A stretch of DNA of 64,000 nucleotides from an uncultured Polaribacter sp. (GCA_943787375.1 CALSME010000005.1:1-64000); one strand, 5' to 3'; positions 1 to 64,000 are shown, counted from the stretch's first letter. Notes: generated by a model not told the origin, from the letters alone. A program made the numbers and translations.

Positions 1-3
1 ATT

Positions 4-654
4 TTGCTGTTTTGTACCCCAATCGTATTTGCACAAAAAGATTCTTTGAATCTTGGTGATCGGTATGCAGATGATCAAATCTATCTTTCGGTGACCTACA
101 ATCAGATGAATCAACAGCCCAGTACAATTACACGAAGCGGGTTCTCTTATGGATTGTCCTCAGGCTTTCTAAAAGATATTATTCTGAATAAAAAGGGAAC
201 TTTCTCTTTTGCACTTGGACTTGGTTATGGTTTTGATTTCTACAACCATGAATTAAAAGTGGAGGAATTAAATAATAGCACGGTATTTTCTGCTGATAAT
301 ACTTTAACCTCAAACACCTATTTTTTACATAATTTAGAAGCTCCATTCGAAATTCGATGGAGAACCTCCACAGCGAACAAATACAAATTTTGGAGGATTT
401 ACACAGGAGTTAAATTCCTGTATAATTTTTCAAATCGTTTTGAAAATGTAGCTTCCAATGAGGTTAAAACAACTTATTCAGGGATAAGTGCTTATAATAA
501 ACTACAGTATGGACTAACGCTCTCTGCTGGATATGATGCCTTTAATTTTCATGTTTTTTATGGAGTGTCTCCCATCTATAAAGACGCTAAGATTAACAAC
601 GAAGAGATAGATAGCAAAGTCTTAAAATTTGGGTTGATTTTCTATTTTTTATAG
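4..654 (+). CDS. PorT-family-like outer membrane beta-barrel protein (5' end may be truncated by window edge)
   Basis: Alternating aromatic/hydrophobic beta-barrel pattern ending in FGLIFYFL; partial signal peptide at window start. Confidence 0.6.
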   Translation: MLFCTPIVFAQKDSLNLGDRYADDQIYLSVTYNQMNQQPSTITRSGFSYGLSSGFLKDIILNKKGTFSFALGLGYGFDFYNHELKVEELNNSTVFSADNTLTSNTYFLHNLEAPFEIRWRTSTANKYKFWRIYTGVKFLYNFSNRFENVASNEVKTTYSGISAYNKLQYGLTLSAGYDAFNFHVFYGVSPIYKDAKINNEEIDSKVLKFGLIFYFL

Positions 655-1248
655 AAGATAATAAACGGCTGTTTGCGTTATTATTCCAAAGAAAAACCCC
701 AAATATACCTCTTTGGGAGTATGTGCTTTTAAATGCAGTCTAGAACTTCCCAAAAGCCCAGAAAACAGGATGAGTATGAGTAATATGTGCGTTAGGGGCG
801 TCATGTATTCCATGCCCATCATGATAAAAAAGCCAACCATGTTTCCCATAGAAAGTAAATGCAAACTTACTTTTATATTGAATATCGAGAATAGATAGAC
901 AAGAATCAATCCGAACGATGTTCCATAAAATAACATTCCAAAATCTCTAAAAACATCAGTTCTCAGTAAAATGTTTCCCAAAACAGTAAAGAGAAAGATC
1001 ATTAAAAATAGTGGAATCTTTCGTTCTTTAATCGTTTGGACTTTAAATGAATGTATAAGTTTCAGCCCTTTTAGTACTATCAGCATTCCCAACGGAACTA
1101 AATAAGTAGTTGTAAAAACAAACCCAATTATAATAAAACGTTGTTCACTTTTGATGGAATGAGGTACCATTAAAAAGTACAGAAGTACGCCAATAGTTGG
1201 CAGTACAATTGGATGCAATAGCACCGATATTAATTTCTGAAATTTCAC
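649..1248 (-). CDS. Multi-pass membrane protein, PAP2-like
   Basis: 199 aa, about 6 hydrophobic segments; SSRLHLKAHTPKEVYLG motif resembling PAP2-like proteins. Confidence 0.6.
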   Translation of the reverse strand: MKFQKLISVLLHPIVLPTIGVLLYFLMVPHSIKSEQRFIIIGFVFTTTYLVPLGMLIVLKGLKLIHSFKVQTIKERKIPLFLMIFLFTVLGNILLRTDVFRDFGMLFYGTSFGLILVYLFSIFNIKVSLHLLSMGNMVGFFIMMGMEYMTPLTHILLILILFSGLLGSSRLHLKAHTPKEVYLGFFFGIITQTAVYYLL

Positions 1249-2705
1249 TAAATTTCTTTTCGTAAACGAGCAACGGGTAGCTCTAGTTGTTCTCTATATT
1301 TTGCAATCGTTCTTCGTGCAATAGGATATCCTTTTTCTTTTAGAAGCATGGCTAGCTTTTCGTCGGTCAATGGTTTCCGTTTGTCCTCTTCTGAAATAAT
1401 GGTTTCAAGTATTTTTTTAATTTCTTTGGTAGAGACCTCCTCGCCTTGATTATTTTTCATGGATTCAGAAAAGAATTCCTTAATCAATTTTGTCCCATAT
1501 GGCGTTGACACATATTTGCTATTTGCAACGCGAGAAACGGTAGAGATATCCATTTGTATTTGATCTGCAATATCTTTTAAAATCATCGGTTTCAACTTGC
1601 GTTCATCCCCAGATAAAAAATAATCAAGTTGATAGTGCATTATCGTGTTCATGGTTACCAATAAGGTTTGTTGCCGTTGTTTAATTGCATCAATAAACCA
1701 TTTTGCAGCATCTAATTTTTGTTTGATGAAAAAGACGGCATCTTTTTGAGACTTGCTTTTTGAAGTAGCTTCTTGATACCCCTTTAGCATATTGTTGTAC
1801 GCTCTTGAAATATGCAATTCGGGCGCATTTCTGGAGTTTAATGACAAGTCCAATTCACCGTCTAAAATTTTGATTGAAAAATCAGGCACAATTTGTTCTG
1901 CAATTTTACTGTTCCCTGCATAAGAGCTTCCTGGTTTTGGATTTAGCTTTGAGATTTCAAGAGTTACAGCTTTCAATTCTTCTTCAGAAATGGTAAATCT
2001 TTCTTGAAGTTGGCGATAATGTTTTTTTACGAAGTGATCAAAAGCAGTCTCTAAAACGTCAATACATAAACTCCGAATTTTTGTTTTTTCTTTTCCCTTT
2101 AATTGGATGATTAAGCACTCTTTTAAGTCTCTTGCACCTACACCAATTGGGTCTAAAGTATGTATGACTGTTTTTAAAATTGTGATGACCTTTTCTTCAG
2201 TAGTAAAAACATTCGCTGAAAAGGCCAAATCGTCAACCAGATCTAAGATTTCCCTTCTTATATAGCCGCTATCGTCAATACTTCCCACCAAGAATTCAGC
2301 AATTAGGCGCTCTTCTTCATTGAAGCGAAAGGTGTCTAGTTGGGACTTTAAAGATTGATGAAATGTAATGCCGGCTGCATAGGGTACATTTTTTTCTTCG
2401 TCGTCTGCGGAGTAATTATTTGCTTGCGTTTTGTAACTTGGAATGTCGTCATCACTTAAATATTCATCAATATTGATGTCTTCCGTGTCGATACTTTCGG
2501 TGCCTGCGTCATCATATTCATTTTCTAAAGTTTCTTCAAAAGACTCTGGTTCTTCCTTTCCAGTATCTAGAGCAGGGTTCTCTTCTATTTCTTGTTTTAT
2601 GCGTTCTTCAAAGGCTTGTGTTGGCAATTGAATTAGCTTCATCAACTGGATCTGTTGCGGAGATAACTTTTGTAAGAGTTTATAATGTAAATTTTGTTTT
2701 AACAT
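1248..2705 (-). CDS. rpoN: RNA polymerase sigma-54 factor
   Basis: N-terminal LSPQQIQLMKLIQLPTQAFEERI, C-terminal RPLTDEKLAMLLKEKGYPIARRTIAKYREQLELPVARLRK (RpoN box). Confidence 0.97.
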   Translation of the reverse strand: MLKQNLHYKLLQKLSPQQIQLMKLIQLPTQAFEERIKQEIEENPALDTGKEEPESFEETLENEYDDAGTESIDTEDINIDEYLSDDDIPSYKTQANNYSADDEEKNVPYAAGITFHQSLKSQLDTFRFNEEERLIAEFLVGSIDDSGYIRREILDLVDDLAFSANVFTTEEKVITILKTVIHTLDPIGVGARDLKECLIIQLKGKEKTKIRSLCIDVLETAFDHFVKKHYRQLQERFTISEEELKAVTLEISKLNPKPGSSYAGNSKIAEQIVPDFSIKILDGELDLSLNSRNAPELHISRAYNNMLKGYQEATSKSKSQKDAVFFIKQKLDAAKWFIDAIKQRQQTLLVTMNTIMHYQLDYFLSGDERKLKPMILKDIADQIQMDISTVSRVANSKYVSTPYGTKLIKEFFSESMKNNQGEEVSTKEIKKILETIISEEDKRKPLTDEKLAMLLKEKGYPIARRTIAKYREQLELPVARLRKEI

Positions 2706-2728
2706 ACATTAAAGATACAATAATCTAT

Positions 2729-4162
2729 TTAAAATTCTGCATTTTGAGGCGTTCTTGGGAATGGAATTACATCTCTAATATTGTTCATTCCTGTTGTAAA
2801 TTGAACTAACCTTTCAAATCCTAAGCCAAAGCCAGAATGGACTGCTGTACCAAATTTACGAAGATCTAAATACCACCAAAGTTCTTTTTCATCAATATTC
2901 AATGCTTTCATTTTTTCAACCAAAACATCGTAACGCTCTTCACGTTGCGCACCACCTACAATCTCTCCAATACCTGGGAATAAGACATCCATGGCTCTTA
3001 CCGTTTTTCCATCATCATTTAAACGCATATAGAAGGCTTTAATATCTGCTGGATAGTCAAATAAAATCACAGGACATTTGAAATGTTTTTCAACCAAAAA
3101 ACGTTCGTGTTCAGATTGTAAATCGGCTCCCCATTCATTAATTAAATATTTAAATTTCTTCTTTTTGTTGGGTTTGCAATTTCTCAAAATATCGATAGCT
3201 TCTGTATAAGAAACCCGTTTAAAGTTGTTGTCAACCACAAAATGAAGTTTTTCCAATAAAGACATTTCGCTTCTTTCTGCTTGTGGCTTTGTTTTGTCTT
3301 CTTGTGTTAAACGTTTGTCTAAAAACTCCAAATCGTCTTTACAGTTTTCTAAAGCATAAGTTAAAACAGCTTTTATAAAGTCTTCAGATAAATCCATGTT
3401 TCCATCCAAATCCATAAAAGCAACCTCTGGCTCTATCATCCAAAATTCAGCTAAATGACGTGTTGTATTCGAGTTTTCTGCTCTAAAGGTAGGTCCAAAC
3501 GTATAAACTTTACCCAATGCCATTGCATAGGTTTCTGCTTCTAATTGTCCAGAAACAGTTAGATTGGTTTCTTTTCCGAAGAAATCTTTCGAGTAATCAA
3601 TTTTCCGATCTTCTGTTAACGGTGCTTTATTGTCTTCAAATGTGGTGACTTTAAAAATTTCACCAGCACCTTCTGCATCAGAACCTGTAACGATCGGTGT
3701 ATTTACGTAGTTAAATCCGTTTTCTTGAAAATATTTATGCACCCCAAAAGACAACGCAGAGCGCACTCTCATTACGGCACTAAAGGTGTTTGTTCGTACC
3801 CGTAAATGTGCATTTTCTCTCAAAAATTCGAAACTATGCTTTTTAGGTTGAATCGGGTATTCTTCCGGATTGGAATCTCCCAAAATTTCGATCTCAGCAA
3901 CTTGAACTTCTAAAGATTGTCCTTTTCCTTGACTTTCTGATAAGGTTCCTTTTACTGCGATTGCAGCACCTGTTGTAATTCTTTTTAAGAGGTCTTCAGC
4001 TGTGTTTTCAAAATCGATAACACATTGTATATTTTTAATTGTAGATCCATCATTTACGGCAATAAAACGATTGCTTCTAAAAGTTCGTACCCAACCTTTT
4101 ATTGTTATTTCTTGTAAAATTGTACCCGATTCTAAAATCTTGGCAATGTTGTTTTCTATCAT
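2729..4162 (-). CDS. asnS: Asparaginyl-tRNA synthetase
   Basis: Class II aaRS; HSGFGLGFERLVQFTTGMNNIRDVIPFPRTP. Confidence 0.97.
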   Translation of the reverse strand: MIENNIAKILESGTILQEITIKGWVRTFRSNRFIAVNDGSTIKNIQCVIDFENTAEDLLKRITTGAAIAVKGTLSESQGKGQSLEVQVAEIEILGDSNPEEYPIQPKKHSFEFLRENAHLRVRTNTFSAVMRVRSALSFGVHKYFQENGFNYVNTPIVTGSDAEGAGEIFKVTTFEDNKAPLTEDRKIDYSKDFFGKETNLTVSGQLEAETYAMALGKVYTFGPTFRAENSNTTRHLAEFWMIEPEVAFMDLDGNMDLSEDFIKAVLTYALENCKDDLEFLDKRLTQEDKTKPQAERSEMSLLEKLHFVVDNNFKRVSYTEAIDILRNCKPNKKKKFKYLINEWGADLQSEHERFLVEKHFKCPVILFDYPADIKAFYMRLNDDGKTVRAMDVLFPGIGEIVGGAQREERYDVLVEKMKALNIDEKELWWYLDLRKFGTAVHSGFGLGFERLVQFTTGMNNIRDVIPFPRTPQNAEF

Positions 4163-4268
4163 TTTTCTAAAATATTATGTACGCGAATGAACTCCTATAA
4201 ATAAAGCCACAAATATACTTTTTTTGAAGGAAATTTAAGTAGTAAATGTTGCACTTTACAACGGCGGG

Positions 4269-6650
4269 TTATTTGACTTCTTTCTTGGGTTTTTGGGATG
4301 GAGGAAAAATTCGCATCGATGGCTCTTTAAACACTTTTTTATTTGCAATTTTCTTCTCAAAAGTTAATAAGAGAGACGGTAGTAAAATTAAATTGGATAC
4401 CATGGCTAAAAGAAGAGTCACAGAAACCAAACCACCTAAGGCAATTGTCCCTCCAAAACTAGATAATGTAAATACGAGAAACCCAAAAAATAATACAATA
4501 GAAGTATAAAACATGCTGACCCCAGTTTCTCTTAATGCTTTATAGACAGAGGGCTTAACTTTCCATTTGCTGGCAAGTAATTCTTGCCTGTATTTTGCTA
4601 AAAAATGTATGGTATCATCTACAGAAATTCCAAAAGCAATACTAAAAACTAAGATTGTTGATGGTTTTATAGGAATGTTAAAATACCCCATTAATCCGGC
4701 AGTGATTAGCAATGGTAATATGTTTGGAATTAATGAAATTAAAATCATTTGAGGAGATCGAAACATCCAGGCCATGAACAATGCAATTAACAATATTGCC
4801 AATGAGAGCGAGATGACTAAATTGGTAATTAAGAAGTTCGTTCCTTTTATAAACACCAATGCTTTTCCGGTAATGGAAACAGAATACTCTTCTGAAGGAA
4901 ATTCCTTGTCAATAACTGCTTTGAGTCGTTTTTGAATGACATCCATTTTGTCGGTACCAATGTCTTTCATAAACGTTGTAATTCTGGCATAACGCCCTGT
5001 AGAATCGACAAATGTTTTTAGCATGCTCGCATCGCTATTTGAATTTTTGGTATAGGCAAAAATATAACTTTGTTCCTGTCCAGTTGGCAATTGGTAGTAC
5101 TTTGGATTTCCTTTGTAGTACGCCTGTTTAGAGTATTTTACAAGATTTACAACAGAAATAGGTTTTGATAGTTCTGGAAACGATGCGATTGCTTCATTAA
5201 TTTTATCCATCTTTTTAAGTACAGATAATTTCATGACCCCTTTGTCTTTTTTGGTGTCAATTAAAATTTCTAATGGCATAATACCTCCAAATTCTTTTTC
5301 AAAGAATTTAATGTCTTTGTAAAACTCCATACTCTTGGGCATGTCTTCTATAAGACTTCCAGAAACTCTAATTTTATAGACTCCAATAATACTAGTGATG
5401 ATAATGATGACTGTAGCAATATAAACGGTGATTCTTCGGTGTTTCACCATTTTTTCCATCCAGTTTACTACGTTTTCAATCCACTTTGTTTCAAGATGAC
5501 TCAAGTGCTTCTTTTTTGGAAGCGGCATGAAACTATACATAACAGGTACAATTAATAAGGCCAAAACAAAAATACTTATGATGTTTACGGAAGCCAAAAT
5601 ACCAAATTCGCGTAATAGCTTACTGTCTACAAAAACAAAGGTAGCAAAACCAGATGCGGTGGTAATGTTGGTCATTAATGTCGCATTTCCAATTTTAGTA
5701 ATTACACGCTGTAAGGCCTTTGCTTGTTGGCCATGTTTTTTAATTTCTTGCTGGTATTTATTAATTAGGAAAACAGCATTTGGAACTCCAATGACAATGA
5801 TTAACGGCGGAATTAATGCCGATAAGACTGTGATTTCATACCCAAACCATCCAATAAATCCAAAGGCCCAAACCACTCCAATGATGACTACAAAAAGAGT
5901 GATAAAAGTGGCTCTAAAAGAACGAAAAAAGAAAAAGAAAATAAGGGCTGTTATTGCCAAGGCACCTCCAACAAAAAGTTGCATTTCATCTTTTATGTTT
6001 TTAGCATTCAAAGTTCTTATATAAGGCATTCCAGAAACCCGAACATTCAGTCCTGTTTCTTTTTCAAACTGTTCTATGGTGGGTTTTAGGTAGTTAAAAA
6101 TAAACGCTCTACGTGCTTTAGTGTTTATAATTTCCTTTTTAATATAGATGGCCGTTTGCAACGTGCCTGTTTCTTTGTTGTATAGTAAATTATCGTAAAA
6201 AGGAAGTTTTTCAAAAAGTTGTTTTTTAATGGCTAAAACTTCTTTTTCTGTGGTTGGATCCTTCTCGTATAAAGGTTCTAAGACAAACTTTCTGTTCTTT
6301 TTATCTTTTTTTAGTTCTTGAACGTCTGCAATTGAAAGTGTAAAATCAATTTCTTCTCGGTCATCAAATTTGTCTACTAAATTATTCCAAGCATTAAATT
6401 TTTTGGGTGTAAAAATTGTGGGGTCTTTTACGCCAAGGATGACTAGGTTGCCTTCTTCACCAAAAATCTCTAAAAATTTATTGTATTCTAAATTAGCAAT
6501 ATGGTTTTCTGGCAGTAGGTTTGCTTCTGTATATGAGAATTTCATATACTTCATTTGTGAAGCTAAGAAAGTAGTAATACCTGCAATAATAATTAAAACT
6601 AGGTATCGGTTTCGTAAGATAATACCCGCAACTTTTGTCCAGAAACTCAT
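4269..6650 (-). CDS. RND/MMPL-family transporter
   Basis: 793 aa, two repeats of TM clusters, sterol-sensing/MMPL-like FGISVDDTIHFLAKYR. Confidence 0.9.
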   Translation of the reverse strand: MSFWTKVAGIILRNRYLVLIIIAGITTFLASQMKYMKFSYTEANLLPENHIANLEYNKFLEIFGEEGNLVILGVKDPTIFTPKKFNAWNNLVDKFDDREEIDFTLSIADVQELKKDKKNRKFVLEPLYEKDPTTEKEVLAIKKQLFEKLPFYDNLLYNKETGTLQTAIYIKKEIINTKARRAFIFNYLKPTIEQFEKETGLNVRVSGMPYIRTLNAKNIKDEMQLFVGGALAITALIFFFFFRSFRATFITLFVVIIGVVWAFGFIGWFGYEITVLSALIPPLIIVIGVPNAVFLINKYQQEIKKHGQQAKALQRVITKIGNATLMTNITTASGFATFVFVDSKLLREFGILASVNIISIFVLALLIVPVMYSFMPLPKKKHLSHLETKWIENVVNWMEKMVKHRRITVYIATVIIIITSIIGVYKIRVSGSLIEDMPKSMEFYKDIKFFEKEFGGIMPLEILIDTKKDKGVMKLSVLKKMDKINEAIASFPELSKPISVVNLVKYSKQAYYKGNPKYYQLPTGQEQSYIFAYTKNSNSDASMLKTFVDSTGRYARITTFMKDIGTDKMDVIQKRLKAVIDKEFPSEEYSVSITGKALVFIKGTNFLITNLVISLSLAILLIALFMAWMFRSPQMILISLIPNILPLLITAGLMGYFNIPIKPSTILVFSIAFGISVDDTIHFLAKYRQELLASKWKVKPSVYKALRETGVSMFYTSIVLFFGFLVFTLSSFGGTIALGGLVSVTLLLAMVSNLILLPSLLLTFEKKIANKKVFKEPSMRIFPPSQKPKKEVK

Positions 6651-6698
6651 TCAGAAAATTTTTGCAAAGGTAACGAAATTTGTAGAAGTGTTTTCAAC

Positions 6699-6733
6699 AA
6701 AAAAAGGAGCGTTTTTGAATACACTCCTTTTTT
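6699..6733 (-). terminator. Rho-independent terminator-like hairpin downstream of frr
   Basis: AAAAAAGGAGCG...ACACTCCTTTTTT inverted repeat with T/A tracts. Confidence 0.6.
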
Positions 6734-6752
6734 AATATCAGCTTAATTTCGC

Positions 6753-7307
6753 TTACACAGTCATGATTTCCTTTTCCTTCACCGTAAAGGTTTCATCAAT
6801 TTCTTTTACAAAAGAATCCGTTAATTTTTGGACAAGTGCTTCGGTATCTTTTTTTACATCGTCAGCAATATCTATTTTTTTAATTTCGTTGTTTGCTTCT
6901 TTACGCGCATTTCTAATTCCTACTTTCGCATGTTCTGCTTCTGCTTTTGCTTGTTTGGATAAATCGCGTCTTCTTTCTTCTGTCAAAGGCGGAACGTTGA
7001 TTAAAATGACATCTCCGTTATTCATTGGGTTGAATCCAAGATTGGCATTCATAATTGCTTTTTCTATTTCTTGCAACATGTTTTTTTCCCAAGGTTGAAC
7101 TGAAATGGTTCGTGGATCTGGCGTGCTCACATTTGCAATTTGACTTAATGGTGTCAATGCGCCATAATAATTTACCTTTACATTTCCTAGCATTGCAGGG
7201 GTTGCTTTACCAGCTCTAATGGTGCGTAATTCTTTTACTAGGTGTGCAAGGGCACTATTCATTCCTTCTTTGGCACTGTCTAAAATAAATTCAATTTCTT
7301 CGTTCAT
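6753..7307 (-). CDS. frr: Ribosome recycling factor
   Basis: RTIRAGKATPAMLGNVKVNYYG...LTEERRRDLSKQAK. Confidence 0.97.
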   Translation of the reverse strand: MNEEIEFILDSAKEGMNSALAHLVKELRTIRAGKATPAMLGNVKVNYYGALTPLSQIANVSTPDPRTISVQPWEKNMLQEIEKAIMNANLGFNPMNNGDVILINVPPLTEERRRDLSKQAKAEAEHAKVGIRNARKEANNEIKKIDIADDVKKDTEALVQKLTDSFVKEIDETFTVKEKEIMTV

Positions 7308-7333
7308 CTCTGGGAATTTTAAAGCGTATGTTT

Positions 7334-8041
7334 TTAATTGCTAACGATCGTTCCGATGTTTTCTCCAGAAATTAACTTCAGTAAATTTCCATTGGTATTC
7401 ATATCAAAAACGATGATGGGTAATTTGTTTTCTTCACTTAAAGTAAATGCGGTCATGTCCATTACTTTTAATCCTTTGTCGATGACTTCTTTAAAGGTAA
7501 TGGTTTCATATTTTAAAGCATTTTCATCTTTTTCTGGATCTACATTGTAAATTCCATCAACACGAGTTCCCTTTAAAATAGCATCTGCATTCACTTCAAT
7601 CGCTCTTAAAACGGCAGCAGTATCTGTTGTGAAATAAGGGTTTCCAGTACCCGCTCCAAAAATAACTACGCGCTTTTTTTCTAAATGGCGAATGGCTTTT
7701 CTTTTAATGTATGGTTCTGCAATCTCTTTGATTTCTAATGCGGTTTGCAAACGTGTAATGACGCCTTCATCTTCTAACGCACTTTGCAGTGCTAGGCCAT
7801 TGATACAGGTTGCTAACATGCCCATATGATCTCCTTGTACACGATCCATGCCGTTGGCTGCGCCTGCTACACCTCTAAAAATGTTTCCACCTCCAATTAC
7901 AATGGCAACCTCGATGCCTTGGTTTATCACTTGTTTTATTTCTTTGGCATATTCGGCTAGACGTTTTGGATCTATTCCGTATTGTCGTTCGCCCATTAAG
8001 GCTTCTCCACTCAGTTTTAAAAGAATTCTTTTGTAGTGCAT
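7334..8041 (-). CDS. pyrH: UMP kinase
   Basis: [14 protein letters not shown]...GGGNIFRG...[15 protein letters not shown]. Confidence 0.97.
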
Positions 8042-8108
8042 AGTGTTATTGAAAGTTACGCTAAATTACGGTTTTTTTTTGATTTTCTTTTTTTTTCAAA
8101 TAAAAAAA

Positions 8109-8128
8109 CCTCGCAATTCATTGCGAGG
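8109..8128 (-). terminator. Terminator downstream of tsf
   Basis: CCTCGCAATTCATTGCGAGG perfect stem followed on the minus strand by a T tract. Confidence 0.8.
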
Positions 8129-8154
8129 TTTTGAAGTATGTTAAAAAGGATTGT

Positions 8155-9126
8155 TTATCCGAGTGTAACTCTTTTAAAGCCACTTACAGATACATCACCA
8201 TACGTTTCAACGTATGCTGCAACATTTTTCTTTTCGTCTTTAATAAATGCTTGATCTAACAAACATTGCTCAGTGTCTAAAGTAGTGTTGTCTGAAATGA
8301 ATCTTTCCATTTTTCCTGGTAAGATACGATCCCAAATTTGTGCTGGTTTCCCTTCTGCTTTCAATTCTGCTTTTGCAGCTTCTTCAGCTTCTGCCATTAC
8401 CGCATCAGATAATTGAGACATTGAAATATATTGAGGAACGTTTTTCAACGTTTTTCCTAATCTTCCCAATTCAATATTATCTTTTTCGATAACTGCAATT
8501 CTTGCTTCTGTTTCTGCAGCAACAAATGCAGGGTCAAAATCTTTATAAGATAAAGAAGTAGCACCCATAGAGGCAACTTGCATTGCAACGTCTTTTGATA
8601 AAACAGCTGCGTTTTCTACAACATTTGATAAACCTACTAATGCAGCAATTTTACCAATGTGTGTATAAGCACCTACATAAGAAGCTTCTAATCTTTCGAA
8701 AGAAGTGATTTCTAATTTCTCACCAATTACACCTGTTTGTTCAATTAATTTGTCTGCAACAGTCATTCCACCAAAATCAGCAGCTAAGAAAGACTCCTTA
8801 TCTGTGTGATTTAAAGCGATGTCTGCAAACTGACCACCCAATGCTACAAAGGAATCATTTTTACCAACAAAATCAGTTTCACAAGCTAAAACGATTGCTA
8901 CACCAACAGTGTTATCTTCGTTTATTCTTGTTACAGCAACTCCTTCAGTAGAATCTCTATCTGCTCTTTTTGCTGCAATTTTTTGACCTTTTTTACGTAA
9001 AACATCAATTGCTTTATCGAAATCTCCAGATGCTTCTAACAATGCCTTTTTACAGTCCATCATTCCAGCTCCTGTAGCTTCTCTTAATTTTTTAACATCA
9101 GCAGCACTAATCTTTACTGGTTCCAT
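8155..9126 (-). CDS. tsf: Elongation factor Ts
   Basis: VKKLREATGAGMMDCKKALLEASGD. Confidence 0.97.
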   Translation of the reverse strand: MEPVKISAADVKKLREATGAGMMDCKKALLEASGDFDKAIDVLRKKGQKIAAKRADRDSTEGVAVTRINEDNTVGVAIVLACETDFVGKNDSFVALGGQFADIALNHTDKESFLAADFGGMTVADKLIEQTGVIGEKLEITSFERLEASYVGAYTHIGKIAALVGLSNVVENAAVLSKDVAMQVASMGATSLSYKDFDPAFVAAETEARIAVIEKDNIELGRLGKTLKNVPQYISMSQLSDAVMAEAEEAAKAELKAEGKPAQIWDRILPGKMERFISDNTTLDTEQCLLDQAFIKDEKKNVAAYVETYGDVSVSGFKRVTLG

Positions 9127-9151
9127 GTTATCTTATTTTTTAAAGTTGTAC

Positions 9152-9991
9152 TTATTTTGTTTCTTCCGTAGGAGTTGCTGCTTTTACTTCTTCCGCTTTT
9201 GGAGCTGCTTCGGTATCTGCTTTCACTTCTTTTGCTTTAGGAGCCTCTTTCGATGCTACTGCAGCTGCTGCTTTTGGCGCTTCTTTCGTTTTTTCTTTAT
9301 CTGCTTTTCTGCTAGATAAACCTTCAGCGATTGCATCCGTAACGTGCGTTAACACTCTTTCAATAGATTTAGAAGCATCATCATTTGCTGGAATTACATA
9401 ATCTACCAATCTAGGATCAGAGTTTGTATCTACCATTGCAAAAATTGGAATGTTCAATTTCATGGCTTCTGCAACTGCAATGTGTTCTTTTTTAATATCT
9501 ACTACAAATAAAGCGCCTGGTAAACGAGTCATGTCTGAAATAGAACCTAAATTCTTTTCTAATTTCTCTCTCTGACGATTGATTTGTAATTTCTCTCTTT
9601 TAGACAATGCATCAAAAGAACCATCTAACTTCATTCGGTCGATGGTTGCCATTTTCTTAACCGCTTTACGAATCGTCACAAAGTTGGTCAACATTCCTCC
9701 AGGCCATCTTTCTGTAATGAAAGGCATACCTACAGCTTTTGCTTTTTCAGCAACGATGTCTTTTGCTTGTTTTTTTGTTGCAACGAATAAAATTTTACGC
9801 CCAGAGTTTGCAATTTTTTGCAAAGCATCTGCACTTTCTTCTATTTTTGCAGCAGTTTTATACAAGTCAATGATGTGTACACCATTACGTTCTGTATAAA
9901 TATAAGGAGCCATGTTTGGATTCCACTTTCTAGTTAAGTGACCAAAATGTACTCCATTTTCTAATAATTCTTGAATATTTACTTTTGCCAT
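9152..9991 (-). CDS. rpsB: 30S ribosomal protein S2 with low-complexity Lys/Ala/Glu C-terminal tail
   Basis: LLENGVHFGHLTRKWNPNMAPYIY...ERWPGGMLTN. Confidence 0.97.
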   Translation of the reverse strand: MAKVNIQELLENGVHFGHLTRKWNPNMAPYIYTERNGVHIIDLYKTAAKIEESADALQKIANSGRKILFVATKKQAKDIVAEKAKAVGMPFITERWPGGMLTNFVTIRKAVKKMATIDRMKLDGSFDALSKREKLQINRQREKLEKNLGSISDMTRLPGALFVVDIKKEHIAVAEAMKLNIPIFAMVDTNSDPRLVDYVIPANDDASKSIERVLTHVTDAIAEGLSSRKADKEKTKEAPKAAAAVASKEAPKAKEVKADTEAAPKAEEVKAATPTEETK

Positions 9992-10024
9992 TTTTTTAAA
10001 TGTGTTTACGTTCTGTTTTGTATC

Positions 10025-10057
10025 AATAAATAAGTAGTCTTTCGAGTCTTATTTATT
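10025..10057 (-). promoter_or_regulatory. Candidate leader stem-loop between rpsI and rpsB
   Basis: Perfect 10-bp stem AATAAATAAG/CTTATTTATT with 13-nt loop, 34 nt upstream of the rpsB start. Confidence 0.4.
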
Positions 10058-10135
10058 TAGATGCTAAACTGTTTAATATTAAATATGTGTAATAATAACA
10101 GTTCCCAATAACATAATCCTGAACTTTTCGAAGGA

Positions 10136-10522
10136 TTAACGTTTCGAGAATTGGAATTTTTTACGTGCTTTCTTCTGACCAAATTTCTTACGTTCAACCA
10201 TTCTAGGATCACGTGTTAGTAAACCTTCTGGTTTTAATACTAATCTGTGTTCTTCGTTAATTGCAACTAAAGCTCTTGTAATTGCCAAACGAATTGCTTC
10301 TGCTTGACCCGTTACACCACCTCCGTATACATTTACTTTGATATCATACGATTCTAAGTCTCCAGTTAACATTAAAGGTTGTTGTACTTTATATTGTAAA
10401 GTTCCTGTTGTGAAATAGTCCTTGTAGTCTTTTTTGTTTACAGTGATATTTCCTTTTCCTTCTGAAAGATAAATACGAGCTACAGCTGTTTTTCTTCTAC
10501 CGATTTTGTGTACTATATCCAT
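10136..10522 (-). CDS. rpsI: 30S ribosomal protein S9
   Basis: GRRKTAVARIYL...RDPRMVERKKFGQKKARKKFQFSKR. Confidence 0.97.
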   Translation of the reverse strand: MDIVHKIGRRKTAVARIYLSEGKGNITVNKKDYKDYFTTGTLQYKVQQPLMLTGDLESYDIKVNVYGGGVTGQAEAIRLAITRALVAINEEHRLVLKPEGLLTRDPRMVERKKFGQKKARKKFQFSKR

Positions 10523-10977
10523 TATTTAAGATCGTTAAGGTTAATAGCTTTAGGTTCTTGACCTGCTTGTTTGTGCTCTCCTCCTGCATATACATACAAG
10601 TTTCTGTAAAGTGCCGCTCCTAAAATATTTTTAGGCAACATTCCTTTTACTGCTTTTTCGATCAATCTTGTAGGATCTTTCTCAAACATTTCTGTTGCAG
10701 TTAACGATCTTTGTCCACCTGGATACCCCGTATGACGGATGTAAGACTTCTCAGTCCATTTCTTTCCAGTTAAAACAATTTTTTCTGCGTTGATAATAAC
10801 CACGTTGTCTCCACAATCTACGTGAGGAGTAAAGTTTGGTTTGTATTTACCTCTAATTAGCTTTGCTACTATAGAAGCTAGACGACCCAACGTTTGCCCG
10901 TCTGCATCAACTAAAACCCACTCCTTGTTTACGGTAGCGCTGTTTGCTGATACTGTTTTGTAACTTAATGTGTTCAT
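10522..10977 (-). CDS. rplM: 50S ribosomal protein L13
   Basis: WVLVDADGQTLGRLAS...RHTGYPGG...KGMLPKN. Confidence 0.97.
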   Translation of the reverse strand: MNTLSYKTVSANSATVNKEWVLVDADGQTLGRLASIVAKLIRGKYKPNFTPHVDCGDNVVIINAEKIVLTGKKWTEKSYIRHTGYPGGQRSLTATEMFEKDPTRLIEKAVKGMLPKNILGAALYRNLYVYAGGEHKQAGQEPKAINLNDLK

Positions 10978-11186
10978 AATTACACTTTTAGTTTTTGTTT
11001 GTTAATAATAATTTATTTTCCTTAAAAAAGGAGTGCAAATGTACTGTTATTTATTTGATTGTCAAAGGGTGAATTGGAATTATCTTTTTTGTTTCTCATT
11101 ATTTACCAATACAACTAAAATTTAACATCTATTTGTGAAAATAGAAAGTTACTTTTGCACTTCATTTAGAATCTTTTGAAAAAAAA

Positions 11187-13814
11187 TTGATGTTTCGAAT
11201 CCTCTTTGTCATAATCACATTCTTTCTATTTGAAACGCTTAGTGCACAAGAATCAATTCCAAAAAGAAGCTACACTACACAGCTCTTAAAAACTCCAATT
11301 GTAATAGATGGAGCTCTTTCTGATGCCGGTTGGGAGGCAGGAACCTGGGCTTCTGATTTTGTTGAAAAAACTCCTGATGAGGGAACACCACCAACTTTTC
11401 AAACACAATTTAAAGTACTCTACGATGCAAAGTATTTATATGTTGCCATTCGTGCTTTTGATGATCGTCCAGAATTAATTCAACAACGGTTAACCCGAAG
11501 AGACGGTTTTGCTGGAGATCGTGTCAATGTAATTATAGATAGTTATCACGATAAGAGAACCGCTTTTGTATTTACCACTACTGCTGCCGGAGTAAAAGGA
11601 GAAGAAATTGCTACCCAAAATGGGAATCAATGGGACGATAGTTGGAATCCTATTTGGTACACAAATGCAAAAATTGATGCCAAAGGATGGACTGCAGAGA
11701 TGAAAATTCCATTGAGTCAATTGCGTTTTGGAAATGACAGTGCACAAATTTGGGGGTTCAATGTTTCTCGAAATATTTTCAGGGAGAATGAACGCTCACT
11801 TTGGCAAAGAATCCCCAATGATCAAGCAGGATTCATCAGCGAATCAGGAGAATTGCACGGACTCATCAACTTAAAATCACAAAAACAATTAGAAATTCAG
11901 CCCTTTACCGTTTTACAATATGATAATTATCAACCAGAACTAGGAAACCCTTACAAAGATGGACGAGATTTTAAAATAAATGGTGGCTTAGATGCCAAAA
12001 TAGGAATCACCAATGATTTAACATTAGATCTGACTGTCAACCCAGATTTTGGACAAGTAGAAGCAGATCCAGGAGCCATCGCTTTGGATGGGTTTCAGAT
12101 ATTTTTTGAAGAACAACGCCCGTTTTTTGTAGAAAATAAAAACATTTTCGATTTTAAGTTTGCTAATGGTAGAGACAATCTTTTTTACAGCAGAAGAATA
12201 GGTGGAAGTCCCAATAGAAGCGCAAATTTAGCAGCTGGAGAATTTGCAGACGAACCGCTTAATGCAACAATTTTAGGAGCCGCAAAGTTTTCAGGAAAAA
12301 CAAAGAACGGTTGGTCTATTGGGGTTTTAGAAAGTATTACTGCCAATGAATTTGCAACGGTAAGACAAGTAGATGGTGAAACCAGAAAAGAGATTGTAGC
12401 ACCCTTAACCAACTATTTTGTGGGACGCGCACAAAAAGATTTCAACAAAAGAAATTCTTTTATTGGTGGAATCGTTACAGCTACGAATAGAAATTTGGCA
12501 GGCAATTTTTCAGAATTGCACAACGCAGCATATACAGCAGGAATTGATTTTCAGCACAACTGGAACAACAGGGACTACTATTTCGAAGGAAATACCATTC
12601 TAAGCCATGTCAAAGGAAGTAAAACAGCCATCTTAAAAACCCAACAATCCATTTCTCGATCCTTTCAAAGAATCGATGCAACCCATGTAAATCTGGACCC
12701 AAACAGAACCTCTTTAACAGGTACAGGTGGTCGAATTGAGGCTGGAAAGAAAGGTGGCGGAAATTGGAGGTACAATGGAGGTTTTGTGTGGCGTTCTCCA
12801 GAATTAGAATTAAATGACATTGGATTTTTACGTCAGACAGATGAAATGATTCAGTATGCAGAATTTCGATATTTATGGCAGGTGCCAACTACAATATATA
12901 GGAATATTGAGCTTCGTCTCGAACAGAATACCGCCTATGATTTTGGAGGAAATTTAAACAAATTTAGTACCGAGTTCAGAGGACGATTCAATTGGTTAAA
13001 CAATTGGGATACCAACATCGGATTTGGGACCAATTCGAATGTTTACGAAAACTCTTTTTTAAGAGGGGGACCACGCTGGCATTCGCCCAATAATTATTTT
13101 CTATACACCTTTGTCGGTTCCGATGAAACCCAGAAATTTAGTTTCCGACTTGGTTATGTTCAATCCAAAAGTCAACAAGAAGTTTCCAAAAGCAATCGCT
13201 ATGTGTTCCGATCAAATTACCAGCCCTTTGATGCTTTTAGCGTTTCTTTAAATACTGAATTCAGAAAGACAATAAACAAAGCACAATATGTTACAACGGT
13301 AGATTTTGATGCTGAAAAAAGATACGTATTAGGAGAAATAGATAACGAAACTTGGACGACTACATTACGATTGAATTACAGTTTAAGCCCAAACTTTTCT
13401 TTTCAGTTCTATGGGCAACCTTTTATAGCTCGTGGAAGATATGCAGCTTTTAAGTATGTAAATATGCCCACTGCTTCTCATTTTGAAGACCGTGTGAATG
13501 AATACAATACAAATCAACTTACAGCTGGTTTCGATGCCCAGAACAATGCAATTTACTCAATAGATGAAACTCAAAATGGTCTTGAAGATTATCGTTTTAA
13601 CAAACCCGATTTTTCTTTTGCGCAACTACAAACAAACTTGGTTGTTCGATGGGAATACATTCCTGGATCCGAATTGTTTTTTGTTTGGGCAAGAGGAGGA
13701 AGTGATTCCGGAAATCCAGAAAACTCTTTAGGAAGCAGTCTCCAAAACCAAATTTTTGACGCCCCACTTCAAGATACTTTTGTCATCAAAGCAACCTATC
13801 GATTTGTTCGATAA
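11187..13814 (+). CDS. DUF5916 outer membrane protein with CBM9-like N-terminal domain
   Basis: 875 aa, signal peptide, IVIDGALSDAGWEAGTWASDFVEKTPDEG carbohydrate-binding family 9-like start, beta-barrel end. Confidence 0.85.
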   Translation: MMFRILFVIITFFLFETLSAQESIPKRSYTTQLLKTPIVIDGALSDAGWEAGTWASDFVEKTPDEGTPPTFQTQFKVLYDAKYLYVAIRAFDDRPELIQQRLTRRDGFAGDRVNVIIDSYHDKRTAFVFTTTAAGVKGEEIATQNGNQWDDSWNPIWYTNAKIDAKGWTAEMKIPLSQLRFGNDSAQIWGFNVSRNIFRENERSLWQRIPNDQAGFISESGELHGLINLKSQKQLEIQPFTVLQYDNYQPELGNPYKDGRDFKINGGLDAKIGITNDLTLDLTVNPDFGQVEADPGAIALDGFQIFFEEQRPFFVENKNIFDFKFANGRDNLFYSRRIGGSPNRSANLAAGEFADEPLNATILGAAKFSGKTKNGWSIGVLESITANEFATVRQVDGETRKEIVAPLTNYFVGRAQKDFNKRNSFIGGIVTATNRNLAGNFSELHNAAYTAGIDFQHNWNNRDYYFEGNTILSHVKGSKTAILKTQQSISRSFQRIDATHVNLDPNRTSLTGTGGRIEAGKKGGGNWRYNGGFVWRSPELELNDIGFLRQTDEMIQYAEFRYLWQVPTTIYRNIELRLEQNTAYDFGGNLNKFSTEFRGRFNWLNNWDTNIGFGTNSNVYENSFLRGGPRWHSPNNYFLYTFVGSDETQKFSFRLGYVQSKSQQEVSKSNRYVFRSNYQPFDAFSVSLNTEFRKTINKAQYVTTVDFDAEKRYVLGEIDNETWTTTLRLNYSLSPNFSFQFYGQPFIARGRYAAFKYVNMPTASHFEDRVNEYNTNQLTAGFDAQNNAIYSIDETQNGLEDYRFNKPDFSFAQLQTNLVVRWEYIPGSELFFVWARGGSDSGNPENSLGSSLQNQIFDAPLQDTFVIKATYRFVR

Positions 13815-13827
13815 ATAGAGTTTCTTT

Positions 13828-15498
13828 TTAGAATGTAGGAGCCACTCTAAAACTCATTTTTTCATTTGTAGTAGGATGTGTAAAAGCAATAAATTCGGCA
13901 TGTAAATGCAACCGATCTTGTTTTTTTCCATACAAATCATCGCCAATAATAGGAGCGTTTAGCCCATTTTTATGCGCAGCATGAACTCTTAATTGGTGCG
14001 TTCTTCCCGTAATTGGGTACAAATAAACACGCGTCTTGCCATTTTCTCTTTGGATCACTTCCCAGCGTGTTTCTGCATTTTTTCCATGTTCAAAACAGAC
14101 CAATTGCTTGGGCCTGTCATCTAAATCGACCCGCAAAGGAAGCGTTATTTTTCCTTTATCTTCAGTGAAATCTCCATCCAACAGCGCCACATATCTTTTT
14201 TGAATGGTTCTTTTTATAAACTGACTTTGCAAATGTTTATTTGCTTCTTTTGTTTTTGTAAGTAGTAAGATGCCCGAAGTAGACATGTCGAGTCTGTGAA
14301 CAATTAAAGGCCCTGTAGCATTGGGGTACTTTTCTTTGATCCGAGTAGATACAGCATCTGTAATTTCTTTGCCCGGTACCGATAGAAATTCTGCCGGCTT
14401 GTGAATCACCAAGAGCACATCATCTTCGTAGATGGTTTCTAGGGTTTTGTCTTTCGAAATTTCTTTAATTAGCAAATTTTCGTCCATGGCAATTCCATCC
14501 AACATATGATTCAAAATAGGTTTGCATCGGCCTTGACAAGCGGGATAGAAATTTTTATGTTTTCTAATGGCCGAATTTGGAGAAATTCCCCACCAGAATT
14601 CTCCCATACAAATAGGCGTTAAATCATTTTTAAATGCAAATTGCAGTAGTTTAGGAGCCGCACATTCTCCAGCACCTGCTGGAGGTTTTATGGTAGGATT
14701 GTTAAAAATATCAATAAGTGCTTTTGTTTCTTTTTGCTGATTTAAAAACTGAAACTTCTCAAACAATGTTTTTTGTAGCAATGCAGAAGCTTCTTTTCTT
14801 GCTTTTTTTAAGGCGGCTATTTGCTCCTCAAAAGTAGAAAGTTCTCTGCGGTTTTCTGTCTCTTTTTGAATATAATAGGCAACCAGTTCTTTGTAGAAAA
14901 ACTGATCGTTGAAACTTTCTTGTTCTAATTTTTGAGACAATTTTTCGAAGGCATCGCTTGTCAAGTTTTTACGAGCCTCTTTTTTGCGAAGTTTTCGTTC
15001 TTTCTTTGATAGCGCCATTTTTTTTCGCTGAAGTGCCAAGTCTTCTTCAATTCTTTTGGAAGCTCTTTTCACAAGTCTCTTTAAAAAAAGATAGGTTCCA
15101 TCACTCTTTAATTCCGCTAATTTGGCATTGATAATATTGATTTCTTCTTCTCCTTTTTTATAAAAACTATGCTTCGTTCTCAAGTCAAAAACAGGAGGGA
15201 CAAATATTTCAGGGCAACTTTCATCTTCTAGTTTTCCAGAAAAAGCCATTAGATACCCCAGTTGATTCGCGTTGTTTTTCACCACTAAAACCCCAAACAT
15301 TTTACCGATGGCATTTTCCGTAGCTTTTGAATTGAGTCCGAAGTTATGAGTAAAATCTGTTTGAGATTCTAAATAGGTTTGTACTTCCTTTGTCGCAATT
15401 TCTGCAAGTACATGTGGGGTGTAATAAAATGGAAATGTAAACTTTTCTGGAAGTTCAATTTCTGAAATGGCTGTTTTAAAAAGTTGGAATTGCTTCAA
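13828..15498 (-). CDS. RluA-family RNA pseudouridine synthase with long N-terminal extension
   Basis: VHRLDMSTSGILLLTK and GRTHQLRVHAAH motifs. Confidence 0.93.
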   Translation of the reverse strand: MKQFQLFKTAISEIELPEKFTFPFYYTPHVLAEIATKEVQTYLESQTDFTHNFGLNSKATENAIGKMFGVLVVKNNANQLGYLMAFSGKLEDESCPEIFVPPVFDLRTKHSFYKKGEEEINIINAKLAELKSDGTYLFLKRLVKRASKRIEEDLALQRKKMALSKKERKLRKKEARKNLTSDAFEKLSQKLEQESFNDQFFYKELVAYYIQKETENRRELSTFEEQIAALKKARKEASALLQKTLFEKFQFLNQQKETKALIDIFNNPTIKPPAGAGECAAPKLLQFAFKNDLTPICMGEFWWGISPNSAIRKHKNFYPACQGRCKPILNHMLDGIAMDENLLIKEISKDKTLETIYEDDVLLVIHKPAEFLSVPGKEITDAVSTRIKEKYPNATGPLIVHRLDMSTSGILLLTKTKEANKHLQSQFIKRTIQKRYVALLDGDFTEDKGKITLPLRVDLDDRPKQLVCFEHGKNAETRWEVIQRENGKTRVYLYPITGRTHQLRVHAAHKNGLNAPIIGDDLYGKKQDRLHLHAEFIAFTHPTTNEKMSFRVAPTF

Positions 15499-15515
15499 TG
15501 AATCCTTTTTTTCTT

Positions 15516-17363
15516 TTATGAAATGCTTGCAACAAAGTCTGAAAATACTTTTTTATGCAGTGCTAAATCCATGTTTGGAGATAGTGCTACGCGGGCAATA
15601 TAATCTTTGTCACCTTCTTTAGTGGTTCCTTGTGTTGAGGTGGCAGGAATGGTCCAATACACTCCGTTTAACTGACCGTAACTCACACAATACTTGCTTT
15701 CATTTGGAATTTCAGTAATCATTAACTGGATTAGTTGATGGTTCAACCTTCGTTTGTACTCCTCTCTTTTTTCTGCTGTCGCTCCTTTAGTTGGGAGGTC
15801 TAATGAAAAAACAGATGGGGTAAATCCTTGGTTTGCCAAGGCTTCAGAAACAAAATTAATTTTTGCTTCGGGCAATGTTTCTTGAATGTAAGATACAAAA
15901 GCACGTGTATTCAGATAGGCGGCTTTAATTCTTTGATTCATAGAAGGCAATTGCTTTGCTAAGCGCTTCATTTGAAGTGCTGTGGCTTGGTTGTCGCAGA
16001 TTTCTAAATGCTGTGCTATTTTTTTCATCAATGCATTGGTCTTTTTGTTTCCTACACAATATCCAGCAGTACATTTTCCGCCGCTCGGGAACTTAGATCC
16101 ACTAACATATGAAATTGTTCGCACTGAGGAGAGGATTTCATCTTCACCTAAAAAGAGCACATTTGGACAGAATGTTTGATCTAAAATAAAAACTGGATCA
16201 ATGGCTGTTTTACCACTTTTTGTTTTTCGTGTGGCACTCAAAGCCGCTTTTAGTTTCAGTAAATCTGGAACTTCTACGCGTGGGTTTGTTGGAATTTCAG
16301 CAATGATAAATGGCACCGCATCTTCCTTTGCAATTGCCTCTAAAACATGTTCAATACTTTGTACCATGTCATTTTCACCATCTACTAGTAAATCGACTAC
16401 TTCAACATTGTCAAGACAAGCAGCAACGCGCCTTGCTTGGTCATTGGTACCCCCGTAACAGTTGGGAGGCACAATAATTTTAATTGCTTTTTCAGGATGT
16501 GTATCCAATGCATCGTGCACCAATCCCATCATAATTGCATATTGAATCGAGAGCCCACTAGACCCTACTAAAGGTGTGGTGTTTGTTCCAGTAATTTTTT
16601 GAATCGCATCTAAAACCAATGTTTTGTTGGCTTTGCAATCTGTTGTTTCAGTATCTAAAACCGCTTGTCCTACGATACGTTTTAAAGCTGTAAATGAATG
16701 GGCGGGTGTCATGGCAATGGTTTCTCTTCTCCGAACGTGTTGAATGGCTGAAATATATGCTTCATTTTGAGCTCCATTTATAGCCAAAATACTTCCGAGT
16801 TTCCCATAATTATGAATGACAAAATCACAGTTTTTATGAAATTCAAAAAGAGAAAGTTCTTGTTGTGCTGCAATGAAAACTGTACTTCCATCAAAAGAAG
16901 GAATGGCAGTGCTACTCTCCAACTGCTTTAATTCAAATTGGTAGCCATATACACGCGTTAGAACATCGGTATCTAAAAAGGATGGAAGCGCTCCCGTATA
17001 TAAAATTTGAGTTTTTTTATGTACCAATAAATTGGTTCTTAGAATTGCCAAAACAGGCATTGTTTGTGACGAAAAACTAATCACATTTTCTGATTTTAGG
17101 TTGTTCAATTTGGCAATACTCCATTCAAGTACACAAGACAAGGGATGCCCTAATCGAATATAATCGTAAGCTGTTGGTAATTTTTGAAGTGCTTTTGTAT
17201 CCGAGTTTTTAGTGTTAAATAATACTTCAAACTGCCCTAAAAATTCAGATTTCGCCAACGATTCATCATAAATATCAAGGCGATGTGTTGTTAAATTTAA
17301 CCACTCTGACGGAGTATTTTCTAAGAGCTCCTTTATATAATTTTGTATCGAATTTCCTTCCAT
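15516..17363 (-). CDS. PLP-dependent Cys/Met-metabolism-type enzyme (cystathionine gamma-synthase-like), 615 aa
   Basis: PTNPRVEVPDL... SYVSGSKFPSGGKCTAGYCVG Lys region. Confidence 0.75.
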   Translation of the reverse strand: MEGNSIQNYIKELLENTPSEWLNLTTHRLDIYDESLAKSEFLGQFEVLFNTKNSDTKALQKLPTAYDYIRLGHPLSCVLEWSIAKLNNLKSENVISFSSQTMPVLAILRTNLLVHKKTQILYTGALPSFLDTDVLTRVYGYQFELKQLESSTAIPSFDGSTVFIAAQQELSLFEFHKNCDFVIHNYGKLGSILAINGAQNEAYISAIQHVRRRETIAMTPAHSFTALKRIVGQAVLDTETTDCKANKTLVLDAIQKITGTNTTPLVGSSGLSIQYAIMMGLVHDALDTHPEKAIKIIVPPNCYGGTNDQARRVAACLDNVEVVDLLVDGENDMVQSIEHVLEAIAKEDAVPFIIAEIPTNPRVEVPDLLKLKAALSATRKTKSGKTAIDPVFILDQTFCPNVLFLGEDEILSSVRTISYVSGSKFPSGGKCTAGYCVGNKKTNALMKKIAQHLEICDNQATALQMKRLAKQLPSMNQRIKAAYLNTRAFVSYIQETLPEAKINFVSEALANQGFTPSVFSLDLPTKGATAEKREEYKRRLNHQLIQLMITEIPNESKYCVSYGQLNGVYWTIPATSTQGTTKEGDKDYIARVALSPNMDLALHKKVFSDFVASIS

Positions 17364-17443
17364 AATCTCACATTAAAATCTGCACGAAATATACATTAAT
17401 TCGCGGTATTTAAATCCTATTTATAAGAACGTTTTTGTAACAA

Positions 17444-18535
17444 TTAATCCACCTTCATGAGTTTCATTGTTTTGTTTTTAATTCTTAAGTAGTAAATACC
17501 TGTTGGAAAAGCTGACAAATCTATTTGATTGTTCTCTGGGGTAAGTTCATTTTTTAATAGGCTTTGTCCTAGAGGTGAAAAGAGTTCGAAAAGAACCTTT
17601 TCGGTATTGTTAAAAGTGACGGTGTTTTTTGTTGGATTTGGATAGTATCCAATTGCTTGCTCTGTAAGGTTTATACCTAAGGCTTCGCATTCAAAATTTT
17701 GTAGAACATTAGATGCCGCAGGCGGGTTTAGCAGCAGGTTATTTGTAAGCAACGGACAGTAGCATTCCTTTTCTTCAAGTTGCAATTTTAGCCATGAAAG
17801 TGCTATTTGACCTACGACACCGTCACCACCATTTGGCGTATTTGCTACCGAGTGATCTCCATTGGCAACCTCAAAGAGGAGTTTGTCTGTGGTATTTGGG
17901 GTATTGCTGTAATGCACATCTGCTTGTTCAGAAGGAGGTGCTATAGTATCTTCTTCGCCACTAAAGATGAGTAAGGCTGCGTTGTGATTGAGTGCTGAAT
18001 TATTAAGATAAGGACATAGGGCAACAACTGCCGAAATAGTGTTGTCTAATACTGCCGCTCTTTGTGCACCACCCCCGCCCATAGACCATCCGCTTACTGC
18101 CAACTGGGTGGTGTTCAATGCACCTTCTAGCGGTGATGTACTGCGAGTATTTTCTTGCTTGATGGTCTCCAAAGCATCCAATAATGCATTGGCCCGTACT
18201 TCCGGAAAATCAACTAGAGAGTTGGTGCCAATAATAATAGTTACAATTCCATGAGATGCATAGAAAGGTCCCCATTCTTCTATACTGGAAGGAAGTGCTG
18301 TAAACCCTGGAACCATTGCAATGCTTGCAAAGGGCTCTGTTCCATTGGTTGGGTAGTAAATTGTGGCACCCGCATAGTCAGGTCCGTTTCGAATTCCGTC
18401 GGCTTCAGTAAGCGTTGCTATTTCATAGGGACCCGGATTTGTAAGATTTTCCAATGTGACATTTTCGCATTGTGCGTTCAAAGCACTGGATGCTAAAAGT
18501 GAAATAAATAGGAATAGGGTGTGGAAATGCTTCAT
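17444..18535 (-). CDS. Secreted PETase/cutinase-like polyester hydrolase (dienelactone-hydrolase fold) with T9SS type A C-terminal sorting domain
   Basis: VPGFTALPSSIEEWGPFYASHGIV, GWSMGGGGAQ (Ser151), GEEDTIAP (Asp196), NGDHSVAN (His228), C-terminal YYPNPTKNTVTF...PTGIYYLRIKNKTMKLMKVD. Confidence 0.88.
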   Translation of the reverse strand: MKHFHTLFLFISLLASSALNAQCENVTLENLTNPGPYEIATLTEADGIRNGPDYAGATIYYPTNGTEPFASIAMVPGFTALPSSIEEWGPFYASHGIVTIIIGTNSLVDFPEVRANALLDALETIKQENTRSTSPLEGALNTTQLAVSGWSMGGGGAQRAAVLDNTISAVVALCPYLNNSALNHNAALLIFSGEEDTIAPPSEQADVHYSNTPNTTDKLLFEVANGDHSVANTPNGGDGVVGQIALSWLKLQLEEKECYCPLLTNNLLLNPPAASNVLQNFECEALGINLTEQAIGYYPNPTKNTVTFNNTEKVLFELFSPLGQSLLKNELTPENNQIDLSAFPTGIYYLRIKNKTMKLMKVD

Positions 18536-18547
18536 TAAATGATCCGG

Positions 18548-18796
18548 TTAATTGTATCTTTTTTTTCTATTATTGATTTCATTATGCCCATTTTCTATAG
18601 TTCCGTTTGTTGCTGTCCATTGATAGGAGGTAGCGTTTTGAGACAATTTTGTTACATTTACAATTGCTTGATTTTCGCTGAATAGAATTTCAGTTTCAAA
18701 ATCGGAAACGACAGCCATCAAGGAATCATCATTTTTATGGCAACAAAGTAGGAAAAGGCTTGCAACAATTGTTAAGATAAAACAGGACCTGTTCAT
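18548..18796 (-). CDS. Short lipoprotein, apparently a truncated PKD-like domain remnant
   Basis: Lipobox-like LFLLCC; SYQWTATNGTIENG PKD-like start but stops after 82 aa. Confidence 0.4.
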   Translation of the reverse strand: MNRSCFILTIVASLFLLCCHKNDDSLMAVVSDFETEILFSENQAIVNVTKLSQNATSYQWTATNGTIENGHNEINNRKKRYN

Positions 18797-18881
18797 AATA
18801 GGTGTTTTTTATTTGGACTTACAAAAGAATCGTTTTTTTAGATGGATTCCACATCATATTATTTAGTAGTTAATCTTGTTT

Positions 18882-19031
18882 GACTACAACTATTGTGGCA
18901 TAAGGTGTTAATGTAAGATTAGTTGCGTGTTTCGAACTTTAAAGTTAGTAAATAAAACACAAATGGAGCGGCTGTGATCACTTTCGTAAGAAAACTAGAA
19001 CCTAGCATTTAATTTTATACGGTGTTGGGTG
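18882..19031. repeat. attC-like site a (degenerate, left end of array)
   Basis: GACTACAAC...GCATAAGGTGTTAATG / CATTTAATTTTATAC GGT GTTGGGTG; same TATAC-NNN-GTT geometry as the other sites; imperfect stem. Confidence 0.45.
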
Positions 19032-19036
19032 TAGTT

Positions 19037-19567
19037 TTATTTTTTAATTTGCTGAATGATGTAATCCTTAACTCTATTTCCATCTTTTAAAACATCGTTA
19101 ACTTCGTCCTTGTTAATTGCATCATTTTTTCCTTTGTGTTTTTGATACTGTAATGTTTCGTTGATAAAGTAATAACGACTTTCCCAAGCATATAAATCTT
19201 TAAAATTCTTCCACTTACCATTTTTTTTCTGTTCAACAAAAAATTCAAAACTCTCGTAGGCATAAATGAGTTTATTCTCCCAAAAGTACCATTCAGTTGA
19301 AAGTTGGCCATTTTTGGTCATACTAATTGATATTATTCTATTGATTGTATCATTTTTTGAGTGTGCAGTAATACTCATGCCGTATGTTTTTACTTGGCGT
19401 AAACATTTTTTTGTCAAATAAAAAAATGTTTTGTCTTTATCATTATAGATTTTTGATGTATTCTTTTTGATTGCATCAACAACAGTCGAATCTCCAATAA
19501 CTAATTCTTGTCCTTTTGTAGAAAAGCAGAACATTATTAAAATCAATGAAATTATATTTTTATTCAT
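19037..19567 (-). CDS. Secreted hypothetical protein (cassette gene)
   Basis: 176 aa with signal peptide MNKNIISLILIMFCFSTKGQ. Confidence 0.7.
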   Translation of the reverse strand: MNKNIISLILIMFCFSTKGQELVIGDSTVVDAIKKNTSKIYNDKDKTFFYLTKKCLRQVKTYGMSITAHSKNDTINRIISISMTKNGQLSTEWYFWENKLIYAYESFEFFVEQKKNGKWKNFKDLYAWESRYYFINETLQYQKHKGKNDAINKDEVNDVLKDGNRVKDYIIQQIKK

Positions 19568-20189
19568 AATCAGGTATGTTTAATCCAAGAATAATATCTC
19601 TTTTTATGACAAGAAATTCATCTTGTTTTTCAGGGTTAATGATTCCCGAACCACCTCTTTGACGTAACCTGTTTTTTTCTTGGTTTGTTAAGAGCGAGTC
19701 ATTTTTAAACATAAAGTCATCAATGTAATACTCATTTTTATCTGGCTCTTTCACTGTTATGTGAATATGATTTGGTGCATGACCATTTGGGTATGGTGAG
19801 GGTCTAAAAGTGTAAAATTCATATTTTCCGTTTTTTCCTGTTTTAATCCAACCACGAATAAATCCGTGTCTTTTTGCCCATCCTTTTTCATTAACTTTAG
19901 TTTCATCTACACCATTTTGGTTTGTATGATAGATATATAAAATTACATTTTTGGCAGGTGTTTTTCCATCTTTCTTATAAACTGTTCCTGCAATTTTTAG
20001 TTTTGGTTCAGATTCTCGAAATTTAGGTAAAGTGTCTGTTGGTTTTAATCTTTTGTTTCCATACTCAAAAATAGCTTCACATCCTTCACAAGGTCCATCA
20101 ACGATTTGACTTGTGTCATTTTTCTTTGTTTGTGAATGACAAGAAGTTATTGTGAATAGACAAATCAATATGTAAGTGTAGATATTCAT
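19560..20189 (-). CDS. Lipoprotein related to intradiol ring-cleavage dioxygenases (cassette gene)
   Basis: Lipobox TITSC; IAGTVYKKDGKTPAKNVILYIYHTNQNG...FRPSPYPNGHAPNHIHITV; start chosen at MNIYTY. Confidence 0.75.
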   Translation of the reverse strand: MNIYTYILICLFTITSCHSQTKKNDTSQIVDGPCEGCEAIFEYGNKRLKPTDTLPKFRESEPKLKIAGTVYKKDGKTPAKNVILYIYHTNQNGVDETKVNEKGWAKRHGFIRGWIKTGKNGKYEFYTFRPSPYPNGHAPNHIHITVKEPDKNEYYIDDFMFKNDSLLTNQEKNRLRQRGGSGIINPEKQDEFLVIKRDIILGLNIPDYE

Positions 20190-20201
20190 TTTTTTTAAAT
20201 A

Positions 20202-20385
20202 CCGCCAACGTGTTCGTGTATGATTTCGTTTTGTTTTGGACGAGGCTGACTGAACGGGACAATTTTGACTTGGCAAAATAGTGAAGACAGCCGATCTCAG
20301 GTTTCAATTTAGGCAAATTATTATTTATAGTAGAATTTCGCAACATACAGATTCCGCAAAATGAATTATACACGTTGTTGTAACC
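20202..20385. repeat. attC-like site b
   Basis: CCGCCAAC GTGTTC GTGTATGATTTCGTTTTG ... CGCAAAATGAATTATACAC GTT GTTGTAACC. Confidence 0.8.
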
Positions 20386-20390
20386 AGTTA

Positions 20391-20975
20391 TTATTCTATT
20401 ATTTTTTCTTTACTAGCTCCAAGCCAGTATTCAATGAAAGAATCAAAACTGAAAATTAATACAATAATTAGAATAGTAATTCCAAAAGTGATTAATCTTT
20501 GTCTAATAGGAACACTAGTTTTTGATTGAAAGTTAGTAAGCTTAATGACTGTATCTTTAACTAATTCTTTATTGAAAAATAGAATTAATAATAACATTAG
20601 AAGAACTATTATAGCATTGGCCAATGCAGGATAGACATCAAGAAAAATAATATCGAATACAATTATATTTACCATTATAGGTAATAATATCAATACTCCT
20701 ATCAATTTTGTTTTATTCCATAATAGAAACCAAGCTCCTAAAAGTTGAAAAACACCAACGAAGAAAATATAAATATATGAGTGTCCCATAAATGTCCAAG
20801 CCAATGAAAATCCACTTGCCTCACTTAATGTTGTATTTGCAACTTCAGTAGGTAAATTTCCATTCATATAAAATTGACCACCTAATAATTTAGATAGTGC
20901 ATAAATATTAAGAATTATGAAAACGCACTGACGTAATACAAGTTCGAATGAAACTTTGTAATTTGATTTATTCAT
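20391..20975 (-). CDS. DoxX-like integral membrane protein (cassette gene)
   Basis: 194 aa, multiple TM helices, DoxX-like LLGGQFYMNG...FVGVFQLLGAWFLLWNKTKLIG. Confidence 0.6.
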   Translation of the reverse strand: MNKSNYKVSFELVLRQCVFIILNIYALSKLLGGQFYMNGNLPTEVANTTLSEASGFSLAWTFMGHSYIYIFFVGVFQLLGAWFLLWNKTKLIGVLILLPIMVNIIVFDIIFLDVYPALANAIIVLLMLLLILFFNKELVKDTVIKLTNFQSKTSVPIRQRLITFGITILIIVLIFSFDSFIEYWLGASKEKIIE

Positions 20976-21011
20976 TAGTGTCTGATTTGGTTTAGTTTAA
21001 TTGCCTTGAGA

Positions 21012-21584
21012 TTAACTTAAGAATTTGAATACTGATAAATACTTTACAGATTTCCCATTATGGTATCTGAAGGTATTAGATATTACAACTACAAAATTTA
21101 GAATATACATTGCGCTGATAGTTATTAGTATTCCAGCAAAAGAAATGGTTGTTAGTTCAAGTTTTGAGGTAATAAAAAGACCAATAACTAATAAAAACAA
21201 AAGTAATGTCCAAGATATTTGAAAATTTAAAATGGATTTTCCAACATGGTCTATATCCTTTATCTTATCTTTTTTAGAAGTCCAAATAATTAATGGAATT
21301 AGTATACCAAGTAGTGGAAATGCTATAAAGCATAGTTGCGACAAGTTTAATAGTAGTAAAGCTTTACTATCTTCAATAATTTGCCAATCTATTAATTCGT
21401 TAGGTGTAACATTTAAAGCACTAGATAATCTTTTAATGGAATCTCCAGTAGGTTGAGTTTCTCCATTCTCAATTCTCTGAACAGTCCGTAAACTTAACCC
21501 AGAATTTTCTGCCAAGATTTCTTGTGACATACCGTTTCGCTTTCTTAATTCTTTTACTCTTTTTGCTAAATCTTTATTCTTCAA
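21012..21584 (-). CDS. XRE-type HTH regulator with C-terminal DUF4870-like membrane domain (cassette gene)
   Basis: VKELRKRNGMSQEILAENSGLSLRTVQRIENGETQPTGDSIKRLSSAL followed by several TM helices. Confidence 0.85.
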   Translation of the reverse strand: MKNKDLAKRVKELRKRNGMSQEILAENSGLSLRTVQRIENGETQPTGDSIKRLSSALNVTPNELIDWQIIEDSKALLLLNLSQLCFIAFPLLGILIPLIIWTSKKDKIKDIDHVGKSILNFQISWTLLLFLLVIGLFITSKLELTTISFAGILITISAMYILNFVVVISNTFRYHNGKSVKYLSVFKFLS

Positions 21585-21681
21585 TTGAGTGATGTTTAAT
21601 TGTTGAAAGCAAAGCTAAATAAAAGCATTGGCATTGGTGTCGTCATCTTTATGACATCTTTATGTCATCTGTGTTTTAATT

Positions 21682-21752
21682 GGTTACAACGTTAAGTGTA
21701 TGGTGTCGTAGCATCCCGTAGGGTGCTATGCACTATACACATTGTTATGTGC
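21682..21752. repeat. attC-like site c (minimal 71-bp hairpin)
   Basis: GGTTACAAC GTTAA GTGTATGGTGTCGTAGCATCCC GTA GGGTGCTATGCACTATACAC ATT GTTATGTGC. Confidence 0.88.
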
Positions 21753-21805
21753 TGGTTTTTTTGCTTTTGATATTTTTTCAGGGCAAATCTCCCAATCCTT
21801 CTGCA

Positions 21806-23137
21806 TTAATAATTTGTAATGGATGTTAAAAATTCCGTTATGGCAGTCCAATATTCTTCTGCTCCATTTTGTCCGACCCAAAGTGCTTTAGAACCGTGAA
21901 ATCCTTCTGATTTTGGAATAAATTGTATTTGGTTTTCTTTTAATTTTATTCCATTAATCAATGTACTTAATGTTGCAGCCTCTTGTTTTGAAGAAGTTAT
22001 AAAAAAAGGATTTTCTATTTTTGAAAAAATAGAACTTAAAGACGGTTTGTTGTTCTCAAAATAATCTCCTGGACTAAAAGAAATGGAAGCAATGACATTT
22101 TTGTTTTGTAAAGAGTTAAACAATACTAAACTTGAAGAATACGAACTTCCCCAAACAATTACTTTTTTATTGTATTTGTTTTGTAAGAAATTGACAGCAG
22201 ATTCAATGTCCTGTTCTGCATCAATATATTCGGTTGCAAATCCTTTTTCTTTGGCTCTTTCAAATGTTTCGTTTGGTTTTCCTGCAAAGTCCCCTCCTGA
22301 CCTTTGGTCTATAGCTAAACAATTATATCCCAATTCGTTTAGTTTTGGTGCAATATCGGCATATTCCATTTTGTTATATCCTGCTTGGTGGCACAATAGG
22401 ATTATTGGCTTGTCTTTGTCAATCTCATAAAGACTTCCACTAATCAAAAGACCATCTATCGAGTTAAATTTTATGGGAATTGGTTTGTACTTTTTTGTGA
22501 TTTCAGTCATTTGAGGTTGTTGCACACTTTCTTTTATTTTTTGTTGTGCTTGCATCTCTTGTTGGATTAAATTTTCAATCAATTCAACTCTTGTGATTTT
22601 TCCTTCTTCATCAAAATGTATGTAAGATTCACGTATCCCTAAGCGAACAAAATCATACCTCACATTAGCTTTGTCTTTAAAAGTTTCTAAAATGGTTAAA
22701 CTATTTAGTTTGGGCAATTTTGAAACTATATTTTCAAGTATTGCTGATGTATTAGCAATTGGTATAGGGTCAAATTTTAGTTCATTGCTCAAAAATGGCG
22801 AAATAGGTTCTGTAGATTTTTCAGAAAAACTCTGTTCAAAAGCACTAATTTGTTTTGTGTAATCTTGTGCAAATACAAATGTGCTTGTACCGAAAATGAA
22901 TAATAAAATCATATTTGTTTTAGGCGTTTTATCACTCACTATTTTAATTAAATTAGGCAGTAGCATCAAAAATGCACCTAATAAAAATAAATAATTGGGA
23001 AGGTCTTCCACAACGAAATGACTGGAAGTAATCAAATTTAAAATCTTGGTCAATGTAATTGTAGCACCTAAAATTATGAGTACTATTCCTAGCTTTTGGA
23101 TTGCTTTATAATCTTTGAATTTTTTGGATGTTTTCAT
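21806..23137 (-). CDS. Membrane-anchored alpha/beta hydrolase (cassette gene)
   Basis: N-terminal TM segments; ILLCHQAGYNKMEYADIAPKLNELGYNCLAIDQRSGG; nucleophile region VWGSSYSSSL. Confidence 0.8.
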   Translation of the reverse strand: MKTSKKFKDYKAIQKLGIVLIILGATITLTKILNLITSSHFVVEDLPNYLFLLGAFLMLLPNLIKIVSDKTPKTNMILLFIFGTSTFVFAQDYTKQISAFEQSFSEKSTEPISPFLSNELKFDPIPIANTSAILENIVSKLPKLNSLTILETFKDKANVRYDFVRLGIRESYIHFDEEGKITRVELIENLIQQEMQAQQKIKESVQQPQMTEITKKYKPIPIKFNSIDGLLISGSLYEIDKDKPIILLCHQAGYNKMEYADIAPKLNELGYNCLAIDQRSGGDFAGKPNETFERAKEKGFATEYIDAEQDIESAVNFLQNKYNKKVIVWGSSYSSSLVLFNSLQNKNVIASISFSPGDYFENNKPSLSSIFSKIENPFFITSSKQEAATLSTLINGIKLKENQIQFIPKSEGFHGSKALWVGQNGAEEYWTAITEFLTSITNY

Positions 23138-23148
23138 TTTTAATGTAT

Positions 23149-23340
23149 TTACAATGGTTTACGAATACCTAGTTCTTTTTTTAATTTGTTCCATTTGGTA
23201 GTGAGAATAAGGATGAGACCAACATTGAATAAGAGGACATTAACGTACCATGGATAATTTTCAGGCACTATCGGGAAGGCTAATAGCATAATAGTTATCC
23301 CCAAAATTTTCTGGATTTTAATCTGATATTCCTTTTTCAT
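23149..23340 (-). CDS. Small membrane protein (cassette gene)
   Basis: 63 aa, two TM helices, lies between co-oriented genes. Confidence 0.5.
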   Translation of the reverse strand: MKKEYQIKIQKILGITIMLLAFPIVPENYPWYVNVLLFNVGLILILTTKWNKLKKELGIRKPL

Positions 23341-23409
23341 ACTTATGATTTTTTTTGATATTCACATAGTATGTTACAGAACCAACTTAAGAATTACACT
23401 TTTATAGAT

Positions 23410-24060
23410 TTATTTTTCTTGAAGGTCTTTCAAATACAATTTTAGTTGGTCTAGATAATTACCAAATTTGATTTTTTGCTCATAACTTGATAGAAAATAG
23501 AAGAGAAAAATACCTATGAGAAACACCAAGGCGGTTGCTAAAACAACTTCAATAGTACTCATAAAAAAATCTTTCTTGTTATTTAAAAGATAGAATACCC
23601 ACCCTAAAACCATAGCGTTGAACAAAGCACCAAAATACACATTAAGTTTAATTGTTCGCTCCATTATACCTATCACTCTTCCCAAGGATTCCTTAACACT
23701 TGTCGCTATGGTCTGAAAATTCTTAATCTCCCGAAAAGCTCTAAAATTCCAAGAAAGCATCATTGACATAAAGAGAATGAAAGTTGCCATGAAAATTCGA
23801 TTGTCGGTTAGGTCAAGAATATTTTCGTAAAATGTAAATTTTTCTGGTTCCATAAACGAACCTATGAGCATAACTACACAAAGAACCAAGGAAAGACCGC
23901 CAACTGCAAATTTTAGATACATCACTTTTTTGATTTTCGCCAATACGGTTTTTGATTCCTTTTTAATGGATTTCTCAACTACAAATTCATCCATCTTATC
24001 TTTTGAGATAGTCTCTTCAATTACCACATTCCAAATCGACTTTAATTCTAATAGTTCCAT
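23410..24060 (-). CDS. Membrane protein, candidate anti-sigma factor (cassette gene)
   Basis: 216 aa, 4 TM helices, start 2 nt from the stop of the ECF sigma gene. Confidence 0.65.
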   Translation of the reverse strand: MELLELKSIWNVVIEETISKDKMDEFVVEKSIKKESKTVLAKIKKVMYLKFAVGGLSLVLCVVMLIGSFMEPEKFTFYENILDLTDNRIFMATFILFMSMMLSWNFRAFREIKNFQTIATSVKESLGRVIGIMERTIKLNVYFGALFNAMVLGWVFYLLNNKKDFFMSTIEVVLATALVFLIGIFLFYFLSSYEQKIKFGNYLDQLKLYLKDLQEK

Positions 24061-24061
24061 C

Positions 24062-24562
24062 TTATCTATTTTTTATAGTTTTTGAGAGTTTTATTTTTAT
24101 TCTGTTCATTTTTACTCGAACATAATTTTGGGTAATTCCTATTATCTCTGCTATTTCATCATTCTTCTTATCTTCGAGGTAAAGCATTATTATAGCTTTT
24201 TCCACTTTGTTAAGGTCTGAAATGGCTTTATACATTTGTGCTAATTTCTCATCTTCAATAGAGGTTTCGCTTTGTTCAAGCCTTTCTTTAAATTGGTTTG
24301 TTTGGAAGAAAAGTGATTTTTTCTTTTTGACTTTTCTTAAATCCTGAATAGCGACATTTAATGCAATTCTGTACATCCAAGTAGAAAATTTCGCTTCATT
24401 CCGGAAAGAGGGAAATGATTTCCAAAGCTGAATTAATATTTCTTGAAATAAGTCTTTTCTGTGTTCAGGGTTATCACAGTACATTCTGCAAACCTTATGA
24501 ATTATGCCTTGAGATTCAATTATCTTCTCACTAAATATTTTTTCAAGTGTTTTATTTGTCAA
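24062..24562 (-). CDS. ECF-type RNA polymerase sigma factor (cassette gene)
   Basis: NPEHRKDLFQEILIQLWKSFPSFRNEAKFSTWMYRIALNVAIQDLRK ... DEIAEIIGITQNYVRVKMNRIK. Confidence 0.93.
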   Translation of the reverse strand: MTNKTLEKIFSEKIIESQGIIHKVCRMYCDNPEHRKDLFQEILIQLWKSFPSFRNEAKFSTWMYRIALNVAIQDLRKVKKKKSLFFQTNQFKERLEQSETSIEDEKLAQMYKAISDLNKVEKAIIMLYLEDKKNDEIAEIIGITQNYVRVKMNRIKIKLSKTIKNR

Positions 24563-24661
24563 AAGATAAATTTGTTGATTTATTTATGTGAGTTGGAAAA
24601 AGGAAGCCATAATTACAAAAAATGACAATTATTTTTAGATTTCAGTTGGTTTCTTCCGCTT

Positions 24662-24796
24662 GCACATAACGGTCTCGTGTATGAGTAGTAGCGGATTTAT
24701 TTGCGAATACTTTCAGTTGACAATATACTTAATAAAAAAGAAAAACGGTTTGAGTTTACACCCAAACCGCTATTACTTATACACATTGTTAGCCTT
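24662..24796. repeat. attC-like site d
   Basis: GCACATAAC GGTCTC GTGTATGAGTAGTAGCGG ... CCGCTATTACTTATACAC ATT GTTAGCCTT. Confidence 0.88.
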
Positions 24797-24838
24797 TCGT
24801 TTTTTTTAGTCTATTCAGTAATATTTCAAAAATGGTTT

Positions 24839-27217
24839 TTAAAAATTTATACTATATTTTAAGACTGGCAATAGTCCATTAAGTTCTGTCGTGGTTTTTG
24901 TAATCTTATTTGTTACATCATCATAAAAATAATCAGGAACAGTTTTATTAAGCCTATTCGTTACATTTTGAATATTGAGACCTAAACTATGTGTGGATTT
25001 CTTCTTATTCCATTGATAGTTTATACCTAAGTCAAGACGATAATAATCTTTTACTTTTTCTGTATATGGTATGGTAGAAAAAATTTCCGTTTGATTGGCA
25101 ATAGAAGCTAATTCGTCTATAGCTGTAAATCGTTGTCCTCCCGTTAGGTTAAATTTAGTATTAACTCCCAAGGTTTTATTACTTTTATTTCCAATTTTAA
25201 ATTCTTTTCCTGCCAAGAAATTGAACACATAATTTCCATTAAAACGCGTGTTGTAATAACTGGAATTTCCAATTTTATATTTAGAATCGTATAATGACAA
25301 TGTAGTTAAGTAATAGAATCCTTTATTTAAAAAGCGTTCTAGCGTAAATTCTATTCCATAGTTTTTGCCTTTCCCATCATTAGTTAATGGTATATCTGTA
25401 ATATTAAAAACATCGAATAGTTGGGCATTTATTACATTATAGCCTGTTTGTCCAGTGTTATCTACAGGTAGATTAAACAGGTTTTGGTAATAGGCTTCTG
25501 CTTTAAAATGCGTGTTTTTACTTAATCGCCAGCTATATCCCAACACATAATGCAATGCTTTTGATAATCCTAAATTTGTATTCAAAAATTGAGTGTTAGC
25601 GTCTGCTTTCACAAGATAGGTAGACAAGCGTTCGGCTCTACTGTGCAAACCTGCACCAAAGCTTAAAGAGTGTTTGTTGTTTAATTTATAATTAAGTCCT
25701 AAACGAGGTTCTACAGCACTACTATTTGTTTTAGCAAAATGTAAAAAGTGCAATCCTGAATTCAATGTTAATTTGTCTGTTGCTCTATATTTCCATTGAA
25801 AATAACTCTGAAAAACATTACTATTTCCATCTACTTTATCGTTGGTTGGAACTAGATGCCCTTCTGCGTTCGTTCCTGTGTGATAAGAAATCGTTTTTTC
25901 TTTAAGATGACTCAAAGTCAATCCAGTACGAATGGTGTGTTTTGCGTTAAACTTATGATTTATAAAGGAAGATAAACGGAAAGCTTCAATTTTTGAATCA
26001 AATTCACTACCGCTTAATGGGTTTATAACGCCATTATTTTTTGTTTCCTCTTTAAGATTTGCATCGTCTGAAGAGTAAGAAATATTTGTTTTTAAATAGG
26101 TTCTATCTTTTAAAAATATGCGATGTCCTATACCTGTAATAAAAGTACTTACATCATTGTTAGAATTAGTTTCAAAAACACCTGTTGTTTGCGTACCTTG
26201 CTCTTCACTTTCAGAATCTGTTTCTGATGACTTTATGGTATTTTTACCATATAATCCATATACATTAAAGGTTCCCATTTTGGAAGTAGGAAGATTGATA
26301 TTGTAATTTAAATCTTGATAATTTAAGTTGCCACCCTCGCTTAAATTAATACCTATACTTTTTAAAATACTTGGGGTAGAATATCTGTAATTTAATAAAT
26401 AAGATGCCTCACTTTTTTTACTAAAATAGCCTTCTGTAGCAATTCCAAGTCCTAAAAAACCTGCATCAATTGTTGTTTCTCTTTTCTTATTATTTCCTTT
26501 TCGGAATCGTAAATCAAAAACACCTGCTAAACCATTACCATATTCGGCAGGAAAAGCCGAAGTGAAAAAATCGGTCTTATCCAACACATTAGAGCTTAAC
26601 ATACTTACTGCACCTCCTGTAGAATACACAAAATGGTTAGGATTGGGAACTTCTACACCCTCTAATCTCCATAAAAGCGTATTGGGTGAGTTTCCTCTAA
26701 TCACAATTTCGTTATTTAAATCATCACCGTTTCCTGTTACACCAGCAAAATTTTGCACTTGCCTAGCTGGGTCACCAAACGATGCAGCGTATTTATTAGA
26801 TTCTTCAATATTTAAAGAACGTGCACTTACTGTTGAAAATTCGTTAACTGTTTTTTCTTTTCTTTTATCTGCTGTAATTATAACTTCATCTAGATTTTCT
26901 AAATTTTCTATTAATCCAATGTTTAAAAGAACTTCTTTACCTGCGGTTACATTTATATTAGAGAGCGTAATAGTTTCATAACCTACAAATGAAACGATAA
27001 GTGTTTGTTTGCCAATAGGCACATTGTTTAACACAAAGCTTCCATTTTCATCTGAAGTTGTTCCTAAAGACGGATTACTGTCTTTAACAATAATATTAGC
27101 AAAAGGAATGGGTTCTTTAGAGTCTTTGTCTGTTATAACACCTCTAACTGTTTGTTGTGCCGATAACGAAAAAGGCAACACGAAAAATAAAATAATTGAA
27201 AAAAAATTGAGCTTCAT
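24839..27217 (-). CDS. TonB-dependent outer membrane receptor with carboxypeptidase-regulatory-like N-terminus (cassette gene)
   Basis: VRGVITDKDSKEPIPFANIIVKDSNPSLGTTSDENG; plug AGVTGNGDDLNNEIVIRGNSPNTLLWRLEGVEVPNPNHF. Confidence 0.93.
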   Translation of the reverse strand: MKLNFFSIILFFVLPFSLSAQQTVRGVITDKDSKEPIPFANIIVKDSNPSLGTTSDENGSFVLNNVPIGKQTLIVSFVGYETITLSNINVTAGKEVLLNIGLIENLENLDEVIITADKRKEKTVNEFSTVSARSLNIEESNKYAASFGDPARQVQNFAGVTGNGDDLNNEIVIRGNSPNTLLWRLEGVEVPNPNHFVYSTGGAVSMLSSNVLDKTDFFTSAFPAEYGNGLAGVFDLRFRKGNNKKRETTIDAGFLGLGIATEGYFSKKSEASYLLNYRYSTPSILKSIGINLSEGGNLNYQDLNYNINLPTSKMGTFNVYGLYGKNTIKSSETDSESEEQGTQTTGVFETNSNNDVSTFITGIGHRIFLKDRTYLKTNISYSSDDANLKEETKNNGVINPLSGSEFDSKIEAFRLSSFINHKFNAKHTIRTGLTLSHLKEKTISYHTGTNAEGHLVPTNDKVDGNSNVFQSYFQWKYRATDKLTLNSGLHFLHFAKTNSSAVEPRLGLNYKLNNKHSLSFGAGLHSRAERLSTYLVKADANTQFLNTNLGLSKALHYVLGYSWRLSKNTHFKAEAYYQNLFNLPVDNTGQTGYNVINAQLFDVFNITDIPLTNDGKGKNYGIEFTLERFLNKGFYYLTTLSLYDSKYKIGNSSYYNTRFNGNYVFNFLAGKEFKIGNKSNKTLGVNTKFNLTGGQRFTAIDELASIANQTEIFSTIPYTEKVKDYYRLDLGINYQWNKKKSTHSLGLNIQNVTNRLNKTVPDYFYDDVTNKITKTTTELNGLLPVLKYSINF

Positions 27218-27320
27218 AAAAATTATAAGTTTATTTGTTTGGTAAAAAAACTCAACTTGTTATGAAATAGTGTTTAACTGGATAAAGTTGAACAACTACA
27301 TTTTATTGATTGTTTTTAAT

Positions 27321-28424
27321 TTATTGATTTTTAGACTTTTTGTATTGTATAGGTGTCATTCCTATATGCTTTTTAAAAAGCGTATTAAATGTGCTTTTAG
27401 AACCAAAACCACTTTCAAAAGCGACACCTTCCATACTTAAATGTTGTTTTTTTGGATTTTCAAGAAGCGATTTACTATAGTTTAATCTAAATTTATTTAC
27501 ATAGGTGTAAAAGTTTACATTATAGTTTGTATTGATAACAAATGATAAAATATGTGTCCTCGTATTTAATTTGTCGGAAAGTGTAGATAATGAAAGATTT
27601 TTGTTTAAAAATGGTTGTTCTTCTTCCATTAACTTTTCTAGTTTATTAGCGATTTCAAGTCTTAAATTTTTGTCTATAAGTTCTTCTTTTTTAATGTCGT
27701 TTATTTGTGGCGATTCACTTTCAATAGCTTGGATGTGTTTTGGTTTTAATTCAAATATTTCTCGTTGTTGTACAATATGAAAACCACTGTAGAATAAAAT
27801 AATGAATAACATAAGGTTGGAAAAATATGCAAAGTAATTTTCTTCGGAACTTAACTCAAAAACTAAATGAATTATTAAGAGTAATGGAAAGACAAATATT
27901 AAATTATATAGCCAATTTAAACTTACTCCTTGTTTATTAGCGTGAAGCTTTAAAACGTTTTTTTTATGTTTAAAGAGCATCATTATTACAAAATAGAAAA
28001 TGATTGCAGAAAATAAAAAGAGAGCAATTATTGAAAAAGCATCTAAAATTTCATAGTTGTTTTCTAAAAATAGACGATTAGTTTCTGTACTATTTAAAAA
28101 CATCCAAACCATAACCACCATTATAAAAGGAATAAATAGTAGATAATGTTTTTTTAAGAAATGATTTGGCATATTCACAAAGTGATATACTGATAAATAA
28201 AGGAATGAAGGAATAAGAAATTTTATACTTTCAAGGATAATATCTACTCCAAACCATTCTTCAAAAAAATATTCTCCAATTAAGGGAAGTGTAAATAGTA
28301 ATGATATAGCACCAAAAAGAATGGCCAAATATCGATTCGCACTTTTATTAATTCTATTACTTAATGAAAAGGTTACAAAAGCAAGCATTAATGCTACACC
28401 TATTTGCATAAAATAAAACTCCAT
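27321..28424 (-). CDS. AraC-family regulator with N-terminal 7TM-like membrane domain (cassette gene)
   Basis: 7 hydrophobic segments then NVNFYTYVNKFRLNYSKSLL...MEGVAFESGFGSKSTFNTLFKKHIGMTPIQYKK. Confidence 0.9.
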   Translation of the reverse strand: MEFYFMQIGVALMLAFVTFSLSNRINKSANRYLAILFGAISLLFTLPLIGEYFFEEWFGVDIILESIKFLIPSFLYLSVYHFVNMPNHFLKKHYLLFIPFIMVVMVWMFLNSTETNRLFLENNYEILDAFSIIALFLFSAIIFYFVIMMLFKHKKNVLKLHANKQGVSLNWLYNLIFVFPLLLIIHLVFELSSEENYFAYFSNLMLFIILFYSGFHIVQQREIFELKPKHIQAIESESPQINDIKKEELIDKNLRLEIANKLEKLMEEEQPFLNKNLSLSTLSDKLNTRTHILSFVINTNYNVNFYTYVNKFRLNYSKSLLENPKKQHLSMEGVAFESGFGSKSTFNTLFKKHIGMTPIQYKKSKNQ

Positions 28425-28524
28425 ATTTTTTTGAATTCATCTAGTTTTTAAAATAATTCAACGTAGTGCTTTTTTAAATATTGTTTTCGAATTTTTGTTT
28501 AATTACTGGCGGTTTTTCAAAATG

Positions 28525-28748
28525 AAGGCTAACGGCTTGGTGTATGGCCAGTTACGGTGTTAAATAGCTTTTTATTTCGTTTAATCAAGAGCAAGTACAG
28601 CTGTTTTATCCTTATAAATTATCTGGTTGTTAAACCTGATAACAAAATCTATAAACCTAAACTACTGTACTTGCGGTACTCTTGCAAAAAAGAATTAACA
28701 TTTGTACTAGCTATTAGCCGTAATTGGCTATACGCATTGTTGTAGGCA
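28525..28748. repeat. attC-like site e (with internal GCAAGTACAG/CTGTACTTGC arm)
   Basis: AAGGCTAAC GGCTTG GTGTATGGCCAGTTACGG ... CCGTAATTGGCTATACGC ATT GTTGTAGGCA. Confidence 0.88.
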
Positions 28749-28752
28749 GTAT

Positions 28753-29121
28753 TTATTTTTTTTTGATTTTATTAATTAACAATGTGTCTTTTTCAATTGC
28801 TAAGTCAAAAATGTATTTTTCAAATACGGCATTAGAATAATAACCAAAATATTTCTCTATTTTTTTTCCGTTTTGAAAAACTTCCAAAAAGTAACCACCA
28901 TCTACTCCTTTAAGATTCATATCAAGTACTGTTTTAACTTCATCTCCCAAATTAATATTTTTTACCAAGTATTCTTTACTTTGTTTTTCCGTTCCATATG
29001 TTATTTTAAGAGTATCTATAATTGAGCCAGTATTATTTTTTATTAAGAGTTCTGTTTTTTTATCGTCATTACAAGAATATAAAAACATAATAATAACTAA
29101 AATTGAAAAGAGATGCTTCAT
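28753..29121 (-). CDS. Small lipoprotein, hypothetical (cassette gene)
   Basis: MKHLFSILVIIMFLYSCNDDKK lipobox; 122 aa. Confidence 0.65.
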   Translation of the reverse strand: MKHLFSILVIIMFLYSCNDDKKTELLIKNNTGSIIDTLKITYGTEKQSKEYLVKNINLGDEVKTVLDMNLKGVDGGYFLEVFQNGKKIEKYFGYYSNAVFEKYIFDLAIEKDTLLINKIKKK

Positions 29122-29127
29122 AATATT

Positions 29128-30714
29128 TTATTGATTAGTTGGTGTTAATTGTGTAGAAGAATTTATTCCAAAATTAGGTGGCACGACAGGGTCAAGTGGA
29201 GATAAGTAAAAGAGATTTCCAGATAATAATTCTGAATAAACAGAATTAGAAAGCTCTTGGTCAGATACAAAAAAACTTGCATCATCACCAATTGTATGAC
29301 CTATATCATTATTATGTAAATCCATTTGGACTTCTAGAATTAAATTTGCTGGTACCTCACTTTCATGGGCTGTTGAAAAAAGTCTAGCAACTGTATCACC
29401 AGCATCATTAGAGTTCATTGCATTAAAAAATGCATGTCTAAATGCATCCGACTTATCATTTCTAGCACTAAATCCAAATCTGTTTTCGGTTTCGGTTTCA
29501 GCGGGTTCTTTGTTTTCTCTAATAATTAATGCTTGAACCGGAAATGCTACCACTAATAATTTCTCCTCTTTTGTTAAATCGCCAAAACCTTCATCATCCA
29601 AATCGAATGAAAAATTATTGTTTACAAAATCCTCATCTAACCACCATTCAAATGGCATTCCGTCATCTTTACCAGGATAATCGCTTAGTGTGGGATTTGG
29701 TTCATTTGTCTCAATTAAAGCTTCTATGACATCAGATATGAAGTTTGAGTTAGTATTTGTCATGCCGTTTTCAGACATATAGTTTAATAGAATACTTATT
29801 TTGTCAGCGTTATTCGGGTCATTAATCCAAATAATCTGCTCGGTTGATAATGCACTATTTCCGCCAAGAGCATTAATTAAGAAAAGTGGCGCAACAGAAT
29901 TCCCATCTGAATCTGTTGGGATTATTGGTGCGGTAACCGAGTCATCGTTTGTTGGTGTTCCACCTCCACCACCTCCGCCACGCGGTCCGATAGGTCCTTC
30001 GGTATAACCACCACCATCATCACAAGGATAGTCAAAAGTATACCATGTTGTGCTTGGTTGTGTGCCACATTCACATGATTGTCCAGGCCAATGTCCAACA
30101 CAAGGACATTGTGTTTCTACAATAACGTAATAAGAGCCACAACCACTTCGATTGGCAATATTTGAATTCCTGTTTGATGTGTTTGAACTTATATTTTCAA
30201 TTCTTACCGTTCCATTAAATTCAGTGACTATACCATTTGAAATATCATCCAAATATTGTTGGTCTGGAATATAAGAAGCTATATAAGCTCTTTCTCCTTC
30301 ATCGTTGACTTCAACAACCAAGTTTTCAAATAGTCCTACACTTTCTTCTCTGTAAACTTTAAAAGTATATGAAGTATAACCATCAAATTGAACTTGTCTA
30401 ATTTCTGTTGTGTCAATGGTAAAACCATAAACATCATTATTTCCAGTTCTGTTAGCTATATTATTTCCTGCGAATCTGTCTGAAAGGCTCAATCCATTTA
30501 TGATTGAGTTAAAATTACTGTCATTTTGAAAGTCTGAATAACCAGAAACTTTAATATCTAAGTTTCTATTTTGGTATTCATTTGAAACAGGGTTGTCATC
30601 AATTAGGTTTTGTGGTTCTGCATCGTCAGTTTCTTTCTGACACCCAATAACAGTGAGAAATGCAAGTAGTAAAAAAAGTAGTTTTCGGATTGGATTGTTG
30701 ATTTTTGTTTTCAT
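29128..30714 (-). CDS. Lipoprotein with C-terminal DUF6973-like domain (cassette gene)
   Basis: Lipobox LTVIGCQK; Cys-rich middle and GPIGPRGGGGGGG linker; C-terminal RNDKSDAFRHAFFNAMNSNDAGDTVARLFSTAHESE...MDLHNNDIGHTIG. Confidence 0.65.
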   Translation of the reverse strand: MKTKINNPIRKLLFLLLAFLTVIGCQKETDDAEPQNLIDDNPVSNEYQNRNLDIKVSGYSDFQNDSNFNSIINGLSLSDRFAGNNIANRTGNNDVYGFTIDTTEIRQVQFDGYTSYTFKVYREESVGLFENLVVEVNDEGERAYIASYIPDQQYLDDISNGIVTEFNGTVRIENISSNTSNRNSNIANRSGCGSYYVIVETQCPCVGHWPGQSCECGTQPSTTWYTFDYPCDDGGGYTEGPIGPRGGGGGGGTPTNDDSVTAPIIPTDSDGNSVAPLFLINALGGNSALSTEQIIWINDPNNADKISILLNYMSENGMTNTNSNFISDVIEALIETNEPNPTLSDYPGKDDGMPFEWWLDEDFVNNNFSFDLDDEGFGDLTKEEKLLVVAFPVQALIIRENKEPAETETENRFGFSARNDKSDAFRHAFFNAMNSNDAGDTVARLFSTAHESEVPANLILEVQMDLHNNDIGHTIGDDASFFVSDQELSNSVYSELLSGNLFYLSPLDPVVPPNFGINSSTQLTPTNQ

Positions 30715-30766
30715 AAATTTTCCGTTGTTTATCGGTTAATAATTCAGTTTGGTGGGCTGGTAATAT

Positions 30767-30905
30767 TGCCTACAACGGTCTAGTATAAAAATAGTAGCGG
30801 ATTTTCACACACTAACTTTTCGATTAAACACAGACCTTTTTTATATTCACTTACATTCCTTTTAGCGATTAAACCGCTATTATTTTTATACATTGTTAGC
30901 AAACG
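30767..30905. repeat. attC-like site f
   Basis: TGCCTACAAC GGTCTA GTATAAAAATAGTAGCGG ... CCGCTATTATTTTTATAC ATT GTTAGCAAAC. Confidence 0.88.
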
Positions 30906-30907
30906 TT

Positions 30908-32083
30908 TTATAATAATCGTTTTAGTTTGAACTTTATTTTTTTCGTTTTCCCTTCCGAGTTTATAATTGTTAGACAAATCTTTTCATTTTCTTTTGTTAA
31001 CAAATCTCTATAAACTGTAATGTCTCCTGAAGAATCTTTATTTATAGAAATCAATTTATCTCCCTTTCTAATTCCTTTTTTATACGCTGAACTTGTTTCC
31101 TCGGCTCTATCTATTATAATATTACCATCAATCTGTTTAAGTTTAATTCCGCTAACTGGAAATGCAAAAGGTTTACTAAATGCTTTATTAGGCTTTATGT
31201 ATAATGTGCAAGTTGAATAATCTAAAACTAGATTAAATCTACTGATTACTTTTGCTCCTAATATACCGAAATAGTTTTCGTAACTACTCACGCCTTCTTT
31301 ATCGTTTGCTATTCCTACAACCATCTCATCCAATTCATATCCACCGATATTCATTGATTGAATTGCGATATCTTCAGAAATAGATTCTCCGTGTAAATTT
31401 TCAGATTTTGAAATGAGGCTTTTTCCAGCTTTTTCACTTAATTTATGATTTTCATTGTAGGGTGTGTTTATCAGAAACGTTAACCCTGCTCCGCTGTCAA
31501 ATAAAATTTTATCGGTGTATGATTCTCCATTTCTTAAAGTAATACCAATATCAAACTGTGGGATAGGAATACCATTTTCAAATTCAAAGGGCATAGCTTG
31601 ATATCCTATTGTATCTACATCTTGAATTTTATCGTACAAAAGTATTTTTTTATTTTCATAATCAATTTTTGTAATGTACTTCTTGAGTAGGCTATATCCA
31701 ATAATTCCATCAAAATCTCTTTCCAGTGCATTCTTTAATTTAGTTAAATCAGTAAGAACTAAGTGAGTGCTGTCTATTTCAATATTATTTTGAAGGGTTA
31801 GCTTTTGATTAAGGATAATTTCATAAGATTTTGTACCACCAGCACCTGAAACATCTTGCTTATAATTTGCTTTTAAACCTGATTTGTCTGCTGTGTTAGA
31901 ATCCAGCAAATCAGATGTAGCTCCTGTATCAAAAACAAAAGTCTTGTATTCGGAATCATCATTAATGTTTACTTTAAGTAATATCAAATCATTTTTTAAT
32001 TCAAAAGGAATTTCTGCTATTTGCGCATTTAAGCGAATAGAGATAATGAAGACTAAAGATAAAGTTGTAATTATTTGTTTCAT
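30908..32083 (-). CDS. Retropepsin-like aspartyl protease with C-terminal PDZ domain (cassette gene)
   Basis: TFVFDTGATSDLLDS and ILFDSGAGLTFLI motifs; PDZ-like SSAYKKGIRKGDKLISINKDSSGDITVYRDLL. Confidence 0.85.
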   Translation of the reverse strand: MKQIITTLSLVFIISIRLNAQIAEIPFELKNDLILLKVNINDDSEYKTFVFDTGATSDLLDSNTADKSGLKANYKQDVSGAGGTKSYEIILNQKLTLQNNIEIDSTHLVLTDLTKLKNALERDFDGIIGYSLLKKYITKIDYENKKILLYDKIQDVDTIGYQAMPFEFENGIPIPQFDIGITLRNGESYTDKILFDSGAGLTFLINTPYNENHKLSEKAGKSLISKSENLHGESISEDIAIQSMNIGGYELDEMVVGIANDKEGVSSYENYFGILGAKVISRFNLVLDYSTCTLYIKPNKAFSKPFAFPVSGIKLKQIDGNIIIDRAEETSSAYKKGIRKGDKLISINKDSSGDITVYRDLLTKENEKICLTIINSEGKTKKIKFKLKRLL

Positions 32084-32170
32084 TGTATTTCTATTTTCTG
32101 CAAAATTCATTGTTATTTCCGATTTTCTATGTTAAATACAGTTAACGAGTGTTAAAAAAATGGTTCTAAT

Positions 32171-32306
32171 GTTTGCTAACGGCTACTTGTATGGTTAGTG
32201 GCGTGTTAAATTATTATATTTTGGATATGCACCAAACTTTTTTTAATGAAATTAACTTAGAGTTTAGCGATTAGTAGCCATTAACTATACAAATTGTTGG
32301 CACAAG
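32171..32306. repeat. attC-like site g
   Basis: GTTTGCTAAC GGCTAC TTGTATGGTTAGTGGC ... GCCATTAACTATACAA ATT GTTGGCACAAG. Confidence 0.88.
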
Positions 32307-32309
32307 TAC

Positions 32310-33167
32310 TTATTTATACGCAAAAATTAAGGAAAGACCACTTTTTAGTTCAAATGGAAAAACTGAAGTATTTTTATTCAATAACGACCACTTTCCTTCA
32401 TTGATAAATTTATTTGAATAAAATGTTTGGCTTGATTTAGTTGAAGCAAAATTTAACTTGATATAGTTATTTCGCTCATCTTCGATTATAGAATTATTCG
32501 AGTCCTCAAATCCAATAAATTCGATGCCTAAAAATAATCCTTCATTAGGTACTATAATTGAATGGTCTAAATCGAAAATAATAGATTTAGATTTATCCGT
32601 CAAAGAATATATAATATTTTCTGTATTTAGCTTTTTGTCAATTATACCATTTGAGTTAGAATATAAATTTAATCTAAATATTGCCTTTTTTATATCATTA
32701 CTTTTTAACTCAATAAGGTTTTCAATAGGGAACCTAATCTTTGAGATTGTTTTAATATCTTTTTGCTTTTTAAAAAGCACACAAAATTCAGTTTTTGGTT
32801 GGATATACCATTGATGCTTTTCTTTTCTTTCCTTGCTCCAATCATTGGAATCTTTCGATGAAGAAATTATCACTTCATCTAAAAATTGATTTTTTTGAGA
32901 TAACCAAATTGTGTCTTTAACAGTTTTAAATTGAATTTTGATTTCATTGTAAAGAATGTGAGATATTAATAAACTATCATTCTCTGAACAATTTATTCTG
33001 ACAATTCCTTTGCTATCAGAATATTCGCCTTTGTCTTTTCCAATAATAGATACGCTACAATATTCTATTGACTGCTTATTATTTTCATCTATTATGATAA
33101 ACTTTTTTTCTTGAGTAAAACAATAAATTTGGCTAAAAAGTAGTAATAATAATGATGTTTTTTTCAT
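32310..33167 (-). CDS. Secreted protein with carboxypeptidase-like regulatory domain (cassette gene)
   Basis: Signal peptide; KFIIIDENNKQSIEYCSVSIIGKDKGEYSDSKGIVRI. Confidence 0.65.
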   Translation of the reverse strand: MKKTSLLLLLFSQIYCFTQEKKFIIIDENNKQSIEYCSVSIIGKDKGEYSDSKGIVRINCSENDSLLISHILYNEIKIQFKTVKDTIWLSQKNQFLDEVIISSSKDSNDWSKERKEKHQWYIQPKTEFCVLFKKQKDIKTISKIRFPIENLIELKSNDIKKAIFRLNLYSNSNGIIDKKLNTENIIYSLTDKSKSIIFDLDHSIIVPNEGLFLGIEFIGFEDSNNSIIEDERNNYIKLNFASTKSSQTFYSNKFINEGKWSLLNKNTSVFPFELKSGLSLIFAYK

Positions 33168-33214
33168 TTCGATGGAATTAAAATCTGCTTTCTCCTAAAA
33201 GAAAAGCAGATTAA

Positions 33215-33454
33215 TTAACAAGGTACTGCATAATCAGTAGTTTCAGAAACTACTAACCAAAAAACTTGGTAAGTTGTAGTACAATTTTGGTAACAACTTC
33301 CTGGTTCAATTGAGTAAGATGATCCGCAACTTGTAGTTGAACCCCAAAATTTCATTGGTGATTCTTCAGTTCCTTTTGCTGACATCAAAACAAATGATGC
33401 AACAAACAAGCCTAATAAGGCAAGTTTTTTTGATTTTAAAATTGCTTTACGCAT
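33215..33454 (-). CDS. Small secreted Cys-containing peptide (cassette gene)
   Basis: 79 aa MRKAILKSKKLALLGLFVASFVLMSAKGTEE...CGSSYSIEPGSCYQNCTTTYQVFWLVVSETTDYAVPC. Confidence 0.6.
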   Translation of the reverse strand: MRKAILKSKKLALLGLFVASFVLMSAKGTEESPMKFWGSTTSCGSSYSIEPGSCYQNCTTTYQVFWLVVSETTDYAVPC

Positions 33455-33581
33455 AATTAAAAAGGTTTTAAATTTTCGCACTTTACTTTTTAAAGAGTGT
33501 AAAGCACTTGCAGTATCGCCCTCCAAAATGGAAACTCTCTTAAATTGTACTTTATGTTTATCATTTAACTTTTGTTCGTAT

Positions 33582-33635
33582 TTGTGCCAACTATTGTATA
33601 TGCACACCTTTAGGTGTGTATATTTCCGTTATATT
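33582..33635. repeat. attC-like site h (short terminal hairpin at right end of array)
   Basis: TTGTGCCAAC TATT GTATATGCACACC TTTA GGTGTGTATAT TTCC GTTATA; left end complements GTTGGCACAA of site g. Confidence 0.7.
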
Positions 33636-33927
33636 TTTATTTTGTTCCATTGCGCAAATTCTTCAACGTTTAATTGCCACATTTTCAATTTTTTGTTGAA
33701 GTTATAGCATGCGGAGAAGGTTTTTTAAACACCAAAAAAACAGCCCTTCTCTACAAAACTAAGTTAAAAAGGAATTGCTTGTATCTGGAAATAAATAAGT
33801 GGGAATATAGGGGAATAACTGGGCTTATTTGAGTACAACTGGGAATCGTAAGCTCTTAATTTTTAGGTATTTGAGAGTTTTGAGTCGTTGCAATCTATGG
33901 TATTGCACTCCCCAAAAAAGAAGAGTG

Positions 33928-34308
33928 CTACCAACTTGCCGTTGGAGAAAACAACAAATCGATAGGGTTGTCAATCTCATACAGGTATTGATATCCCCTA
34001 GATTCTTTCGTACAAAAAGGAGTGATGAGATGGATCATGTTGGTGAAACCTTTGAGCGTTAAAACACAGTAAAAAGTCTGTTGGTCCCTACTAAGAATTC
34101 CTTCATCAGATGTAAACAAGCCTAAAATTAAATTGCAATTGCGAGGTTTTATAAAACCAACTTGAGACAAATCCAATGGTTGTTTCTTCTCGATAATGGT
34201 TTCTATAAGAAGTGCTCTAAATTGAATGGCTTCCGCCATGTCGAAGTTGTACAGTCGAACAACATGCTCCCCCAGGCCATTTACGTTTTCGATATAATCT
34301 AATTCCAT
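33928..34308 (-). CDS. Conserved hypothetical protein
   Basis: 126 aa intact ORF just downstream of polA, co-oriented. Confidence 0.6.
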   Translation of the reverse strand: MELDYIENVNGLGEHVVRLYNFDMAEAIQFRALLIETIIEKKQPLDLSQVGFIKPRNCNLILGLFTSDEGILSRDQQTFYCVLTLKGFTNMIHLITPFCTKESRGYQYLYEIDNPIDLLFSPTASW

Positions 34309-34319
34309 TTTATAAGCAA

Positions 34320-37160
34320 TTAATGCGCTTCTAGCCAGTTGAGTCCAGTGCCCACTTCCACATCCAATGGAACGCTCATTGAAAAGGCATTTTCCATTTC
34401 ATACTTTATAATAGGAGTAATGATCTCCAATTCATCTTTGTGTGCGTCAAAAACCAATTCATCATGCACTTGTAACAACATTTTCGATTTGAAATTTTCT
34501 TTTTCAAAGCGTTTGTGAATGTTAATCATTGCCAATTTGATGATGTCAGCAGCAGACCCCTGTATCGGTGCATTCACGGCATTTCTTTCCGCACCACTTC
34601 TCACCATAGCATTTTGCGAATTGATGTCTTTTAAATAGCGACGTCTTTTTAAAACCGTTTCTACATACCCGTGTGCACGTGCAAAATCTACCTGAGCCGC
34701 CATGTAGGCTTTTAATTTTGGATAGGTTTCATAATAGGTGTCAATGAGTTCCTTAGCTTCACTTCGGCTTAAATCGGTCTGATTGCTCAATCCAAAAGCA
34801 GATACCCCATAGACAATTCCAAAATTAACAGTTTTTGCATTGCTACGTTGTTCTCGGGTTACTTCCGCAAGCGGAACGTCAAATACTTTTGCAGCAGTAG
34901 AAGCATGAATGTCTTCTCCGTTTTTAAAAGCATTCATCATCGTTTCCTCCTCACTTAACGCCGCAATAATTCGCAATTCAATTTGAGAATAATCGGCCGC
35001 AAGCAGTACATGGTTTTCATCTCTAGGGACAAATGATTTTCGCACCTCTTGTCCGCGTTTGGTTCTGATGGGGATGTTCTGTAAATTCGGATTGTTTGAA
35101 CTCAACCTACCCGTAGCAGCCACCGCCTGCATGTATTGCGTGTGAATTCTTCCTGTTTTAGGATTCACCTCATTGGGCAAAGCATCTACATAGGTACTTT
35201 GCAATTTTTTATATTGACGGTATTCTTGAATGTCTCTAATAATTTGATGGTCTTTGGCCAAGAAAGAAAGCACGTCTTCAGCGGTAGAATATTGTCCCGT
35301 TTTTGTCTTTTTTGGTTTGGCAACCAATTGCATGTTTTCAAACAATACAATCCCCAATTGTTTTGGCGATGCAATGTTAAATTCTTCACCTGCTTGCTCA
35401 TAAACTCCTTTTTCAAGTCGTTCAATATCTGCCGTTAAGGTGCCCGATAATTCTTTTAAGAAAGCTACATTGATATTGATACCTTCAATTTCCATGGCAG
35501 TGAGGACAGCAACCAATGGAAGCTCTACATCGTTAAAAAGTGCAGCTACATTGCCACTTTCCAATTCTTTGGTGAAGTGTTCTTTTAATTGCAATGTAAT
35601 GTCGGCATCTTCCACCGCATATTCGGTCTGATCTGCTAGCGGCACCACACGCATCGACAATTGATTTTTCCCTTTTTTACCAATCAATTCCGTAATGGAA
35701 ACGGGTTGATAGTTCAAATAAGTTTCAGCAAGCATGTCCATATTGTGGCGCATGTCTGGATTAATGAGGTAATGGGCAATCATCGTATCAAACAATTTTC
35801 CTTTTACAGGGAGGTTGTAGTTGGACAATACTTTGAGGTCGTATTTTAAATTGTGGCCAATTTTCTCAATATAATCGGCCTCAAAAAAGGGACGAAATTC
35901 TTCTAAAATGGCCGCTGTTTCTTTTTGATCTTCAGGGAAGGAAACATAGTATCCTTTTCCAATTTCATAAGAAAAAGCAATCCCAATCAATTCCACTTCA
36001 AGCGCTTTTAAACCCGTTGTTTCCGTATCAAAACAAACCGCTTTTTGTTGTAGTAATTTCTTTAACAATAATTTTCTAGACAAAGGAGAATCTATATGTT
36101 GGTAAAAATGACTGGTGTTTTCAATGGTTTTAAAACCAGCGGCTACTTCTTCTTCAGAAACACTTCCACTGCCCGGTGCAGCAAACAAATCAAATTGTCC
36201 ATCGGTAGTTGATGGAACTGTTTTTTTAGTTGCTTTTGGTTTTTCTGCAACAGCCTTTGCATCGGTATCCGTTGTTTTTTCTGCAAAAGTACGCGTAAAG
36301 TTTACCAGTAAATTTCGAAACTCTAACTCGTTGAAAAGAGTGGTTACTTTTTCTAAATCGGGTTGATCCAATTCAAAATCCTTGGCATCGAAGGTTACCG
36401 GCACATCCAACATAATGGTAGCCAATTTTTTGGAAAGCAATCCTAATTCCTTGGCAGCTTCTATTTTTTCTTTTAGCTTTCCTTTAAGTTCATGCGTATT
36501 TTCTAATAAATTCTCCATAGAACCATAAGTTGCCAAAAACTTTTTTGCTGTTTTTTCTCCAACTCCAGGCAGTCCTGGAATATTATCTGAAGAATCGCCC
36601 ATCATTCCTAGGAAATCAATAACCTGTTCAGGAGTTTCTACCCCAAATTTCTCTTGTACTTCTGGAACACCCCACACATCATACCCACCTCCAAAACGAG
36701 GTTTGTACATAAAAATATTTTCTGATACCAATTGGGCAAAATCCTTATCGGGTGTTACCATAAAGGTTTTAAAACCTTCTTTTTCTGCTTGTTTAGAAAG
36801 CGTTCCAATCACATCATCTGCTTCAAACCCTTTTTTTACCATAATTGGAATGTGCATGGCTTTTAGAATTTCTTGAATGTAAGGAACCGCAATTTTAATG
36901 GCTTCAGGAGTTTCATCTCTGTTGGCTTTATAGGCTTCAAACATTTCTACACGGTCTACACTGCCCCCTTTGTCAAAACAAACCGCCAAATGATCCGGTC
37001 TTTCGCGTTTAATAACATCCAAAAGAGAATTCATAAAACCCATAATGGCAGAAGTATCCAATCCTTTGGAATTGATTCGCGGGTTTTTTATAAACGCATA
37101 ATATCCTCTAAAAATTAGTGCAAAAGCATCTACTAAAAAAACTCTTTTTTGATCTGACAT
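34320..37160 (-). CDS. polA: DNA polymerase I
   Basis: DYSQIELRIIAALSEEE, LLQVHDELVFD, 5'-3' and 3'-5' exonuclease domains. Confidence 0.98.
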   Translation of the reverse strand: MSDQKRVFLVDAFALIFRGYYAFIKNPRINSKGLDTSAIMGFMNSLLDVIKRERPDHLAVCFDKGGSVDRVEMFEAYKANRDETPEAIKIAVPYIQEILKAMHIPIMVKKGFEADDVIGTLSKQAEKEGFKTFMVTPDKDFAQLVSENIFMYKPRFGGGYDVWGVPEVQEKFGVETPEQVIDFLGMMGDSSDNIPGLPGVGEKTAKKFLATYGSMENLLENTHELKGKLKEKIEAAKELGLLSKKLATIMLDVPVTFDAKDFELDQPDLEKVTTLFNELEFRNLLVNFTRTFAEKTTDTDAKAVAEKPKATKKTVPSTTDGQFDLFAAPGSGSVSEEEVAAGFKTIENTSHFYQHIDSPLSRKLLLKKLLQQKAVCFDTETTGLKALEVELIGIAFSYEIGKGYYVSFPEDQKETAAILEEFRPFFEADYIEKIGHNLKYDLKVLSNYNLPVKGKLFDTMIAHYLINPDMRHNMDMLAETYLNYQPVSITELIGKKGKNQLSMRVVPLADQTEYAVEDADITLQLKEHFTKELESGNVAALFNDVELPLVAVLTAMEIEGININVAFLKELSGTLTADIERLEKGVYEQAGEEFNIASPKQLGIVLFENMQLVAKPKKTKTGQYSTAEDVLSFLAKDHQIIRDIQEYRQYKKLQSTYVDALPNEVNPKTGRIHTQYMQAVAATGRLSSNNPNLQNIPIRTKRGQEVRKSFVPRDENHVLLAADYSQIELRIIAALSEEETMMNAFKNGEDIHASTAAKVFDVPLAEVTREQRSNAKTVNFGIVYGVSAFGLSNQTDLSRSEAKELIDTYYETYPKLKAYMAAQVDFARAHGYVETVLKRRRYLKDINSQNAMVRSGAERNAVNAPIQGSAADIIKLAMINIHKRFEKENFKSKMLLQVHDELVFDAHKDELEIITPIIKYEMENAFSMSVPLDVEVGTGLNWLEAH

Positions 37161-37295
37161 TGGATTTTTTTTTGGCTATTTATGGCTGTGAAATTGAAGA
37201 CAGATAAAACGGTTTTATCCATAAAAATAGTCACAGCAGTAAAGCTACAAAACTTTCACAGGATGTTCAAATTCATTTGAGTTTAAACGCTATAT

Positions 37296-38543
37296 TTGTT
37301 GAATTTTATAAAAAACAGTATTTGTATGCGTTGGATTGGAATGATTGTCTTGTTGTTGGTTGTAGTACTTCTGGAATTGTATGCATTTCAGGCGCTGAAA
37401 ACAGTTTCAAAAAGTAAAATTTTTCGCTATTCTTGTGTTTTTGTTAGCCTTGCAGTCTATTTCAACTTTTTATATATAGCACTCACCTATGACCGAACTC
37501 AAGGGCAAACGCCCCAGTTTCAAATGGCAATGGGCCTCATGCTAACAGTTTTATTGCCAAAAATTGTCATTTTAATTGTTTTGTTTGGAGAAGATATTTA
37601 TCGATTGTTTTTAAAACTCTTTTCAGTACTATCCACAGGAGAAACCCAACCCATTGCAAACAGAAGAAAATTTATTTCTCAAATTGCTTTAGGTTTGGCG
37701 GCCCTTCCTTTTGCCTCTTTTATTTACGGAATCATTCAAGGGAAGTACAACTATAAGGTCATTAAATACAATTTGACCTTTCCAGATTTGCCCGCGGCGT
37801 TTGACGGTTTTACCATTACGCAAATTTCGGACATTCACTCGGGAAGTTTTACCAACAAAGAAAAAATACAATATGGAGTAGATTTAATCAATCAGCAACA
37901 ATCGGACATGATGTTATTTACTGGAGATATTGTAAATAATAAGGCCGATGAAATGGACAATTGGATTGATGTTTTTGATAAATTGGAGGCCAAAGATGGA
38001 AAGTTCTCTGTGCTGGGAAATCATGATTATGGCGATTATATGGATTGGAAAAATCCAGCAGAAAAAGTCAAGAATTTTCAAGATGTAAAAGACATTCATC
38101 AAAAAATAGGCTTTGATTTGTTATTGGATGAACACCGTTATTTAGAAAAAGAAGGACAAAAAATAGCACTTTTGGGGGTTGAGAATTGGGGGAAAGGATT
38201 CAACCAAGCAGGCGACCTTCAGAAAGCATCTAAAGACATTAAAAAGGAAGACTTTAAGATCTTAATGTCGCACGACCCAAGTCATTGGGAATACAAAGTA
38301 AAGCAAGACGATTTCAATTATCATTTAACCTTAAGTGGGCATACACATGGTTTGCAAATGGGGATTGAAATTCCAGGTTGGATCAAATGGAGCCCTTCAA
38401 AATATGTATACAAACAGTGGGCTGGCTTGTATGAAGAGGCCGGAAGATACATTAATGTAAATCGAGGTTTTGGTTATCATGCGTTTCCTGGACGTGTCGG
38501 AATTTGGCCTGAAATTACCGTCATTACTTTGAAGAAAGGTTGA
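37296..38543 (+). CDS. Metallophosphoesterase with N-terminal membrane domain
   Basis: ITQISDIHSGSF, TGDIVNN, VLGNHDYGDY, LSGHTHGLQ. Confidence 0.92.
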   Translation: MLNFIKNSICMRWIGMIVLLLVVVLLELYAFQALKTVSKSKIFRYSCVFVSLAVYFNFLYIALTYDRTQGQTPQFQMAMGLMLTVLLPKIVILIVLFGEDIYRLFLKLFSVLSTGETQPIANRRKFISQIALGLAALPFASFIYGIIQGKYNYKVIKYNLTFPDLPAAFDGFTITQISDIHSGSFTNKEKIQYGVDLINQQQSDMMLFTGDIVNNKADEMDNWIDVFDKLEAKDGKFSVLGNHDYGDYMDWKNPAEKVKNFQDVKDIHQKIGFDLLLDEHRYLEKEGQKIALLGVENWGKGFNQAGDLQKASKDIKKEDFKILMSHDPSHWEYKVKQDDFNYHLTLSGHTHGLQMGIEIPGWIKWSPSKYVYKQWAGLYEEAGRYINVNRGFGYHAFPGRVGIWPEITVITLKKG

Positions 38544-38630
38544 TAACCAACCGTTTTAATTAGATTTTGTATCTTTGTAAGCTAATGTTTCAAAAATTTA
38601 AACATTTCTACCCCATAAAAAATTTGTAGA

Positions 38631-38924
38631 ATGACAAAATTTGGTGAGTTAATAAGTGTTGAAAAACCTGTTCTAATCGACTTCTATTTCGATTGGGATG
38701 ATATCGATAATGGCATCGAAACGTTACGCGACGTTGCTGCAGCTTTGGGAGACAGTGCCAAAGTGATTAAAATTGACATTAAAAAGAATGAACCACTTGC
38801 GGAAGCTTTGCGAGTGAAAGGCAATCCTACTTTTATGATTTATAAAAATGGCGAAATGAAATGGCGCCAAACAGGAGAGCAAGATGCAAATACCTTGATT
38901 GGGATGGTGCAACAGTTCGTATAA
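38631..38924 (+). CDS. Thioredoxin-like protein (lacks CXXC)
   Basis: KPVLIDFYFDWDDIDNGIETLRDVAAALGDSAKVIKIDIKKNEPLAEALRVKGNPTFMIYKNGE; no CxxC at WCxxC position. Confidence 0.8.
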   Translation: MTKFGELISVEKPVLIDFYFDWDDIDNGIETLRDVAAALGDSAKVIKIDIKKNEPLAEALRVKGNPTFMIYKNGEMKWRQTGEQDANTLIGMVQQFV

Positions 38925-39057
38925 GGTTACAAAAATATTTTCCTTTAGATCTTACAATGTGCTTTTCTTTAATGGCATATTTTTGCCTATAATAAAACCC
39001 CAATATTCTAGCAAAGAAGCTTCATAAAGGGGGTGTTATTTTGGGTTGCTATTTATA

Positions 39058-42000
39058 CTATTCTTTTAAAAGCTCTAAATCTTCTGGAGCTGTTTCTTGG
39101 TTTGGTATAATGTGTTGAAACAATTCCAAGGTGCCATTGAACTCGTCTTGTAGTTTTTTAAAGTAGCTATAGTCTACTTCGTTGTCTTGTACTTGTTCTA
39201 AAACACCTCTGTATAAATAACGAAACGTTAAATCGAAGTCTTCAAAAATCAAATCGAATTCTTCTTTTGTAAAGGTACTGTGCCAAACTAATCTCTCTCG
39301 AAAGAGTCCAATTAAGGTTTCGGCAGTCTTTCTTGCTTTTTCGACCGCTCCTAATCTGTAATACATTTCTGGATAGTCTAACGATAAGCTATAGTGATCA
39401 AAATCCTTGATCGGCATTTTATCTAACGATAAATCTAGCATCTCTATGGCTTTTATGGTGTCTCCTTGGACTGCAAATGCTGTTGATAAGCGCATTAAGC
39501 TGTTTCGCATAGAAATTGCATTTCGCTTGCTTTGTTCGTCTAAATAGATTTTTCCATCATTGATATTTCGCCAATTCCACTTTTGTACATTACTGTACAT
39601 TTTCTCAGGATCGATGCGGCCCATATCAAACAAGCTTTTCTTTCCAATAGGTGTTTTTATCGGTACCAATTTGTAGCCCAAACCATCCAATTGAAGGTAA
39701 TCTTTCAACCAAATGTATTCTTCATCAGCATTGGAGCCTCCAGTGAAATAGAGTGGCTGTTTCCAATCGTTGTTGGCTAAAATATCGAGCATTAAAATCC
39801 TATTTTTGGTAATTCCGCGATCAATTTTAATGTCGATGTAATCCACAATTTTATCAGCGTCTTTTGCTTTTACAATGCCTGAATTTAGGACGTTTTCTTT
39901 GTTTACAGGAATTCGAATGTTGTTTGCAGGCAGTATTTTTTCTGGAACATCGTCTCCATCCAAATCATAAAAAGTTCGAGAATCTTGACTTTCAATCCAA
40001 CGCATAAATTTCTGAATTGTAATGGTCGCATCTTTTGGAATGGCTCTTAATTCGTCAAAGTAATACGCAACGTCTAAACTTCCAAATTTATAGAGGTCGT
40101 GGGTTAATTGGGAAGGAATTGGAGGCGCATCATAAGTTGCGCGTTTCATTTGATCAATATACCAATCGGTTGCAAAAAGACTAGTGTTGATTAATTTCAC
40201 ATCTGTTCGAATGCCTTCTACTTCTTGAAGGTACCAAAGCGGGAACGTATCATTGTCTCCAATAGTAAACATAATGGCATTCGGGTCACAGGACTCTAAA
40301 TAGGCCTGCGCATTTAAATGTGCTGTATAACGATTGGAACGGTCGTGGTCATCCCAGTTTTGTGTTCCCATTAATACTGGAACGGCAAGCAGAGATAGGG
40401 TGGAAATTGCCACTGCGATCGTCTTTTTATTTCCATATTTTTTGAACGCTTCATACAGCGCTAAAACGCCAAAGCCAATCCAAATGGCAAAAATGTAAAA
40501 ACTCCCAACAACGGCATAATCTCTTTCTCGGGGTTCAAAGGGTTTTGGGTTGGTGTAAAAAATAATAGCCAATCCTGTGAAAGCAAAGAAGAGGAGCAAT
40601 GTGAAAAAGTTTTCTTTGTCCCATTTTATTTGATAAAACAAGCCCATCAATCCTAAGAGGAGGGGTAAGAAATAATAGGTATTTCTTCCTTTGTTCTCTA
40701 AAACATAGGAAGGTAGTTTTTGTTGCGAACCGATTCTTGCTTCGTCAATAATATCAATGCCGCTTAACCAGTTTCCGTTATTAATATCTAAGTTTCCTTG
40801 AATGTCGTTTTGTCTTCCAACAAAGTTCCACATAAAATAGCGCCCATACATGTAGCCAAATTGGTAGTTGACCATAAATTTTAAGTTTTCACCAAAAGTG
40901 GGTCTTCTTTTACTTTCTTGCGGAATGCCAGCAATGGCTTTGTATCGTTCGATAACACTTGGAGTAGGGTCTACCATTCTTGGAATGAAGCCTTTGTGCT
41001 TGTCCGAATAGTTTTGCAATACATTTTTGTATTTATTGACAATGATATATTTCCCATCTTTCTTTTCATACTTCGGCTTGTCATCTTTTCTTGGAGTACT
41101 AGCGCTTATTTCTCTATCATAAGAATTCGAATAATAGGTGTCATAAAAAACATTGGCATCTCCATATTGCTCTCGGTTGTAGTAGGCCAATAGCTCGCGT
41201 GCACTCGATGGATTGTTTTCGTTAATGGTGGTATTTGCATTGGCTCTAATAGGCAACATGATCCAAGAAGAAAAACCAATCATGATAAATAGTAAGGATA
41301 AAATAAGCGTGTTTGCAGCTACTTTGTCTTTTTTACGCGTCCAGTTTAATCCAACGTAAAAAAGTGCAACCAATACAATTCCTGCGATGATGGTTCCGGA
41401 GTTGTAGGGCATGCCAATAGAATTGATAAAAAACAATTCTGAGGAACTAAAGAATTGTAAGGTAAAAGGGAATAAAAATTTAAAAACAAACATTAATACA
41501 ACTACTGAGATTACCGTGGCAATGGTGGTAGTTTTAAGATTGATTTCTTTATAGGTTTTAAAGAAATACAACATTACTATGGATGGAATCACCAATAAGG
41601 AAAGAATGTGAACACCAAAGGACAAACCAACAACAAAACTAATTAATACCAGCCACTTATTACCTCTCGGAGTTTGCATTTCACTCTCCCACTTGAGACC
41701 CAGCCAGAACAGTAGGGCCATTAAAAAAGACGACATTGCATACACTTCACCTTCTACGGCACTAAACCAAAAACTGTCAGAAAAGGTATATGCCAGAGAT
41801 CCAACGACACTGCTTCCTAAAATTGCGATGTATTTCCCATCTGAGAGTACACCCGATTTTAAGGCAAGCTTTTTACCTAAGTTAGAAATGGTCCAAAACA
41901 TGAATAGAATGGTAAATGCACTCGCGAGGGCAGACATGAAGTTGACCATTTTAGCAATTTCTGTTACATCGGTCGTAAACATTGCAAAAAAGGCACCTAA

Positions 42001-42183
42001 CATTTGGAAAAGAGGCGCTCCAGGTGGATGGCCTACTTCTAGCTTAATGGCTGTAGAGATATACTCTCCAACATCCCAGGAGCTTACGGTGGGCTCAATG
42101 GTTAATGTATAGGTGATGAGCGCAATTGCAAAGATTAACCAACCTAAAATAAGATCCCACTTTTTGAAGTTTACTGCTGTCAT
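39058..42183 (-). CDS. DUF2723 family large membrane protein
   Basis: N-terminal LTIEPTVSSWDVGEYISTAIKLEVGHPPGAPLFQMLG; 1041 aa. Confidence 0.9.
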   Translation of the reverse strand: MTAVNFKKWDLILGWLIFAIALITYTLTIEPTVSSWDVGEYISTAIKLEVGHPPGAPLFQMLGAFFAMFTTDVTEIAKMVNFMSALASAFTILFMFWTISNLGKKLALKSGVLSDGKYIAILGSSVVGSLAYTFSDSFWFSAVEGEVYAMSSFLMALLFWLGLKWESEMQTPRGNKWLVLISFVVGLSFGVHILSLLVIPSIVMLYFFKTYKEINLKTTTIATVISVVVLMFVFKFLFPFTLQFFSSSELFFINSIGMPYNSGTIIAGIVLVALFYVGLNWTRKKDKVAANTLILSLLFIMIGFSSWIMLPIRANANTTINENNPSSARELLAYYNREQYGDANVFYDTYYSNSYDREISASTPRKDDKPKYEKKDGKYIIVNKYKNVLQNYSDKHKGFIPRMVDPTPSVIERYKAIAGIPQESKRRPTFGENLKFMVNYQFGYMYGRYFMWNFVGRQNDIQGNLDINNGNWLSGIDIIDEARIGSQQKLPSYVLENKGRNTYYFLPLLLGLMGLFYQIKWDKENFFTLLLFFAFTGLAIIFYTNPKPFEPRERDYAVVGSFYIFAIWIGFGVLALYEAFKKYGNKKTIAVAISTLSLLAVPVLMGTQNWDDHDRSNRYTAHLNAQAYLESCDPNAIMFTIGDNDTFPLWYLQEVEGIRTDVKLINTSLFATDWYIDQMKRATYDAPPIPSQLTHDLYKFGSLDVAYYFDELRAIPKDATITIQKFMRWIESQDSRTFYDLDGDDVPEKILPANNIRIPVNKENVLNSGIVKAKDADKIVDYIDIKIDRGITKNRILMLDILANNDWKQPLYFTGGSNADEEYIWLKDYLQLDGLGYKLVPIKTPIGKKSLFDMGRIDPEKMYSNVQKWNWRNINDGKIYLDEQSKRNAISMRNSLMRLSTAFAVQGDTIKAIEMLDLSLDKMPIKDFDHYSLSLDYPEMYYRLGAVEKARKTAETLIGLFRERLVWHSTFTKEEFDLIFEDFDLTFRYLYRGVLEQVQDNEVDYSYFKKLQDEFNGTLELFQHIIPNQETAPEDLELLKE

Positions 42184-42352
42184 ATATTTTTGTAATAGTC
42201 TGTGGCGAATTTAGTAATTATTACGAATAAAATCTCAATTCTTCCTTTTTACCGTACAGAAAATAGCATAAAAATTTGTTAAAGAATTTTTTTTTAAAAA
42301 AATGCTTGTAGGATTGAAACTTTGGTTTAAATTTGCACCCGCATTACCGCAT

Positions 42353-42424
42353 TGGCCTATGGTGTAATTGGTAACACACCGGTTTTTGGTACCGACATTC
42401 AAGGTTCGAGTCCTTGTAGGCCAA
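42353..42424 (+). tRNA. tRNA-Gln (TTG anticodon)
   Basis: TGGCCTA/TAGGCCA acceptor, loop TTTTGGT, T-arm GGTTCGAGTCC. Confidence 0.93.
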
Positions 42425-42426
42425 CA

Positions 42427-42465
42427 AAAAGCTTCAAATTTTTAAATTTGAAGCTTTTTTATTTT
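42427..42465 (+). terminator. Terminator after tRNA-Gln
   Basis: AAAAAGCTTCAAATTTTTAAATTTGAAGCTTTTTT. Confidence 0.8.
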
Positions 42466-42484
42466 AAAAGGAGTTTTGAAAGGG

Positions 42485-43312
42485 TTAAATTTTAAAAGTC
42501 AACATGGGTTTTAAAGCAGATTTAGACAGACTTTTAGCAACACTTCCATTAAACAAATGCGACAAACCACTTCTTCCATGTGTTGTTAATGCGATGATAT
42601 CTGCGTTTTTATTTCTAGAAAAATTTAAAATTCCTGTTTCAATAGAAAAATCGCAGTAAACATTGATCGAGTGTTTTGGCAATTTGTAATCGCTAATAAA
42701 GTTTTTTATTTTTGCCTCTGCCTCCAAGGTGCTTTCAAATTTATCGGGCGTATTTATTTTTAGTAAATGAATTTTACTTTTAAACAGGTGTGCAAAAGCT
42801 AAAAATTTTTCAAAAGCGATACTGTTATCTTGATTAAAGTTAGAGGCAAACACCAAATCTTTAAGTTTAAATTTTTCAGCATCTTTCTTTATAACAAGAA
42901 CAGGTGCTTTAGAGGTTCTTACCACTTTTTCTGTATTAGAGCCGATTAGTATTTCTTCAAACTCAGAATGTCCTTTAGAACCCATTACAATTAAATCTAC
43001 CGCTAGTTTGTCTGCATATTTTAAAATCCCTTCATAAGGAACTTGTAGTTTTATGATGTGTTGGACCTCGATGTCTTTAGAAAAAATACGCTCTTTAAAA
43101 CGCACGATCTTTTCTTTTGTTTTTCTAAGATACAACATACTTTCTGGAATGCTAAACCGACTTCCTGCAGTCATATCAATAACCCCTGAAGGTAATTCGA
43201 TGAGATGAAGTAAGTAAATAATACTTTCAGATTTTTCTGCAATTTTATTTGCAATTTTCGACGCAAATTCGGATTGTTTAGAAAAGTCAATAGGGACTAA
43301 AATTTTTTTCAT
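42485..43312 (-). CDS. Universal stress protein (tandem UspA)
   Basis: KILVPIDFSKQSE...VMGSKGHSEFEEILIGSNTEKVVRTSKAPVLVI; second domain LTTHGRSGLSHLFNGSVAKSL. Confidence 0.93.
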   Translation of the reverse strand: MKKILVPIDFSKQSEFASKIANKIAEKSESIIYLLHLIELPSGVIDMTAGSRFSIPESMLYLRKTKEKIVRFKERIFSKDIEVQHIIKLQVPYEGILKYADKLAVDLIVMGSKGHSEFEEILIGSNTEKVVRTSKAPVLVIKKDAEKFKLKDLVFASNFNQDNSIAFEKFLAFAHLFKSKIHLLKINTPDKFESTLEAEAKIKNFISDYKLPKHSINVYCDFSIETGILNFSRNKNADIIALTTHGRSGLSHLFNGSVAKSLSKSALKPMLTFKI

Positions 43313-43384
43313 ATAAGAAGAATTTAGGTTAGAACTTAGTGCAATTAAAGATACAAAAAATAAATGATTTCAACTCTTTTTGCT

Positions 43385-43405
43385 AATTCACAAACATTGT
43401 AGTAT
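43385..43405 (+). promoter_or_regulatory. Bacteroidota-type -7 promoter element upstream of rimP
   Basis: TATATTTGC resembling TAnnTTTG. Confidence 0.5.
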
Positions 43406-43440
43406 ATTTGCACCGAAATCAGAACTGTTGAGAAAATGAA

Positions 43441-43466
43441 GGGGACCAAAAGTCCCCTCTTTTTAT
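43441..43466 (+). promoter_or_regulatory. Terminator-like hairpin in rimP-nusA-infB leader (candidate attenuator)
   Basis: GGGGACcaaaaGTCCCC followed by tcTTTTTaTaTTT, between promoter and rimP start. Confidence 0.6.
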
Positions 43467-43474
43467 ATTTTAAG

Positions 43475-43933
43475 ATGAACGAAAAGGTAAAAGATTTATT
43501 AGAGGAAGCACTAGCAGTTAACGAATCTTTGTATCTGATAAGTTTTGAAATATCAACAAATAATAGAATTCAAATTGTTATTGATGGGGATCATGGAGTT
43601 GCGCTAAGCGAGTGTATGCGTATCAGTAGAAACATAGAAAATAATATCGATAGAGAAGTTTATGATTTTTCTTTAGAGGTTTCTACACCCGACATTGCCC
43701 ATCCAATAAAAGTAAAAAGACAGTATGTTAAAAATATTAATAGGATATTAAAAGTAACAACTGCAGAAGAGAATTTTGAAGGAACTTTAGCCCAAGCGAC
43801 AGACGATGCCATTGTTTTGAAGTGGAAAGCAAGAGAGCCTAAGCCAATAGGTAAAGGAAAAGTTACTGTAGAGAAAACAGCAACTCTTTTATATACAGAG
43901 ATTAAAGAAGCAAAAGTGAAGATTGTATTTTAA
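43475..43933 (+). CDS. rimP: Ribosome maturation factor RimP
   Basis: Position upstream of nusA; VSTPDIAHPIKVKRQYVKNINRILKV. Confidence 0.92.
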   Translation: MNEKVKDLLEEALAVNESLYLISFEISTNNRIQIVIDGDHGVALSECMRISRNIENNIDREVYDFSLEVSTPDIAHPIKVKRQYVKNINRILKVTTAEENFEGTLAQATDDAIVLKWKAREPKPIGKGKVTVEKTATLLYTEIKEAKVKIVF

Positions 43934-43944
43934 GCAAGAATGTA

Positions 43945-45201
43945 ATGGAAAATATAGCATTAATTGATTCGTTTTCAGAATTTAAAGATAACAAAAGTAT
44001 AGACAGGGTAACCCTAATGTCTATTTTAGAAGAAGTTTTTAGAGCTGCCTTAAAACGAAAGTTTGGTTCCGATGATAATTTTGATATCATCATCAATCCA
44101 GACAAAGGAGATTTAGAAATTTGGAGAAATCGAATTGTGGTCGCAGACGGTTTTTCTGAAGATGATAATGAAGAAATAGAATTAGCAGAAGCCAGATTGA
44201 TTGAGCCAGATTTTGAAATTGGTGAAGATGTATCTGAAGAAGTGAAGCTAATCGATTTAGGAAGAAGAGCAATTTTGGCATTGCGTCAAAACTTGATTTC
44301 TAAAATATTTGAACACGATAGCACAAATATCTTTAAGCAATTTAAAGATTTAGAAGGTGATTTGTACAGTGCAGAAGTGCACCACATTCGTCACAATGCA
44401 ATTATCTTGTTGGATGATGAAGGAAATGAAATTGTTTTACCGAAAAGTGAGCAAATACGTTCCGACTTTTTTAGAAAAGGAGATTCAGTAAGAGGTGTGA
44501 TTAAGTCGGTAGAATTAAGAGGGAATAAACCTGCAATTATTTTATCAAGAACATCACCAGATTTCTTAAATAAATTGTTTGAGCAAGAAATTCCAGAAGT
44601 TTTCGATGGTTTAATTACCGTAGAACGTGTGGCTAGGATTCCTGGTGAAAAAGCAAAAGTGGCAGTAGATTCTTATGATGATAGAATTGACCCCGTTGGA
44701 GCTTGTGTTGGTGTAAAAGGATCTAGAATTCACGGGATCGTTCGTGAGTTAGGAAACGAAAACATAGACGTTATCAATTATACAAAAAATGAACAGTTGT
44801 TTATTTCAAGAGCATTAAGTCCTGCAAAAGTGACTTCGATGGAAATTGAAATGTATGAAGAAGAACGAAATGGTAAAAAAGGACGTGTAAGCGTACTATT
44901 AAAGCCAGAAGAAGTTTCCAAAGCAATTGGTAGAGGTGGAGTGAATATTCGTTTGGCAAGTGAATTAACAGGCTACGAAATAGACGTTCAAAGAGAAGGT
45001 TTAGAAGAAGAAGATGTTGAGTTGACTGAATTTACTGACGAAATAGAAGATTGGATTATTGTTGAATTCAAGAAAATTGGTTTAGATACTGCAAGAGGCG
45101 TTTTAGATGCAAGTGTTGCAGAATTGGTAAAAAGAACCGATTTAGAAGAAGAAACAATTGTAGATGTTCAAAGAATCTTGAAAGAAGAATTCGAAGAGTA
45201 A
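43945..45201 (+). CDS. nusA: Transcription termination/antitermination protein NusA
   Basis: IDPVGACVGVKGSRIHGIVRELGNENIDVI; KH domains. Confidence 0.97.
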   Translation: MENIALIDSFSEFKDNKSIDRVTLMSILEEVFRAALKRKFGSDDNFDIIINPDKGDLEIWRNRIVVADGFSEDDNEEIELAEARLIEPDFEIGEDVSEEVKLIDLGRRAILALRQNLISKIFEHDSTNIFKQFKDLEGDLYSAEVHHIRHNAIILLDDEGNEIVLPKSEQIRSDFFRKGDSVRGVIKSVELRGNKPAIILSRTSPDFLNKLFEQEIPEVFDGLITVERVARIPGEKAKVAVDSYDDRIDPVGACVGVKGSRIHGIVRELGNENIDVINYTKNEQLFISRALSPAKVTSMEIEMYEEERNGKKGRVSVLLKPEEVSKAIGRGGVNIRLASELTGYEIDVQREGLEEEDVELTEFTDEIEDWIIVEFKKIGLDTARGVLDASVAELVKRTDLEEETIVDVQRILKEEFEE

Positions 45202-45267
45202 TCGACCAAGAAAAAGAATTAAAGTAAAAAGTTTATTTTTACAGAATTAAAGGCTAAAATATATTAT

Positions 45268-48120
45268 ATGTCTGAAGGCAAAACAATGAGGCTTAATAAA
45301 GTTTTAAGAGAATTAAATATTTCTCTAGATAGAGCTGTAGAATTTCTAGGAAAAAACGGACACGACGTTGAAGCTAGACCTACTGCTAAAATATCTGGAG
45401 ACGTATATCAAGTTTTACTTGATGGTTTTCAAACTGACGCAAGCAAAAAAGCAGCATCTAAGGAAGTTGGTGAAGAAAAACGAAAAGAGAAAGAAGCGAT
45501 TCGTTTGGAACATGAAGCTAAATTAGAAAAGAAAAGAGCAGAGGACGAAAAAAAAGAAGAAGTTATTTTAAAAGCTAAAGCCGAAAAATTAGCATTTAAG
45601 ACTGTTGGTAAGATAGATATCAATAATCCAACGGGTAAAAAACAACCCGAAGCAGTAATAGAAGCGCCAACCCCTGTTGTGGAAACAGAAAAAGAGGTGG
45701 TCGCTGCAACAGTTCCTTCAAAAGAAGCGCCTAAAACTGTTGAAGAAACGCCTAAAGAAGAAAAGGTGGTTGCCGAAAAATCAAAAGCAGTAGCGAAAGA
45801 AGTTGCCAAAGTAGAGGTAAAAGAAGCGGCTAAGAAAATTACTGCTGTTGAAAAAGAAGCAACACCTATTGTTACAAAACAAAAAGTAGCAGAAGAAAAA
45901 GCAAAAGAAGTAACCGCAGAAAATGCAGAAGCGTTGGTTACTCAATATAAAAAATTAGACGGTCCTAAGATAACTGGGAAAACGATTGACTTAAAGCAAT
46001 TCGACAAGCCGAAAAAGAAAAAGCCAGAAGCAAAGCCTGCAAACGCCAACGATCCTCGAAAGAAACGAAAGCGAATTAACAAGCCAACAACAGGTTCTGG
46101 AACTCCTTCCAGAAGTGGTGGAGGTGGAGTCGGAAGACCTCAAGCAAGAAGCGGAAGTGGAAAACCACCTTTTAATAGAGGTCGAGTAAATCAAACTCCT
46201 GTTAAAAAAGAAGAGCCTACAGAAGCAGAAATTCAGAAGCAGGTTAGAGATACGTTGGAGAAACTTCAAGGGAAATCTAGCAAAGGAAAAGGAGCGAAAT
46301 ATCGTAGAAATAAAAGAGAAGCACGTAGAGAGCATACAGAAGCAGAACTAGAGGCACAAACATTAGACAACAAAATCTTAAAAGTAACCGAGTTCGTTAC
46401 TGTAAGTGAAGTTGCCATTATGATGGATGTTCCAGTAACAAATATTATTTCTTCTTGTATGATGCTTGGAATGATGGTGACCATGAATCAGCGTTTAGAT
46501 GCTGAAACTTTGGTGATCGTAGCAGAAGAATTTAACTATACGGTAGAGTTTATAGGAGCTGAAGTAGAAGAAGCGATTGAAGAAGTACAAGACAAACCAG
46601 AAGATATGATTACTCGTGCGCCAATTATTACGGTGATGGGACATGTGGATCATGGAAAGACGTCTTTATTAGATTATATTAGAAAAGCAAATGTAATAGA
46701 GGGAGAAAGCGGAGGAATTACGCAACATATTGGAGCCTATTCTGTAGCCGTTGGCGAACAACAAATTGCATTTTTAGATACACCAGGTCACGAAGCGTTT
46801 ACCGCAATGCGAGCCCGTGGTGCACAAGTAACCGATTTAGTAATTATTGTAGCCGCAGCAGATGATGATGTGATGCCGCAAACGAAAGAAGCAATTTCTC
46901 ATGCACAAGCTGCAGGAGTCCCAATTATTTTTGCAATAAATAAGATTGACAAGCCCAATGCCAATCCAGACAATGTGAAAACGCAATTAGCAGCTATGAA
47001 TTTATTAGTTGAAGATTGGGGTGGTAGTATTCAATCACAAGATATTTCTGCAAAAACTGGAGAAGGAGTTCCAGAATTGTTAGAGAAAGTTTTATTAGAG
47101 GCTGAAGTTTTAGAATTAAAAGCAAATCCAAATAAAAATGCAGTTGGTGCGGTTGTGGAAGCATTGCTAGATAAAGGAAGAGGATATGTTTCTACGATCT
47201 TAGTACAAGCAGGAACCTTAAAAATTGGAGATTACTTATTAGCTGGTAAACACAGTGGAAAAGTAAGAGCCATGTTTGATGATAAAGGAAACAACTTAAA
47301 GGAAGTAGGTCCTTCGACGCCAGTATCTATCTTAGGATTGGATGGAGCGCCACAAGCAGGAGATAAATTCAATGTATTTGATGACGAACGAGAAGCAAAA
47401 CAAATTGCTTCGAAACGTTCTCAATTACAACGTGAGCAATCTGTTCGAACTCAGAAAACATTAACCTTGGATGAAATTGGACGTAGAATTGCATTGGGAG
47501 ACTTTAAAGAGTTGAACATTATCTTAAAAGGAGATGTAGATGGTTCTGTAGAAGCATTGACAGATTCTTTCCAGAAATTATCAACCGAGGAAATTCAAGT
47601 AAATATTTTACATAAAGGAGTTGGAGCCATTACAGAAAGTGATGTGTTATTAGCTACCGCTTCAGATGCAATTATTGTAGGTTTTAACGTTCGTCCGCAA
47701 GGAAATGCGAGAGTCATTGCAGATAGAGAAGAAGTAGATATTAGAACGTACTCTATTATTTATGATGCAATTGGTGACTTAAAAGATGCGATGGAAGGAA
47801 TGTTATCTCCAGACATGAAAGAGGAAATCAGTGGTAATGTAGAAATTAGAGAAGTGTATAAAATTTCGAAAGTAGGAAACATTGCAGGGTGTATGGTTAT
47901 CTCTGGTAAAATCTTTAGAGATTCTAAAATTAGAATTATTAGAGACGGAATCGTTGTTCATGACGGTGTATTAACCTCTTTAAAACGTTTCAAAGACGAT
48001 GTAAAAGAAGTAACCAAAGGATATGATTGTGGACTTCAATTGAAAGGGTATAATGATATTGAAGAAGGAGATACTATTGAAGCTTATAAAGAAGTAGCAG
48101 TAAAGAAAAAATTGAAATAA
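45268..48120 (+). CDS. infB: Translation initiation factor IF-2
   Basis: [35 protein letters not shown]. Confidence 0.98.
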
Positions 48121-48138
48121 AATTTTCAATATAGTTCA

Positions 48139-48170
48139 AAAAAAACGCCGCAATTTGCGACGTTTTTTTT
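48139..48170. terminator. Bidirectional terminator between infB and SPOR protein
   Basis: AAAAAAAACGCCGCAATTTGCGACGTTTTTTTTT. Confidence 0.75.
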
Positions 48171-48173
48171 TGT

Positions 48174-48542
48174 TTATTTACTCATTGGAATGATTATAGC
48201 ACCCGGAAACTTCTTGTTTATTTCTCTCAATCCTCTAGCAGCCTCTAAGGTTGTTTTGTAGCTACCAACTTGTATTTTCCATTCCGGTGCATTGTATTTT
48301 AGGTAGGTCGCTATCGATGGAAATTCGATGCGAAATTTCGCTCTAATGGTCTTAACACGCTTTTCACTTCCGTTGTAAAGTTGAATGCGGTACCCAATGC
48401 CTTTGCGCTCATTGTAGGCTCTTTTCTTCTCAATGATCGCGCGAATGCTGTCATTATCATTGTTTTGTGATTGTGCGTGGCTAGTGGAATTCCCAAGGCA
48501 AAATAAGCAGGCAAAAGTGAGTAAAATTACTTTTATGTTCAT
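48174..48542 (-). CDS. SPOR domain protein
   Basis: YRIQLYNGS...WKIQVGSYKTTLEAARGLREINKKFPGAIIIP. Confidence 0.8.
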   Translation of the reverse strand: MNIKVILLTFACLFCLGNSTSHAQSQNNDNDSIRAIIEKKRAYNERKGIGYRIQLYNGSEKRVKTIRAKFRIEFPSIATYLKYNAPEWKIQVGSYKTTLEAARGLREINKKFPGAIIIPMSK

Positions 48543-48741
48543 TGTTTATATTCTTTCTACAAAAGTAACAACTTGTAACATACTATATTGTAAAAAATGT
48601 TATTTAGAACTATTATAAATTAATATTTAAGATTCCTTTCGCTTTTTAAAATTTAGCAATAAGTAGTACTTTTGTACAACTGAATCATGGGTTAATTTTG
48701 AATCAGTTTTTAACTAGAATATTTAAATTATAGTTGTAAAT

Positions 48742-50055
48742 ATGAAAAGTGTAGCATTGCACAATAGACTTACGAGTTTGCTTTTTAAAAGTATCACATT
48801 TCTTTTATTATTCGCATTCACTCTTTCCTCAAACGCACAAGATGTAGATGAGGCTCGTCACAAAGAAGGAAAAAATTTATTTAAATCTCAATGTGCTTCT
48901 TGTCACAAGTTAGACAAAAAGTTGATTGGGCCAAAATTAGGTGGTGTGGAGTCTCGTAGAGAGAACGACTGGCTGAAGTCTTGGATTAAAAACAACGCGG
49001 CGTTAAGAGCTTCAGGGGATGCAGATGCCATTGCCATTTATGAAGAATACAACGGTTCTGTGATGACTGCATTTCCAGCTTTGACAGATCAAAATATCGA
49101 TGATATTTTATATTATACCACAATCGGTGAAATCAAAAAAGTTGCTGAGGTAACAGCTGAAGGAACCGGAACTGATGGTGGTGCCACTGGAGGAGCTCCT
49201 TCTTGGGTGATTATGATTTTAGCCGCGGCGATTATTGTTGCCTTTATCATGATTGCTTCATTGTTGAAGCAAGTCAATGAGTTAAAAGGAAACAAAAAGA
49301 AAGACTCAGACATACAGTCAAATCTTAAAAGAGATTTACAAGAATTATGGGCAGGAATTAAAAAGAATACATTCTTACATGTGTTGTTTGTCATCTTCGC
49401 GCTGTTGATGTCTGCATATGTCTTATTTGGAACTTTATTTAGTGTAGGTGTAGATCAAGGATATCAGCCGGTGCAACCGATTGTATTCTCTCACAAAATA
49501 CACGCAGGAGATAATAAAATTGACTGTCAATACTGTCACTCTTCCGCAAAGCATAGTAAGCACTCTGGAATTCCTTCGGTGAATGTTTGTATGAACTGTC
49601 ACAAAAGTATTGCTGAAGTTGCAGACAATACAGTGGTTGTTTTAGAAGACAGAACTTTAGAGAAAGCAGAATTAGACAAAGAAATTGCAAAAGTATATAA
49701 AGCTGCAGGTTGGGACGCAGAGGAATTAGAATATACAGGAGATACAAAACCAATCAAATGGGTGCGCATTCATAATCTGCCAGATTTCGTGTATTTCAAT
49801 CACTCACAACACGTTACTGTTGCAGGTGTTCAATGTCAGAAATGTCATGGTCCAGTAGAAGAAATGGAAGAGTTGTATCAACACTCTCCGTTAACAATGG
49901 GTTGGTGTATAGACTGTCACAGAGAAACAAAAGTAGATTTAAAAGGAAACGAATATTATGCAAAAATTCACGAGCAATTAGCAAAAAAGTACGGTGTAGA
50001 TAAAGTTACAGCGGCTCAGTTAGGTGGATTAGAGTGTGGTAAGTGTCATTATTAA
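48742..50055 (+). CDS. actA: Alternative complex III multiheme cytochrome c ActA with N-terminal mono-heme cytochrome domain
   Basis: Six CXXCH motifs: CASCH, CQYCH, CMNCH, CQKCH, CIDCH, CGKCH. Confidence 0.9.
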   Translation: MKSVALHNRLTSLLFKSITFLLLFAFTLSSNAQDVDEARHKEGKNLFKSQCASCHKLDKKLIGPKLGGVESRRENDWLKSWIKNNAALRASGDADAIAIYEEYNGSVMTAFPALTDQNIDDILYYTTIGEIKKVAEVTAEGTGTDGGATGGAPSWVIMILAAAIIVAFIMIASLLKQVNELKGNKKKDSDIQSNLKRDLQELWAGIKKNTFLHVLFVIFALLMSAYVLFGTLFSVGVDQGYQPVQPIVFSHKIHAGDNKIDCQYCHSSAKHSKHSGIPSVNVCMNCHKSIAEVADNTVVVLEDRTLEKAELDKEIAKVYKAAGWDAEELEYTGDTKPIKWVRIHNLPDFVYFNHSQHVTVAGVQCQKCHGPVEEMEELYQHSPLTMGWCIDCHRETKVDLKGNEYYAKIHEQLAKKYGVDKVTAAQLGGLECGKCHY

Positions 50056-50127
50056 TCAAAGAAGAGAATTGTTTTTTGTTGCAGTGAAAACGAACAACAA
50101 AAACTAAAAACTAATACCAATAAGTAA

Positions 50128-53100
50128 ATGGCTTCAATCAAAAAATACTGGAAAAGTGTTGAAGAACTAAAAGATAGTTCTGTTGTTGAAACGCTAAGTA
50201 AAAATGAATTTGTAGAAAACATTCCTACAGATGAATTTTTAGGTGATAAAGAAACACTTGAGACTTCTGCTACTTCGCGTAGAGACTTTTTAAAGTATGT
50301 TGGCTTTACAACCGCAGCAGCATCGTTAGCTGCCTGTGAAGGGCCGGTGATCAAATCGATTCCTTACGTAGTAAAACCAAACGATATTATTCCTGGAGTT
50401 GCAGATTGGTTTGCAACAACAGTAGCAGATGGATACGATTTTGCAAATGTTTTAGTAAAAACAAGAGAAGGTCGTCCCATCCAAATCATGCCAAACAAAG
50501 AGGCAAATGGAACTACAAATGCAAGAGTGCAAGCTTCTGTATTGTCGTTGTATGATGAAAGCCTTCGTTTGAAAGAGCCTACTAAAGGTGGAAACGCAAT
50601 TTCTTGGGCTGATGCCGATGCAGAAATTGGAGCTACGTTAGCTGCTTTAAGAGCTGCAAACAAACCAGTTGTTTTATTAACAGGTACCATGGCAAGTCCT
50701 TCTACAACTAAAATTATAGGAGAATTTACCGCTGCATATCCAAACGTAAAACATGTGGTATATGATGCCGTTTCAGAAAGTGGAGCTGCAGATGCTTTTC
50801 AAGAAGTATATGGCAAAAGAGCATTGCCAAATTATCATTTAGACAAAGCGGAAGTAATCGTTTCTTTTGAAGCCGATTTCTTAGGTGATTTTCATGGAGG
50901 TTTTGAGAAAGCATATGTTGCTGGAAGAAAACCTGAAAATGGAAAAATGTCTTACCATGTTCAGTTAGAAAGTAACATGTCATTAACAGGTGCAAATGCA
51001 GATAAGCGTATGGTTGTAAAGCCATCCGATCAAGTATTCGCCTTGTTAAATCTATACAATGCCATCTCAGGAAACAATGTTGCTTCTAAAGTAACTGCCC
51101 AAGATGCAGCCATCAAAAAATTAGCAGCTACCTTACAAAAGGCGGGTTCTAAAGCGGTTGTTTTAACAGGTTTAAATGATAAGAACGCACAATTAATTAC
51201 CTTAGAAATCAATCGAATTTTAGGAAGCGAAATTATTGACGTAACAAATACCTTAAACATTCGCCAAGGAAACGATGCAGATGTAGCACAAATGGTTGCA
51301 GATTTAAAATCTGGAACACTTGCAGGTGTTGTTTCATATAATGTAGATCCTGTTTATAGTTTAGCAAATGGTCAAGAATTTGCAACGGCTTTAAAGGATA
51401 AATTCTCAGTAGCAATTGCTGTCGAGAATAACGATACGGTTGCCGCTTCAAATTATGTATTACCAGCAACTCACTTTTTAGAGAGTTGGGGAGATGTTTC
51501 TATTGCTGAAGGAAACTACAGTTTAGTTCAGCCAACCATTCAGAAACTATTCAAAACACGTCAAATTCAAGAAGTTTTATTAGCTTGGTCAGGAAGTTCA
51601 ACTTCTTACTACGATTATTTAAAATCTTTTTGGTCTTCAAACGTGTTGGGAGGAGCTTCATGGAATACTGCATTGCACAATGGTTTCTTTACAAAAGAAG
51701 TTTCCAAAATGGTTGCAATGAAATCAGTATCACTTTCAGAGGCTACTGCTAACTTGTACCGCTCAGTAAAAGCCTCAGAATTTGAATTGGTTCTTTATAC
51801 CTCTACTGGTTTAGGAGATGGAAAACAGGCAAACAATCCTTGGTTGCAAGAATTTCCAGATCCATTAACGAGAGCTTCTTGGGACAATTACTTAACCATG
51901 TCGATGGCAGATGCCAAGAGATTAGGTTTTTCAAATCCAATAAAAGACAATGGAGCGATTGATGGAGATTATGCAAATCTGACTCTTAATGGAGTCACTG
52001 TTGCCAATGTTCCTGTATTAATTCAACCAGGTCAAGCACCAGGATCTATCGGTCTTGCTTTAGGATATGGTAGAACACTCGGTTTTAAAGATGAAATGAA
52101 AGTAGGAGTCAATGCCTACCCATTATATAAAGATGCTAGCACAGTACAATACGGTGTTGCTATCGAAAAAGTATCCGGAACCCATAAGTTTGCTTGTACA
52201 CAAGTACAAAAAACAATTGCAGGACGTCACGATATCTTAAAAGAAGTTTCTTTAAAAGATTATGTGAATATTGAACCAAAAGATCACAAGAATGGTTGGA
52301 ACATTCCAGCGATGGTTTCTTACGATCACCAAGAAGTAGAAGCAAAGTCCATTGATTTATGGGCCGAGCACAATCGAGAAGTTGGACACCATTTCAATCT
52401 TTCTATCGATTTAACCTCTTGTACCGGTTGTGGATCTTGTGTTGTAGCATGTCATGCAGAAAACAATGTACCCGTAGTTGGTAAGAATGAAGTAAGAGTA
52501 GGTAGAGATATGCACTGGTTGCGTATCGATAGATACTATTCTTCAGGAGTAGAAGAAGAATACAGAGCGGCAACAGGTCATGAACCAACATCTCCAAAAG
52601 TGAGAAAGTTTGCAACAGACGAATTGGGCTTAAGTAGAGCTGATATGTATGCTGCTATTGAAACTGAGGCAGAAAATCCTCAAGTTACTTTCCAACCAAT
52701 GATGTGTCAGCACTGTAACCATGCTCCTTGTGAGACGGTTTGTCCAGTAGCTGCAACCACACACAGTAAACAAGGTCAAAACCACATGGCTTACAACAGA
52801 TGTGTGGGAACAAGATATTGTGCAAACAACTGTCCATATAGAGTACGTCGTTTCAACTGGTTCAATTACTCAAACAACAATGAGTTTGATTTCCACATGA
52901 ACAACGAGTATGGTAAAATGGTTTTAAATCCAGATGTAGTTGTTCGTTCTAGAGGGGTAATGGAAAAGTGTTCTATGTGTATTCAAATGACACAAGCAAC
53001 CATTTTGAAAGCCAAGAAAGAAGGAAGGAAAATTGAAGCAGGAGAATTTGCAACAGCATGTTCATCAGCTTGTACAACAGGATCTTTACAGTTTGGTGAT

Positions 53101-53229
53101 GTAAACAACGAGAAAGAAGTTGTTACAAAGTTAGCTGCAGATAAAAGAGCTTATCATGTTTTAGATTATCTACAAACGAAACCGAATGTAGTGTATCAAG
53201 TGAAGGTTAGAAATACAAACGAAGCGTAA
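50128..53229 (+). CDS. actB: Alternative complex III ActB (molybdopterin-like + FeS domains, TAT signal)
   Basis: SRRDFLKYVGFTTAAASLAAC; CTGCGSCVVACHAEN, CQHCNHAPCETVCPV, CANNCPYRVRRFNW. Confidence 0.95.
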   Translation: MASIKKYWKSVEELKDSSVVETLSKNEFVENIPTDEFLGDKETLETSATSRRDFLKYVGFTTAAASLAACEGPVIKSIPYVVKPNDIIPGVADWFATTVADGYDFANVLVKTREGRPIQIMPNKEANGTTNARVQASVLSLYDESLRLKEPTKGGNAISWADADAEIGATLAALRAANKPVVLLTGTMASPSTTKIIGEFTAAYPNVKHVVYDAVSESGAADAFQEVYGKRALPNYHLDKAEVIVSFEADFLGDFHGGFEKAYVAGRKPENGKMSYHVQLESNMSLTGANADKRMVVKPSDQVFALLNLYNAISGNNVASKVTAQDAAIKKLAATLQKAGSKAVVLTGLNDKNAQLITLEINRILGSEIIDVTNTLNIRQGNDADVAQMVADLKSGTLAGVVSYNVDPVYSLANGQEFATALKDKFSVAIAVENNDTVAASNYVLPATHFLESWGDVSIAEGNYSLVQPTIQKLFKTRQIQEVLLAWSGSSTSYYDYLKSFWSSNVLGGASWNTALHNGFFTKEVSKMVAMKSVSLSEATANLYRSVKASEFELVLYTSTGLGDGKQANNPWLQEFPDPLTRASWDNYLTMSMADAKRLGFSNPIKDNGAIDGDYANLTLNGVTVANVPVLIQPGQAPGSIGLALGYGRTLGFKDEMKVGVNAYPLYKDASTVQYGVAIEKVSGTHKFACTQVQKTIAGRHDILKEVSLKDYVNIEPKDHKNGWNIPAMVSYDHQEVEAKSIDLWAEHNREVGHHFNLSIDLTSCTGCGSCVVACHAENNVPVVGKNEVRVGRDMHWLRIDRYYSSGVEEEYRAATGHEPTSPKVRKFATDELGLSRADMYAAIETEAENPQVTFQPMMCQHCNHAPCETVCPVAATTHSKQGQNHMAYNRCVGTRYCANNCPYRVRRFNWFNYSNNNEFDFHMNNEYGKMVLNPDVVVRSRGVMEKCSMCIQMTQATILKAKKEGRKIEAGEFATACSSACTTGSLQFGDVNNEKEVVTKLAADKRAYHVLDYLQTKPNVVYQVKVRNTNEA

Positions 53230-53251
53230 TTAAAAATTAAGATATAAAAAT

Positions 53252-54715
53252 ATGTCTCATTACGAAGCATCCATTAGAGAACCTTTAGTACTAGGTGATA
53301 AAAGTTATCACGATATTACTGAAGATATTGCAAAACCTATCGAAGGTCAGGCAAATAAAAATTGGTATATAGCTTTCTATATTTCTTTAGCAGCAATGTT
53401 ATGGGGATTTGGTTGTATCTTTTATACTGTTGGAACCGGAATTGGGGTTTGGGGATTGAACAAGAACATTGGATGGGCTTGGGATATTACAAACTTTGTA
53501 TGGTGGGTAGGTATCGGTCACGCCGGAACTTTAATCTCAGCAGTACTTTTATTATTCCGTCAAAAATGGAGAATGGCCATTAACCGTTCTGCGGAAGCCA
53601 TGACGATCTTTGCCGTTTTTCAGGCAGGATTGTTTCCAATTATTCACATGGGTAGACCTTGGAATGCTTATTGGGTATTGCCAATTCCGAATCAATTTGG
53701 TTCTTTATGGGTAAACTTTAATTCGCCATTACTTTGGGATGTATTTGCAATTTCTACCTACTTATCTGTATCATTAGTATTTTGGTGGACAGGTTTACTT
53801 CCAGATTTTGCAATGATTCGTGATAGAGCAGTAAAACCTTTTCAAAAGAAAATATATGCTTTATTATCTTTCGGTTGGTCGGGAAGAGCAAAAGATTGGC
53901 AACGTTTTGAAGAAGTATCTTTGGTGTTAGCTGGTTTGGCAACTCCATTAGTACTTTCTGTACACACGATTGTATCGATGGATTTTGCAACTTCAATCAA
54001 TCCAGGATGGCACTCAACAATTTTCCCTCCTTATTTCGTAGCTGGAGCAATCTTTTCAGGATTTGCAATGGTACAAACTTTATTAGGGATTATGAGAAAG
54101 GTGACGAATATGGAAGATTACATTACCCGTATGCACATTGAGTATATGAATATTGTAATTATCCTAACAGGTGGTATTGTAGCCGTAGCCTATGCAACTG
54201 AATTCTTTATCGCATGGTATACCGGTTCTCCTTATGAAAACTATACGTATTTATCTGTAGGTGCTGCAACTGGACCTTATGCTTGGGCATTCTGGTCATT
54301 AATCACCTTTAATATTATTACACCACAATTATTATGGTTCAAAAAAATAAGAAGAAGTTTCATATGGACTTTCATTATTTCAATTGCCATTAACATTGGA
54401 ATGTGGTTTGAGCGTTTTGATATTATTGCGATTGTTTTAAGTAAAGGACACTTACCATCAACCTGGTGGCGTTTTGAGCCTACTTTCGTAGATGTTGGTA
54501 TCTTTATTGGAACCATTGGTTTCTTCTTTGTATTATTCTTATTATACGCAAGAACATTCCCAGTAATCGCGCAAGCAGAAGTAAAAACTATTTTAAAATC
54601 TTCGGGTGAGTTTTACAAGAAGAGAAGCGAACAAGGAATTCCTACCAAGCCAGCTATTGTTGTTTTAAATGCAACGAGCAAGAAGGAAGATTCTGATAAC
54701 AATTTAAACGGATAA
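53252..54715 (+). CDS. actC: Alternative complex III ActC (NrfD-like)
   Basis: NrfD-family TM protein; synteny. Confidence 0.95.
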   Translation: MSHYEASIREPLVLGDKSYHDITEDIAKPIEGQANKNWYIAFYISLAAMLWGFGCIFYTVGTGIGVWGLNKNIGWAWDITNFVWWVGIGHAGTLISAVLLLFRQKWRMAINRSAEAMTIFAVFQAGLFPIIHMGRPWNAYWVLPIPNQFGSLWVNFNSPLLWDVFAISTYLSVSLVFWWTGLLPDFAMIRDRAVKPFQKKIYALLSFGWSGRAKDWQRFEEVSLVLAGLATPLVLSVHTIVSMDFATSINPGWHSTIFPPYFVAGAIFSGFAMVQTLLGIMRKVTNMEDYITRMHIEYMNIVIILTGGIVAVAYATEFFIAWYTGSPYENYTYLSVGAATGPYAWAFWSLITFNIITPQLLWFKKIRRSFIWTFIISIAINIGMWFERFDIIAIVLSKGHLPSTWWRFEPTFVDVGIFIGTIGFFFVLFLLYARTFPVIAQAEVKTILKSSGEFYKKRSEQGIPTKPAIVVLNATSKKEDSDNNLNG

Positions 54716-54717
54716 TT

Positions 54718-55245
54718 ATGGAATCATCAAAAGTTATTCACGCGTTTTATACCGATGACGAAGTTTTGTTAGATGCAGTAAAAACTGTAAAAGCAGCACA
54801 CCATCACATTGAAGAAGTATTTTGTCCATTCCCAGTTCACGGCCTAGACAAAGCCATGGGATTAGCACCAACAAGACTTGCCATTACTGCATTTTTGTAT
54901 GGAATTACAGGTTTGGCTTTTGCTATTTGGATGACAAATTATATGATGATCGACGACTGGCCACAAGATATTGGTGGAAAACCAAGTTTTAGTTGGGTAG
55001 AAAACATGCCAGCCTTTGTACCAATCATGTTTGAATTGACCGTATTTTTTGCAGCCCATTTAATGGTAATCACTTTTTATATGAGAAGTAGAATTTGGCC
55101 TTTTAAGGATGCAGAAAATCCAGATCCAAGAACTACAGATGACCATTTTTTAATGGAAATCCCAGTGCATAACAACGAAGCAGAATTGACTTCTTTGTTA
55201 AGTGAAACAGGCGCAGTAGAAATTAACGTAGTAGATAAGCACTAA
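54718..55245 (+). CDS. actD: Alternative complex III ActD (DUF3341)
   Basis: HHIEEVFCPFPVHGLDKAMGL; synteny. Confidence 0.94.
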   Translation: MESSKVIHAFYTDDEVLLDAVKTVKAAHHHIEEVFCPFPVHGLDKAMGLAPTRLAITAFLYGITGLAFAIWMTNYMMIDDWPQDIGGKPSFSWVENMPAFVPIMFELTVFFAAHLMVITFYMRSRIWPFKDAENPDPRTTDDHFLMEIPVHNNEAELTSLLSETGAVEINVVDKH

Positions 55246-55255
55246 TCAATAGATA

Positions 55256-55804
55256 ATGAAGAATTTTAAATTAATTATCGTTTTAGTAATTGTTGCAAGT
55301 TTAGCTTCTTGTGGCGATAAGAGAACTCCACAAATGCAATACATGCCAGACATGTATGAATCGATTCCTTACAATGCAGATGCAGAAAATGGATTGAAAG
55401 GAAACCCTGTGAATAGCAAACCTGTAGCTGGGACCATCCCAAGAGGAGGTCATCCTGCTTATGATATCGCAGATAACAACGAAGGATACGAGAAAGCGAA
55501 AGCAGACTTAAAAAACCCTTTAGAACTTACCGAAGAAAACTTGGCAAATGGAAAGTCTATGTACACCATATACTGTACTTCTTGTCATGGTAAAAAAGGA
55601 GATGGAAATGGACATTTATCCAAAACAGAGAAATTCTTAGGGATTCCAAATTATAAAGACAGAGACCTTACAGAAGGGAGTATCTATCATGTTTTAATGC
55701 ACGGTAAAAACTTAATGGGTTCTCATTCATCTCAATTAACATATAACGAACGTTGGCAAATTGTTCAATACGTAGAAGTTTTACGTGCTGATTTGTTAAA
55801 ATAA
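55256..55804 (+). CDS. actE: Alternative complex III mono-heme cytochrome c ActE
   Basis: Lipoprotein; YCTSCHGKKGDGNG. Confidence 0.93.
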   Translation: MKNFKLIIVLVIVASLASCGDKRTPQMQYMPDMYESIPYNADAENGLKGNPVNSKPVAGTIPRGGHPAYDIADNNEGYEKAKADLKNPLELTEENLANGKSMYTIYCTSCHGKKGDGNGHLSKTEKFLGIPNYKDRDLTEGSIYHVLMHGKNLMGSHSSQLTYNERWQIVQYVEVLRADLLK

Positions 55805-55831
55805 AGTTTAAAAAGAAAGAATACGAAAGAT

Positions 55832-57322
55832 ATGTATCAATTCTCAGGTAGATTAAAAACATTCTCATTAGCCCTTATAGTATTGGGGTTTGTTGGGTTG
55901 GCGTATAGTTTTTATAATGGCTCTCAAAAGACATTAGAAGACGCAAAACATGCAATTGAAGCTGCAAGTAATGACGCCCATGGTGGTGGACATGGTGAAG
56001 CAGCAACACCCCATGAAGCGGAAGCAAGTCATGATTCGCATGTAGTAAAAACAGATAATGAAGCACATGCTGCTATGATACATGCTTCCGAAGACAAAGA
56101 TACATCTCATGGTGATGCACATGCTAGTTCAGAAGCCCACGGTACATCTCACGATGACGAACATGCCACTCATGTTTTACATCAATTACAAAACAGACCT
56201 TGGTCCGCATTTTATGTAGCCTTGTTCTTCTCTTTAGGATTGACACTATTGGTATTAACGTTTTATGCAATTCAACGTGTTGCACAAGTTGGATGGTCAG
56301 TAGTTATCTTAAGAGTGATGGAAGCTATAACAGCAAACTTACTACCGGTGTCTATTATTATGATCCTAGTTTTGGCCGCATCAGTAATGCATATCAATCA
56401 TTTATTTCCATGGATGGCAGAAGGTGTTTTTGATCCTGAAAGCGACAAGTACGATGCCATTATCGATGGAAAATCAATTTGGATGAATGCTACTGGTTTT
56501 ATGTTAAGAAGTATTGCATACCTAGTAATTTGGAATGCTTATAGATTCTTAATTCGAAAAGGTTCTATCAAAGAAGATACTGCAAACGACGGAAACAAGA
56601 CCTATAAGAAAAACTACAACATGTCTGTTATTTTCTTATTCTTATTCATGATCACAGAATCGATGATGTCTTGGGATTGGATTATGGGATTAGACCCACA
56701 TTGGTTCTCAACCTTATTCGGGTGGTATGTATTGGCAACTTTATTAGTAAGTGCTTTAACAGTAATTGCGTTTGTAACTATTTATTTACGTTCTAAAAAT
56801 GCCTTACCAGGAATTAATGATAGTCATATTCATGATTTAGCAAAATTTATGTTTGGTTTTTCTGTATTCTGGACCTACTTATGGTTTGCACAGTTTATGC
56901 TAATTTGGTATGCAGACATTCCAGAAGAAACAACGTATTTCGTAGCAAGATTTACAGAGTATAAATTACCGTTCTTAGGAATGGTTGTTATGAACTTTGT
57001 ATTTCCAATATTACTATTAATTAACAGTGATTTTAAAAGCAGGCCTTGGTTTGTGTTTATCGGAGGAACTGTTATCTTAATGGGACATTATGTAGACGTA
57101 TTTGTAATGGTAATGCCATCAACAGTAGGAGCTCAGTGGTCCTTTGGAATCCCTGAATTAAGTGCAATCTTTTTCTTTATAGGATTGTTTATTTATACTA
57201 CTTTTAGTGCATTTGCCAAAGCAAATCCAATTACGAAAGGAAATCCATTCTTAAAAGAGAGTGAGCATTTTCACTATTACAACATCGAACACACAGGAGA
57301 AGGATCTGGAGATCACCATTAA
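55832..57322 (+). CDS. actF: Alternative complex III ActF (quinol:cytochrome c oxidoreductase membrane subunit) with His-rich insertion
   Basis: Synteny, TM pattern; His-rich residues 40-117. Confidence 0.92.
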   Translation: MYQFSGRLKTFSLALIVLGFVGLAYSFYNGSQKTLEDAKHAIEAASNDAHGGGHGEAATPHEAEASHDSHVVKTDNEAHAAMIHASEDKDTSHGDAHASSEAHGTSHDDEHATHVLHQLQNRPWSAFYVALFFSLGLTLLVLTFYAIQRVAQVGWSVVILRVMEAITANLLPVSIIMILVLAASVMHINHLFPWMAEGVFDPESDKYDAIIDGKSIWMNATGFMLRSIAYLVIWNAYRFLIRKGSIKEDTANDGNKTYKKNYNMSVIFLFLFMITESMMSWDWIMGLDPHWFSTLFGWYVLATLLVSALTVIAFVTIYLRSKNALPGINDSHIHDLAKFMFGFSVFWTYLWFAQFMLIWYADIPEETTYFVARFTEYKLPFLGMVVMNFVFPILLLINSDFKSRPWFVFIGGTVILMGHYVDVFVMVMPSTVGAQWSFGIPELSAIFFFIGLFIYTTFSAFAKANPITKGNPFLKESEHFHYYNIEHTGEGSGDHH

Positions 57323-57357
57323 TAATAATTGAATTAAAAAATTAAGACAAAATAAAT

Positions 57358-58374
57358 ATGTTAGCTTTATTTTATATTTTTATAGGTGTTGCAATTGGAG
57401 TCAGTTTTTGGCAGATTACCAGAGTAATGAACTTAAGATCTGTGATCGCAGATGATCACGATAATGACAAACAAGGAAAGTACTTTTTAGCCTTTACGGT
57501 ATTCTTTTATGCAATGATGATTTATTGCTTATTGGCAATGAATGTATTGATGTTGCCAGAATCTGCTTCTATTGAAGGAGAACATGACGACAACCTTTTC
57601 AACATTACATTTTGGTTGATTGGTATTGTCCAATTTATCATGCAGTTTTTAATCTTTTATTTCACTTACAAGTACAGAGGAAGAAAAGATAGAAAGGCTA
57701 AGTTTTTTGCAGACAGTCATCAATTAGAAATTATTTGGACCATTATACCAGCAGCTGTATTGGTAGTTTTAATTGGATACGGATTGTGGCAATGGAATGA
57801 AGTAATGGATCTGTCTGAAGAAAAAGATGCCGTTGTTATTGAAGTGTATTCACAGCAATTTAGATGGGATGCTCGCTATGCAGGAGAAGACAATACTCTA
57901 GGATTAGGAAATGTTAATTACATAGACATTGACAACCTCAATACAATGGGAGTTGATATGACAGATCCAAATGCACAAGATGATAAACAAGTAACAGAAT
58001 TAGTGCTTCCAAAAGGAAGAAAAATACACTTTAAGTTCCGTTCACAAGATGTGCTCCACTCGGCATACATGCCCCACTTTAGAGCGCAAATGAACTGTGT
58101 TCCAGGAATGGTAACTGAGTTTGGTTTTACACCAAAGTACACTACCGAAGAAATGAGGTTGAATCCAGAAGTTATGGATAAAACAAATGCGATTAATAAA
58201 ATTAGAAAAGCCAAAGGAGAAGACCCTTATGAGTTTGATTATCTACTTTTATGTAACAAAATTTGTGGACAAGCCCATTTCAATATGCAAATGAAAATTA
58301 CCGTCTTAGAACAAGATGAGTATGACAAATGGATTGCAGCCAGACCAACATTAGCAGAAGTAATTAAAAAATAA
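57358..58374 (+). CDS. coxB: Cytochrome c oxidase subunit II
   Basis: VIEVYSQQFRWDARYAGED, DVLHSAYMPHFRAQMNCVPG, CNKICGQAHFNM. Confidence 0.96.
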   Translation: MLALFYIFIGVAIGVSFWQITRVMNLRSVIADDHDNDKQGKYFLAFTVFFYAMMIYCLLAMNVLMLPESASIEGEHDDNLFNITFWLIGIVQFIMQFLIFYFTYKYRGRKDRKAKFFADSHQLEIIWTIIPAAVLVVLIGYGLWQWNEVMDLSEEKDAVVIEVYSQQFRWDARYAGEDNTLGLGNVNYIDIDNLNTMGVDMTDPNAQDDKQVTELVLPKGRKIHFKFRSQDVLHSAYMPHFRAQMNCVPGMVTEFGFTPKYTTEEMRLNPEVMDKTNAINKIRKAKGEDPYEFDYLLLCNKICGQAHFNMQMKITVLEQDEYDKWIAARPTLAEVIKK

Positions 58375-58400
58375 TTTAGACACTACAAATCAATAAGATT

Positions 58401-60182
58401 ATGTCAGAGCATCACCATAAAGAAACATTTGTAACAAAATACATTTTTAGTCAAGATCATAAAATGATTTCAAAACAATTCCTAGTAACAGGAATGTTTA
58501 TGGGAATTATAGCGGTTTTAATGTCCATGTTGTTCCGTTTACAATTAGCGTGGCCAGATACCTCATTTACAATTGTTGAAGCGTTTCTTGGACCGCATCA
58601 AACAAACGGAATTATGGATCCAGACATTTACTTAGCCCTTGTAACGATTCATGGTACCATTATGGTATTTTTCGTACTTACTGCAGGTCTAAGTGGTACT
58701 TTTTCAAACTTACTAATCCCCTTGCAAATTGGTGCAAGAGATATGGCTTCAGGATTTCTAAACATGATTTCATACTGGCTGTTCTTTTTATCTAGTGTTG
58801 TAATGGTAATTTCCTTGTTTGTTGAAGCAGGACCCGCTTCTGCAGGTTGGACCATTTACCCTCCATTATCTGCATTGCCACAGGCAATACCAGGATCTGG
58901 AGCAGGAATGACCTTATGGTTAGTGTCTATGGCGATTTTTATTGCCTCTTCATTAATTGGAGCATTAAACTACATCGTAACCGTTTTAAACTTACGTACA
59001 AAAGGAATGCACATGACAAGATTGCCGCTAACAATGTGGGCATTCTTCATTACCGCAATTATTGGAGTAGTATCATTTCCAGTATTGTTATCTGCAGCCT
59101 TATTACTAATTTTTGATAGAAGTTTTGGAACATCATTTTTCTTATCAGATATTTTCATCTCGGGTGAAGTATTGCATTACCAAGGAGGTTCGCCCGTATT
59201 ATTCGAACATTTATTTTGGTTCTTAGGACACCCAGAAGTATATATTGTATTATTACCCGCATTAGGAATTACCTCAGAAGTAATTTCTACAAATTCAAGA
59301 AAACCAATTTTTGGATACCGTGCAATGATACTTTCTATTATGGCCATCGCATTCTTGTCTACAATCGTTTGGGGACACCACATGTTTATTTCAGGAATGA
59401 ATCCATTCTTAGGATCTGTATTTACATTTACCACCTTATTAATTGCAATTCCATCTGCCGTAAAAGCATTCAATTACCTAACGACGCTATGGAAAGGAAA
59501 CCTTCAATTAAATCCAGCAATGTTATTCTCTATCGGTTTGGTATCTACTTTCGTAACAGGAGGTTTAACCGGATTGGTTTTAGGAGATTCAGCCTTAGAC
59601 ATCAATATTCATGATACCTACTTCGTAGTCGCTCACTTTCACTTAGTAATGGGAGTCTCTGCAATTTTCGGAATGTATGCTGGTGTGTACCACTGGTTCC
59701 CAAAAATGTATGGTAGAATGATGAACAAAACATTAGGGTACTGGCACTTTTGGATCACAATTATTTGTGCATACGGAGTATTCTGGCCAATGCACTTTAT
59801 TGGATTGGCAGGATTACCAAGAAGATATTATACCAATACAGAATTTCCAATGTTTGACGATTTAGCAGACATCAATGTAGTAATTACAATATTCGCTTTA
59901 GTAGGAGGTGTAGCACAACTAATTTTTATCGCCAACTTCTTTATCTCTATGTACAGAGGACCAAAAGCAACCCAAAACCCATGGAAATCAAACACTTTAG
60001 AATGGACTACACCAGTAGAACACATTCACGGTAACTGGCCAGGAAAAATTCCAGAAGTACACAGATGGGCTTATGATTATAGCAAGCGTGTAGACGCAGA
60101 CGATGATGATAGTGATTTCTTACATGGTGAAGACTTCGTTTTACAAACAACACCATTACTTGAAGGCGAAGAAGCTTCATAG
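58401..60182 (+). CDS. coxA: Cytochrome c oxidase subunit I
   Basis: FWFLGHPEVYIVLLP, WGHHMF, DTYFVVAHFHLVMG. Confidence 0.98.
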   Translation: MSEHHHKETFVTKYIFSQDHKMISKQFLVTGMFMGIIAVLMSMLFRLQLAWPDTSFTIVEAFLGPHQTNGIMDPDIYLALVTIHGTIMVFFVLTAGLSGTFSNLLIPLQIGARDMASGFLNMISYWLFFLSSVVMVISLFVEAGPASAGWTIYPPLSALPQAIPGSGAGMTLWLVSMAIFIASSLIGALNYIVTVLNLRTKGMHMTRLPLTMWAFFITAIIGVVSFPVLLSAALLLIFDRSFGTSFFLSDIFISGEVLHYQGGSPVLFEHLFWFLGHPEVYIVLLPALGITSEVISTNSRKPIFGYRAMILSIMAIAFLSTIVWGHHMFISGMNPFLGSVFTFTTLLIAIPSAVKAFNYLTTLWKGNLQLNPAMLFSIGLVSTFVTGGLTGLVLGDSALDINIHDTYFVVAHFHLVMGVSAIFGMYAGVYHWFPKMYGRMMNKTLGYWHFWITIICAYGVFWPMHFIGLAGLPRRYYTNTEFPMFDDLADINVVITIFALVGGVAQLIFIANFFISMYRGPKATQNPWKSNTLEWTTPVEHIHGNWPGKIPEVHRWAYDYSKRVDADDDDSDFLHGEDFVLQTTPLLEGEEAS

Positions 60183-60207
60183 AAGCTAGATCCCTCAATA
60201 TAAATAT

Positions 60208-60239
60208 AAAAAACCTTTCCCAATACGGAAAGGTTTTTT
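60208..60239 (+). terminator. Terminator after coxA
   Basis: AAAAAACCTTTCCCAATACGGAAAGGTTTTTT. Confidence 0.85.
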
Positions 60240-60291
60240 GTTTGGTGAGAATCCTCAAAAATTGATTACAATTAATAGTATCTTTGTATTT

Positions 60292-61314
60292 ATGAACGAG
60301 CATTTAAACCCAGAGAACAGCAACCTATCAAACGAAGATTTAGACGTAGAAAAAAAACTACGCCCCCTTTCCTTTGATGATTTTTCTGGACAAGACCAAG
60401 CCATCGAAAATCTAAAGATTTTTGTAGAAGCGGCAAATCAAAGAGATGAAGCCCTAGATCATGCCCTCTTTCATGGACCTCCAGGATTGGGAAAAACAAC
60501 CTTAGCACATATTCTTGCCAATGAATTACAAGTAGGAATTAAAGTAACTTCAGGACCTGTTTTAGACAAGCCCGGAGATTTAGCAGGTTTGTTGACCAAC
60601 TTGGACGAACGAGATGTACTTTTTATTGATGAAATTCACCGTTTAAGCCCCATTGTAGAAGAATACCTGTATTCCGCTATGGAAGATTATAAGATTGATA
60701 TCATGATCGAATCGGGTCCTAATGCCAGAACCGTACAAATAAACTTAGAACCTTTCACCTTAATAGGAGCAACCACTCGTTCAGGGTTACTAACAGCACC
60801 TATGAGAGCCCGTTTTGGAATCAATAGTAGATTGCATTATTATACAACAGAACTCTTAACCACAATCGTCCAAAGAAGTGCGGACATTCTGAGCGTTCCT
60901 ATTTCTATGGAAGCCGCTATTGAAATTGCTGGTAGAAGTAGAGGAACTCCAAGGATTGCCAATGCATTACTTCGTAGAGTGCGAGATTTTGCACAAATAA
61001 AAGGAACCGGAAGCATTACCATAGAAATTGCGAAGTATGCTTTAAAAGCATTGCATGTAGATGCGCACGGTTTGGATGAAATGGATAATAAAATTTTAAC
61101 TACAATTATTGATAAATTCAAAGGGGGACCAGTAGGTTTAAGTACCATTGCAACTGCTGTTAGTGAAAACACAGAAACCATAGAAGAAGTCTATGAACCC
61201 TTTTTAATTCAGCAAGGATTTATCATGCGAACTCCAAGAGGGAGAGAGGTTACAGAATTGGCCTACAAACACCTCGGACGTGTAAAAGGAAGAAATACCG
61301 GTGAATTGTTTTAG
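60292..61314 (+). CDS. ruvB: Holliday junction DNA helicase RuvB
   Basis: [39 protein letters not shown]. Confidence 0.98.
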
Positions 61315-61391
61315 AAAAACCAAGACACTCATAGTAGCCTGTTGTTCCTAATTAGTAATTGTCAAAAGTGAATCGCATATCGCGAAAACAA

Positions 61392-62690
61392 ATGAACATA
61401 AAAAAAATCATACCTATTTTAGAATGGCTTCCTAATTATCAATCATCTCGATTTAATGGTGATTTAATTGCAGGAATTACCGTAGGTATTATTTTAATTC
61501 CGCAAGGGATTGCCTATGCTCTTATTGCCGGTTTACCCCCTATTTATGGTTTGTATTGTGCATTGTTACCTCAGATAGTCTATGCTATTTTTGGTACTTC
61601 CAGACAGGTTGCAATAGGACCTGTTGCTATGGATTCGTTAATTGTAGCAACTGGAGTATCTACATTGGCTTTAGTAGGGACAGACCGCTATATTTCAATT
61701 GCTATTTTATTAGCCTTACTGGTAGGAATACTTCAGTTTTTAATGGGCGTTTTTAAACTTGGGTTTTTGGTGAGTTTTTTATCAAAACCTGTTATTACTG
61801 GCTTTACATCTGCTGTTGCGCTTACCATAGGCTTAAATCAATTTAGAAATTTATTGGGTATTGATTTTATTCAAAGCGATCAAATACAATTTTTAATCGT
61901 TGATATTTGGCTTAAAATTACAACGATCCATATACCTACTACGAGTATTGGTTGCATTGCAATGGTCATTATCATTTTATTTAGAAAAATCAATAAGAAA
62001 ATTCCAAACGCTTTGATTGTTGTAATTTTAGGAATATTGGCAATGAAATACTTTAGTACCAACTTTCAAGATGTTGCCATCGTAAAAAACATTCCCGCTG
62101 GATTGCCAAGTTTTAGCATTCCAATATTCGACTTTCAGTTGATAAAACAACTCATGCCAATCGCATTGACTTTGGTTTTGGTGGGGTATTTAGAACTCAT
62201 TTCTATTGGAAAAACCTTAGAAGCAAAACAAGACGAATACCGAGTACGACCCAATCAAGAATTAATTGCCTTAGGATTGAGTAATATTGTAGGCTCTTTT
62301 TTTAAAGCCTATCCTTCCACCTCCAGTTTTTCACGTTCGGCTATCAATCAAGAAAGTGGAGCAACAACAGGGATGGCTGCTTTAATTTCTGTTGTAATGG
62401 TCGTCTTTACATTATTATTTTTAACGCCCTATTTCTACTATTTACCCAATACGGTTTTAGCGGCCATTATTATAGTTGCCGTCTTCGGATTGATTAATTT
62501 CAGTGAGGGTTTTTATTTATGGAGAACGAATAAAATAGATTTTTGCCTGATGCTCATCACATTTATATCCACTTTAACCCTTGGGATTGAATATGGAATT
62601 TTAATTGGAGTTATTTCTTCATTAACACTAATCACTTACAAGAAGATATTTCCAAAGAGGGGAAACCAGGAAAAAAATCGCGACCAATAA
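61392..62690 (+). CDS. SulP family inorganic anion transporter lacking STAS domain
   Basis: GDLIAGITVGIILIPQGIAYALIAGLPPIYGLYCALLP; ends shortly after last TM. Confidence 0.92.
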   Translation: MNIKKIIPILEWLPNYQSSRFNGDLIAGITVGIILIPQGIAYALIAGLPPIYGLYCALLPQIVYAIFGTSRQVAIGPVAMDSLIVATGVSTLALVGTDRYISIAILLALLVGILQFLMGVFKLGFLVSFLSKPVITGFTSAVALTIGLNQFRNLLGIDFIQSDQIQFLIVDIWLKITTIHIPTTSIGCIAMVIIILFRKINKKIPNALIVVILGILAMKYFSTNFQDVAIVKNIPAGLPSFSIPIFDFQLIKQLMPIALTLVLVGYLELISIGKTLEAKQDEYRVRPNQELIALGLSNIVGSFFKAYPSTSSFSRSAINQESGATTGMAALISVVMVVFTLLFLTPYFYYLPNTVLAAIIIVAVFGLINFSEGFYLWRTNKIDFCLMLITFISTLTLGIEYGILIGVISSLTLITYKKIFPKRGNQEKNRDQ

Positions 62691-62720
62691 AGCATATAAT
62701 AAACAGCTAGAAATTACCAA

Positions 62721-63083
62721 ATGAAAAATTTATTAGGCCTTTTATTACTAAGTTTCTTTCTTCTAAATTGCAATCAAAAGCAAGTTGTAAAAACAATTAC
62801 GACCTCGGAATTGAAAGCATTACTAGCAAAAGAAAAAATACAATTATTAGATGTAAGAAGCCCAAAAGAAGTCAGCGATGGCTATATAGAGACGGCTCTT
62901 TTTGCCAATTATTTCGATGCAGATTTTGCTGTTCAAGCTGCAGAACAATTAGATGCCTCCAAACCCGTATATTTATATTGTAGAAGTGGAAATAGAAGTG
63001 GTAAAGCTGCTATCATACTCAAGGAAAAAGGGTATGAAGTGTATAATGTTCTTGGCGGCTACAAGATGTGGAGCAAACAGTAA
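62721..63083 (+). CDS. Rhodanese-like lipoprotein
   Basis: Lipobox FFLLNC; YLYCRSGNRSGKA active-site loop. Confidence 0.9.
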   Translation: MKNLLGLLLLSFFLLNCNQKQVVKTITTSELKALLAKEKIQLLDVRSPKEVSDGYIETALFANYFDADFAVQAAEQLDASKPVYLYCRSGNRSGKAAIILKEKGYEVYNVLGGYKMWSKQ

Positions 63084-63154
63084 GATTGTGTAACCGATGT
63101 TACTGTAAACTATAAAATGAATTGATATCTTTGTAGCATACTTTTAAAAATAAG

Positions 63155-63421
63155 ATGATGACTGTTATAAAAATAGAAAACTTAAAATGTGGAGGCTGTG
63201 CAGCCACTATTAAAAAAGGATTGTTATCCATAGAAAATGTGGACGAAGTAGTTGTTGACGTAGAAAATGATACCGTTTCCATTAGTTCAAAAAATGTATT
63301 AATCGATTTGATAAAAGAAAAATTATCAAAATTAGGATACCCAGAAGTGGGGGATAAAAACACCCTTGTACACAAAGCAAAATCTTTTGTGAGTTGTGCC
63401 GTTGGTAGAATAGATGCTTAA
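63155..63421 (+). CDS. Heavy-metal-associated (HMA) domain protein
   Basis: IENLKCGGCAATIKKGLLSIENVDEVVVDVENDTVSI. Confidence 0.9.
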   Translation: MMTVIKIENLKCGGCAATIKKGLLSIENVDEVVVDVENDTVSISSKNVLIDLIKEKLSKLGYPEVGDKNTLVHKAKSFVSCAVGRIDA

Positions 63422-63454
63422 AAAAAAGGCGTGCTTATAGCACGCCTTTTTTTT
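63421..63454. terminator. Bidirectional terminator
   Basis: AAAAAAAGGCGTGCTTATAGCACGCCTTTTTTTT. Confidence 0.85.
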
Positions 63455-63475
63455 GCTTATATTCACACTACTTTT

Positions 63476-64000
63476 TTAGCAACATCCACCACCATCATAG
63501 TGGAACGTAGATGCTGAAAAGAAAATATCATCCCTTCCAATTGCTTTTAAAGCAGCGGCTGTTTTGTCACAAATTGCCAAAGGCTGATTTTTTAGTAAAG
63601 TATGTCCTTGCCCATCATCAAAATAATCTTCACTTCCATAATAGATCGCAGCTTTCCCGGTAAAAATACAAGGACCGTCTACCGGCATCGGGTCTTTAAT
63701 TGCAGCAACTTCAATAGATTCAATATATATTAATTCGTCTGTAGGATAATTTTTAGGATCCAAAATTCGATAGGGCTTTCTTGCTCTAATTTCAATCGTT
63801 CCAAAGCCAGCATCCGTAAGTGCTTTTACATAGTCTGCAATAGACAAGCTTCCACTCAAACACAATGCGCGTAAACGGGCATCGTTTCGTAATTCATCAT
63901 TCATGGGTTGTTCACAAGTTGGGTCACTCATAACCAATTTTCCATGTGGTTTTAAAACCCGGTACATTTCTGCAATGGCTTTTTTTAAATCATCGGATTT
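63476..64000 (-). CDS. ArsM-like arsenite methyltransferase (arsenosugar-type), N-terminus beyond window
   Basis: MYRVLKPHGKLVMSDP...ADYVKALTDAGFGTIEIRARKPYRIL...YDGGGCC; frame continues past the window end. Confidence 0.75.
   Translation of the reverse strand, partial: KSDDLKKAIAEMYRVLKPHGKLVMSDPTCEQPMNDELRNDARLRALCLSGSLSIADYVKALTDAGFGTIEIRARKPYRILDPKNYPTDELIYIESIEVAAIKDPMPVDGPCIFTGKAAIYYGSEDYFDDGQGHTLLKNQPLAICDKTAAALKAIGRDDIFFSASTFHYDGGGCC

Follow-up and report, generated by a model that had tools for sequence, protein, structure and literature searches.

The analysed window (64,000 nucleotides of DNA from an uncultured Polaribacter sp., GCA_943787375.1 CALSME010000005.1:1-64000) contains seven cassettes in a row, one of which is decayed. 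The array is flanked by polA, accompanied by a gene encoding a 126-aa protein, and by a gene for a secreted hydrolase. Its sites were searched for with a covariance model, R1, built on 11 sites, all of which come from the genome of the window. Besides the six sites whose ends had been paired in a first-pass annotation, R1 detected a decayed seventh (63.8 bits, E value of 1.4e-10), absent from the earlier list and not included in the training set, and the array therefore spans ~18.9–33.6 kb of the window. In the decayed interval, four of the six variable bases match (GTTGGGTGT at 19024 versus ACCGCCAAC at 20201). The features are listed in Table 1, in which the numbering of the cassettes starts at the attI-like end; this end (33592–33637) was assigned by eye, by comparison with the attI-like sites situated 3' of the recombinase gene in related genomes. 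Another weak R1 match (60229–60342), which begins in a terminator-like hairpin and enters an apparent coding sequence, was judged to be due to chance. No Rfam family matched the sites.

Table 1. Sites and cassettes of the array (positions in the window).
Feature	Position	Strand	Description	Basis
Site 7	18902–19027	+	decayed; distal end of the array, damaged left arm	R1 match
Site 6	20207–20380	+	attC-like, long loop, right end GTTGTAACC	end pair and R1
Site 5	21688–21747	+	attC-like, short 60-bp form, right end GTTATGTGC	end pair and R1
Site 4	24668–24791	+	attC-like, right end GTTAGCCTT	end pair and R1
Site 3	28531–28742	+	attC-like, long loop, right end GTTGTAGGCA	end pair and R1
Site 2	30774–30898	+	attC-like, right end GTTAGCAAAC	end pair and R1
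Site 1	32178–32299	+	attC-like, right end GTTGGCACAA	end pair and R1
Proximal end	33582–33637	-	start of the first cassette (TTGTGCCAAC), attI-like hairpin and CATATACAATA|GTTGGCACAA on the - strand	inference
Cassette 1	32180–33590	-	ORF 32310–33167 (CarbopepD_reg_2, weak)	
Cassette 2	30776–32179	-	aspartyl protease and PDZ protein 30908–32110	
Cassette 3	28533–30775	-	ORFs 28753–29121 and 29128–30714 (DUF6973)	
Cassette 4	24670–28532	-	outer-membrane receptor-like protein 24839–27217, AraC-type regulator 27321–28424	
Cassette 5	21690–24669	-	hydrolase 21806–23137, ORF 23410–24060, ECF-type sigma factor 24062–24562	
Cassette 6	20209–21689	-	ORF 20391–20975, HTH/DUF4870 regulator 21012–21584	
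Cassette 7	19026–20208	-	decayed ends; ORFs 19037–19567 and 19560–20276 (Dioxygenase_C)	

The first-pass annotation had described the right end of each site as the reverse complement of the left end of the next one. All six pairs were recovered at the positions it gave, as exact reverse complements over 9–10 bp. When the site ends were shuffled, the true pairing (36 of 36 matches over the six bases that follow GTT) was unique among the 720 possible pairings, the next best of which scored 32 (mean 14.3). It is also correct that the two outer ends of a single site do not match each other (only 0–4 of six bases). Complementarity is exact over 9–10 bp, but the paired end is really ~13 bp long and includes one wobble. 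In 466 intervals from the relatives and the window, base 11 matches in 0.2% and bases 12–13 match in ~85%. In a closed hairpin, the fixed stop after 9–10 bp is a conserved G.T wobble within a longer paired end.

Failure of the rule in other arrays of the same sites had been named as the observation that would refute it. The rule withstood this test, since at least six of seven bases matched in 407 of the 466 adjacent intervals, compared with a mean of 46.2 (sd 6.1, maximum 68) in 2000 shuffles within arrays. Among loci found through the recombinase described below, most of which belong to other genera, it was obeyed in 86 of 108 adjacent intervals versus 36 of 803 non-adjacent pairs. The rule is broken in 59 of the 466 intervals, many of which probably hide missed sites, a point not shown case by case. 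A site finder based on regular expressions, with which the rule appeared to be only about half true, was rejected; application of a PWM finder attributed most of those failures to missed sites. In an integron, the ends of a cassette circle complement each other, and the integrated site takes its last bases from the next cassette. Complementary ends of this kind are what integron cassettes should show, and on their own they are nothing new.

Covariation supports the folding of the sites, with changes on both sides in 11 of the 20 modelled pairs, a number not reached in any of 500 shuffles. Alignment of 531 distinct sites, mostly from relatives, revealed a gap-free inner stem of 16 bp, which carries G.T wobbles at positions 6 (95%) and 11 (78%), with the G always on the same side. 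The spacers separating the end from the stem are mostly 6 and 3 bases long, and asymmetry lies in them, the inner 16-bp stem being without gaps in most sites (no structure has been determined). The core GTTR is present in 97% of the 531 sites. The classical integron core is RYYYAAC/GTTRRRY (PMC3053210), and only 6.6% of the sites contain GTTRRRY. In silico folding with DNA energy parameters predicts, for the closed site, a more stable structure on the non-coding than on the coding strand in 390 of 391 cases (mean difference 5.1 kcal/mol). In 362 of the 391 sites the predicted stability of the closed form also exceeds that of the integrated one. The wobbles explain such a strand bias, as each one turns into an A.C mismatch on the opposite strand.

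R1 matches were found in 67 of the 99 genomes searched, mainly within the genus of the window. Single arrays comprise 120, 116 and 86 sites, each array without any site on the opposite strand, as detected with the PWM, which represents the inner arms and barely reads the variable ends. In every array examined a recombinase gene precedes all the sites and is oriented as the cassette genes. At 80 loci collected by homology to this recombinase (nearly all the named ones belong to Flavobacteriaceae), 145 sites were identified downstream and one on the opposite strand, whereas there was no site upstream. Sites were detected by the PWM in 30 of the 39 loci having at least 2 kb of downstream sequence, and the covariance model recovered some of those that the PWM had missed (L167). 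About half of the draft contigs among loci L131–L210 stop less than 2 kb past the recombinase gene, as if the repeated sites had broken the assemblies; the number of arrays in draft genomes is probably underestimated.

An attI-like site lies 30–170 bp past the recombinase stop codon and usually consists of an A+T-rich hairpin, TATATAAC or TATATACA, and the crossover. The sequence at the crossover is complementary to the R' end of the first attC detected, with seven of seven bases pairing in seven of 11 arrays and six of seven in two; in the remaining two a missed site intervenes. Within the genus, genomes encoding the recombinase contain a median of 21.5 sites versus 5 in those without it (p = 0.0002; the comparison covers the matches listed, and species are not independent). 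Several observations count against the integron-like system proposed below: some complete-looking genomes, e.g. G015, contain sites without such a recombinase, some relatives outside the genus encode the recombinase but show few or no R1 matches, no recombinase of this family is encoded in the genome of the window, the array enzymes lack the domain regarded as required for IntI to act on folded sites, and the rule is broken in the 59 intervals mentioned above.

Several individual loci are worth mentioning. The genome of the window (G000) carries a second, smaller array (L023 10280–15150; contig C2, ~646.3–651.2 kb), in which two intervals are exact (GTTATCTCC/GGAGATAAC and GTTGTCTGCA/TGCAGACAAC) and the others have decayed. 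The first cassettes of one sampled array (L119 4479–19529, genome G001) encode AbiH, Abi_C, GmrSD and HSDR_N-type proteins as well as MerT, which suggests a content of phage defence and metal resistance genes. The Chryseobacterium plasmid NZ_CP041688.1 (L211) carries a relative of the recombinase gene (9974–11017) and, downstream of it, a weak R1 site (18547–18669, 31 bits), a region that adjoins a group II intron; this plasmid is a possible mobile form.

The enzyme at the heads of the arrays is a tyrosine recombinase of 379–416 aa (open frame). In ten genomes of the same genus with large arrays it represents the best match to the IntI model, and none of the matches in these genomes exceeds the curated IntI cut-off (TIGR02249, 265 bits). 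The array recombinase scores 197 bits against that model, 219.9 bits against the XerA model NF040815 (cut-off 220), and 185 and 182 bits against the XerC/XerD models TIGR02224 and TIGR02225 (cut-offs 335 and 330). The distance between the KDR and HxxRH motifs is 57–59 aa in all 92 measurable array enzymes, compared with 100 aa in 21 of 21 canonical IntI proteins and 62–69 aa in three Xer-type enzymes. The extra (I2, patch) domain of IntI is absent, and the alignment to VchIntIA (2a3v) breaks exactly there. The catalytic residues (R, K, H, R, H, Y) do not vary among 11 members.

In the maximum-likelihood tree, IntI proteins form one clade (100/100), and the array enzymes, together with two recombinases of unknown setting, a separate one (97/90), which joins IntI (99/95) to the exclusion of XerC/XerD. 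The placement of the array recombinases as a sister clade to IntI is provisional because other recombinases were sampled only to a limited extent. Structure prediction (mean pLDDT 88) gave a model closest to the structures of XerA and IntI, and archaeal Xer proteins are the best PDB matches of the catalytic core in both sequence and fold. For the N-terminal domain of ~80 aa only weak matches to HARP (best E value 0.0012, in two members) and DUF5710 were obtained, with no PDB sequence match below an E value of 0.06 and no fold match at E ≤0.001. Of 248 genomes taken from across the phylum, 70 have a canonical IntI, and none of the 70 is in the family of the window.

Other recombinases were considered as catalysts and rejected, i.e. 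two tandem genes of the window's genome (contig C4, 154.8–156.5 kb) and a short recombinase near the array of contig C2, which are not of the array-heading family. The tandem tyrosine recombinase genes follow Rhs-type and transposition-like ATPase genes (L025 10–6599; G000:C4, ~150.0–156.6 kb). In another genome (G013:C1, ~2093–2286 kb), short tyrosine recombinases form many regularly spaced tandem pairs that are nearly identical to one another and represent a different element family.

Copies of several cassettes of the window were identified in other genomes. Cassette 6 is present in G016 and G050 (91% identity), and its start has three different neighbours: in the window it adjoins the site at 21688, in G016 a different site, and in G050 a recombinase-adjacent attI-like site. 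The identity stops exactly at GGTTACAAC in all three, and the left arm of site 6 is identical to the site that accompanies cassette 6 in G050. A 73% identical copy of cassette 4, found in G030, ends at the boundary, and a copy of the cassette 2 gene with the same level of identity (73%) is present in G013. Cassette 1 has a 94% identical copy in the close relative G023, at ~1587 kb; polA of that genome lies at 972–975 kb, away from this copy, whereas in the window polA adjoins the array. Genome G038 contains two arrays ~2.6 Mb apart, which have five cassettes in common (96–100% identity) in different surroundings, and G038 and G054 share one cassette at 99.2% identity. Sequence comparison shows that the cassettes move between arrays as units, with exact breakpoints.

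The window's own array is probably a relic. Its attI-like end has been kept but no integrase was found, since a recombinase of the array-heading family is absent from the window and from its genome, which is 79% complete; we infer that the integrase has been lost or is missing from this incomplete assembly. In G050 the recombinase, the attI-like site and a cassette adjoin polA, and in the close relatives G023 and G019 there is no array in the corresponding interval. In the former, the closest relative (L267 5527–5809), window positions 17683 and 34120 are directly joined, the missing part being the array and portions of the hydrolase gene and of the gene for the 126-aa protein.

The complete form of the system, as present in the relatives, consists of a recombinase gene and an attI-like site followed by cassettes oriented in the same direction, each with one or a few genes and a 3' site. 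In a circular cassette, the ends of the single site would be reverse complementary (9–10 bp, the G.T wobble and ~2 more bp), and the non-coding strand of this site may form one long hairpin. The recombinase would most likely exchange strands between G and TTR of the hairpin with attI or another site. Insertion would cut the cassette's own core and leave its halves, still complementary, at adjoining sites, which is how the rule seen in the first-pass annotation may arise. The circle closing into one hairpin, proposed there by analogy with integron cassettes, is supported by the persistence of the rule elsewhere and by the recombinase and attI-like site heading the arrays of the relatives; it is further backed by cassettes shared across arrays and species, breaks at the predicted crossover and strand-biased folding. 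The circles themselves have not been observed.

The sequences themselves show the rule, the hairpin, the order of recombinase, attI and array, and the movement of cassettes with exact breakpoints. That the array recombinase catalyses recombination of the sites is inferred, without a recombination assay, and a folded single strand is most likely its substrate, which is likewise inferred and not shown. Overall, the region in the window is best explained, in our opinion with good confidence, as an array of cassettes belonging to an integron-like system found in Flavobacteriaceae. We are evenly divided over the more specific proposal that this is a sister integron lineage lacking I2, whose folded single-stranded sites rely for strand choice on G.T wobbles and long cassette-specific end pairing and not on extrahelical bases.

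Three other explanations have to be weighed against this one. The cassettes could be moved on folded DNA by the host XerC/XerD, as in the Vibrio CTX phage, the recombinase at the head of the arrays being only a passenger. Both proteins are encoded in the genome of the window, the stem of the site mimics double-stranded DNA, as for the CTX phage (PMC4792948), and arrays exist in genomes without the special recombinase. We nevertheless regard this as unlikely, given that the recombinase heads every array, is directly followed by the attI-like site and is associated with a larger number of sites where it is present. As for the CTX phage, the present system would combine a recombinase lacking I2 with a folded-strand substrate that has no extrahelical bases (PMC4792948); it differs in that the recombinase is a dedicated one and in the presence of an attI-like site and numerous cassettes. 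The array recombinase resembles archaeal XerA and XerC/XerD in its catalytic core, but is distinguished from them by the extra ~80-aa N-terminal domain and its placement at the array head, and it groups with IntI, not with bacterial XerC/XerD.

An ordinary integron whose canonical IntI is encoded in the missing fifth of the genome would be compatible with the integron-like anatomy and with the 79% completeness of the assembly. This is very improbable: no canonical IntI match was obtained in the genome of the window or in the listed genomes of the same family (against the 70 of 248 phylum-wide), nothing exceeded the IntI cut-off in the ten genomes of the genus with large arrays, and GTTRRRY is rare among the sites. 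The sites are also intergenic hairpins present in many copies per genome, and could in principle be terminators, dispersed repeats or some other kind of hairpin that takes no part in gene movement. The first-pass annotation had found such an origin hard to reconcile with the ends, and we give it hardly any credence, as it is contradicted by the interval-specific complementarity (407/466), the strict bias in strand and order, and the shared units with exact breakpoints.

The integron-like system favoured here shares with integrons, especially the sedentary chromosomal super-integrons, an integrase, attI, a long one-way array and cassettes composed of a gene and a 3' site, as well as the AAC/GTT crossover, the complementary circle ends, the better folding of the bottom strand and the movement of whole cassettes between arrays. 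The integrase stands at the array head in the relatives, though not in the window, whose incomplete genome has none. The attI-like site lies beside it, the first cassette is joined there, and cassette 6 occupies such a site in G050 (no insertion assay is available). In contrast to integrons, the array integrase lacks the I2 domain, forms a clade separate from IntI and is oriented as the cassettes; the core is GTTR followed by cassette-specific bases instead of GTTRRRY, the ends pair over ~13 bp with a fixed wobble, and the inner 16-bp stem has G.T wobbles and no consistent bulges. With its seven sites and no integrase, the window array resembles a CALIN (at least two standard-model attC sites without an integrase), but its sites depart from the attC consensus that has been described, and the complete forms in relatives carry a different integrase. 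A link to the attC sites of Polaribacter phage P12002L, which are recombined by IntI1 (PMC9892861), was rejected; there is no R1 match in this phage, and thus the IntI1 experiment on its attC sites is not transferable. The system appears integron-like by the sequence tests available, and it has not been filed as a member of the integrons because two defining features, the IntI domain and the GTTRRRY core, failed. The new elements here are the integrase, which lacks the IntI-specific domain, and the sites, which deviate from this core.

The defining components of integrons are IntI, attI and attC, and what sets IntI apart is its extra domain (PMC9024848), which is termed unique and necessary for activity in the title of Messier and Roy 2001, as cited in PMC2426708. 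With IntegronFinder 2.0, a complete integron in Bacteroidetes proper was reported only in Salinibacter (PMC9024848), and Bacteroidota are not among the 11 taxa for which taxon-specific attC models were built (PMC8352920). IntegronFinder is reported to have detected no integrons in one Tenacibaculum genome (PMC10013915), which was not checked for the present arrays. No paper on these arrays was found in the open-access literature searched; since preprints and most subscription journals were outside its scope, an earlier description cannot be excluded.

The findings point to an integron-like system, widespread among marine flavobacteria, whose enzyme lacks the domain thought to be essential for integron integrases. 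If this is true, a very common group of marine bacteria would possess large cassette reservoirs that are missed by standard searches. A sister lineage without I2, if confirmed, would represent either integrons as they were before I2 evolved or an invention made in parallel. Escudero et al. (PMC4792948) formulated a chicken-and-egg paradox: how could selection have favoured the domain when there were no attC sites yet, or attC sites when the domain was still absent? A working integron without the extra domain, if real, would bear directly on this paradox and on the origin of integrons.
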